Source of the DNA: Candidatus Rubneribacter avistercoris
GTDB lineage: Bacteria; Actinomycetota; Coriobacteriia; Coriobacteriales; Eggerthellaceae
DNA length: 36,069 bases
Assembly (NCBI GenBank): GCA_019115845.1
Contig: DXCU01000044.1
Span: 1 to 36,069, forward strand
Direction: 5' to 3'
The notes under the pieces were generated by a model. That model was not told the origin of the DNA, did no database searches, and saw only the letters and a program-made list of their open reading frames with translations. The position numbers were made by a program, and so were the translations under genes. Below, piece by piece: positions 1 to 36,069 of the stretch; position 1 is the first letter of the stretch, and each line of letters starts with the position of its first letter.

Positions 1-1
1 T

Positions 2-40
2 GCCCGCCCGTCCCAGGCGGCGCGCCGGAAACGGGCGGGC
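2..40. terminator. GC-rich hairpin upstream of the first gene
   Basis: Perfect 10-bp inverted repeat, GCCCGCCCGT at 2-11 and ACGGGCGGGC at 31-40, with a 19-nt loop. It ends 24 nt before the ATG at 65. It has no U-tract, so it may terminate an upstream gene outside the window or fold in the leader of the next gene. The sequence does not decide which. Confidence 0.45.
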
Positions 41-64
41 CGCCCCGACAGATAGGAGAGACCC

Positions 65-478
65 ATGACCACCGGAAACCAGATCATCCTCCAGTACCTG
101 ACCAGCGTGCCGGCCTGGTACCTGGCCACCAGCGCAGACGGCCAGCCGCACGTGCGGCCCTTCAGCTTCGCGGCCGAGCAGGACGGCAAGATATGGTTCT
201 GCACCGCCACCACCAAAGACGTGTGGGAGGAGCTTGTCGCCAACCCGCGGTTCGAGGCCACGTCGTGGTGGCCCGGCCACGGCTGGCTCATCCTGCGCGG
301 CAAGGCGGGTTTGGACGACCGCGCGAACGACGAGATGCGGCGCGCGGGATACGAGCACCTGGAAAGCCTTGGAGAGAGCTACGACGGTCCGGACGATCCC
401 GTGCTCGTGTTCTTCTCCGTCGAAGAGCCTCAAGCCTGGATCTGCAACCACGACGAATGGAAGCCCGTCGAGCTGTAG
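65..478 (+). CDS. pyridoxamine 5'-phosphate oxidase-like flavin-binding protein
   Basis: A 137-residue single-domain protein of the FMN-binding split-barrel (PNPOx-like) superfamily. The N-terminal strand pattern 'PAWYLATSADGQPHVRPF' (about residues 16-33) is typical of the barrel opening, followed by 'DGKIWFCTATTKDVW' and a C-terminal strand with 'VLVFFSVEEPQAWI'. Small proteins of this group bind FMN, F420 or heme and usually act as poorly characterised reductases in the cytoplasm. Length is normal for the stand-alone family. The ATG at 65 follows a TAGGAGAG ribosome site at 53-60. The gene seems monocistronic: about 575 bases without a gene follow it. Family assignment is firm; cofactor and substrate cannot be read from the sequence. 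Confidence 0.85.
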   Translation: MTTGNQIILQYLTSVPAWYLATSADGQPHVRPFSFAAEQDGKIWFCTATTKDVWEELVANPRFEATSWWPGHGWLILRGKAGLDDRANDEMRRAGYEHLESLGESYDGPDDPVLVFFSVEEPQAWICNHDEWKPVEL

Positions 479-604
479 CCCCTTTGCGCGAGCCGCCTGC
501 GCAGGGCAGCCAGCCCCTCCGTCCGACCCCGCGCCCCCTCTCTGTCAAACCAGGATCGACACGAGCTTATGTTTGCCTAACGTTCAAGCCGAGGACCCTA
601 CGAT

Positions 605-658
605 CGGGCGCCTCGGAGGGTCCCCGCGCCCGGCGGGTCGGTCCCTCCGAGGCGCCCG
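605..658. repeat. 16-bp perfect inverted repeat
   Basis: Arms at 605-620 and 643-658 (CGGGCGCCTCGGAGGG and its complement) are separated by 22 nt that are themselves GC-rich. It lies 127 nt after the stop at 478 and has no T-run. A role as a GC-only terminator for the gene at 65-478 is possible, but it also fits the palindromic repeats that fill this gap. Confidence 0.6.
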
Positions 659-726
659 GCGGGACCCTGCGCGGCAAGCCGGCCCGGCCCGCGCCGCCGG
701 CGGTTCAACGGACAGCGAAAGAGTCA

Positions 727-887
727 TGGACAAAACAGGCCCCGGTCCACATGGCCTCGGCCAAAATCGGCCCGATTCGGGGCCTTCGCGAAGGGACGCG
801 CGGGAAGGCCGCGCGTTGCCCCAGGCAGGCGGCTTGCGCTTTTGACTATCCTCGTGCGAGGATGTGGATCAGGGGCCGTTTTGTCCA
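727..887. repeat. imperfect 24-nt inverted repeat flanking about 113 bp
   Basis: Left arm 727-750 starts TGGACAAAAC and continues GGCCCC..TCCAC. The complement of the right arm, 864-887, starts with the same ten bases and ends ATCCAC. The arms differ by a few substitutions and a one-base slip. No reading frame between them looks coding. The form is that of a small non-autonomous element or a long palindromic intergenic repeat. Confidence 0.5.
848..863. repeat. short perfect hairpin
   Basis: ATCCTCG (848-854) and CGAGGAT (857-863) pair across a 2-nt loop, immediately inside the right arm of the 727-887 inverted repeat. No function can be assigned. Confidence 0.4.
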
Positions 888-890
888 GAG

Positions 891-1006
891 GGGCCCCGCC
901 GAACCACCTTCGGCAGGGTTCGTGCCAACGTCGGTTTAACGGTGGAGCGGACGCGGGGTCCTGCGCGGCCGCTCCGCACGGTCCCAAGCCAACGGCGGTT
1001 CGGCGG
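891..1006. repeat. dispersed intergenic repeat, copy A
   Basis: Contains perfect 10-bp arms CCGCCGAACC (896-905) and GGTTCGGCGG (997-1006). The complement of 891-942 aligns with 33120-33173 at roughly three quarters identity by eye, sharing TAAACC, GGTGG and TCGGCG blocks and a terminal run of Cs. CCGCCGTTGGC is also shared further along (complement of about 988-998, and 33089-33099). Two distant non-coding gaps therefore seem to carry diverged copies of one element. Confidence 0.5.
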
Positions 1007-1054
1007 AGAGGCTGCAACCGAGCGCGAGCGAGGGGCATCCTCCCCCGCAACCCG

Positions 1055-1273
1055 CTACGGCATGCGGAACAGCAGGGCCACCTGAACGTCCAAGCCGGCC
1101 GCGATGCGCTCCAGCACGTCGACCGTCGGGTTGGCGCGCCCGTTCTCTATGTCGATGAGGTACTGGCGGCTCACGCCGACCATCAACGCGAAAGAGCCTT
1201 GCGAGTGGCCTCGCTCGGCTCGCAGGCTCGCAATGTTGGAGCCGAGTTGCGTTTTTAGTGAAGTATTCTCCAT
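1055..1273 (-). CDS. XRE-family helix-turn-helix regulator
   Basis: A 72-residue protein that is essentially one Cro/C1-type helix-turn-helix (about residues 10-68): 'IASLRAERGHSQGSFALMVG' contains the first helices and 'VSRQYLIDIENGRANPTVDV' the recognition helix and following turn. Small proteins of this type act as homodimeric DNA-binding repressors, often of their own promoter. The start at 1273 has no strong ribosome site. The gene is divergent from a 64-residue unknown, and a perfect 16-bp palindrome lies between them, which suits autorepression and co-control of the neighbour. No toxin or phage gene is adjacent, so the target is otherwise unknown. Confidence 0.88.
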   Translation of the reverse strand: MENTSLKTQLGSNIASLRAERGHSQGSFALMVGVSRQYLIDIENGRANPTVDVLERIAAGLDVQVALLFRMP

Positions 1274-1309
1274 GCCGGTTAAAGGCTAGTGCCGGCCGGA
1301 ACGAAAGTC

Positions 1310-1325
1310 GTAAACTATAGTTTAC
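1310..1325. promoter_or_regulatory. perfect 16-bp palindrome, probable XRE operator
   Basis: GTAAACTATAGTTTAC is perfectly self-complementary and stands out as AT-rich in GC-rich DNA. It contains TATAGT on both strands. On the minus strand this TATAGT (1319-1314) sits 18 nt after TTGTTT (1343-1338), a plausible promoter for the XRE gene whose -10 would be covered by a bound dimer. Operator function is inferred from symmetry and position. Confidence 0.65.
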
Positions 1326-1409
1326 AGACCGCCAATAAAACAAGGGGAGAGAGGGATCGGGGTTCGCGAGAGGGCCGCCCTCCCCTTCGATCGCAAGGGG
1401 TTGAGGAGC

Positions 1410-1604
1410 ATGGACGCCAACGCTTACGACGGGCTTATGGAGGCCATCAAGGACAGCGCCGCCCGCATTTTCGAATTCGCCGAGACGGAAGAGGACGTCT
1501 GCCGCCTTGAGCGGGCCATCCACGACGAGGTGGCCTACCTGGCCGCCATCGCCCAATCAAAGAGGGTCGAGCCGCCCGCGGGCTGGGATCCGCTGGGCCG
1601 CTAG
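1410..1604 (+). CDS. small protein of unknown function
   Basis: A 64-residue acidic, largely helical protein (MDANAYDGLMEAIKDSAARI at the start, ending PPAGWDPLGR). I do not recognise a family. The frame also opens with TTG at 1401, but the ATG at 1410 has AAGGGG (1395-1400) at a better distance. It is divergent from the XRE regulator and shares its palindromic control region, so it is the most likely partner or target. No membrane segment or signal peptide is visible. It converges on the DUF1292 gene across a GC hairpin. Confidence 0.6.
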   Translation: MDANAYDGLMEAIKDSAARIFEFAETEEDVCRLERAIHDEVAYLAAIAQSKRVEPPAGWDPLGR

Positions 1605-1625
1605 GGGCCGTATCGCGGGCCGGGC

Positions 1626-1654
1626 CGGGCGGCCGCTCCCGCACAGGCCGCCCG
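1626..1654. terminator. hairpin between convergent genes
   Basis: CGGGCGGCC (1626-1634) pairs with GGCCGCCCG (1646-1654) across an 11-nt loop. It lies 21 nt after the small gene and 10 nt past the stop of the DUF1292 gene on the other strand, so it could end transcription both ways. It lacks a proper U-tract. Confidence 0.45.
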
Positions 1655-1664
1655 ACCCGTCTTG

Positions 1665-1988
1665 TCAATCGGAGAAGTCGTACAGATCCTTCGTCGCCTC
1701 GCGGAAGTCCTCGTACACCTCGGCCGCCACGCCTTCGTCGAGCACAAGCTCGAAGCCGGCGGGCTGGCCGTCCTCGTCGAACTCGGTCGCCTCCAAGATC
1801 ACAAGCTCGCCCGACGAGCCGGCGGGCTCCTCCTCGCTCACGGGGAAGAAGAAGCCGTACCGGCGGTCGTTGTGCAGGATGATACCGAGGAACTCAAGGT
1901 CGACGCGCTCGCCGGCCTCGTCCTCGAACGTGATGGTCATGCCCTCTTCCACCGGGGGGCAGAAGTTGGGGGCGCTTCCCTGGCGCAT
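1665..1988 (-). CDS. DUF1292 domain protein
   Basis: A 107-residue acidic protein matching the DUF1292 (YrzB-like) family: 'MTITFEDEAGERVDLEFLGI' followed by 'YGFFFPVSEEE' and 'GELVILEATEFDEDGQ'. The family is widespread in Gram-positives and has no settled function. The ATG at 1988 is preceded by GGAAGGAG at good spacing. It starts 33 nt after the end of secDF on the same strand, so the two probably share a transcript. The N-terminal 16 residues before MTITFE are an extension rich in Pro and Cys; a start at that internal Met is possible but has no better ribosome site. Confidence 0.8.
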   Translation of the reverse strand: MRQGSAPNFCPPVEEGMTITFEDEAGERVDLEFLGIILHNDRRYGFFFPVSEEEPAGSSGELVILEATEFDEDGQPAGFELVLDEGVAAEVYEDFREATKDLYDFSD

Positions 1989-2021
1989 GACGCGTCTCCT
2001 TCCGATCGTCTTTTCGCTCCC

Positions 2022-4631
2022 CTACCTTGCGGCGGAGCGCTTCTTGCCCTTGGCCTTGCGCGAACGCTCCGCCGTCGCGGCGGGTGCAGCCGCCTGCGCA
2101 CCCGCCGCAGCCAGCGCGCGCGGGTTGCCGAACTCGAAGCGGCCCACCTCCGGGCCGAACTTCTTCGCAAGCTTCGCATAGCGCGGCTCGCGGGTCTTCC
2201 ACATGGCGTAGAGCGGCGTGGCCACCGCGATGGACGAGTAGGAGCCGCACACCAGGCCTATCACCATGGCGAACGCGAAGTCCTTGAGCGTCTCGCCGCC
2301 GAACAGCAGCATGGCGAGCACCGGGATGAGCGAGGTGAGCGTGGTGTTGAGCGTGCGCACGAGCACCTGGTTGACGGAGTGGTTCGCCATGGTCATGAAC
2401 GTGCACCTGATGTCGTCGGACTTCATGTTGTCGTTGATGCGGTGGAACACCACCACCGTGTCGTAGAGCGAGTAGCCCAAGATGGTGAGCAGCGCGGCTA
2501 TGGTGTTGGGGTTCACCTCGCGGCCCACAAGCGCGTAGATGCCCATGACCAGCACCAGATCGTGCAGAAGCGCCACGATGGCGGTGACGCCCATCTTGTA
2601 CTCGAAGCGGATGGCGATGTAGACGATGATGAGCACGATGGACACGAGGAAGGCTATGAGCGAGGACTGTATGACGCTCGCGCCCCAGTCCGGCCCGATG
2701 GTGGTCACCTCGAAGCTGTCGGTGGACAGCCCCAGCTCCCCGGCCACCTGGTTGGCCCGGGCCGCCGCCTCTTCGGCGCTCGTGGTGGTGGTGCGCACGA
2801 GGAAGCCCTCCTCGCCGTCGGTGTTCGTGGTCTGCACGACGGCGTCGGGCTCGCCCGCGTCGTTGAAGGCCGAACGCATCTGCTCGATGGCCACGCCGCC
2901 CGTGCCATGGAACGCCACCGACGTGCCGCCCACGAACTCGATGCCGAAGTTGAGGCCGCGCACGCCCACGACGGCCAACGACGCGGCCACGAGCACGGCC
3001 GCCACCGCCAAGAACACCTTGCGATGGCCGAGGAAGTTGATGTCGCGCTTGACGAACTTGCCGCGCGGCTTGCGGGCCGCCTGCGCGGCGGCCGCGCCGG
3101 CGGCCCCTTCGCGGGAAGCCGCCTTCTCGGCCGACTCGGCGGCGTTGATGGCCTCGCCCGCCTCGGCCGCGGCCACGCTCGTGCCCTCGGCGGCGGCCAG
3201 CGCCTCGTAGCCCTTCGCCGCCTCCTGGCTGTCCCTGATGCCCCAGAAGCCCGGATGGCGCGCGATGACCTTGGGCGCCAGGATGCGGATGAGCGGCGCC
3301 TTGAACAAAAGCATCATGAGGATGTCGCACGCGATGCCCAGCGCCAGCGTCAGCCCGAAGCCTTTGACCGAGGCGCTGGCCAAGAAGAACAGCGACAGCG
3401 CCGACACAAGGGTGACCAGGTCGGCGTCCACCGAGGTGACGATGGCGTGCCGCACGCCCGTGAGGGAGGCCGCGCGCACGCTGCGGCCCATGCGGATCTC
3501 CTCGCGGAAGCGCTCCATGGTGAGGATGGAGGAGTCGGCCGCCATGCCGATGGTGAGCACGATGCCGGCGATGCCCGCAAGCGAGAGGCTGAACAGCCCG
3601 AAGTGCGAAAGCGTTGCCAAGATGCCCAGGTACAGCACGGCGAACACCACCATGGCGCCCGCCGTGACCAGGCCAAGCCCCCGGTAGAAGAACAGCAGGT
3701 ACAGCATGACCACCGCCAGGCCGATGAGCGCCACCAGCACGCCCGAGGCGAGCGCGTCCTGCCCGAGCGTGGGACCCACCACCTGGCTTTGGGCGTACTC
3801 GAAGCTCACGGGCAAAGATCCGCTCTCCAGCACGGTTTGCATGGCCTTCGCCTCGTCGAGCGTGTAGCCCCCCGTTATGGACACGTCCCCGTTGGATATC
3901 TCGTTCTGGACGGCCGGGGCGGATTGGACCTCTCCGTCCAAGATGATGACGATCTGGCCGTTCGTCGACACCAAATCGGCGGTCGCCTGGGCGAACGCGG
4001 CCGTCCCCTCAGAGTCCAGCGACAGGTTCACCGCGTAGTCGGTCGATGTCTGGGACGCCTGCCCCACCGACACGCTCGTGATGTTCGAGCCGGTGACAAG
4101 CGGCGTGTAGGTGCCCTCCTCCACCGCGAGATGCTCTTCCTTGCCCGAGGGGAAGGTGTTGCCGAAGGCGTCGGTCACCGTGCCCTCGCCGGCGTACTGG
4201 CCCTGCTCGATCTTGCTGACCACGTCCTGGTCAGTGAACGAATCGAGGCGGGCGAACTCCAGCTTGCCGGTCTTGCCGATGGTGTCGAGCGCGTCCTCGG
4301 TGTTCGTGAGGCCGGGGATCTGCACGAGTATCTGGTCGGTGCCCTGCACCTGCACCACGGCCTCCGAGGCGCCCAGCGCGTTCACGCGGCTCTCGATGAT
4401 GGCGCGGGACTTCTCCATGTCCTCGGCGCTCACCGCGGCGCCGTCGGAGCCTTTGGCCGTGAGCACCACCGACAAACCGCCCTGGACGTCAAGCCCCTGG
4501 TTGATCTTTTCCTGGGGCGGCGTGAACATGATGATGGACCCGATGACCAGCAAGGTGGTGGCCACGAGCAGCCAGACGTTGCGCCTGTCCTTCGATCCCG
4601 CACGCTTCTTCGTCTTGCGCGTTGACGCCAT
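2022..4631 (-). CDS. secDF: fused protein translocase subunit SecDF
   Basis: An 869-residue fusion of SecD and SecF, the membrane proteins that use proton-motive force to pull preproteins through the Sec channel. SecD part: first membrane segment at about 18-36, the conserved GLDVQGGL at 46-53, a periplasmic P1-like region with 'VLESGSLPVSFEY', then a five-helix block with 'GMAADSSILTMERFREE'. A low-complexity Ala/Glu linker precedes SecF, which has its own first helix, 'LNFGIEFVGGTSVAFHG' near residue 555 and the signature 'LTILGYSLYDTVVVFHRIND'. It ends in a basic tail. The ATG at 4631 follows AGGGAG. It is followed 33 nt later by the DUF1292 gene. Fused SecDF occurs in several Gram-positive lineages; yajC is not adjacent. 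Confidence 0.97.
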   Translation of the reverse strand: MASTRKTKKRAGSKDRRNVWLLVATTLLVIGSIIMFTPPQEKINQGLDVQGGLSVVLTAKGSDGAAVSAEDMEKSRAIIESRVNALGASEAVVQVQGTDQILVQIPGLTNTEDALDTIGKTGKLEFARLDSFTDQDVVSKIEQGQYAGEGTVTDAFGNTFPSGKEEHLAVEEGTYTPLVTGSNITSVSVGQASQTSTDYAVNLSLDSEGTAAFAQATADLVSTNGQIVIILDGEVQSAPAVQNEISNGDVSITGGYTLDEAKAMQTVLESGSLPVSFEYAQSQVVGPTLGQDALASGVLVALIGLAVVMLYLLFFYRGLGLVTAGAMVVFAVLYLGILATLSHFGLFSLSLAGIAGIVLTIGMAADSSILTMERFREEIRMGRSVRAASLTGVRHAIVTSVDADLVTLVSALSLFFLASASVKGFGLTLALGIACDILMMLLFKAPLIRILAPKVIARHPGFWGIRDSQEAAKGYEALAAAEGTSVAAAEAGEAINAAESAEKAASREGAAGAAAAQAARKPRGKFVKRDINFLGHRKVFLAVAAVLVAASLAVVGVRGLNFGIEFVGGTSVAFHGTGGVAIEQMRSAFNDAGEPDAVVQTTNTDGEEGFLVRTTTTSAEEAAARANQVAGELGLSTDSFEVTTIGPDWGASVIQSSLIAFLVSIVLIIVYIAIRFEYKMGVTAIVALLHDLVLVMGIYALVGREVNPNTIAALLTILGYSLYDTVVVFHRINDNMKSDDIRCTFMTMANHSVNQVLVRTLNTTLTSLIPVLAMLLFGGETLKDFAFAMVIGLVCGSYSSIAVATPLYAMWKTREPRYAKLAKKFGPEVGRFEFGNPRALAAAGAQAAAPAATAERSRKAKGKKRSAAR

Positions 4632-4745
4632 GTGACGTTCTCCCTACTTCCGTATGCAGCCGCACGCCGCAAGGGCCTGCGGAGCTTCTCTCAGCAATCC
4701 GATTATTTTGCCACAACCCAGAAGAACGCGCCAGAACGGGTTGCG

Positions 4746-4830
4746 GGTGGAAACCTAAGGGAACCACGGGGGATCACGGGGGATGGAAACGCCGAGGTGG
4801 AAACCAAAGGACGGCCTTTTTCCCTAAGGT
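4746..4830. repeat. cluster of short direct and inverted repeats
   Basis: GGTGGAAACC occurs at 4746-4755 and again exactly 50 bp later at 4796-4805. CACGGGGGAT is repeated in tandem at 4765-4774 and 4775-4784. ACCTAAGGGA (4753-4762) is perfectly complementary to TCCCTAAGGT (4821-4830), which covers the luxR stop codon. AAAGG-ACGG-CCTTT (4806-4819) is a small hairpin just past that stop. The cluster lies upstream of secDF and downstream of the LuxR gene. Confidence 0.6.
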
Positions 4831-6386
4831 CGCTCGCCCCGCCTTCCGCCCATCAGCGAATCCACCAAATCTATAAGCTCCTGCTTGGAGTGCACGTCCA
4901 ACTTCCTATAGATGTGGCGGCGATGGGTGGCCGCCGTTCCCTCGGAGATGAACAGGTCCTCCTGCACCCGCTGCAGGCTGTTGCCGCGCGCCAGGATGGT
5001 CAGCACCTCCGTCTCGCGCTCGGAGAGGCACTTCTCCAAGGCAAGGCGCTTGCACGCCTCGGACAGGGCGTCCTCCTTCCCCATGCGCTCCGCTATGTCC
5101 AGCCGCAGCGGGAACCTGCTCGCGGCAACCAGCTTCGCCATCTCCAGCGGCTCCCGCACGATCAGCGCGTTCGTGGCCAGAAACGCGCACAGAAGCGACA
5201 TGAGGCCGGCGAAGTAGACCATCTCCTCCCCTATGGGGCTGCGCGCCACCACGAAATGGGCGAAGAGCAGGCCCGCGCACGCGCCGAACCCGATGCCGGC
5301 CGCGCCCCTCAGCGCCCCGGAGGACCCCAGGGCGCGCAGGTCCCCCTCCTCGGCCAGCACGAGCATGACCGCCAACGGCACGACCGAAAACGCCGACAGC
5401 GTCACGAAGGCTATCGCGAATTGGAGGGCGTAGGCGCTCTCGCCGCTCAAGGGGAAGAACGCGGGTATGGCCGTCACGCAGCTCAGCCGCAGCGCCACGT
5501 ACAGGTCCGCCTCGCGGCGCCGCGCCCAGCCGACCGCGAGGAGCGCGCATGCCGCAGCCGTCCCGAAAAACGGCATCGTCCAGGTCAGCGGCGCAACCGT
5601 CCCCCGCCCCGCCGTGGATGCGAACACATACCCCATGGTCGCCCAGGCAAGCCCTATGAGAAACAGCGAGGCGAAGGCCCGAAGCGTCGCACGGCGGACG
5701 CACTGCTTGAACAAGGGAGCCTCCCTGCCGAGGTCGCGCGAGGGGGCAGGCGGATCGCGACGCGCCTCCGCATGCGCGTCGGCCCTGATCGGGCAAGAAT
5801 CGGCGCCGCCTGCCGCGAAGGCGAGGGACAGTGCGGAAAGCGCCGTGCACGCCAACGCCGCGACATCGAGCGCCTCATGGGGAAGCGGCGAGAGGAACGC
5901 GCCCGCCGCCACCGCCGCCGCGACCATCGCGCGCATCCTGCGCCCCGCCGGCCACGACGACGCCTCGCGCAGCCAAGCGCCCGCCAGACAGCCCCACGCC
6001 GCCCCGAAGCACGAGCACAGCAGCGCCCCGAGCGCCGCCGACGCCTCGACCTGCGCGTCGTAAGACGCCAGCAGGACCGCGCCCACGGCGGACAAGACGA
6101 CGCCGAGCAGGGCGCAGGGGCGCAAAACCGCCGCCTCCGAGCGCGTCCGCACCAGCACCGTCGCCGCCAGCGCCGCCGTGAACAGCGCGGCGAACGACAG
6201 CAGGAAGGGGAACAGGGCGTCTTTCGCCGCCGGATCCCCGAACATCCCAAGCTCGTAGCGCCCCATGAAAAACCGCGCGCACGGCACCCACGGCACAGCC
6301 AGGACGAACCCCGCGAACCCGGCGGCCTCCCGCAGCGTGGCGCGCGGATTCCCGGCGCGCCCTCTTCCGTCGCTTCCCTTGCCCAT
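4824..6386 (-). CDS. membrane-bound LuxR-family transcriptional regulator, 12 TM
   Basis: A 520-residue protein with about 12 hydrophobic segments from residue 15 to about 400 (for example 'FPFLLSFAALFTAALAATVL' and 'LQFAIAFVTLSAFSVVPLAV'), then a C-terminal LuxR/FixJ-type helix-turn-helix: 'LSERETEVLTILARGNSLQR' and 'LFISEGTAATHRRHIYRKLD'. Such integral-membrane LuxR proteins are strongly expanded in Eggerthellaceae and are thought to sense a ligand at the membrane and switch on a neighbouring respiratory operon. The ATG at 6386 follows GGGAGGG; the open frame extends 68 codons further but that stretch is Arg-rich and has no ribosome site. It is divergent from the flavoprotein gene, its likely target. 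The ligand is unknown. Confidence 0.9.
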   Translation of the reverse strand: MGKGSDGRGRAGNPRATLREAAGFAGFVLAVPWVPCARFFMGRYELGMFGDPAAKDALFPFLLSFAALFTAALAATVLVRTRSEAAVLRPCALLGVVLSAVGAVLLASYDAQVEASAALGALLCSCFGAAWGCLAGAWLREASSWPAGRRMRAMVAAAVAAGAFLSPLPHEALDVAALACTALSALSLAFAAGGADSCPIRADAHAEARRDPPAPSRDLGREAPLFKQCVRRATLRAFASLFLIGLAWATMGYVFASTAGRGTVAPLTWTMPFFGTAAACALLAVGWARRREADLYVALRLSCVTAIPAFFPLSGESAYALQFAIAFVTLSAFSVVPLAVMLVLAEEGDLRALGSSGALRGAAGIGFGACAGLLFAHFVVARSPIGEEMVYFAGLMSLLCAFLATNALIVREPLEMAKLVAASRFPLRLDIAERMGKEDALSEACKRLALEKCLSERETEVLTILARGNSLQRVQEDLFISEGTAATHRRHIYRKLDVHSKQELIDLVDSLMGGRRGERP

Positions 6387-6483
6387 GCGCCCTCCCGTCC
6401 TCACCCGGCGCGCCGCGCGCCGCTCCCGGATCGACCGTACCCGAGAAACCGCCCGAGCGCAAGCTGGCAGCGGCCACCGCATG

Positions 6484-6500
6484 TCATCTGAAACAGATGA
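6484..6500. promoter_or_regulatory. inverted repeat in the luxR/flavoprotein divergent region
   Basis: TCATCTG-AAA-CAGATGA has perfect 7-bp arms and lies 98 nt upstream of the luxR ATG and 170 nt upstream of the flavoprotein ATG. It is an AT-richer island in the 283-nt divergent spacer. Dyads of this size are what LuxR-type dimers bind, so it is the best operator candidate. This is inferred only from position and symmetry. Confidence 0.5.
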
Positions 6501-6584
6501 TTTCGGCCAGGAGGCGCGCCCGCCCGTCATCCGAAAGCGCAGAACCCCGCGGTTCAGCCGAAACGAGGGATTCCGACGCAGGCC

Positions 6585-6602
6585 CCGCATGCTTCAATGC
6601 GG
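6585..6602. repeat. small hairpin in the flavoprotein leader
   Basis: CCGCAT (6585-6590) pairs with ATGCGG (6597-6602) across a 6-nt loop, about 68 nt before the flavoprotein start. Possible leader structure; no function can be assigned. Confidence 0.3.
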
Positions 6603-6669
6603 ACCCGAGGGCGGCGCAGGACCGTCCGGAACCCAGCCGCGCACGCGGCACGAGAGCAGGGAGGACACC

Positions 6670-8331
6670 ATGGAGGCAAGGGGATTGTCGAGACGAGCGT
6701 TTCTGCAGGGCGTGGGACTGGCGGCCGCCGCGGGCGCGGCGGGAGGCGCGCTGGCCGCATGCTCGCCGGGAGGCGGCGCGGGCGGCGCAGGCGGAAAGGC
6801 GCCCGACGCGACCGCCGGCCAAGAGGCGCAGGCGGCGGTCGAGGACTGGGCGGCCGACACCGAGGAGCTTGGGGAGCCGCAGGAGGTGCTCAACGTGGAC
6901 GTGTGCGTGGTGGGCGCCGGAGGCACGGGCCTGGCCGCCAGCATGCAGAGCGTCCAAAACGGCCTGTCGGTGGTCTGCTTGGAGAAAAACGGCGCGCCGG
7001 GAGGGTCGTTCATCTGCACCGAGGGCATGGCCGCCATCGGGACGCACTGGCAGGCGGCCGAGGGCGTGGAGATCCATCAGGACAAGCTCATAGCCGACCT
7101 GATGGCCTACCACCACTGGATCCCCGACTACGCCTTGTACCGGGCGTTTCTGGAGAACAGCGCCGATGCCATCGACTGGCTGGAGTCGCTGGAGTGCAAC
7201 TTCCAGCGCGTCCGCGCGTTCGGCCCCTCCTACCAGGTCTGCCACGAGTACGCCGGCGATCCGGCGCGGGGCCTGGGGTCCCAGTTCGTGGAGAGCATGG
7301 TGGCGGCGGCCGAGAAGCTCAACGTGGACATCCGCTGCAACACGCCGGCGAAGCGCCTGGTCGTCGAAGACGGGAACGTGGTCGGCGTGCTGGCCGTGGA
7401 CGAGGACGACCGCGTGATCAAGGTGGAGTGCTCCTCGGTCATCATCGCCACCGGCGGCTACGGCAACAACCCGGCCATGCTCAAGGCGCTGGCCGGCGTC
7501 GACCCCGACAAGGTGGTGGCCTCTGGCATGCCCGGCCACGACGGCGACGGCATCCGCATGGCCCACAACGCGGGCGCCGCGCTGTGCTGGGACGCCGGGG
7601 TGGCCAACTTCTACGGCAACATCCTCATCGGCAGCACCTACGGCAGCCACGTGTCGGCGGCCTGCTCGCTGCAGCCCGTCCTGTGGGTGAACGAGAAGGC
7701 CCAGCGCTACGTGAACGAGGACATGTTCGCGCTCAACTTCCCGTTCAACGGCATGGCCCACAAGGGGCAGAAGTCGGTGTTCACCATCATGGACCAGGCC
7801 ATCATCGATAAGTTCACCAACGAGGGCACCCAGGTGGAGGTGGGCGCCGCCGCCCCCACGGGCACGCCTTACGACACCCTGCCCGACGACATCCAGAGCA
7901 TGCTCGACCAAGGCAACGAGCACATCTTCATCGAGGACAGCATCGAGGCGCTGGCCGAAAGCGCGGGGCTTGACCCCCAGGCGCTTGCCGACACGGTGAA
8001 GCGCTACAACGATTTGTGCGCCGCAGGCACGGACACCGAGTTCGGGAAAAACCCCGATTTCCTCGTCCCCATCGAGACGGGTCCGTTCTACGCCTTCGAG
8101 GTGGGCAACGGGTTCTTCACCACCGTGGGCGGCATCAGGGTGTCCACGAAGGCCGAGGCCCTGGACGAGAACGACGAACCCATCGGCGGCCTCTACGTGT
8201 GCGGCATGGACTCGAGCGGCTTCTACGGCGACTGCTACGACGCCGGCGTGGCTCCGGGCTCCACGGCGGGCTGGGCCATCGTCTCCGCGCGCCTGGCCGC
8301 CAACGCCGCGAAGGAGCGCGCGGGCAAATAG
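6670..8331 (+). CDS. Tat-exported lipoprotein FAD-dependent oxidoreductase (fumarate-reductase fold)
   Basis: A 553-residue flavoprotein of the FAD_binding_2 / fumarate reductase flavoprotein family. Residues 1-31 form a twin-arginine signal (SRRAFLQ, RR at 8-9) ending in a lipobox-like LAAC with Cys31, so it is probably lipid-anchored outside the membrane. The dinucleotide-binding motif 'VCVVGAGGTGLAAS' begins near residue 77, and the C-terminal FAD motif is 'IGGLYVCGMDSSGFYG'. In true fumarate reductases the segment near residue 480 reads HHTMGG; here it is FFTTVGG, so the substrate is probably not fumarate. No cytochrome is fused or adjacent, so electrons must come from an unlinked donor. 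The ATG at 6670 follows AGGGAGG. Divergent from a 12-TM LuxR regulator; this pairing recurs in Eggerthella. Confidence 0.9.
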   Translation: MEARGLSRRAFLQGVGLAAAAGAAGGALAACSPGGGAGGAGGKAPDATAGQEAQAAVEDWAADTEELGEPQEVLNVDVCVVGAGGTGLAASMQSVQNGLSVVCLEKNGAPGGSFICTEGMAAIGTHWQAAEGVEIHQDKLIADLMAYHHWIPDYALYRAFLENSADAIDWLESLECNFQRVRAFGPSYQVCHEYAGDPARGLGSQFVESMVAAAEKLNVDIRCNTPAKRLVVEDGNVVGVLAVDEDDRVIKVECSSVIIATGGYGNNPAMLKALAGVDPDKVVASGMPGHDGDGIRMAHNAGAALCWDAGVANFYGNILIGSTYGSHVSAACSLQPVLWVNEKAQRYVNEDMFALNFPFNGMAHKGQKSVFTIMDQAIIDKFTNEGTQVEVGAAAPTGTPYDTLPDDIQSMLDQGNEHIFIEDSIEALAESAGLDPQALADTVKRYNDLCAAGTDTEFGKNPDFLVPIETGPFYAFEVGNGFFTTVGGIRVSTKAEALDENDEPIGGLYVCGMDSSGFYGDCYDAGVAPGSTAGWAIVSARLAANAAKERAGK

Positions 8332-8379
8332 CCTGCGAGCCGCGCCCTGCGGGCAGGAGGATCTCGCACGCGGAAGCCG

Positions 8380-8419
8380 CGCGCCCGGGCGGGACTCCCC
8401 CTCCGCCCGCCCGGGCGCG
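8380..8419. terminator. 14-bp GC hairpin after the flavoprotein gene
   Basis: Arms 8380-8393 and 8406-8419 (CGCGCCCGGGCGGG and its complement) are perfect, with a 12-nt loop, beginning 49 nt past the stop at 8331. There is no U-tract, as with several other end-of-gene hairpins in this window. Terminator role inferred from position. Confidence 0.55.
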
Positions 8420-8435
8420 GCCGGCCGCCCCGCCC

Positions 8436-10625
<2,190 letters not shown>

Positions 10626-10669
10626 GCGAAGGCTCCTTTTGCTCGTGCGGATGGTTCGGTTCGCATGGT

Positions 10670-10675
10670 AGTATA
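10670..10675 (-). promoter_or_regulatory. possible -10 box of the HAD-tgt operon
   Basis: TATACT read on the minus strand lies 45 nt upstream of the HAD start codon. I see no good -35 at 16-18 nt, so this is a weak call. Confidence 0.35.
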
Positions 10676-10777
10676 AGCCACGTCTTCGGGGCGCTGCGCG
10701 AAATCCCCGGCGAAACCCCCGCATCCGCGCTTCCGAACGCGGTCCGCGCAACGGCTTTCGGACGATCCGATGACGAT

Positions 10778-10831
10778 CTTGTCGGTCGAAACGACAAGTT
10801 GCTTATGTATCTTGCCGTTTCGAACGACAAG
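10778..10831. promoter_or_regulatory. two copies of CTTGTCG-N7-CGACAAG operator
   Basis: Dyad 1: CTTGTCG 10778-10784, 7-nt spacer, CGACAAG 10792-10798 (perfect). Dyad 2: CTTGCCG 10811-10817, 7-nt spacer, CGACAAG 10825-10831 (one mismatch). The two start exactly 33 bp apart, about three helical turns, placing them on the same face of DNA. A half-site TTTGTCG follows at 10841-10847. Dyad 2 covers the -35 of the ATPase-queH promoter, so a bound regulator should repress it. Confidence 0.7.
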
Positions 10832-10840
10832 ATGTAGTAT
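10812..10840 (+). promoter_or_regulatory. sigma-70-type promoter of the ATPase-queH operon
   Basis: TTGCCG (10812-10817), 17-nt spacer, TAGTAT (10835-10840), 34 nt before the ATPase ATG. The -35 lies inside the second dyad of the operator pair. Confidence 0.6.
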
Positions 10841-10874
10841 TTTGTCGAAACCGCAGCATGGACGGAGGAGGCGC

Positions 10875-12245
10875 ATGCGCCCCATCATCGGCGAAAAGAT
10901 ACGCGAGTTCTTCTCAGAGGGCGTTCCGGAGGCCTTCGAGCGCGACCTGTCCCTTGGCAGCATCCAACCGCCGGCGCGGGGAAACCTGGTCAACGTCGTT
11001 GTCGGCGTTCGGCGCTGCGGCAAAACCTACCGCCTGTACCAGGAGATGCGCCGCATCGTGTCCGCAGGCTACCCGGAGGCGTCCCTTTTGTACTTCAACT
11101 TCGAGGACGAGCGCCTCAAGCCCTACGACGCCTCCCTGCTCTCGGAGGTGGTCGAGACGTTCTACGCCCTCAACCCCCGCGCCAGGGAGGAGGGGGCGTT
11201 CTTCTTCTTCGACGAGGTGCAGGAGGTGCCCGACTGGGGGCTGTTTCTGCGCCGCATGGTCGACACGGCCAAGGCGACGATCTACGTCACGGGATCGTCG
11301 TCGAAGATGCTCTCGCTCGATATCGCCAGCGAGTTTCGGGGAAGGGCGCTTCCCCGCGAGCTTTTCCCCTTGAGCTTCGCCGAGTACGTGCGGTTCCACG
11401 GGGGCGACGTCCCTCCGCGCGAGGCGCTCGCGGCCGGCGCGCTCACTGCGGGCGAGCGCGCGCTGCTGCGCAGCGCCTGCTCGGACTACCTGGTGCGCGG
11501 GGGGTTCGTTCCCGTGCAGGACCGGGGGCTTTCGGAGTGCGCGCTGCTTTTGCAGGAGTACGCGAACCGCACCGTCAGCTACGACGTGGTCGAGCGGTAC
11601 GGCCTGGCCAACCTCTCCGCCGCCTCGAGCTTCCTTGCGCAGTGCATGGCGTCCTCGGCGCGGGAGCTGTCGGTCAACAAGGTCCATGGGAGATTCCGCA
11701 GCCTCGGTTCGTCGGTGTCCCGCGAGACGCTCTCAAGGCTTCTTGGCTACTACGAAGAGTCGTACCTTCTGTTTTCCGTCCGCGAGTTCTCGCGCGCGCT
11801 CGCGGACAACCCGCGCTCCCCGGCGAAGGTGTACGCGGTGGACCCGGGCATGCTCATGGCGTTCTCCCCCTCTGCGGCGCGTGACGAGGGGCAGCGGCTT
11901 GAAACGGCGGTGTACCTGACGCTTCGGCGCCAGGCCGACCTCGTGCGCCGAGGAAGCGTCTCCCGGGCCCTTCTGGACCGAGGATCGACGCGGCGCGAGG
12001 TTGATTTCGTGGTGGGCGACGCGCTTATGCAGGACGCCTTCCGGCTGGTGCAGTCCTCCACGAGCCTGGCCGACCCCGCCACGCGCAAGCGGGAGCTTGC
12101 GGCGCTGGAAGCGGCCATGTCGGCTTACGGCGTGGAGGAGTCCTGGGTGGTGACGTTGGACGAGCAGGAGACGGTCCAAACCGACCAAGGCGTCGTTCGC
12201 ATCGTCCCCGCCTGGTCATGGCTGTTGGACGGAGGCGAACGATGA
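10875..12245 (+). CDS. AAA-family ATPase with DUF4143 domain
   Basis: A 456-residue member of the AAA_14/DUF4143 family. The Walker A motif is GVRRCGKT (residues 44-51) and Walker B is 'FFFFDEVQEVPDW' near 108-120; a sensor-like 'YVTGSSSKML' follows. The DUF4143 half covers about 200-440 with 'NKVHGRFRSLGSSVSRETL' and a nuclease-like 'REVDFVVGD..RLVQ' in which the usual EVK is replaced, so catalysis there is doubtful. The family is common in prokaryotes, poorly understood, and often sits in accessory DNA. The ATG at 10875 follows GGAGGAG. Its TGA overlaps the queH start (ATGA), making the two translationally coupled. Upstream is a double operator, so expression is probably repressed. Confidence 0.88.
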   Translation: MRPIIGEKIREFFSEGVPEAFERDLSLGSIQPPARGNLVNVVVGVRRCGKTYRLYQEMRRIVSAGYPEASLLYFNFEDERLKPYDASLLSEVVETFYALNPRAREEGAFFFFDEVQEVPDWGLFLRRMVDTAKATIYVTGSSSKMLSLDIASEFRGRALPRELFPLSFAEYVRFHGGDVPPREALAAGALTAGERALLRSACSDYLVRGGFVPVQDRGLSECALLLQEYANRTVSYDVVERYGLANLSAASSFLAQCMASSARELSVNKVHGRFRSLGSSVSRETLSRLLGYYEESYLLFSVREFSRALADNPRSPAKVYAVDPGMLMAFSPSAARDEGQRLETAVYLTLRRQADLVRRGSVSRALLDRGSTRREVDFVVGDALMQDAFRLVQSSTSLADPATRKRELAALEAAMSAYGVEESWVVTLDEQETVQTDQGVVRIVPAWSWLLDGGER

Positions 12246-12994
12246 AATTGCTGCTGCACGCCTGCTGCGGGCCGTGCTCGCTCGAACCTGTGCGGATCCT
12301 GCGAGCGGCCGGGCACGACCTGACCATCCTGTTCGCCAACTCGAACATCGCGCCGGCCGACGAGCACGCGCGCCGCATGCGCGCGCTGCGGGAATGGGCG
12401 GCCGGCGAGGGGCTGCCCGTCGTCGAGGGCGCTTACGACCCTCTGTCCTGGGAGGCGTGCGCGGGACGCGTCGGCGCGGCCGAGCCCGGCAGCGCACGGC
12501 ACGAGGCGCGCTGCCGGGCATGCTACCGCCTGCGGCTTGGCGAAGCGGCGCGCACGGCGGCCGAGCGGGGCTTCGACGGCGTGGGCACCACGCTTTCGGT
12601 AAGCCCCTACCAGTACACCGAGGTCATCCGCGAAGAGCTTGAGCGGGCGGCGGGGCAAGCGGGCGTGCGGGCCGTGTTCGAGGACTTCCGCCCCTTCTAC
12701 GACGAGGCCACGCGCCGCAGCCGCGAGCTGGGCATGTACCGTCAGAACTACTGCGGCTGCCTGTTCTCGCGCGACGAGGCCGCCGCCGAGCGGGAGGCGC
12801 GCAAGGCCGCGCGGCGGGCCGAGCGAAAAGCCGAGAGAAAGATGCGCGCCGACGAGCTGGCCGCCGCCGAGGCCGAGCGAGAGGCGCGGCGGGCCGAGCG
12901 GGCCGCCTACGACGCCAAGCAGGCCAGGAAGCGCGCCGTGCTGAAGGAGCTGCGGAAGCGGGCGCGGGAAGAGGGCGCGCAAGCCGAAAGCTGA
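12242..12994 (+). CDS. queH: epoxyqueuosine reductase QueH
   Basis: A 250-residue protein of the QueH (former DUF208) family, the QueG-unrelated enzyme that reduces epoxyqueuosine in tRNA to queuosine, the last step of the pathway. The N-terminal HACCGPC (Cys8, Cys9, Cys12), 'EARCRACYRLRL' and 'YCGC' provide the conserved cysteines for the metal/cluster site; 'TTLSVSPYQ' is also typical. From about residue 180 the protein ends in a 70-residue tail of Arg, Ala, Glu and Lys ('AEREARKAARRAERKAERKM' and similar), a long charged helix or coiled coil not needed by the family. It overlaps the ATPase gene by four bases and converges on galT 28 nt further on. Confidence 0.93.
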   Translation: MKLLLHACCGPCSLEPVRILRAAGHDLTILFANSNIAPADEHARRMRALREWAAGEGLPVVEGAYDPLSWEACAGRVGAAEPGSARHEARCRACYRLRLGEAARTAAERGFDGVGTTLSVSPYQYTEVIREELERAAGQAGVRAVFEDFRPFYDEATRRSRELGMYRQNYCGCLFSRDEAAAEREARKAARRAERKAERKMRADELAAAEAEREARRAERAAYDAKQARKRAVLKELRKRAREEGAQAES

Positions 12995-13022
12995 GGGCGC
13001 CGCCCCCGCCCCCGCCCGCGCC

Positions 13023-14327
13023 TCACCCGACGCGGCAAAGCTCGCGGGCGAACGCGTCCCAGCCGGCGCGGCCGGCGGGGGTGCGCTTGAACACGCCGAC
13101 GGCCTCGAGCACGGAAACGAACACGCGGGCCACCTCGCGCTTCACGACGGGATGAAACGACCCCTCCCCGCCAGGCCCGCAAGCGAACTTAGCGGCATGG
13201 CCGGCAAGCCGCTCCAGGGCCCAGGGGGCGTGGGGCGCGGCGAGCGGGTCCGACAGCAGCCGCTCGCGCAGATCGTCGGCCGAGCGCGCATGTCCGAGCG
13301 CGCGCTGGACGGCGGGCAGCTCGCGGGCGAGGCGCGCGGGCAGCACGGCCAGGCCCATGGCCTCGATAAGGCCGATGTTCTCCCTCTTGATGTGGTGGAG
13401 ATCCTCCCCGGGATGAAACACGCCCCACGGATGGGCGGCGTCGGCGCGGTTGTTGCGCAGGACGAGGTCGAGGACGTAGCCCTTTTCGGTCTTGCGCGCG
13501 ATGGGGCTGACCGCGTTGTGCGCAACGCCGCCCGAGGCGGCCGCGATGCCGCACGCCTCGCACGAGAACCCGCGCCACGCCTCCATCGTCCGCGCCGCCG
13601 CTCGCTCAAGGGCGCGCCTGTCGGCTGCGGCCAGACGCACGACCGACGCCGGCCAGCGCACCGCGCCGCAGCGCACCGCAGGCTCTCCCGGCAGCTCGAA
13701 GGCACGCTCCACGGGCGCGCGCATGAGCGGGAACACGTGGCGGCCGCCCTGGAAGTGGTCGTGGGAGAGGATGGAGCCGCCCACAATGGGAAGATCGGCG
13801 TTGGAGCCTGCGAAGTAGAACGGGAACAGGTCCACGAAGTCGAGCAGGCGCCCCACGCACGCCGCGTCCACCTTCATGGGACGGTGCTCGGGCGCGAGCG
13901 CGATGCAGTGCTCGGGAAAGTACCCGTACGGCGAGAACTGCAGCCCCCACCGCTCGCCGCCCAGCTCGATGGCCGCGATGCGCAGGCCCGGCTTCGCCGG
14001 ATGCCCGGGCGCGCTGGGAAAGCCCTCGTTCTCCCAGCACAGGTCGCAGCGCGGCACGCGCGCGTCGGCGGGCGGCGCGGCGGCGCGGGCCGCGGCGGCG
14101 ATGTCGCGCGGGTCCTTTTCCGGCTTGGCCAGGTTGATGGAGCACTCGAGCCGGCCGTAGGGGCTTACCGCCGTCCAGCGGACGGCGCGCGCCGCGGCCG
14201 CCTCGTCCAGGTAGCCGCTCGCCACGCCCAGGTCGTGCAGGTAGCGCACGGCCCGCTCCGCGTCCTTGGCGCGCAGCGCCGCGAACGCCGAGCGCACCTC
14301 TTCGGGCGCAGGCAGGCGCTCCCCCAT
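13023..14327 (-). CDS. galT: UDP-glucose--hexose-1-phosphate uridylyltransferase, class II
   Basis: A 434-residue GalT of the class II type, exchanging galactose-1-phosphate for the glucose-1-phosphate of UDP-glucose in the Leloir pathway. 'DLPIVGGSILSHDHFQGG' (near residue 180) matches the class II active-site pattern with its HxH. 'SPYGRLECSINLAKPEKDP' and 'CDLCWENEGF' occur before it. It is somewhat shorter than the commonly near-490-residue class II proteins, mainly in the N-terminal part. The start ATG at 14327 overlaps the galK stop by one base (TGATG), so the two are translationally coupled. The open frame extends upstream through galK in another frame, which is not coding. Confidence 0.94.
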   Translation of the reverse strand: MGERLPAPEEVRSAFAALRAKDAERAVRYLHDLGVASGYLDEAAAARAVRWTAVSPYGRLECSINLAKPEKDPRDIAAAARAAAPPADARVPRCDLCWENEGFPSAPGHPAKPGLRIAAIELGGERWGLQFSPYGYFPEHCIALAPEHRPMKVDAACVGRLLDFVDLFPFYFAGSNADLPIVGGSILSHDHFQGGRHVFPLMRAPVERAFELPGEPAVRCGAVRWPASVVRLAAADRRALERAAARTMEAWRGFSCEACGIAAASGGVAHNAVSPIARKTEKGYVLDLVLRNNRADAAHPWGVFHPGEDLHHIKRENIGLIEAMGLAVLPARLARELPAVQRALGHARSADDLRERLLSDPLAAPHAPWALERLAGHAAKFACGPGGEGSFHPVVKREVARVFVSVLEAVGVFKRTPAGRAGWDAFARELCRVG

Positions 14328-15565
14328 CAGGCGATCCTTTCCGCGCACGCGCCCTGGGGGCTCACGACCACGGGCAGGCACGCCTCGTAGCCCAAAAGCC
14401 CGTCCATCGAGCGGCGGAACTCCTCGGCCTTCGCCTGCGGCGCGAACGCCAGCACGCTGCCGCCGAAGCCGCCGCCGTGGATGCGGTACGCGCCCCGCTC
14501 CGCGCCGTCCGAGCCGCCGTCGAGCAGGTGCGCGCACAGCGCGAGCACCACCGCCGCCGGCTGGCGCCCGCCTGCGGCGTCCCCTCGCGGCGACACGTTC
14601 TGCAGAAACTGCGCCGACGACGCGCCCGACGCGCGCACAAGCCTCAGAAACGCCGCGAAGTCGCCCGCTTCGAGCGCCCGCCTCTGCGCGCGCACGCGCC
14701 GCTCCTCCTCGAAGTAGTGGATCGCCCGCAGGGCCGCGCGGTCGCCCAGCTTCGCGCGCACGTCCGCAAGCGAGCGCAAAAGCGCGGGGTACCCCACGTC
14801 CTGAAGCCGCCTTTCGCCAAGGAGCCGCGCCACGGCGAACATGTCGGCGGGAACGGCGTTGAACTCGTCGGTGTAGCGCGAGTGGTCGCACCGGCAATCC
14901 ACGAGAAACGCCGCGTGCCCGCAGGACGAAAGGTCGAGCGGAAGCCGGCTCACCTGCGGCGGATCGTCCGCGAAGTCGAGCGCCACCACACCCCCGTGCG
15001 CGCTCGCCAGCTGGTCCTGCGCGCCCGACGGCTTGCCGAAGTAGGCGCCCTCCGCGCGCATGCCCTCAAGCGCGAGCGCCGTGGGGTCGAACGAGGCCCT
15101 CGGCGCAGGCTCGCAGACCGCCCGGATGACCGCCCCCACGAGCATCTCGAACGCCGCCGACGACGACACGCCCAGTCCCACGGGAATGTCCGAGCATGTG
15201 ACCAGGTCAAAGCCGCGCAATCGACCGCCTGCGCGCGCGTAGGCCGCCATCATGCCCCGCACGAGCGCGCTCGACGCGCCGAACTCCGCCTCCCGCGGCC
15301 CAAGGTCGCCCAAGCGGATGCGCGCCTCGCCGAAGCCGTCCATGAGCACGCGCGCCTCGTCTGTCCCGTTGGGCGCGGCAAGCGCGCAGGCGCGCCGGTC
15401 GATGGCCGCCGAAATGGTGCATCCTCCCTGATGGTCGGTATGGTTTCCCGCCAGCTCCACGCGTCCGGGCGCGGAGGCGAGCGCAAGCGGCCCGCGCGCC
15501 TCGCCAAACCGCGCGCAAAACAGCTCGCGCAGCCTTCGCTCGGCAGCCTTCGCAACACCCCTCAT
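14327..15565 (-). CDS. galK: galactokinase
   Basis: A 412-residue GHMP kinase that phosphorylates galactose at C1. The galactokinase signature reads GRVELAGNHTDHQGG (usual form GRxNLIGEHTDYxxG, with E to N). The ATP loop is 'IPVGLGVSSSAAFEMLVG' and the third GHMP motif 'IHGGGFGGSVLAF'. 'LVDCRCDHSRYTDEFNAVP' lies in the middle. Start: ATG at 15565, which overlaps the stop of the GH2 gene as ATGA; GGGAAAGGG precedes it. A GTG/ATG further upstream in the frame lies inside the GH2 gene and is not favoured. The E-to-N change is tolerated in several lineages, but a different sugar substrate cannot be excluded. Confidence 0.94.
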   Translation of the reverse strand: MRGVAKAAERRLRELFCARFGEARGPLALASAPGRVELAGNHTDHQGGCTISAAIDRRACALAAPNGTDEARVLMDGFGEARIRLGDLGPREAEFGASSALVRGMMAAYARAGGRLRGFDLVTCSDIPVGLGVSSSAAFEMLVGAVIRAVCEPAPRASFDPTALALEGMRAEGAYFGKPSGAQDQLASAHGGVVALDFADDPPQVSRLPLDLSSCGHAAFLVDCRCDHSRYTDEFNAVPADMFAVARLLGERRLQDVGYPALLRSLADVRAKLGDRAALRAIHYFEEERRVRAQRRALEAGDFAAFLRLVRASGASSAQFLQNVSPRGDAAGGRQPAAVVLALCAHLLDGGSDGAERGAYRIHGGGFGGSVLAFAPQAKAEEFRRSMDGLLGYEACLPVVVSPQGACAERIA

Positions 15566-17391
15566 GCGCCCTTTCCCTCCTCGAGCTTGCATACGCGCCG
15601 GTCATAGGTGAGCAGCCCGTTCGTCTCCTCCTCCACGTCCGAGAGCTGCGTGTACACAAACCCCGCAAGCCCTTGGCCCTCCAGCGCGCAAGCGCGATCG
15701 AGCGTCTCGCGCACGGCCCGGCGAAACGACGCGAGGTCGGCGCAGCTCTCGTAGCCATACGACGTGGGAAGCGAGCTGTGCCCAGGCAGGTGGCAGGAAA
15801 GCCCGCCGAACTCCGAGAGCAGAAACGCCCGCGCCGGGCGCGCCTTGTCGCGGTACACCTCAAGGGGTCGGAAGTAGTTGTGCACGCTGAAGAAGTCGCC
15901 GCAGCGCTGGTCGTACCACCCGCTCGTCGCGTCGATGGGCCGTAAGGGGTCCAGGCCGCGCACAAGCTTGACGGCCGCGCGCGCGTCGAACTGGCCCCAT
16001 CCCTCGTTGAACAGCGACCACATCGCCACCGACGGATGGTCCCGCAGAAGCTCCACCGCACCGGCGCACGTTCGCGTCCATTCGTCGCGGAAAGCCGCGC
16101 TCCCAGCGCCCAAAGCGGCGCGATGGGACGGCGAGTCGTCGGCGAAGCGGTCCCACGAGCTGCGGAAGAGCGTCGGCTTGTAGCTTGTGCGCCACGTGCT
16201 GGGAACCGACCCGCCGCTCACCATGTCCTGGCACACGAGCATGCCCAAACGGTCGCAGTGGTAATAGAAGCGGCCGGCCTCCACCTTGAGATGCTTGCGC
16301 AGCAAATTGAAGCCGAGGCGCTTCATCGCGCGGATGTCGGAGGCCATCGCCTCGTCGGAGGGCGCGGTCATGAGGCCGTCGGGCCAGTAGCCCTGGTCGA
16401 GCACGCCGCGCACAAACAGCGGCTCTCCGTTGAGGAAGAACCGCCGCACGCCCCGCGCGTCCTCGCCCACCGACACGGTGCGAAACGCGCAGTAACTGGC
16501 CACGCGGTCGTCTCCGTACGAAAGCTCCAGGTCGTAAAGGTGAGGGTCCTCCAAACTCCACAGGCGCGGGACGCCCACCTCCACCGAGAGCGCATGCGTC
16601 CCCGCCGAGGCCATGGCCGAGGCCCGCCCCACCTCCCTGCCGCCGTCGAGCACGCGCGCGGAAAGCGGCAGCGCCGGCCCCGCGCCCTCCACCTGCACGG
16701 TCAGCACCACCCGCCCCTCGGCGGGGCGCGCCTCGGCCGCAAGCGACGCGATGCGCCGCACCCCCACCGCCTCCAGCCACACCGTCTGCCAGATGCCGCT
16801 TTGCGCCGTGTACCAGATGCCGCCGCGCGCCCGGCGCTGCTTCCCGCGCGGCTGCACGCCCGCGTCGCCGGGGTCGTACGCGCAAAGCGCAAGCTCGTTT
16901 TCCCCATCGCGCAAAGCGTCGGTCACGTCGAACGAGAACGGCAGGTAGCCGCCCACATGCTCGCCCACGCGCACGCCGTTCACCAGGCAGGAGCATGCCC
17001 AATCCACCGCCTCGAAATGCAGGAGCACCCGCTCGCCCTCGGGCGCCGCAAACGTTCGGCGGTACCAGGCAAGCTCGTCGGGGCCCACCTGCCGGCCCAC
17101 GCCCGAAAGCGGCGCCTCGGGCGAGAACGGCACCCGGATGCGCTCGGAAAACTCCGCCGGCGGCCGGGCGTCGCGCCACGCATCCGCCGCGCCCTCGCAG
17201 GAGACGACGGCGAAATCCCACCACCCGTCAAGCGGCGCGAACGACGCGCGCGCGAACCGCGGGCGCGGATGGGGCGTCGCGCGCTCCTCCCCCGCCGCTA
17301 TCAGCTCGCCCCATTCGGTGAGAAGCGGCCGCAGCTCCGCCTGCCCGGGGCTTCGCGGCGCGCTGGCCAGCGCACGCCTCAGATCCAGCAT
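15562..17391 (-). CDS. glycoside hydrolase family 2 (beta-galactosidase-like)
   Basis: A 609-residue GH2 enzyme without signal peptide, so cytoplasmic. It has the N-terminal jelly-roll ('WYRRTFAAPEGERVLLHFEAVD'-like strand region near 110-130), an immunoglobulin-like middle domain and a C-terminal TIM barrel. The acid/base Glu lies in 'MWSLFNEGWGQFD' (near 461) and the nucleophile in 'LLSEFGGLSCH' (near 526). It is shorter than LacZ and closer to the beta-glucuronidase-sized branch. Start: ATG at 17391, preceded by AAGGAGG; the in-frame GTG at 17397 overlaps that ribosome site. Its stop overlaps galK, and galT follows, so a beta-galactoside substrate is the likeliest. Confidence 0.88.
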   Translation of the reverse strand: MLDLRRALASAPRSPGQAELRPLLTEWGELIAAGEERATPHPRPRFARASFAPLDGWWDFAVVSCEGAADAWRDARPPAEFSERIRVPFSPEAPLSGVGRQVGPDELAWYRRTFAAPEGERVLLHFEAVDWACSCLVNGVRVGEHVGGYLPFSFDVTDALRDGENELALCAYDPGDAGVQPRGKQRRARGGIWYTAQSGIWQTVWLEAVGVRRIASLAAEARPAEGRVVLTVQVEGAGPALPLSARVLDGGREVGRASAMASAGTHALSVEVGVPRLWSLEDPHLYDLELSYGDDRVASYCAFRTVSVGEDARGVRRFFLNGEPLFVRGVLDQGYWPDGLMTAPSDEAMASDIRAMKRLGFNLLRKHLKVEAGRFYYHCDRLGMLVCQDMVSGGSVPSTWRTSYKPTLFRSSWDRFADDSPSHRAALGAGSAAFRDEWTRTCAGAVELLRDHPSVAMWSLFNEGWGQFDARAAVKLVRGLDPLRPIDATSGWYDQRCGDFFSVHNYFRPLEVYRDKARPARAFLLSEFGGLSCHLPGHSSLPTSYGYESCADLASFRRAVRETLDRACALEGQGLAGFVYTQLSDVEEETNGLLTYDRRVCKLEEGKGA

Positions 17392-17406
17392 GGGCACCTC
17401 CTTCCT

Positions 17407-17462
17407 CGAAAAACGCTCACGGCCATCCTACCCGAAAAACGTCCGGCAGCGCAGCGAAAACG
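17407..17462 (-). promoter_or_regulatory. three CGTTTTTCG boxes upstream of the galactose operon
   Basis: CGAAAAACG occurs at 17407-17415 and 17433-17441, and CGAAAACG at 17455-17462 (read CGTTTTTCG or CGTTTTCG on the operon strand). They are spaced 26 and 22 bp, and a TAGGAT -10-like box (17430-17425) sits between the first two. Spaced repeats around a promoter suggest a regulator site, but no regulator gene is adjacent. Confidence 0.4.
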
Positions 17463-17514
17463 GCAGGATGGGGAGGAGACGGGAACATCCCCGCCAAACG
17501 TCCCCGCGCATCCC

Positions 17515-17544
17515 CTGGCACGCTTAGGGGCGAACGCCTATAAT
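17515..17544 (+). promoter_or_regulatory. promoter of queA
   Basis: CTGGCA (17515-17520), 18-nt spacer, perfect TATAAT (17539-17544). Transcription would begin near 17551, giving a leader of about 36 nt with no riboswitch-sized structure. Confidence 0.65.
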
Positions 17545-17586
17545 GGCTAGCTTGAACGAACGTCCCGCGCCACAGAAGGAACCCGC

Positions 17587-18666
17587 ATGCTGACGAGCGA
17601 TTTCGACTACGACCTGCCCCCCGAGCTCATCGCGCAAAAGCCCGCGCCCGACCGCGACGGCTGCCGCCTGCTCGTCATGGACCGCGAAACCGGCGCGCTT
17701 GAGGACCGCGTGTTCCGCGACATCGTCGAGTACCTGCGCCCGGGGGATTTGCTCGTAGCCAACGAAACGCGCGTCATGCCGGCGCGCCTCGTGGGGAAAA
17801 AGCGCGGCACGGGAGGGGCGGCCGAGGTGTTCCTGCTGCGCCAGCACGGCACGCCCACCCAGAACAGAAGCGCGCTGTGGGAGGTGCTCGTGCGCCCCGG
17901 CAAGCGCCTCAAGCCCGGAAGCGGGGCCGTGGTGGACTTCGCAGACGCCGCGGGCAACGCGGTGCTGTCGGCCGAGATCGTGGACTGGGCGCAAAACGCC
18001 CAGAAAGGCGAGCGCATAGCGCGGCTCTTTACCACGCTGCCCTCGCTCGACGAGGCGCTGCACGCGGTGGGCCGCACGCCTCTGCCGCCCTACATCAAGG
18101 AATACGCCGGCGACGAGGAACTCTACCAAACCGTGTACTCCCGCCGCGAGAGCTCGGCGGCGGCTCCCACGGCGGGGCTGCACTTCACGCCCAAGCTCAT
18201 CGACCGGCTGCGCGAGAAGGGCGTGGGATGGGAGACGGTGGAGCTGGAGGTGGGCCTGGACACGTTCCGCATCGTGGACGAGGACGACCCCGAACAGCAC
18301 GTCATCCACACCGAGCGCTACACCGTGGGGCAGCGCGCCGCCAACGCCGTCAACGAGACGCGCGAGCGGGGCGGGCGCGTGGTGGCCGTGGGCACGACGA
18401 GCGTGCGCAGCCTCGAGAGCGCGTGGGACGCCGAGGCGGGCGCCGTCACGGCACGCGAGGGCGAGGCCACCTCGCTCTACATCCTGCCTGGCTACGAGTT
18501 TCGCGCCGTGGACACCCTGGTCACGAACTTCCATGTGCCGCGTTCCACGCTCATGATGCTCGTCTCTGCGTTCTCCACCCGCGACAACATCATGGCCGCC
18601 TACGCCCACGCCGTGGCCGAGCGCTACCGCCTGCTCTCCTTCGGCGACGCCATGCTCATCCGTTAG
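17587..18666 (+). CDS. queA: tRNA preQ1(34) S-adenosylmethionine ribosyltransferase-isomerase
   Basis: A 359-residue QueA, which transfers and isomerises the ribosyl group of S-adenosylmethionine onto preQ1-34 of tRNA to form epoxyqueuosine. Family blocks in order: 'FDYDLPPELIAQKPAPDRD', 'PGDLLVANETRVMPARL', 'EVLVRPGKRLKPG', 'GRTPLPPYIKEY', 'YQTVYSRRESSAAAPTAGLH' and the C-terminal 'LVTNFHVPRSTLMMLVSAF'. Length is standard. ATG at 17587 follows AGAAGGA; a perfect TATAAT lies 43 nt upstream. It is a single-gene unit divergent from the galactose operon. Together with tgt and queH in the same 10 kb it covers every tRNA-level step of queuosine synthesis. Confidence 0.97.
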   Translation: MLTSDFDYDLPPELIAQKPAPDRDGCRLLVMDRETGALEDRVFRDIVEYLRPGDLLVANETRVMPARLVGKKRGTGGAAEVFLLRQHGTPTQNRSALWEVLVRPGKRLKPGSGAVVDFADAAGNAVLSAEIVDWAQNAQKGERIARLFTTLPSLDEALHAVGRTPLPPYIKEYAGDEELYQTVYSRRESSAAAPTAGLHFTPKLIDRLREKGVGWETVELEVGLDTFRIVDEDDPEQHVIHTERYTVGQRAANAVNETRERGGRVVAVGTTSVRSLESAWDAEAGAVTAREGEATSLYILPGYEFRAVDTLVTNFHVPRSTLMMLVSAFSTRDNIMAAYAHAVAERYRLLSFGDAMLIR

Positions 18667-18716
18667 ACGGACCCTTCGCCCGAGAGCGCGCGATGCGCCG
18701 TGAGCGGGGCCCGCAA

Positions 18717-18763
18717 AGCTTGGGGCGGGCCATCGTCCTCGCAAGCCCCGCCCGCCCCAAGCT
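18717..18763. terminator. 14-bp hairpin downstream of queA
   Basis: AGCTTGGGGCGGGC (18717-18730) pairs perfectly with 18750-18763 across a 19-nt loop, 50 nt after the queA stop. No U-tract; probably an RNA 3'-end structure or weak terminator. Confidence 0.45.
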
Positions 18764-18855
18764 ATCCGCGGGTTCCGCCCGCCACTGCGGACCCCGCCCG
18801 TTCGCCGCCCGCTCCCAGGGGCGCCCTTGCAGACCCGTCCGCTTTCAAGGCGCAA

Positions 18856-18883
18856 AAAAGCCCCCGCACAAGCGGGGGCTTTT
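18856..18883. terminator. bidirectional intrinsic terminator
   Basis: GCCCCCGC (18860-18867) and GCGGGGGC (18872-18879) with loop ACAA, flanked by AAAAAA on the left and TTTT on the right. Read on the minus strand it ends in six Us, a classic terminator for the cold-shock gene ending at 18904. On the plus strand it can back up queA. Confidence 0.9.
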
Positions 18884-18903
18884 CGGCATTGGCAGGAGAT
18901 TCC

Positions 18904-19107
18904 CTACAGCTTCACCACGTTGCTCGCCTGGAGCTTACCGTTCTGACCCGTGGTGACGTCGAACTCCACCGCAGCGCCCTCGTCCAGGGTCTTGAACCCG
19001 TCCATCTTGATCTCAGAGAAATGGACGAAGAGATCCTCGCCATCGTTCTGAGAGATGAAGCCGTAGCCCTTCTCGGGATTGAACCACTTCACAGTACCTT
19101 GCGCCAT
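18904..19107 (-). CDS. cold-shock protein (CspA family)
   Basis: A 67-residue cold-shock domain protein, a five-stranded OB-fold that binds single-stranded RNA and DNA and acts as an RNA chaperone. RNP1 reads KGYGFI and RNP2 LFVHFS; '[18 protein letters not shown]' opens the protein. Length is standard. The ATG at 19107 follows AGAGGAT in an AT-rich stretch. The frame stays open 23 codons upstream, but that part is the leader. A long leader with two or three hairpins precedes it and an intrinsic terminator follows, so the gene is a single transcription unit. Confidence 0.97.
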
Positions 19108-19486
19108 TTTAAATCCTCTTTCTCCTCTTCCCGATCGCTCGGGAAGATCACGCTGTGTGCCGCATGCCCGCGGCACTCGCCCTCACCTCGAGGGCACATG
19201 ACCACTATACGCCATGCGCGCGGGAAAACGTCCGGGAATCTTCGTTTCGCGGCTTTTTTACCGTTTCGTTGACCGGGACGCGGCGCGCGGCCGGCGCGCG
19301 GCCGGCGACGGCCCCTCGCCCTCCCGGAAACCTCCCGCCCGTCCCGGCGGATTCGCAGGGGCGGAGGCAGGGACATCTTTGACCCCGGTCAAGGGAATGG
19401 GAGATCGCAGCAGCGCGACCCACCCCGCGCCCGAAGCCACCGCGACAACCAGCAGGACGCCCGCAAAGCGCCCATATCCGGATCGG
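19108..19486 (-). other. cold-shock leader and flanking gap
   Basis: No convincing gene. The part next to the cold-shock start is its structured leader. A TATAGT box on the minus strand (19209-19204) would start transcription about 90 nt before the ATG; no clear -35 is seen. The rest holds TTGACC-CC-GGTCAA (19379-19392), a short dyad. A TTG-started frame with one hydrophobic stretch (19521-19258) lacks support. Confidence 0.5.
19127..19195 (-). promoter_or_regulatory. hairpins in the cold-shock gene leader
   Basis: Perfect 8-bp stem 19127-19134/19139-19146 with a 4-nt loop, perfect 7-bp stem 19157-19163/19170-19176 with a 6-nt loop, and a 6-bp stem 19179-19184/19190-19195 near the likely transcript start. 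Long structured leaders in cspA-type mRNAs control stability and translation with temperature; that role here is inferred. Confidence 0.5.
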
Positions 19487-19990
19487 TCAGCGCGAACCCT
19501 CCCCCTCCGCGCGCTCCACAAGCGGGTCCGCCGCCTCCGCAGGGCCCTCGAGGCCCATGGCGGCTATCGACTCCTCGGCCCTAAGCGCCAACTCCTCGTC
19601 GGCCTCGTCCATGAGCAGGGCCAGCTCCTCGGCGCTGTCCGGAAGGTCGAAGCCGTACGACTCCGCGATGGCGCGCGCCTGCCCCTCGCGGACGTCGGCC
19701 AAAGCGCCCTCCCCCGCCTCGCGCAGGTACCCCGACGCCAGAAGCAGGCTGCGGGCGATGTATTCGGTCACGCGCGGATCGACCCCCGACACCTGCATGA
19801 CGGCGGCGATGGACTCCGGCGCCAGCGACAGCAGCGCCTCGCCGTCCATGTCCACCGCGTCCCCCACGGCGTCCTCCAGCATGTCGGCCGCGCGCTTGGG
19901 GTCGCATTCGTCGGTTGCCTTCGTCCAGCTGCGCCGAATGATCTCCGCGAACTGGAGGACGATGCGCATGAGGTAGTCCTGCTCGAGCAT
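19487..19990 (-). CDS. acidic helical protein of unknown function
   Basis: A 167-residue protein opening MLEQDYLMRIVLQFAEIIRR. That opening resembles the DUF6483 group as I remember it, which I could not verify. The rest is helical and very acidic ('EELALLMDEADEELALRAEE'), with no membrane segment or catalytic motif that I can see. It looks like a repeat-like helical scaffold. ATG at 19990 follows AAAGGA; an upstream in-frame start at 20026 overlaps the end of ruvB and is less likely. It begins 33 nt after ruvB on the same strand, so it may be the last gene of the ruv transcript. Confidence 0.7.
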   Translation of the reverse strand: MLEQDYLMRIVLQFAEIIRRSWTKATDECDPKRAADMLEDAVGDAVDMDGEALLSLAPESIAAVMQVSGVDPRVTEYIARSLLLASGYLREAGEGALADVREGQARAIAESYGFDLPDSAEELALLMDEADEELALRAEESIAAMGLEGPAEAADPLVERAEGEGSR

Positions 19991-20022
19991 GGGAATCCTT
20001 TCTTGTGACGAGGGCGGCGCCG

Positions 20023-21087
20023 TCAAGACGGCGGAAGCGGGACGCCCAGGTGGCCGTAGGCTCGCTCGGTGGCCATCCGCCCCTTCGGCGTGCGCACCAT
20101 AAGCCCCTGCTGCATGAGGTAGGGCTCGTAGACGTCCTCCAGCGTGTCCGGGTCCTCAGCCAGCGCCGAGGCGAGCGTGGTCAGGCCCACGGGGCGGCCG
20201 CCGAACTGCACCGCCAAAAGCTCCAGGATGCGGTTGTCCACCGCGTCCAGCCCCAGCGCGTCAACCTCGAAGAAGCTGAGCGCCTGGGCCGCCACGTCCT
20301 CGTCTATGACGCCGTCGCCGCGCACCTGCGCCCAATCGCGCACGCGCTTGAGCAGCCTGTTGGCCAGACGCGGCGTGCCGCGGCTGCGCCGGGCTATCTC
20401 GAGCGCGCCGTCCTCGGCCGCCTCCACGCCCAGTATGGAGGCCGAGCGGCGCACGATGGCCCCCAGCTCCTCGGGCGTGTAGTACTGCAGGCGGAACACG
20501 ATGCCGAAGCGGTCGCGCAAAGGCCCGGTGAGCAGGCCCGTGCGCGTCGTGGCGCCGATGAGGGTGAAGCGCGGCAGGTCGAGGCGGATGGAGCGGGCCG
20601 CGGGACCCTTCCCCACCACGATGTCCAGCGCGAAGTCCTCGAGCGCGGGATAGAGGACCTCCTCCACCATGCGGTTGAGACGATGGATCTCGTCGATGAA
20701 CAGCACGTCGCCCTCTTCGAGGTTCGTGAGTATCGCGGCAAGGTCCCCAGTGCGCTCGATGGCGGGGCCGCTCGTGGTCTTGATGTTGGCCCCCAGCTCG
20801 TTGGCCACCACCGTGGCGAGCGTGGTCTTGCCCAAGCCCGGAGGGCCCGAGAACAGGATGTGGTCCACCACGTCCCCACGGGCGCGCGCGGCCTCGATGA
20901 GGATGGCCAGGGACTCCTTGACCTTGGTCTGACCCAGGTAGTCCCCCAACCGCTTCGGCCGCAGGCTGCGGTCGAGCGCAAGGTCGTCCTCCGTGAGCTC
21001 GGGCGCCACCGCGCGCGGGGCGGGGCGCTCCTGCGCGCCGCGCGCCTCGAACACCAGGCCCTCTATCTCCATGTCGTCGCGTGCCAT
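20023..21087 (-). CDS. ruvB: Holliday junction branch migration ATPase RuvB
   Basis: A 354-residue RuvB, the hexameric AAA+ motor that drives branch migration with RuvA. Walker [10 protein letters not shown], Walker B '[13 protein letters not shown]', '[18 protein letters not shown]' (sensor 1 and the arginine-finger region) and the winged-helix C-terminus '[20 protein letters not shown]' are all present. It has an N-terminal extension of about 35 residues before '[16 protein letters not shown]', common in Actinobacteria. Start is uncertain: ATG at 21087 is chosen, but TTG at 21096 is in frame and ATG at 21066 is also possible. It follows ruvA by about 40 nt in the ruvC-ruvA-ruvB order. Confidence 0.96.
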
Positions 21088-21126
21088 GCCGTCCAATCCC
21101 GTTTCGTCTCCTCGCGCCGCCCGGGG

Positions 21127-21717
21127 CTACGCGCCCAAGCGCTTCAACGCGTATTGTAGCAGTCCGCCCTCGTCGGCGCCCTCGGGGGCGCCCTTGAGCG
21201 CCACGTCGGCCTCCGCCGAGGTGAAGCCCATGGACAGCAGCGCCTCGTGGGCGCCCTTGAGGCTCTCCGCCTGGGCGGCCGCCGGCGCGCCCTCGTCGAA
21301 AAGCCCTGCCAGCCCCTGGTCGAGCGAGCCTTTGAGCTCCAGGATGATGCGCGAGGCGGTCTTCTTCCCCACGCCGGGTATCCGTTGCACCGCAGCCACG
21401 TCCTGGGCCGCTATGGCCGCGGCCAGCCCCGAGGGCGTGAAGGCCGAAAGCGCCGCCAACGCCACCTTGGGCCCTACGCCGCTCACGCCGATGAGCTTTT
21501 CGAACAGCGCCTTCTCCTCAAGCGAGAGAAAGCCGAACAGCGACATGCCGTCCTCGCGCACCTGCAGGTAGGTGTGCACCTCCACCGCAGAGCCCGTCTC
21601 GGGCAGCTTTGAGAGGCTCGCCTGGGACATGCCCACGGCAAACCCCACGCCGCCCACGTCCACGTAGGCGGCCGTCGCCGTCTTGCCCGCCAAAACGCCT
21701 TTCAAAAACGCGATCAT
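21127..21717 (-). CDS. ruvA: Holliday junction DNA helicase subunit RuvA
   Basis: A 196-residue RuvA, which binds the four-way junction as a tetramer and loads RuvB. The OB-fold N-terminus is 'MIAFLKGVLAGKTATAAYVD'. Two helix-hairpin-helix motifs follow, 'LIGVSGVGPKVALAALS' and 'VQRIPGVGKKTASRIILELK', and a flexible Ala-rich linker leads to the RuvB-binding domain III ('ALLSMGFTSAEADVAL'). The ATG at 21717 overlaps the ruvC stop as ATGA, so translation is coupled. Length is normal. Confidence 0.97.
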   Translation of the reverse strand: MIAFLKGVLAGKTATAAYVDVGGVGFAVGMSQASLSKLPETGSAVEVHTYLQVREDGMSLFGFLSLEEKALFEKLIGVSGVGPKVALAALSAFTPSGLAAAIAAQDVAAVQRIPGVGKKTASRIILELKGSLDQGLAGLFDEGAPAAAQAESLKGAHEALLSMGFTSAEADVALKGAPEGADEGGLLQYALKRLGA

Positions 21718-22319
21718 GCCCGCTCCTTCCTTGCAACCGCCCGCCCGGACGCGGCGCAGGAGATGCCCCGGCGCCCGGCGTCGCGCGCCTCGGCCTTCGC
21801 CACCAGATGGTCGAACCTGCTCTCGGCCTGCGCGAACCCCTCGTGGGTGGTGAAGCAGATGGCCGCGGCCAGCGCGTCGGCCGCATGGTCCGGCCGGGGG
21901 ACGTCGTCTAGCGAGAGCAGCTGGCGCACCATGTACTGCACCTGCTCCTTGTCCGCCGAACCCGTGCCCACCACGGCCAGCTTGATCTGCTTGGGCGAGA
22001 ACTCCCCCACGTACAAATCGTGCTCGGCGCAGGCCACAAGCGCCGCCCCGCGCGCCTGCCCGGTGGCGAACGCCGCCGTGACGTTCTGGCCGAACCACAC
22101 CGTCTCGATGCCCACGCACGTTGGGCCGAACCGTCCGATGACGGCCCCCACCTGCCGGTGGATCTTCATCAGGCGGTGCTCCAGAGGCACGTCCGCGGAT
22201 GTGGAGACGCACCCGTACGCCACGCACGATAGGCGCGCGCCGCTTTGGGACACGATGCCCCAGCCGGTGTTCGCCAGACCGGGGTCAATGCCGAGTATGG
22301 TGCGTTCGACGCGCGCCAT
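21714..22319 (-). CDS. ruvC: crossover junction endodeoxyribonuclease RuvC
   Basis: A 201-residue RuvC, the dimeric resolvase that cuts Holliday junctions symmetrically. The catalytic acids are present: Asp12 in ILGIDPG, Glu72 in 'VGIETVWFG', and Asp144 with Asp148 in PDHAADALA. 'NTGWG' and 'SPKQIKLAVVGTGSADKEQV' are further family marks. The C-terminal 25-30 residues are an extension beyond the usual end, rich in Arg and Ala. ATG at 22319 follows GGAGGAAAGGG. First gene of ruvCAB, with a LexA-type box 51 nt upstream. Confidence 0.97.
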   Translation of the reverse strand: MARVERTILGIDPGLANTGWGIVSQSGARLSCVAYGCVSTSADVPLEHRLMKIHRQVGAVIGRFGPTCVGIETVWFGQNVTAAFATGQARGAALVACAEHDLYVGEFSPKQIKLAVVGTGSADKEQVQYMVRQLLSLDDVPRPDHAADALAAAICFTTHEGFAQAESRFDHLVAKAEARDAGRRGISCAASGRAVARKERA

Positions 22320-22369
22320 CTGCCCTTTCCTCCAAGCTGCCGCCCGCTCTGCGGTCGCGCTTTTTCTTA

Positions 22370-22383
22370 CAAACGAATGTTCG
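22370..22383 (-). promoter_or_regulatory. LexA (SOS) box upstream of ruvCAB
   Basis: On the minus strand the bases read CGAACATTCGTTTG. The Gram-positive LexA consensus is CGAACRNRYGTTYG; 13 of 14 positions agree, the exception being T at the second R. It lies 51-64 nt upstream of the ruvC ATG. An extended -10 box (TGGTAGGAT, 22397-22389) is just upstream, so LexA would sit on the transcription start. Confidence 0.75.
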
Positions 22384-22388
22384 CACCT

Positions 22389-22397
22389 ATCCTACCA
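22389..22397 (-). promoter_or_regulatory. extended -10 of the ruvCAB promoter
   Basis: TGGTAGGAT on the minus strand fits TGN plus a -10 hexamer (TAGGAT, 22394-22389). No good -35 is visible, as often with extended -10 promoters. The predicted start falls in the LexA box. Confidence 0.45.
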
Positions 22398-22644
22398 CAA
22401 CATTCAGAGGACGACGGCGAAAACTTGGGCGAGGCCCTTTGACGGTCGCCCGGCTTGCGGCCGTCGAATCGGGCGAGCGACGGACTCCGGGCGCAAACCG
22501 GGGCCCCAATTTCCGAATTCCTTACCGCAAGGGACGACGGTAGCGCAGACGGGCTGCGCAAACGGGCAAAAGGGGCGGACGCCGGCAGTTGGCGCACCGA
22601 TGCGCGCAAGACGCCGGACGCACCGGCAAGACAGGCCGCGCAGC

Positions 22645-22684
22645 ACGACGGCCCCGGAAGCGGGCGGGCTTCCGGAGCCGTCGT
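22645..22684. terminator. 17-bp hairpin downstream of yebC
   Basis: Arms 22645-22661 and 22668-22684 pair with a single mismatch around a 6-nt loop, 25 nt past the yebC stop on the minus strand. No U-tract. Most likely the end of the yebC transcript. Confidence 0.6.
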
Positions 22685-22709
22685 CGGTCGATGAGGGGAG
22701 CTGCGCCCG

Positions 22710-23510
22710 TTACTCGTCGAGCGCCTCGGCTATCTCGTCGGTGATGTCCATGGTGTGGTAGACGTTCTGCAGGTCCTCCAACCCCTCCAGCTTGTCCACC
22801 AGGCGCATGACCTTCTTCGCGTCGGACACGGAGACGGAGGTGGGCGTGGTGGGCTCCATCGTGAGCTCGGCGCCCTTCACCTCAACACCCTGCTCCTCCA
22901 GACCGCGCTTCACGGCCATGAGGTCGGTGGGCGCGGTGTAGACGATCCACTCCTCGTCGGCGTCCTCGTAGTCGACGCCGCCGGCCTCGGCCACGGCCAT
23001 CATGAACTCGTCCTCGTCGGCGGCGGCGCCGTTGGGGCCCACGGGGTTCTTCTTGTCGCCCGTCTCCACCTCCTTGGCCACCATGACCTGGCCCTTGCGC
23101 TCGAACATGAACGCCACGGAGCCGGAGGTGCCCAGGTTGCCGCCGTGATGGTTGAACGCCGCGCGCACGTCGGCAGCGGTGCGGTTGCGGTTGTCGGTGA
23201 GCGCCTCGCAGTAGATGGCCACGCCGCAGGGACCGTAGCCCTCATAGACCACCGTCTCGTAGCTCGCGGAGTCCTTGCCGGTGCCGAACGCCTTGTCGAT
23301 GGCCACCTTGATCTTGTCCTTCGGCAGGGAGTAGCCCTTCGCCTTCTCGATGGCGGCGGCAAGCGACGCGTTGTTGTCGGGGTTGGGGTCGCCGCCCTCC
23401 TTGGCCGCCACGGTGATGTTGCGCGACAGCTTGGAGAACAAGGCCGAGCGCTTAGCGTCCTGCGCGGCCTTGCGATGCTTGGTAGTTGCCCATTTTGAGT
23501 GCCCTGACAT
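22710..23510 (-). CDS. YebC/PmpR-family protein
   Basis: A 266-residue YebC-type protein. Signatures: 'MSGHSKWATTKHRKAAQDAK' at the N-terminus, 'EGGDPNPDNNASLAAAIEKA', 'YEGYGPCGVAIYCEALTDN', 'NRTAADVRAAFNHHGGNLG' and 'GSVAFMFERKG'. The family was described as DNA-binding regulators; a role in relieving ribosome stalling at proline-rich stretches has been reported for some members, so its function here is open. It is slightly longer than the usual 240-250 because of an insertion near 'DKKNPVGPNGAAADEDE'. ATG at 23510 follows AAGGGA. In many genomes it lies next to ruvC, as here across a 390-base gap. Confidence 0.93.
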   Translation of the reverse strand: MSGHSKWATTKHRKAAQDAKRSALFSKLSRNITVAAKEGGDPNPDNNASLAAAIEKAKGYSLPKDKIKVAIDKAFGTGKDSASYETVVYEGYGPCGVAIYCEALTDNRNRTAADVRAAFNHHGGNLGTSGSVAFMFERKGQVMVAKEVETGDKKNPVGPNGAAADEDEFMMAVAEAGGVDYEDADEEWIVYTAPTDLMAVKRGLEEQGVEVKGAELTMEPTTPTSVSVSDAKKVMRLVDKLEGLEDLQNVYHTMDITDEIAEALDE

Positions 23511-23712
23511 ATGAGTCCCTTCCGATATTGCTTATGCCAGCCGCCTATTCTAGCACACCGGCCGAATCCCCCGGTCGCTTTCGCACGGTTTTCAAAAACG
23601 GGCGAAAGGCGGGAAGCGGGCGGAGGGCGCATCTTCGAAGCGTGCGGGCTTCGGCGCGGCTACGGTACGCCTACGGCCTTGCCGGAAGCGGCCCGCGCGG
23701 GGCGAGGGCCCG

Positions 23713-23718
23713 TACAAT
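23713..23718 (+). promoter_or_regulatory. possible -10 box of the bacterioferritin gene
   Basis: TACAAT lies 84 nt before the bacterioferritin ATG. No matching -35 at normal spacing, so the call is weak. The 292-nt yebC/bacterioferritin divergent spacer holds nothing else I can support. Confidence 0.3.
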
Positions 23719-23802
23719 CCCGGGAAGAGGCCGAGGCGCCTCGCGGCCCTCCCGGCCGCAAGCGCCGGCCGAACGCAACGCCGACAAGAAGGAGCATCCG
23801 CC

Positions 23803-24267
23803 ATGAAGGGAAACCGGGAACTCGTAGACGCCCTGAACAGCCTGCTCGCAGGTGAGCTCACAGCCATCAACCAGTACATGGTGCACGCCGAGATGTGCGA
23901 GGACTGGGGATACGCCCGTTTAAGCGACAACTTCAAGAAGCGCGCCATCACCGAGATGAGGCACGCCGAGAAGCTGATCGAGCGCATCCTGTTCCTCGAG
24001 GGAACCCCCGTCGTGTCCAACCTCAACGACATCCGCATTGGAAAAGCCGTCCCCCAGCAAATCGACAACGACCACAAGCTGGAAGTGGACACGGTCAGGG
24101 ACTACAACGAGGCCATCGTTTTGGCCGGCACGGTGCTCGACTACGCCACGCGCGACGTCCTCGAAGGCATACTGCGCGACGAGGACCGCCACGTCGACGA
24201 GCTTGAGGAGCTGCAAGACCAGATCGAGCAGATGACGCTTCCCACGTTCCTCTCCACGCAGAACTGA
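23803..24267 (+). CDS. bfr: bacterioferritin
   Basis: A 154-residue four-helix-bundle bacterioferritin, which assembles into a 24-subunit shell that oxidises and stores iron. All ferroxidase ligands sit at the classical numbers: Glu18, Glu51, His54, Glu94, Glu127 and His130. Met52, the heme ligand at the subunit interface, is also present ('AITEMRHAEKLIERILFLEG'), so it should bind heme rather than being a plain ferritin. Length is standard. ATG at 23803 follows AAGGAG. Single gene, divergent from yebC; no bacterioferritin-associated ferredoxin is next to it. Confidence 0.96.
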   Translation: MKGNRELVDALNSLLAGELTAINQYMVHAEMCEDWGYARLSDNFKKRAITEMRHAEKLIERILFLEGTPVVSNLNDIRIGKAVPQQIDNDHKLEVDTVRDYNEAIVLAGTVLDYATRDVLEGILRDEDRHVDELEELQDQIEQMTLPTFLSTQN

Positions 24268-24324
24268 CGCGCCGCCGCCCGCCCGCATCCCCCTTCCTTT
24301 CGCGAATATTGCGCAAAACCGCAT

Positions 24325-24351
24325 AGGTTGTTCATTTTTATTAAACAACCT
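24325..24351. promoter_or_regulatory. inverted repeat around the -35 region of the activase gene
   Basis: AGGTTGTT (24325-24332) and AACAACCT (24344-24351) are perfect 8-bp arms with an 11-nt AT-rich spacer. The dyad ends 6 nt before the TATAAT box, so a bound protein would block polymerase. The TetR-family regulator encoded at the end of the same operon is the natural candidate; that link is inferred. Confidence 0.6.
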
Positions 24352-24357
24352 GTTGCA

Positions 24358-24363
24358 TATAAT
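24358..24363 (+). promoter_or_regulatory. -10 box of the activase-TetR operon
   Basis: Perfect TATAAT, 39 nt before the ATG at 24403. The -35 at 17 nt would be TTTTTA, poor, which suits a promoter needing or blocked by a regulator. Confidence 0.6.
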
Positions 24364-24402
24364 CGGGAAAGCAGTTGTATCGTCGCCAAGGTGGGAAGGT
24401 GT

Positions 24403-27400
24403 ATGGAACAAGCAAGACGGCGCCCGGGAGCATCGCCCAAGACCGTCCACGTGGGCATCGACGTGGGATCCACCACGACCAAAGCGGTCGCCCTCGATCC
24501 GAGCACGGGAGACGTGTTGTTCTCGCGCTACGCCCGCCACGGCGCGCTTCAGGCGCGAAGCGTGCTCGACGCCCTCGGGGAAGCGGCGGCGCGCCTTTCC
24601 GGCGCGCGCATGCGGGTGGCGCTGTGCGGATCGGGCGGCGGCGCCATCGCCGAGCGGCTGGGTGTGCCGTTCGTCCAAGAGGTGGTGGCGGGCGCGGCGG
24701 CCGTGCAGGAGCTGCATCCCCAGGCACGCTGCGCCATCGAGCTGGGCGGCCAGGACGCCAAGATGGTGTTCTTCCGCGAAAACGAGGCCACCGGCAAGCT
24801 TGAAGTGGCCGACATGCGCATGAACGGCAGCTGCGCGGGCGGCACGGGCGCGTTTCTGGACGAGATGGCCGCCGTGCTCAAGGTGCCCGTGGAGCGGTTC
24901 GACGCGCTGGCCGCCAAGGGCTCGACGGTCTACGACATATCGGGCCGCTGCGGCGTGTACGCCAAAACGGACATCCAGCCCCTGCTCAACCAGGGGGCGG
25001 CGCGCGAGGATCTGGCGCTCTCGGCGCTGCACGCCGTGGCCAAGCAGACGATCGGGGGGCTTGCGCAGGGCCTTTCCATCGAGGCGCCCGTCGTGTTCGA
25101 GGGCGGCCCGCTCACGTTCAACCCCACGCTCGTGCGCGTGTTCGCCGAACGGCTGGGGCTCGCAGACGGCGAGGCGCTGCTGCCCGACCGCCCCGAGGCC
25201 ATCGTGGCCCGGGGAGCGGCGCTTGCGCTTTCCGGCATGTTCGCCGATAAGGACGCGACCCTCGACGCGCGCGAGGCCGCCCGTCTTCTGGAGGGGTTTC
25301 GGGACGAGGAAGCCTCCGGCCCCGCGCCGGCGCCCTTGTTCGCCACCGAGGAGGAGCGCGCGGCCTTCCGCACCCGCCACGCCCGGCCCGCCCCGCCCAA
25401 CCTGGACCGGGCGGCGGCGCGGGCGCGCGAGCAGGGCGGGACGCTGCGCTGCTACCTGGGCATCGACTCAGGCAGCACCACCACCAAGCTCGCCTTGGTG
25501 GACGAGGAGGGAAAGCTTGCCCACAGCTTCTACGCGCGCAACGACGGACGGCCCCTCGACGTGGCGCGCGACGCGCTGCTGGCCATGCGCGACGCCTTCC
25601 GCACCCGCGGCGTGGAGCTGGACGTGGCCGCCTGCGGCACCACCGGCTACGGGGAGCGGCTGCTCCAGCGAGCCTTCCACGCCGACTACCACACGGTGGA
25701 GACGGTCGCCCACGCCCGCGCGGCCACGCGCTGCGTTCCCGACGCCACGTTCGTCCTCGACATAGGCGGCCAGGACATGAAGGCCATCCGGCTGGAGGAC
25801 GGCGTGATCGTCGACATCGTGGTGAACGAGGCGTGCTCGAGCGGCTGCGGGTCGTTCCTTGAGAACTTCGCGGAATCGCTGGGCATCCCGGCGGAGGGCA
25901 TCGCCGAGGCGGCGTTTCGCTCGAAGCGCCCGGCCGCCCTCGGCAGCCGCTGCACCGTGTTCATGAACAGCTCCATCGTAAGCGAGCAGCGCAACGGCCG
26001 CACGCCCGACGACATCATGGCGGGGCTGGCGCGCTCCATCGTGGAGAACGTGTTCACGAAGGTGGTGCGCGTGGCGAACCTGGACAGCCTGGGAAGCCGC
26101 ATCGTGGTGCAGGGCGGCACGTTCGAAAACGACGCGGTCCTGCGCGCGCTTGAGCTTCACCTGGGCCGCGAGGTGGTGCGCGCGCCGCACCCGGGGCTTA
26201 TGGGGGCGCTCGGCGCGGCGCTTCTGGCCAAGGAGCGCGCCGAAGAGGCGGCGGCAGCCGGTGCGGGGCGGCCCTCCTCCTTCATCGGCCTGGACGCGCT
26301 CGAGGGCTTCTCCTACGAGCGGCGCGCGAACCTGCCCTGCCCGTTTTGCCAGAACCGCTGCAGCCGCACCGTGGTCGAGTTCTCCGACGGCACCTCGTGG
26401 GTGACCGGCAACCGCTGCGAGCGCGGCGAGGTGACCGGCGACCCGAAGGACCCGGCCGTGCGAAGGTTTGCGCGCGCGGCGGCGCGACGGACGGCGCCCG
26501 ACCTGTTCGCCGAGCGCGAGCGCCTGCTTCTGCGCGAGGCCCCCGTGACGCCGGTGGCACCCGCGCGCAACCTGACCATCGGCATCCCGCTTGTGCTGGC
26601 GTTCTGGGACGAGCTGCCGTTTTGGTCGGCGCTGTTCCGCGCGCTTGGCTGCGCGGTGCGCGTGTCGGGCCCTAGCACGCGCGCGCTCTACGAGCGGGGG
26701 CTGCCCTCCGTGGCCTCCGACACCGTGTGCTTCCCCGCCAAGCTGGCGCACGGACACGTGCAGAGCCTGGTGGATGCCGGGGTTGATCGTATCTTCATGC
26801 CCATCGTCACCACCACGCCCACGGAAAACCGCGCGGACACCAGCGTGTCGCGCTGCGCCGTGGTGAAAGGCTACCCCCTGGTGGTGCGCACCTCCGACAA
26901 CCCCGAGGGGCGTTGCGGCGTGCCCTTCGACACGCCGCTTTTCCACTGGTACACCGAAGCCGACCGCAACCGGCAGCTCGCATCCTACCTGCAGGAGCGC
27001 TTCGGGGTGGACGCCGGGAAGGCGCAGGAGGCCATCGCGCAGGCCGACGCTGCGCAGGCGGCCTTCCGAGACGACCTGCTGGCCCTCGGCGCGAAGGCGA
27101 TGGCGCAAGCGGAGCGCGACAAAACGTGGGCGGTGGTGTTGGCCTCGCGCCCCTACCACAACGACCCCCTGGTCAACCACGACCTGCCGCGGATGTTTGC
27201 CGAGCAGGGCATAGCCGTGCTGCCGCCCGACGCCGTGCCCGGCGCGAACGAGGCGGACCTCGCGCGCAGCCGCCTGGACATCGTGAACAACTTCCACGCC
27301 CGCATGCTGGGCTGCGCGCTGCTGGCCGCCGAAAGCCCCGTCCTTGAATTCGTACAGCTTGTAAGCTTCGGTTGCGGACACGACGCCTACCTTTCCGATG

Positions 27401-28989
27401 AGATTGCACGTCTCATGAAGGAGAGCTCCGGCAAGGTGCCGCTCATCCTCAAGGTGGACGAGAGCGACGCGACCGGCCCGCTGCGCATCCGCGTGCGCTC
27501 GTTCGTGGAGACGGTGGCTATGCGTCGTACGCGCGAGACGATCCCCGCCGTGCGCGAACTGCCCGACCCCTATCCCGTCAAATATGAGCGCGCCGACCGC
27601 AAGCGCAAGGTGGTGCTGGTGCCCAACACCTCGCACGCGTTCTGCCGGCTCATGAGCGCCGCCATGCGCAAGCAGGGCATCGCGGCCGAGCCTTTGGACG
27701 TGGGCCGCGAGGAGGCCATCGCCTTGGGCAAGAAGTACGTGCACAACGACATCTGCTTCCCCGCCCAGATGACGGTGGGCGAGGCGCTGGCCGCGCTCGA
27801 AAGCGGGCGCTACGACGACGCGGAGGTGGCCATCGGCACCGGCAAGTACGTGGGCGACTGCCGGCTGACGCACTATTGCGCGCTTTTGCGCAAGGCGCTT
27901 GACGACGCGGGGTACGCGCACGTGCCCATCATCACCAACGACGACGCCGACGACCACAACCTGCACCCCGGCTTCAAGTTCAGCCTGGCGTCGAGCATCC
28001 GCATCGCCGCGGCCCTGCCCATGATAGACGCGCTGGAGGAGCTTGTGCGCAAGATCCGCCCCTACGAGCTTGAACCCGGCAGCGCCAACGCCGCCTTCGA
28101 CGCGGCGCTCGACGCGGTCATAGAGGGCATCGAGCGGAACGGGGCGCGCGGGGCGGCGCGGGGCTTCGAGCGCGCCATCGACATCATGGCGCAGGTGCGC
28201 TACGACCGCTCCCGGCCGCGCCCGCGCGTGCTCATCGTGGGCGAGTACCTGCTCAACTTCCACCCTGGCGCCAACCGCGACATCGAGGCGTACCTGGAAC
28301 GCAACGGCATGGAGGTCATCGAGGCGCGCATGACCGACGTCATCCGCAAGACCTATTTTTACCAGGACGCGCAGGTGAAGGAGTTCGGCGTGGAGCGCCC
28401 CCTTGCGCAGAAGGCGTGGCTTAACGTGGCGAACCGGCTGTTCGAGGCTGCGCATGATCTGACCGACCGCATAGCGGCGGCCCACCCGCTCTACGAGCCG
28501 CCGTGCCGTCTGCCCAAGCTCGCGCAGGAAAGCGACCCCATAGTCCACCGCAGCTTCGACGCGGGCGAGGGCATCCTCATCCCCGCGGAGATCCTGCACC
28601 ATGCCGCGCGCGGGTGCCGCTCCTTCGTCATCCTGCAGCCTTTCGGCTGCCTGCCCAACCACGTGGTGGGGCGCGGCATAGCGGGGCAGCTGCGCGAGCG
28701 CTACCCCGACGCGCAGATACTTGCGCTGGACTACGATCCGGACGTGAGCTTCGCCAACGTGGAGAACCGCCTGCAGATGCTCATCATGGCCGCCCGCGAC
28801 GCGCAAGCGGCAGAGGAGCCGGCCGCGGGCGCCGACAGGACGGACGCGGACTTTGGCGGGACGGGCGACGGGCCTCCCAGCGCGCACGCGGCCGTGCTCA
28901 AGCGCGGCGCGGACGCGATTTCGCGCCTCGGCTGGGACGGCGAGGCGCAGCGGCGCGTGGCGTGCGCGGGGAGGGAAAGCCATGGGTAG
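24403..28989 (+). CDS. giant acyl-CoA dehydratase activase / HgdB-like fusion protein
   Basis: A 1528-residue protein with two BadF/BadG/HgdC-type ASKHA ATPase modules followed by DUF2229 and a dehydratase-like region. Module 1 has 'GIDVGSTTTKAVAL' (residues 18-31) and 'GSCAGGTGAF'; module 2 has 'GIDSGSTTTKLAL' (near 353) and 'ACSSGCGSFLENFAESLGI'. A Cys cluster CPFCQNRC with a later NRCERG (near 645-670) opens DUF2229, and 'NDICFPAQMTVGEAL' and 'GDCRLTHYCALLRKAL' mark the HgdB-like part. Classical activators use an Fe-S cluster and ATP to inject one electron into a 2-hydroxyacyl-CoA dehydratase. Large fusions like this are frequent in anaerobes but their substrate is unknown. The last about 65 residues are low-complexity. 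ATG at 24403 follows GGGAAGG; it overlaps the TetR gene by 8 nt. Confidence 0.92.
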   Translation: MEQARRRPGASPKTVHVGIDVGSTTTKAVALDPSTGDVLFSRYARHGALQARSVLDALGEAAARLSGARMRVALCGSGGGAIAERLGVPFVQEVVAGAAAVQELHPQARCAIELGGQDAKMVFFRENEATGKLEVADMRMNGSCAGGTGAFLDEMAAVLKVPVERFDALAAKGSTVYDISGRCGVYAKTDIQPLLNQGAAREDLALSALHAVAKQTIGGLAQGLSIEAPVVFEGGPLTFNPTLVRVFAERLGLADGEALLPDRPEAIVARGAALALSGMFADKDATLDAREAARLLEGFRDEEASGPAPAPLFATEEERAAFRTRHARPAPPNLDRAAARAREQGGTLRCYLGIDSGSTTTKLALVDEEGKLAHSFYARNDGRPLDVARDALLAMRDAFRTRGVELDVAACGTTGYGERLLQRAFHADYHTVETVAHARAATRCVPDATFVLDIGGQDMKAIRLEDGVIVDIVVNEACSSGCGSFLENFAESLGIPAEGIAEAAFRSKRPAALGSRCTVFMNSSIVSEQRNGRTPDDIMAGLARSIVENVFTKVVRVANLDSLGSRIVVQGGTFENDAVLRALELHLGREVVRAPHPGLMGALGAALLAKERAEEAAAAGAGRPSSFIGLDALEGFSYERRANLPCPFCQNRCSRTVVEFSDGTSWVTGNRCERGEVTGDPKDPAVRRFARAAARRTAPDLFAERERLLLREAPVTPVAPARNLTIGIPLVLAFWDELPFWSALFRALGCAVRVSGPSTRALYERGLPSVASDTVCFPAKLAHGHVQSLVDAGVDRIFMPIVTTTPTENRADTSVSRCAVVKGYPLVVRTSDNPEGRCGVPFDTPLFHWYTEADRNRQLASYLQERFGVDAGKAQEAIAQADAAQAAFRDDLLALGAKAMAQAERDKTWAVVLASRPYHNDPLVNHDLPRMFAEQGIAVLPPDAVPGANEADLARSRLDIVNNFHARMLGCALLAAESPVLEFVQLVSFGCGHDAYLSDEIARLMKESSGKVPLILKVDESDATGPLRIRVRSFVETVAMRRTRETIPAVRELPDPYPVKYERADRKRKVVLVPNTSHAFCRLMSAAMRKQGIAAEPLDVGREEAIALGKKYVHNDICFPAQMTVGEALAALESGRYDDAEVAIGTGKYVGDCRLTHYCALLRKALDDAGYAHVPIITNDDADDHNLHPGFKFSLASSIRIAAALPMIDALEELVRKIRPYELEPGSANAAFDAALDAVIEGIERNGARGAARGFERAIDIMAQVRYDRSRPRPRVLIVGEYLLNFHPGANRDIEAYLERNGMEVIEARMTDVIRKTYFYQDAQVKEFGVERPLAQKAWLNVANRLFEAAHDLTDRIAAAHPLYEPPCRLPKLAQESDPIVHRSFDAGEGILIPAEILHHAARGCRSFVILQPFGCLPNHVVGRGIAGQLRERYPDAQILALDYDPDVSFANVENRLQMLIMAARDAQAAEEPAAGADRTDADFGGTGDGPPSAHAAVLKRGADAISRLGWDGEAQRRVACAGRESHG

Positions 28990-29629
28990 GCCGCGCAAGG
29001 ACGCGAACGCGCCCGACGCCCAGCAGCGGCTCGTCGGCGCGTTTTGGCTGCTTTTGGAGACGAACCGCATAGGCGAGCTGACCGTGAGCACGCTCTGCGC
29101 GCAGGCGGGCTGCAACCGCGGCACGTTCTACTACCACTTCGCCGACCTGGACGCCCTTGTGTGCGGGGCTATCGAGCAGGAGCTTTTGGGCCGCGACTCC
29201 TTGGCCGCCGCCGTGTTCGGCCTGCTCTCCGGCACCGGGGAGGCGCCGCTTGCCGACATGGCGGACGAGCGGCGCATGCGCAGGATGGGCCTGCTTTTGG
29301 AGCAGGGGGGCACCGATCTTGTGACGGCCAAGATCAAGGAGGTCATCCTGGGCATGTGGCACGCGGTGCTGCGCCCCGACGGATCGCCTCTGTCCGCCGA
29401 CGCGCGCATCATCTTGGAGTTCGCCGCAAGCGGGATGATGGGCTTTCTGGCCCACCGCCTGTGCGCCTGCCGCGCCGGCGCGCCGGCGGAAGACCCCTCG
29501 CCTTGGCTCATGCGGCACTCCTCGGCCTTTTTGCTGGAGAACCTGTGCCGGGCCGAGGGGCTTGCCGAGGCCGACGTGCTGGCCCGCCTGGAGACGGTCG
29601 CCCGCTACTCGCAGGTCCTGCGTTCGTAG
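28982..29629 (+). CDS. TetR-family transcriptional regulator
   Basis: A 215-residue TetR/AcrR-type regulator. The N-terminal helix-turn-helix covers about residues 12-58 with 'ELTVSTLCAQAGCNRGTFYY' and the usual 'YYHFADLDALVCGAI'. The C-terminal ligand domain is helical and not assignable to a subfamily by eye. ATG at 28982 overlaps the end of the activase gene by 8 nt, so both are cotranscribed and it probably controls its own operon through the dyad at 24325-24351. Ligand unknown. The frame extends upstream inside the activase gene but without a start context. Confidence 0.9.
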   Translation: MGRPRKDANAPDAQQRLVGAFWLLLETNRIGELTVSTLCAQAGCNRGTFYYHFADLDALVCGAIEQELLGRDSLAAAVFGLLSGTGEAPLADMADERRMRRMGLLLEQGGTDLVTAKIKEVILGMWHAVLRPDGSPLSADARIILEFAASGMMGFLAHRLCACRAGAPAEDPSPWLMRHSSAFLLENLCRAEGLAEADVLARLETVARYSQVLRS

Positions 29630-29645
29630 CGGGCGCGCCGCGCCG

Positions 29646-30407
29646 TCAGGGCCGGTGGGCCAAATCGGGGTAGATGGACATGGTCTGGAAGCGCTCGGCC
29701 ATGAAGGCGTCGTCGTACCGCTCGGCGAAGTACGCGCTCACCGGCCCTTCTGCCGGCAGGCCCGCCTGGCGGTCGAACCAGCACCCGAACGCGACCACGG
29801 TCATGACGGCGTCCGCCACGAGGAAGGCGAACAAAAGGCTCGCAAGCGGGCGCCGGGCGGGCGCCGGGATGCGATCGAACAGGCGCACGACGCGCGGCAG
29901 GCCCAGCCTCATCCACGCAAGCCCCGCCGCGCCCCACACAAGCGCCATCCCCAAGCACGTGTAACCGCCCACGTTGAACGGCTGATCGGCATAGCTCCAC
30001 GCCACAATGCCGAACGCGTGCTTCCAAAACCATCCCGCTGCGCACTCGAACGCCGCCCCCACCAGCGCCGACGCCGCGAAAAGGGTCACGGGCCGCGCAT
30101 CGGCGAGGCGGTTGAGCGCCACGGTCATCAGCACGCCGCCCACCCCGTAGATGGGCGAGAACGGCCCCCACAAAAGCCCCGCGCGGTCCTTCCACACCCC
30201 GTCCACAGGATAGCTCACCAGCGTCTCGACCACCAGGCCCGCCACGCTGCACAGCGCGAAGATCCAAACAAGGAGGGGAAACGAAAGTTCAGCCGCGCGC
30301 GGTCGCGCCCTGCGGCCGGCCCGCGGGGGCGCGACCGCGCAGGCCCCCGCCGCCCTCCCGCAGGAGCCGACGGGTCGAAGCGATGTCCTGTCGATGCGTT
30401 TCACCAT
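29646..30407 (-). CDS. putative membrane protein, ABC_trans_CmpB-like (PF06541)
   Basis: A 253-residue integral membrane protein with about five hydrophobic segments, including 'FPLLVWIFALCSVAGLVVET' and 'LASLLFAFLVADAVMTVVAF'. The conserved pattern 'GLLWGPFSPIYGVGGVLMTV' matches the group annotated as putative ABC transporter permease (PF06541), whose function is not established. An N-terminal 45 residues are basic and Ala-rich. Start is ATG at 30407; the ribosome site is weak (GGGGGC), so an alternative start is possible. It is divergent from serA and converges tail to tail with the TetR gene 16 nt away. No ABC ATPase is adjacent. Confidence 0.78.
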   Translation of the reverse strand: MVKRIDRTSLRPVGSCGRAAGACAVAPPRAGRRARPRAAELSFPLLVWIFALCSVAGLVVETLVSYPVDGVWKDRAGLLWGPFSPIYGVGGVLMTVALNRLADARPVTLFAASALVGAAFECAAGWFWKHAFGIVAWSYADQPFNVGGYTCLGMALVWGAAGLAWMRLGLPRVVRLFDRIPAPARRPLASLLFAFLVADAVMTVVAFGCWFDRQAGLPAEGPVSAYFAERYDDAFMAERFQTMSIYPDLAHRP

Positions 30408-30470
30408 GCCCCCATGATGCCACAACGAGGCGCGCTCCGCCGAGAAAAACGCCTGCACTCTGGGTTTTCG

Positions 30471-30500
30471 TTGACAAGCCGTCTCCTTGCGCCGCACAAT
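30471..30500 (+). promoter_or_regulatory. sigma-70 promoter of serA
   Basis: Perfect TTGACA (30471-30476), 18-nt spacer, CACAAT (30495-30500). The transcript would start near 30507 and carry a leader of about 60 nt. Confidence 0.75.
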
Positions 30501-30565
30501 GGGGAAAGCTTGACGGAACCGCGGCGCGCTCCGGGAGGCGCGCCGCCACTGCGATAGGAGGCCCC

Positions 30566-31741
30566 ATGCGCCGAATCTGCTGCCTGAACAACATCTCGCC
30601 TTTGGGCACCGAGCTTCTGACCGACGACTACCAGCTGACCGACGACCTCTCCCAGGCCACCGGCGTTTTGGTGCGCAGCGCCGCGATGCACGACCTGGAA
30701 TTTCCGCCCGACCTTCTGGCCGTCGCGCGCGCGGGCGCGGGCGTGAACAACATCCCGCTCGAGCGCTGCGCCGAAGAGGGCATCGTGGTGTTCAACACCC
30801 CCGGGGCCAACGCCAACGCCGTGAAGGAGCTGGTGCTGTGCGGCATGCTGCTGGCCAGCCGCGGCATTGTGGACGGCATCGCATGGTGCCGCGACAACGC
30901 CGGCGACGAGAACATCGGCAAGGCGGCCGAGAAAGCCAAGAAGGCGTTCGCCGGACGCGAGGTCAAGGGCAAGAGGCTTGGCGTCATCGGGCTGGGGGCC
31001 ATCGGCGCGCTTGTGGCGAACGCGGCGGTTGACCTGGGGATGGAGGTGTACGGTTACGACCCGTACGTGTCGGTGGGCGCAGCCTGGCGCATCTCCAGCT
31101 CCGTGCGCCACGTGACGAATTTGGACGAGGTGCTAAGCTCCTGCGACTACCTGACCATCCACGTGCCCGCCATGGACTCCACGAAGGGCATGATAGACGC
31201 GCGCGCCTGCTCGCTCATGAAGGACGGGGCCGTGTTCCTCAACTTCTCGCGCGACTCGCTGGTGGACGACGCGGCCATGACCGAGGCGCTGGCCTCGGGC
31301 AAGGTGGCCGCCTACGTCACCGACTTCGCCAACCCCGCCGTCATGCGCATGGAGCGCGCCATCGTGCTGCCGCATTTGGGCGCATCCACGGCCGAGGCCG
31401 AGGACAACTGCGCGGTGATGGCCACGCGTCAGATGATGGACTACCTTGACAACGGCAACATCGCCAACTCCGTGAACTACCCCGCCTGCGACATGGGCCC
31501 GGTGCCCGAGGGCGCGCGCCGCGTGGCCGTGCTGCACGCCAACGTGCCCAACGCGCTTGCGCGCATCACCAACGTGTTCGGCGACGCGGGCGTGAACATC
31601 GAGAACCTGACGAACAAGGCCAAGGGCGACAACGCCTACACGATGCTCGATCTCAACGCCAACGCGCCGGGATACCCCGACGACGCGCTTGAGAAGCTCG
31701 CCGCCATCGAAGGCGTGCGCCGCGTGCGCGTGGTGCGGTAG
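30566..31741 (+). CDS. serA: D-3-phosphoglycerate dehydrogenase with ACT domain
   Basis: A 391-residue NAD-dependent 2-hydroxyacid dehydrogenase, the first enzyme of serine synthesis. The Rossmann motif VIGLGAIG lies near 139-146, the substrate Arg in 'LNFSRDSLVDD' (near 228), and the catalytic His in PHLGAST (near 269). A C-terminal ACT domain (about 320-391, 'VAVLHANVPNALARITNVFG') should bind an amino acid effector such as serine. The usual Glu of the catalytic pair is not obvious: the segment reads 'YVTDFANPAVMRMERAIVLP'. Related short SerA proteins also diverge there. ATG at 30566 follows TAGGAGG. Monogenic; serC and serB are not adjacent. Confidence 0.9.
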   Translation: MRRICCLNNISPLGTELLTDDYQLTDDLSQATGVLVRSAAMHDLEFPPDLLAVARAGAGVNNIPLERCAEEGIVVFNTPGANANAVKELVLCGMLLASRGIVDGIAWCRDNAGDENIGKAAEKAKKAFAGREVKGKRLGVIGLGAIGALVANAAVDLGMEVYGYDPYVSVGAAWRISSSVRHVTNLDEVLSSCDYLTIHVPAMDSTKGMIDARACSLMKDGAVFLNFSRDSLVDDAAMTEALASGKVAAYVTDFANPAVMRMERAIVLPHLGASTAEAEDNCAVMATRQMMDYLDNGNIANSVNYPACDMGPVPEGARRVAVLHANVPNALARITNVFGDAGVNIENLTNKAKGDNAYTMLDLNANAPGYPDDALEKLAAIEGVRRVRVVR

Positions 31742-31776
31742 CACAAGCGGCTACCCGCCGATCGGATGAAAGCACT

Positions 31777-31810
31777 GGGGCCCGCTCGCCGTTGCTGGCG
31801 AGCGGGCCCC
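31777..31810. terminator. 14-bp terminator between serA and the lipid kinase gene
   Basis: GGGGCCCGCTCGCC (31777-31790) and its perfect complement (31797-31810) with a 6-nt loop, followed by TTCGTTT. It sits 36 nt after the serA stop and 26 nt beyond the convergent kinase gene's stop, so it can serve both. Confidence 0.85.
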
Positions 31811-31835
31811 TTCGTTTGCAACGGAGTTGTATGCG

Positions 31836-32906
31836 CTACGACAGTCTCTGCTTCTCCTCTGCCCTGATCGAACGCGCATCGTCGACAGTCACCGAATTCG
31901 GGAACATGCCGAACAGCGATTTCATCTCTGCTTCCTTATTGTTCTGCCGAGCCGCGGTTTCGTCAGCGGAACGCGCCGGATGCAGCACGCGCAGGGCAGC
32001 AGGATCAATGGCGACATCGAAGGAGCGGGCCTCTATGCGCTCGCCGTCGGTTTGGGCGGGAGGGGCCTCGTCGAACTCAACGTGAAGCGTGCGGAAGCGG
32101 CGCAGCTCGATCTGCGGGAAGCCCGTGTGTTTGCCCGACTTCGCGCGCAGGAAAATGTAGGCGGCCCGCGCCGCGCCGACGGGCGGGTGCGCGATGCACG
32201 CGTCAAGCTCGCCGTCGTCCAGGCGCGCGTCCGGGCAGATCTTGAACCCGCTCCCGTAGTAGGGACCCACCTGCGCCGCGAACGTGATGGACCGGCCGCG
32301 CACCGGCTCGCCACCGTCGAAGGATGCCGTGTAGGCGCGCGCGTCCAGGTGGTGGAGCAGCTGGTCGAACCCCGAGGCCATGTACAGGGCCGCGCCGCTT
32401 CGGCCCGTGCGCTCCCGCCGCTTCATCGTGTCGAGCGCGATGGCCGCGTCCAGCCCGAACGACAGCGTCTCCACGAACCATCGGCCGTTCACGCGCCCGA
32501 CGTCCACCGGACGCGCCTCGGACTCCAGCAGCCGCGCGCAGGCCGCCTCAACCTCGAACGGCATGCCCAGCGAGCGCGCGTAGTCATTGCCAGAGCCTGC
32601 GGGAACCACGCCGAACGCCGGACGGCGGTCGGCCGGGCGGCGCATCAGCCCATTGGCCACTTCATGCACCACGCCGTCTCCCCCAACGGCCACCACGGCC
32701 GCGCAGCCCTCCGCGCGCTCGGCTATCTCGGAGGCGTGCCGCGGGCCGAGCGTCTTCGCCACCACCACGGCGTCCTCCCCCAGCCGCGCGCGCAGCAGGG
32801 CCGCCGCTCGATCCGCCGCCTTCGCGCCGCGCCCGCTTTGCGCGGCCGGGTTCGCGATGACCAAGACCTTGCCGCCGCCCGCAAGCGCGCCCGCTTCCTG
32901 CGCCAT
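31836..32906 (-). CDS. diacylglycerol kinase family lipid kinase
   Basis: A 356-residue protein of the DagK/YegS/sphingosine-kinase family, ATP-dependent kinases acting on membrane lipids. 'VLVIANPAAQSGRGAK' (near 14-29) opens the catalytic domain, 'VAVGGDGVVHEVANGL' carries the GGDG nucleotide loop and 'VVPAGSGNDYARSLG' follows. The C-terminal half is the beta-sandwich typical of the family. It is about 50 residues longer than many DgkB-type proteins, mostly at the C-terminus. ATG at 32906 follows AAGGAGG. Single gene. The lipid substrate cannot be told from sequence. Confidence 0.92.
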   Translation of the reverse strand: MAQEAGALAGGGKVLVIANPAAQSGRGAKAADRAAALLRARLGEDAVVVAKTLGPRHASEIAERAEGCAAVVAVGGDGVVHEVANGLMRRPADRRPAFGVVPAGSGNDYARSLGMPFEVEAACARLLESEARPVDVGRVNGRWFVETLSFGLDAAIALDTMKRRERTGRSGAALYMASGFDQLLHHLDARAYTASFDGGEPVRGRSITFAAQVGPYYGSGFKICPDARLDDGELDACIAHPPVGAARAAYIFLRAKSGKHTGFPQIELRRFRTLHVEFDEAPPAQTDGERIEARSFDVAIDPAALRVLHPARSADETAARQNNKEAEMKSLFGMFPNSVTVDDARSIRAEEKQRLS

Positions 32907-33293
32907 GGCGCCCGCCTCCTTCCGCGTCCCGCTTTCGTGCCCGCATCCAGTATAGCGGACGCGGGGACGAGGCGCCCGCCGTGCGCAGGGACTTGCGCAT
33001 GAGCCGGCCCAAACCGAGCGCGGCATGCATCCAAGCCCTTCCTCCGCAACGTCGGGCCGACGGCAGACAGGGATCGCCCCTTCTAAGCCGCCGTTGGCAC
33101 AGGTCCTGCACCCGCCTCTCCGCTAAACCAGCGTCGACGCGGACCCCTCCGGAGGTGGCTCGGCGAGGGCCCCCGGTGGCAGAGGGCGGCGGCTCGGCGA
33201 GGACCGAACGAGACCCGCCGAACCGCCTTAGTGCCGACGCTCGGTCGAGCCGGGATCGTCGAAGCTGCTTCCGTCCTCGGCCAATCGCGATCT
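32907..33293. other. 387-base gap with repeat copy B
   Basis: No gene that I can support. TATA-like bases near 32951 may belong to the lipid kinase promoter. From 33085 to about 33245 it carries the dispersed repeat shared with 891-1006. The last 50 bases lead into the end of the permease gene. Confidence 0.5.
33085..33245. repeat. dispersed intergenic repeat, copy B
   Basis: 33120-33173 aligns to the complement of 891-942 with about 42 of 54 positions equal by my hand alignment, and CCGCCGTTGGC is shared just before it. CCCGCCGAACC followed by a CCTT block also recurs at about 33214 in the opposite orientation, so copy B is itself partly palindromic. Copies are too diverged to be recent. 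Confidence 0.5.
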
Positions 33294-34757
33294 CTACGAA
33301 ACAGCCCGAACCCCCTCGATCTCTCCCGCCGCAAGGCCGCGTGCGGCGTCCCATGCCTCGGGGTCGCCGTCGTCCGCCATGCCGCGGTATTCGGCGGTCC
33401 GCCTGCGCGCGGACACGACGCGCACCACCTCGCCGACGACGGCGAAGACGACCACGCCCACGAGCATGGGGATCTTCGACAGCTCCTCCTCCGAGCCGTT
33501 GAGCGGCACCACAGTGGCGATCATCGCCAGCACGAGCATCGCCACGGGAACCCACGCCGCCACGGTGGCGAACGCCTTGCCACCCGGCACGCGGAAGATG
33601 CGCTTCGCATCCGGATCGACCTCGCGCAGCTTGAGGAACGCGGGGAACATCGGGATGTAGCAGATGAGCAAGAACACGATGTTCATGGAGAAGAAGATCC
33701 AGAAAAACCCGTCCAGCCCCACGGCCGACATGACAGGCGACACCAGCACGAGGACGCTCGCGATGACGCCGTTGATGACGGCCGCGCCCGTGGGCACGCC
33801 GTTTTTGCTCATACGGGCGAAGGCTCGCGGCAGATTGGCCTTCTCGGCCGAATGCGCCGCCACGTAGTTCACGCCGAACGACCAGCTGATCATGTTGCTG
33901 AACAGCGTAATGAGGAACACCACGGCGATGATGACGAACAACAGGCTGCCGTTGCCTGCCATGATGGCCACGGCGTCCATGATGCCCGAATCGAGCGAGA
34001 TCTCGCTGGCCGGGATGGCCGCGCCGATGCCGAACGAGCTGAACAGGTAGATGGCCGCAATGGTCAGGCCGCCTGCGATGATGGCCGTGGGAATCTGCCT
34101 CTTGGGGTTTTCCATGTCGCCGGCGAACACGGCTATGGCCTCGAAGCCCATGAAGTTGAACAGGATGATGGACAGGTACGTGAGCGCGCTCGCGTCGAAC
34201 GAGGGCAAAAACGTGGCCGGCGACATGTCGCCCGCAAATCCGCTCGTCATCGCATGGTAGATGCCCAGCCCGCCCACGGCCACGGCGATGAGCACTTTGA
34301 GCACGGCGCCGCCGTTCAAGATCCACGCGGAATCGGACACCTTCGAGAAGCTCATGAGCACGACGATCCACACGAAGGCCAGCTCGATGGCCACCTGCGC
34401 GCCCACCCCCAGCTCGACGCCGCTCAAAAGCGCGATCGTCTCGGGGAACAAAAAGGCCAGCGACGCCATCCACAGCGGGAAGTTGATCCAGTAGTACCAG
34501 CTCACGCGGCTGCCCCATTTGTCGCCGAACGCGCGCCGCACCCAATCGGCGATACCGCCCGCATCGTCGGCGTACGTGGTGCCCAGCTCGCACACGATAA
34601 GCCCGTAGGGCAAAAGGAACGTGATGATGAGGAAGATCCACCAGAAGAACTGGGGATTGCCGATGGCGGCGGCGGGAGCCGCGGCCTCGGCCACGAACAC
34701 GACGCAGATCACGGTGAGGATGGCGTCGATCATGCGGAACTTTTTCTGTTTGGCCAT
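33294..34757 (-). CDS. APC-family amino acid/polyamine permease
   Basis: A 487-residue permease of the amino acid-polyamine-organocation superfamily with about 12 membrane segments. The opening 'MIDAILTVICVVFVAEAAAP' and 'LLPYGLIVCELGTTYADDAG' form TM1 and TM2; 'GIADWVRRAFGDKWGSRVSW' is the loop after TM2 shared with GadC/AguD-type exchangers; 'FMGFEAIAVFAGDMENPKRQ' is the TM6 region. It follows putrescine carbamoyltransferase on the same strand, the order aguB-aguD of agmatine deiminase operons, so agmatine:putrescine exchange is the likely activity. The gene pair is separated by 295 nt with palindromes, larger than a tight operon gap. ATG at 34757 follows AAAGGGG. Confidence 0.85.
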   Translation of the reverse strand: MAKQKKFRMIDAILTVICVVFVAEAAAPAAAIGNPQFFWWIFLIITFLLPYGLIVCELGTTYADDAGGIADWVRRAFGDKWGSRVSWYYWINFPLWMASLAFLFPETIALLSGVELGVGAQVAIELAFVWIVVLMSFSKVSDSAWILNGGAVLKVLIAVAVGGLGIYHAMTSGFAGDMSPATFLPSFDASALTYLSIILFNFMGFEAIAVFAGDMENPKRQIPTAIIAGGLTIAAIYLFSSFGIGAAIPASEISLDSGIMDAVAIMAGNGSLLFVIIAVVFLITLFSNMISWSFGVNYVAAHSAEKANLPRAFARMSKNGVPTGAAVINGVIASVLVLVSPVMSAVGLDGFFWIFFSMNIVFLLICYIPMFPAFLKLREVDPDAKRIFRVPGGKAFATVAAWVPVAMLVLAMIATVVPLNGSEEELSKIPMLVGVVVFAVVGEVVRVVSARRRTAEYRGMADDGDPEAWDAARGLAAGEIEGVRAVS

Positions 34758-34783
34758 AAGACCATCCCCTTTCAGGGGTACGG

Positions 34784-34826
34784 CCCCGAGGCCGCGCCGG
34801 CGAAAGGCGCGGGCCCGGCCTCGGGG
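34784..34826. promoter_or_regulatory. hairpin just upstream of the permease start
   Basis: CCCCGAGGCCG (34784-34794) pairs with CGGCCTCGGGG (34816-34826), and an inner GCGCC/GGCGC pair (34794-34798 with 34806-34810) extends the stem. On the operon strand it ends 27 nt before the permease ATG. It may be an attenuator, a processing site or a terminator of the upstream gene. Confidence 0.5.
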
Positions 34827-35010
34827 CGGTTGTCAGAGGAGCATCTCAGGAGGGATCGGCCCCTCCCGAGGCTCAGGACAGGACCTTGGCGAGCGCCGCG
34901 CCCGGGCAGCGCCGTCGATCGGAAACGGTCGCAGGGCAGCTCGACGATCTTCGCAAAGCCTTGGAATTGCGCGGAAACAAGGCGCTCGCCCCCGCGTGGT
35001 GCCGAACGGC

Positions 35011-35026
35011 CCCAACGGCCGTTGGG
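35011..35026. repeat. perfect 16-bp palindrome after the carbamoyltransferase gene
   Basis: CCCAACGGCCGTTGGG is perfectly self-complementary with no loop and lies 26 nt past the stop of the carbamoyltransferase gene. It could be a protein-binding site in front of the permease or an RNA end structure. Confidence 0.5.
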
Positions 35027-35052
35027 CCGTCGGAGCAGGCCGGCGCAACAGG

Positions 35053-36069
35053 CTACCCGGCGATCTTGCCGAGCACCGCCCTCATGCGTTCCTCGGCCGC
35101 GTCGGCCGCGGCGGCGTCGAGCCTCCTGCCCGCCTCGTGCCGCAGGAGCAGGTAGGCCAGTATCGCGCGGATGGAGTGCTTGCGGTTGTCGGCCTCGTCC
35201 CAGCACAGGCTCCGCTCGGGATGGTCTATGACCTCGTCGGTCACCTCCTCGCCGCGGGTGGCCGGCAGGCAGTGCATGAACCTGGAGGCGGGGCCGGCGA
35301 AGTCCATGAGGTCCATGGTCACCTGGTACTTAGGGTAGAAGACGTCCAGGTAGCTTGAGCCCTCCTCCTCCGCGTCGTAGAGGCCGTACCACACGTCGGT
35401 GTAGACGAAGTCCGCGCCCCTGACGCACTCGACGTCGTCGGAGACGGCGATGGCGCCGCCGCTCTCCTCGCAGTTCTTAAGGCCGATGGCCAGAAGGTCC
35501 ACGTCGGTGTCCACCTGCAGGCCGCCATCGGTGATCTGGTGGCCCTTGGGCCCGAACTGCACGAAGTCCATGCCCATCTTCGAGGCGACGAACATGAGCG
35601 ACGCGCACACCTGCGTCGCGTCGCCGACGAAGGCCACCTTGCAGTCCTCGATGGACTTGCCCTCGGGCAGGTTCTCGACCATGGTCATGAGGTCGCCCAG
35701 CTCCTGGGTGGGGTGGTTGAACTCGCTCATGCCGTTGACGACGGGGGCGGGGCTGTGCCTGGCCAGGCTCACCACGTCCGCGTGGCGGTTCACGCGGGCC
35801 ATGAGGATGTCGAGCATCGTGCCCATGACGCGCGCGGTGTCCTCGATGGACTCGTGCCCGCCCAGCTGGATGGTGCCCGGGCCGAAGAACTCGGCGTGGC
35901 CGCCCAGGTCGGCCATGGCCGTCTCGAAGGCGACGCGGGTGCGGGTGGACACCTGCTGGAAGATCATGCCGAGCGACCTGCCCTCGAGCAGGCGCGGGTA
36001 GCGCCCGCCCTCCTTGATCATCGCCTTCATGGAGCGGGCCAGCTCCACCATGTCGAGCAGCTCCTCCTT
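35053..36069 (-). CDS. putrescine carbamoyltransferase, 5' end outside the window
   Basis: 338 residues are visible; the frame stays open to the right edge (KEELLD before the first internal Met at 36051), so about 15-20 N-terminal residues are missing. It belongs to the carbamoyltransferase family: STRTR binds carbamoyl phosphate and HCLP ('[19 protein letters not shown]') is the usual second site. '[15 protein letters not shown]', '[10 protein letters not shown]' and '[11 protein letters not shown]' match putrescine rather than ornithine carbamoyltransferases, and a C-terminal helix is present. It phosphorolyses N-carbamoylputrescine to putrescine and carbamoyl phosphate in agmatine catabolism. 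Followed by a permease. Ornithine carbamoyltransferase is the main alternative; I judge it less likely. Confidence 0.88.

Follow-up and report, generated by a model that had tools for sequence, protein, structure and literature searches.

The closest described relatives of the protein studied here are plasmalogen synthases. Expression of the fused PlsA of Enterococcus faecalis, Lactococcus cremoris or Bifidobacterium longum in E. coli led to plasmalogens, and so did expression of the two-gene plsA-plsR of Clostridium perfringens; the parts of these enzymes were named Act1, Act2, Red1 and Red2 (PMC12838417). A review places such plasmalogen genes in the Eggerthellales and Coriobacteriales as well (PMC9702350). 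The products of a related enzyme, Ger, are saturated alkyl ethers; according to one paper, PlsA and Ger are at present not distinguishable from primary sequence (PMC13274423, PMC11150832). A further point of reference is BzdNO, in which BzdO carries three cluster cysteines whereas six cysteines of BzdN ligate an [8Fe-9S] cluster (PMC11971306).

We analyzed a stretch of 36,069 nucleotides from Candidatus Rubneribacter avistercoris (GCA_019115845.1, contig DXCU01000044.1, positions 1 to 36,069), hereafter called the window. Its open reading frame at 24403-28989 (+ strand, ATG start, TAG stop) encodes a giant PlsA-like Act1-Act2-Red1-Red2 protein of 1528 amino acids, found just as the initial annotation had read it, and assigned below to a second clade. 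The two ATPase activator modules and the DUF2229 part proposed there were recovered as well: Pfam gave BcrAD_BadFG in two stretches (2e-70) and DUF2229 (2.3e-61), NCBIfam gave CoA_E_activ twice, and the region C-terminal of DUF2229 had no Pfam match. A literature search on DUF2229 returned nothing useful. In detail, the first activase module Act1 (24442-25257, + strand, residues ~14-285) contains GIDVGSTTTK, ELGGQD and the invariant cysteines C144 and C183. The second, Act2 (25453-26235, + strand, residues 351-611), contains GIDSGSTTTK, DIGGQD and the invariant C478, C482 and C517, and its structural match is 1hux (E 1e-33). The ATPase motifs of both activases are intact. Between the activases and Red1 lies an invariant CxxCxxxC...C motif (26338-26418, + strand; C646, C649, C653, C672), probably an extra Fe-S site, at which the motif would suggest a cluster. 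It is followed by Red1, which includes DUF2229 (26491-27519, + strand, residues 697-1039; invariant C776, C818, C991), and by Red2 (27592-28824, + strand, residues 1064-1474; invariant C1118, C1153, C1416), the counterpart of the separate PlsR. In total, 15 cysteines are invariant across 104 aligned homologues, both clades included.

With two activase modules and, behind them, two reduction/dehydration domains, the protein has the layout of the anaerobic plasmalogen synthase family (PlsA/PlsR in the broad sense). Of 138 Eggerthellaceae genomes, 131 have a giant homologue, including all 92 of good quality; outside the Eggerthellaceae, such homologues were found in Lachnospiraceae, Spirochaetota, Fibrobacterota, Enterococcus and lactobacilli. 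In Fusobacterium the chain is split after DUF2229 into two adjacent genes, which equals the plsA-plsR arrangement. The fusion had been presented as a peculiarity of this locus; it is instead a widespread family architecture, given the 92 genomes and the identical layout of fused PlsA (PMC12838417).

When the C-terminal part was compared with the PDB by sequence profiles, no real relative and no HAD/BCR structure came up. Consequently, we compared folds. The AlphaFold model of residues 625-1490 reached a mean pLDDT of 92.6. Red1 gave Z-scores of 14.2 to 7yzm, 3o3m and 3o3n and of 14.1 to 6eno (VIA), and its model superposed on the DCCP, HAD and BzdNO subunits with an rmsd of 3.9-4.1 over 266-272 residues. 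Red2, modelled alone (residues 1052-1486) from an input in which one row from a plasmid record was left out, had a pLDDT of 93.7; its best match was 3o3n_B (VIA; Z 13.7, rmsd 4.5 over 284 residues), and Foldseek assigned it with a probability of 1.00 to DCCP, HAD and BzdNO. For each half, all ten best VIA matches were HAD, BCR or DCCP. Both C-terminal halves are thus predicted to adopt the benzoyl-CoA-reductase/2-hydroxyacyl-CoA-dehydratase fold. The absence of cluster-binding cysteines from this part had been named as evidence against such a role; however, three invariant cysteines were found in each half (C776/C818/C991 and C1118/C1153/C1416), which is the pattern of BzdO. The same count led us to reject a DCCP-like double-cubane cluster, since three cysteines per half face the six of BzdN (PMC11971306). 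A small-molecule reductase like DCCP is hardly credible for this reason, even though DCCP ranks among the nearest folds. We found no paper that combines such a fusion with activases and a double-cubane cluster.

The fold and the activases, being of the HAD and BCR type, would also suit an acyl-CoA dehydratase or reductase with built-in activator. Nevertheless, we regard this as very improbable. The full-length relatives of known function, PlsA and Ger, act on esters of membrane phospholipids (PMC12838417, PMC11150832), which speaks against the acyl-CoA reading of the initial annotation, as does the failure of the sequence profiles to match any HAD/BCR structure. Furthermore, the statement that no dehydratase, CoA-transferase or electron-transfer flavoprotein gene stands alongside was confirmed: none was recognised among the scanned neighbours of the giant gene. 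Because both C-terminal halves take the HAD/BCR fold in the models, the 'missing' dehydratase alpha and beta subunits appear to sit within the giant chain itself. The scanned neighbours are unrelated to the giant gene: upstream lie genes for a bacterioferritin, YebC, RuvA and RuvB, and downstream those for a CmpB-type ABC protein, a D-2-hydroxyacid dehydrogenase and a YegS-type lipid kinase.

The genome from which the window derives comprises three versions of the giant family: besides the window protein, contig C41 encodes another giant and C46 a version in split form. Segment by segment, the C41 giant shares ~46-61% identity with the Listeria, Enterococcus and Caloramator proteins and 39-51% with that of Fusobacterium. 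The window protein shares 34-38% with these four and 54% with a protein from the Spirochaetia; its identity to PlsA is ~37%. In a tree of 70 rows, none of them a Ger sequence, the window protein groups outside the Enterococcus, Listeria and Fusobacterium proteins as a sister clade (SH-aLRT 100), although the program warned of long branches, so that we are surer that the split exists than how deep it lies. We therefore rejected the window protein as PlsA orthologue. In addition, 23 positions are fixed differently between the window-protein clade and the PlsA clade. Given these identities, the tree split and the fixed positions, sequence comparison identifies the C41 giant as the PlsA orthologue of the genome and the window gene as a second type. 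This second type is accessory in the family: it was counted from the homologue table in at least 49 of 138 genomes, and the two congeners found both do without it. Its clade spreads over Lachnospiraceae, Spirochaetota and Fibrobacterota, and in several genomes only the second type is present. We found no assayed member of the window-protein clade.

The differently fixed positions, the accessory distribution and a dedicated TetR gene might point to an enzyme that reduces lipid or acyl esters but takes another substrate, differing in head group or chain type or being a glycolipid or a lipid precursor; TetR would switch the enzyme on when that substrate appears. We consider this rather improbable, since PlsA has the same catalytic cysteines and most of the other invariant residues and since no recurring metabolic partner was seen: beside genes of the window-protein clade nothing was seen to recur except TetR, most neighbour clusters being unannotated. 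A set of neighbours common to nine loci is found on the PlsA side, not with this clade.

Plasmalogen synthesis is the best-supported candidate function for the window protein. On the whole, we hold it to be rather probable that the protein is a second, accessory ATP-driven lipid ester reductase of the PlsA family, which would convert the sn-1 ester into a vinyl ether and would be repressed by TetR via paired operators. The genus Fibrobacter argues in this direction. Among the 41 genomes of the genus to which a Fibrobacter succinogenes genome belongs, 36 contain the second type (complete copies score 1420-1457 bits). No PlsA-type match was detected in these 41 genomes, which are largely drafts, while the same query recovers full-length PlsA types in other genomes at 860 bits or more. 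We take Bacteroides succinogenes and Fibrobacter succinogenes to be the same organism. In one review, Bacteroides succinogenes is cited from a 1963 report as rich in plasmenylethanolamine (PMC9702350). Since Fibrobacter shows only the second type yet is rich in plasmalogens, the second clade can probably make plasmalogens alone. However, this argument is correlative and draws for the most part on draft genomes; an unrelated plasmalogen enzyme in Fibrobacter would overturn it. It also leaves room for an alkyl-ether product elsewhere in the second clade.

Such a product is what a Ger-type glycerol ester reductase would deliver: instead of vinyl ethers it would form saturated alkyl ethers, either at sn-1 alone or at sn-2 as well. 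We deem this reading unlikely for the window protein, but it deserves to be taken seriously, as Ger is itself a PlsA homologue of ~159 kDa (PMC11150832), homologues with two activases have been linked to Ger (PMC13274423), and the presence of PlsA plus the second clade in one genome would fit two different products. Against it stands Fibrobacter, in which only the second clade was found and which makes plasmenyl lipid. Neither does the number of activases discriminate: all full-length giants scanned, including the PlsA types of Enterococcus and Listeria, have two activase stretches, which led us to discard the Pfam domain count as a means to separate Ger from PlsA. In the T. maritima genome, used as a control, a match to PF09989 was obtained. 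For the Eggerthellaceae, tabulated strains contain dimethyl acetals, a marker of plasmalogens (PMC12494484). This fits the near-universal C41 type, and because the genome already has a PlsA orthologue, the window copy is not needed to explain dimethyl acetals across the family.

For the plasmalogen reading we infer substrate, clusters, electron path, repression and effector as follows. The protein would convert the sn-1 acyl ester of a phospholipid into a vinyl ether, hence a plasmalogen. Act1 and Act2 may form a pseudo-dimer that holds one [4Fe-4S] cluster on C144, C183, C478 and C517. ATP would then drive low-potential electrons via the CxxCxxxC site into the two HAD-like halves with their three cysteines each, where the ester carbonyl might be reduced and water lost. 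That a single chain, needing no separate subunits, performs an ATP-driven reduction had been proposed for this locus before, and it fits the anatomy of two activases, two HAD-like halves and invariant putative cluster cysteines.

The giant gene is followed by a gene for a putative repressor of the TetR family (28982-29629, + strand, 215 amino acids), which overlaps it as annotated: the ATG at 28982 overlaps the TAG of the giant gene by 8 bases. TetR_N (PF00440) was matched with an E-value of 1.4e-4 and 22.0 bits, below the cut-off of 24; a Collinsella homologue in the same place is annotated as TetR/AcrR. Relatives of this TetR lie downstream and overlapping in many loci of the window-protein clade, and upstream on the same strand in PlsA-type loci of the genus. 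In Enterococcus and Loigolactobacillus they are also upstream but divergently oriented, and these were recovered by an iterated profile only. According to a review, strict anaerobes lack this regulator (EF1326, next to EF1327), which would be confined to facultative anaerobes (PMC9702350). The loci with TetR in Eggerthellaceae, Collinsella and Anaerostipes contradict this absence. In Thermoanaerobacter kivui, a strain whose dimethyl acetals had roughly doubled carries a mutation in the TetR gene TKV_c02640 (PMC10601643).

A -10 box TATAAT lies at 24358-24363 (+ strand) upstream of the giant gene; a consensus scanner called no full sigma-70 promoter there, probably owing to a weak -35 element. 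The initial annotation had pointed to a dyad AGGTTGTT-N11-AACAACCT near this box. The dyad is exact at 24325-24351, unique within the window and absent from 100 dinucleotide shuffles. However, it is not the conserved operator unit: TTGTT-N11-AACAA recurs in a single locus only (L029), and we dismissed the long dyad in favor of ACA-N3-TGT, of which two sites contribute their inner half-sites to it. Upstream of TetR-linked genes, ACA-N3-TGT was present in 13 of 16 regions (mean of 300 shuffles 1.19, maximum 5), and in 12 of 16 when three or more of the six flanking pairs were also required (expected 0.22). In contrast, loci of the window-protein clade without nearby TetR had it in 5 of 52 cases (expected 2.1). 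In a leave-one-out PWM the site ranked first of 386 positions in all 13 regions, a ranking that is partly circular as the sites were chosen by their core. The test on held-out loci is free of this circularity: each of the five with an adjacent TetR had a site that outscored all shuffles, although the Collinsella locus among them is nearly identical to a training locus. In the window, the candidate main operator TATTAAACAACCTGTTGCATA spans 24339-24359, with the core ACA-ACC-TGT at 24345-24353, and overlaps the start of the -10 box. The second-best PWM site, AACCGCATAGGTTGTTCATTT at 24317-24337, is centred 22 bp from it and would constitute the left, degenerate site of a double operator. A second, weaker site exactly 22 bp away also occurs in 6 of 11 TetR loci of the clade (shuffles: mean 0.25, maximum 2) and again in two held-out loci. 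The PlsA-type gene of the same genome (L134) has no ACA-N3-TGT site with at least four flanking pairs, while the PlsA-type copy of a congener (L161) has one at 6845.

The conserved operator-like palindrome in TetR-linked loci thus lends support to the earlier suggestion of TetR control at the promoter of the giant gene. TetR would bind the ACA-N3-TGT pair over the promoter spacer and the -10 box and repress the operon, a role suggested by the operator position. Being part of the operon, it would control itself as well. One might speculate that a signal, perhaps lipid or redox, releases it.

Taken together, these results assign a likely function to a family still named 'acyl-CoA dehydratase activase' in the databases and point to the enzyme behind the plasmalogens of Fibrobacter (Bacteroides) succinogenes reported in 1963. 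A TetR gene next to genes of this kind is not a peculiarity of facultative anaerobes, and with a precise candidate double operator now defined, the inducer can be searched for by means of a short DNA probe together with a single small protein. If true, the plasmalogen content of gut anaerobes is a partly inducible trait. More broadly, and only tentatively, the second clade may comprise functionally distinct ATP-driven lipid ester reductases, serving as sole maker of plasmalogens or ether lipids in Fibrobacter and some Spirochaetota and as an extra membrane-remodelling enzyme in gut Coriobacteriia and Lachnospiraceae, switched by TetR in many of them.

If compared to known systems, the fused PlsA of Enterococcus faecalis, Lactococcus cremoris and Bifidobacterium longum likewise consists of Act1-Act2-Red1-Red2 in one chain of ~1400-1640 amino acids and shares the conserved cysteines. 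The window protein differs in that it is 35-38% identical over its full length to the Enterococcus and Listeria types, falls into a separate, fully supported clade and coexists with a PlsA orthologue. A TetR gene is adjacent to Enterococcus PlsA as well, but upstream, while that of the window lies downstream on the same strand and overlaps. PlsA-PlsR of Clostridium perfringens (Q8XL48/Q8XL47) has the same domains in the same order, yet in two genes instead of one (PMC9702350, PMC12838417). Ger of Thermotoga maritima and Desulfatibacillum alkenivorans is PlsA-like, of similar size and acts on ester lipids, while its product is an alkyl ether (PMC11150832); Tmari_0479 and SHJ90043 are validated Ger proteins. 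Class I benzoyl-CoA reductase and 2-hydroxyacyl-CoA dehydratase with their activase (3o3n, 8s02, 9gai) share the fold with either C-terminal half, and also the activase fold and its motifs; however, they employ separate subunits and CoA-ester substrates, in contrast to the single chain encoded here. DCCP (6eno, 7yyl) shares the fold but contains a double-cubane cluster, whereas the window protein has three invariant cysteines per half. Thus the kind of enzyme system is already known, while the uncharacterised sister clade and its candidate TetR double operator are new.

The genome that carries the window (G000) encodes a second giant gene on its contig C41 (86661-91811, corresponding to 6162-11312 of locus L134, minus strand), whose 1717-aa product is the PlsA orthologue of this organism. 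It differs from the window protein by a long insert between the activases and Red1. Within the genus, a TetR gene lies directly upstream of the C41-type giant gene, on the same strand.

Strong ACA-N3-TGT sites were also found 5' of the giant gene in loci L140, L142, L044 and L045, where no related TetR was detected within the fetched DNA. Since the site is present without such a neighbour, the regulator of these four giant genes may be encoded elsewhere in the genome and act from there. For Thermoanaerobacter kivui, a strain with about 37% dimethyl acetals, a plasmalogen marker, versus 17%, carries the fixed TetR mutation TKV_c02640 A97V (PMC10601643, Table 1).

In the window, a bacterioferritin-like gene (23803-24267, plus strand) is located immediately 5' of the candidate operator, on the same strand. 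A YegS-type diacylglycerol/lipid kinase gene (31836-33026, minus strand) lies less than 3 kb from the TetR gene in opposite orientation, which could reflect either a lipid connection or coincidence.

In a Mediterraneibacter MAG (L061), giant genes of the window protein's type and the PlsA type are convergent, about 1 kb apart (6971-11383, plus; 12354-16643, minus). In an additional long frame of 1497 aa in congener G001 (contig C4, 6603-9575; L015, L019, L020), two stretches resemble activases and one resembles DUF2229, at just 25-42% identity; this frame perhaps represents a further type within the giant activase/reductase family.

Unexplained PlsA homologues are likewise reported in PMC13274423. 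On contig C46 of G000 (7453-10806; L135), the giant's parts occur in a split version comprising the DUF2229 part, the C-terminal part and a single activase; a similar arrangement is found in Monoglobus (L154) as three annotated genes.
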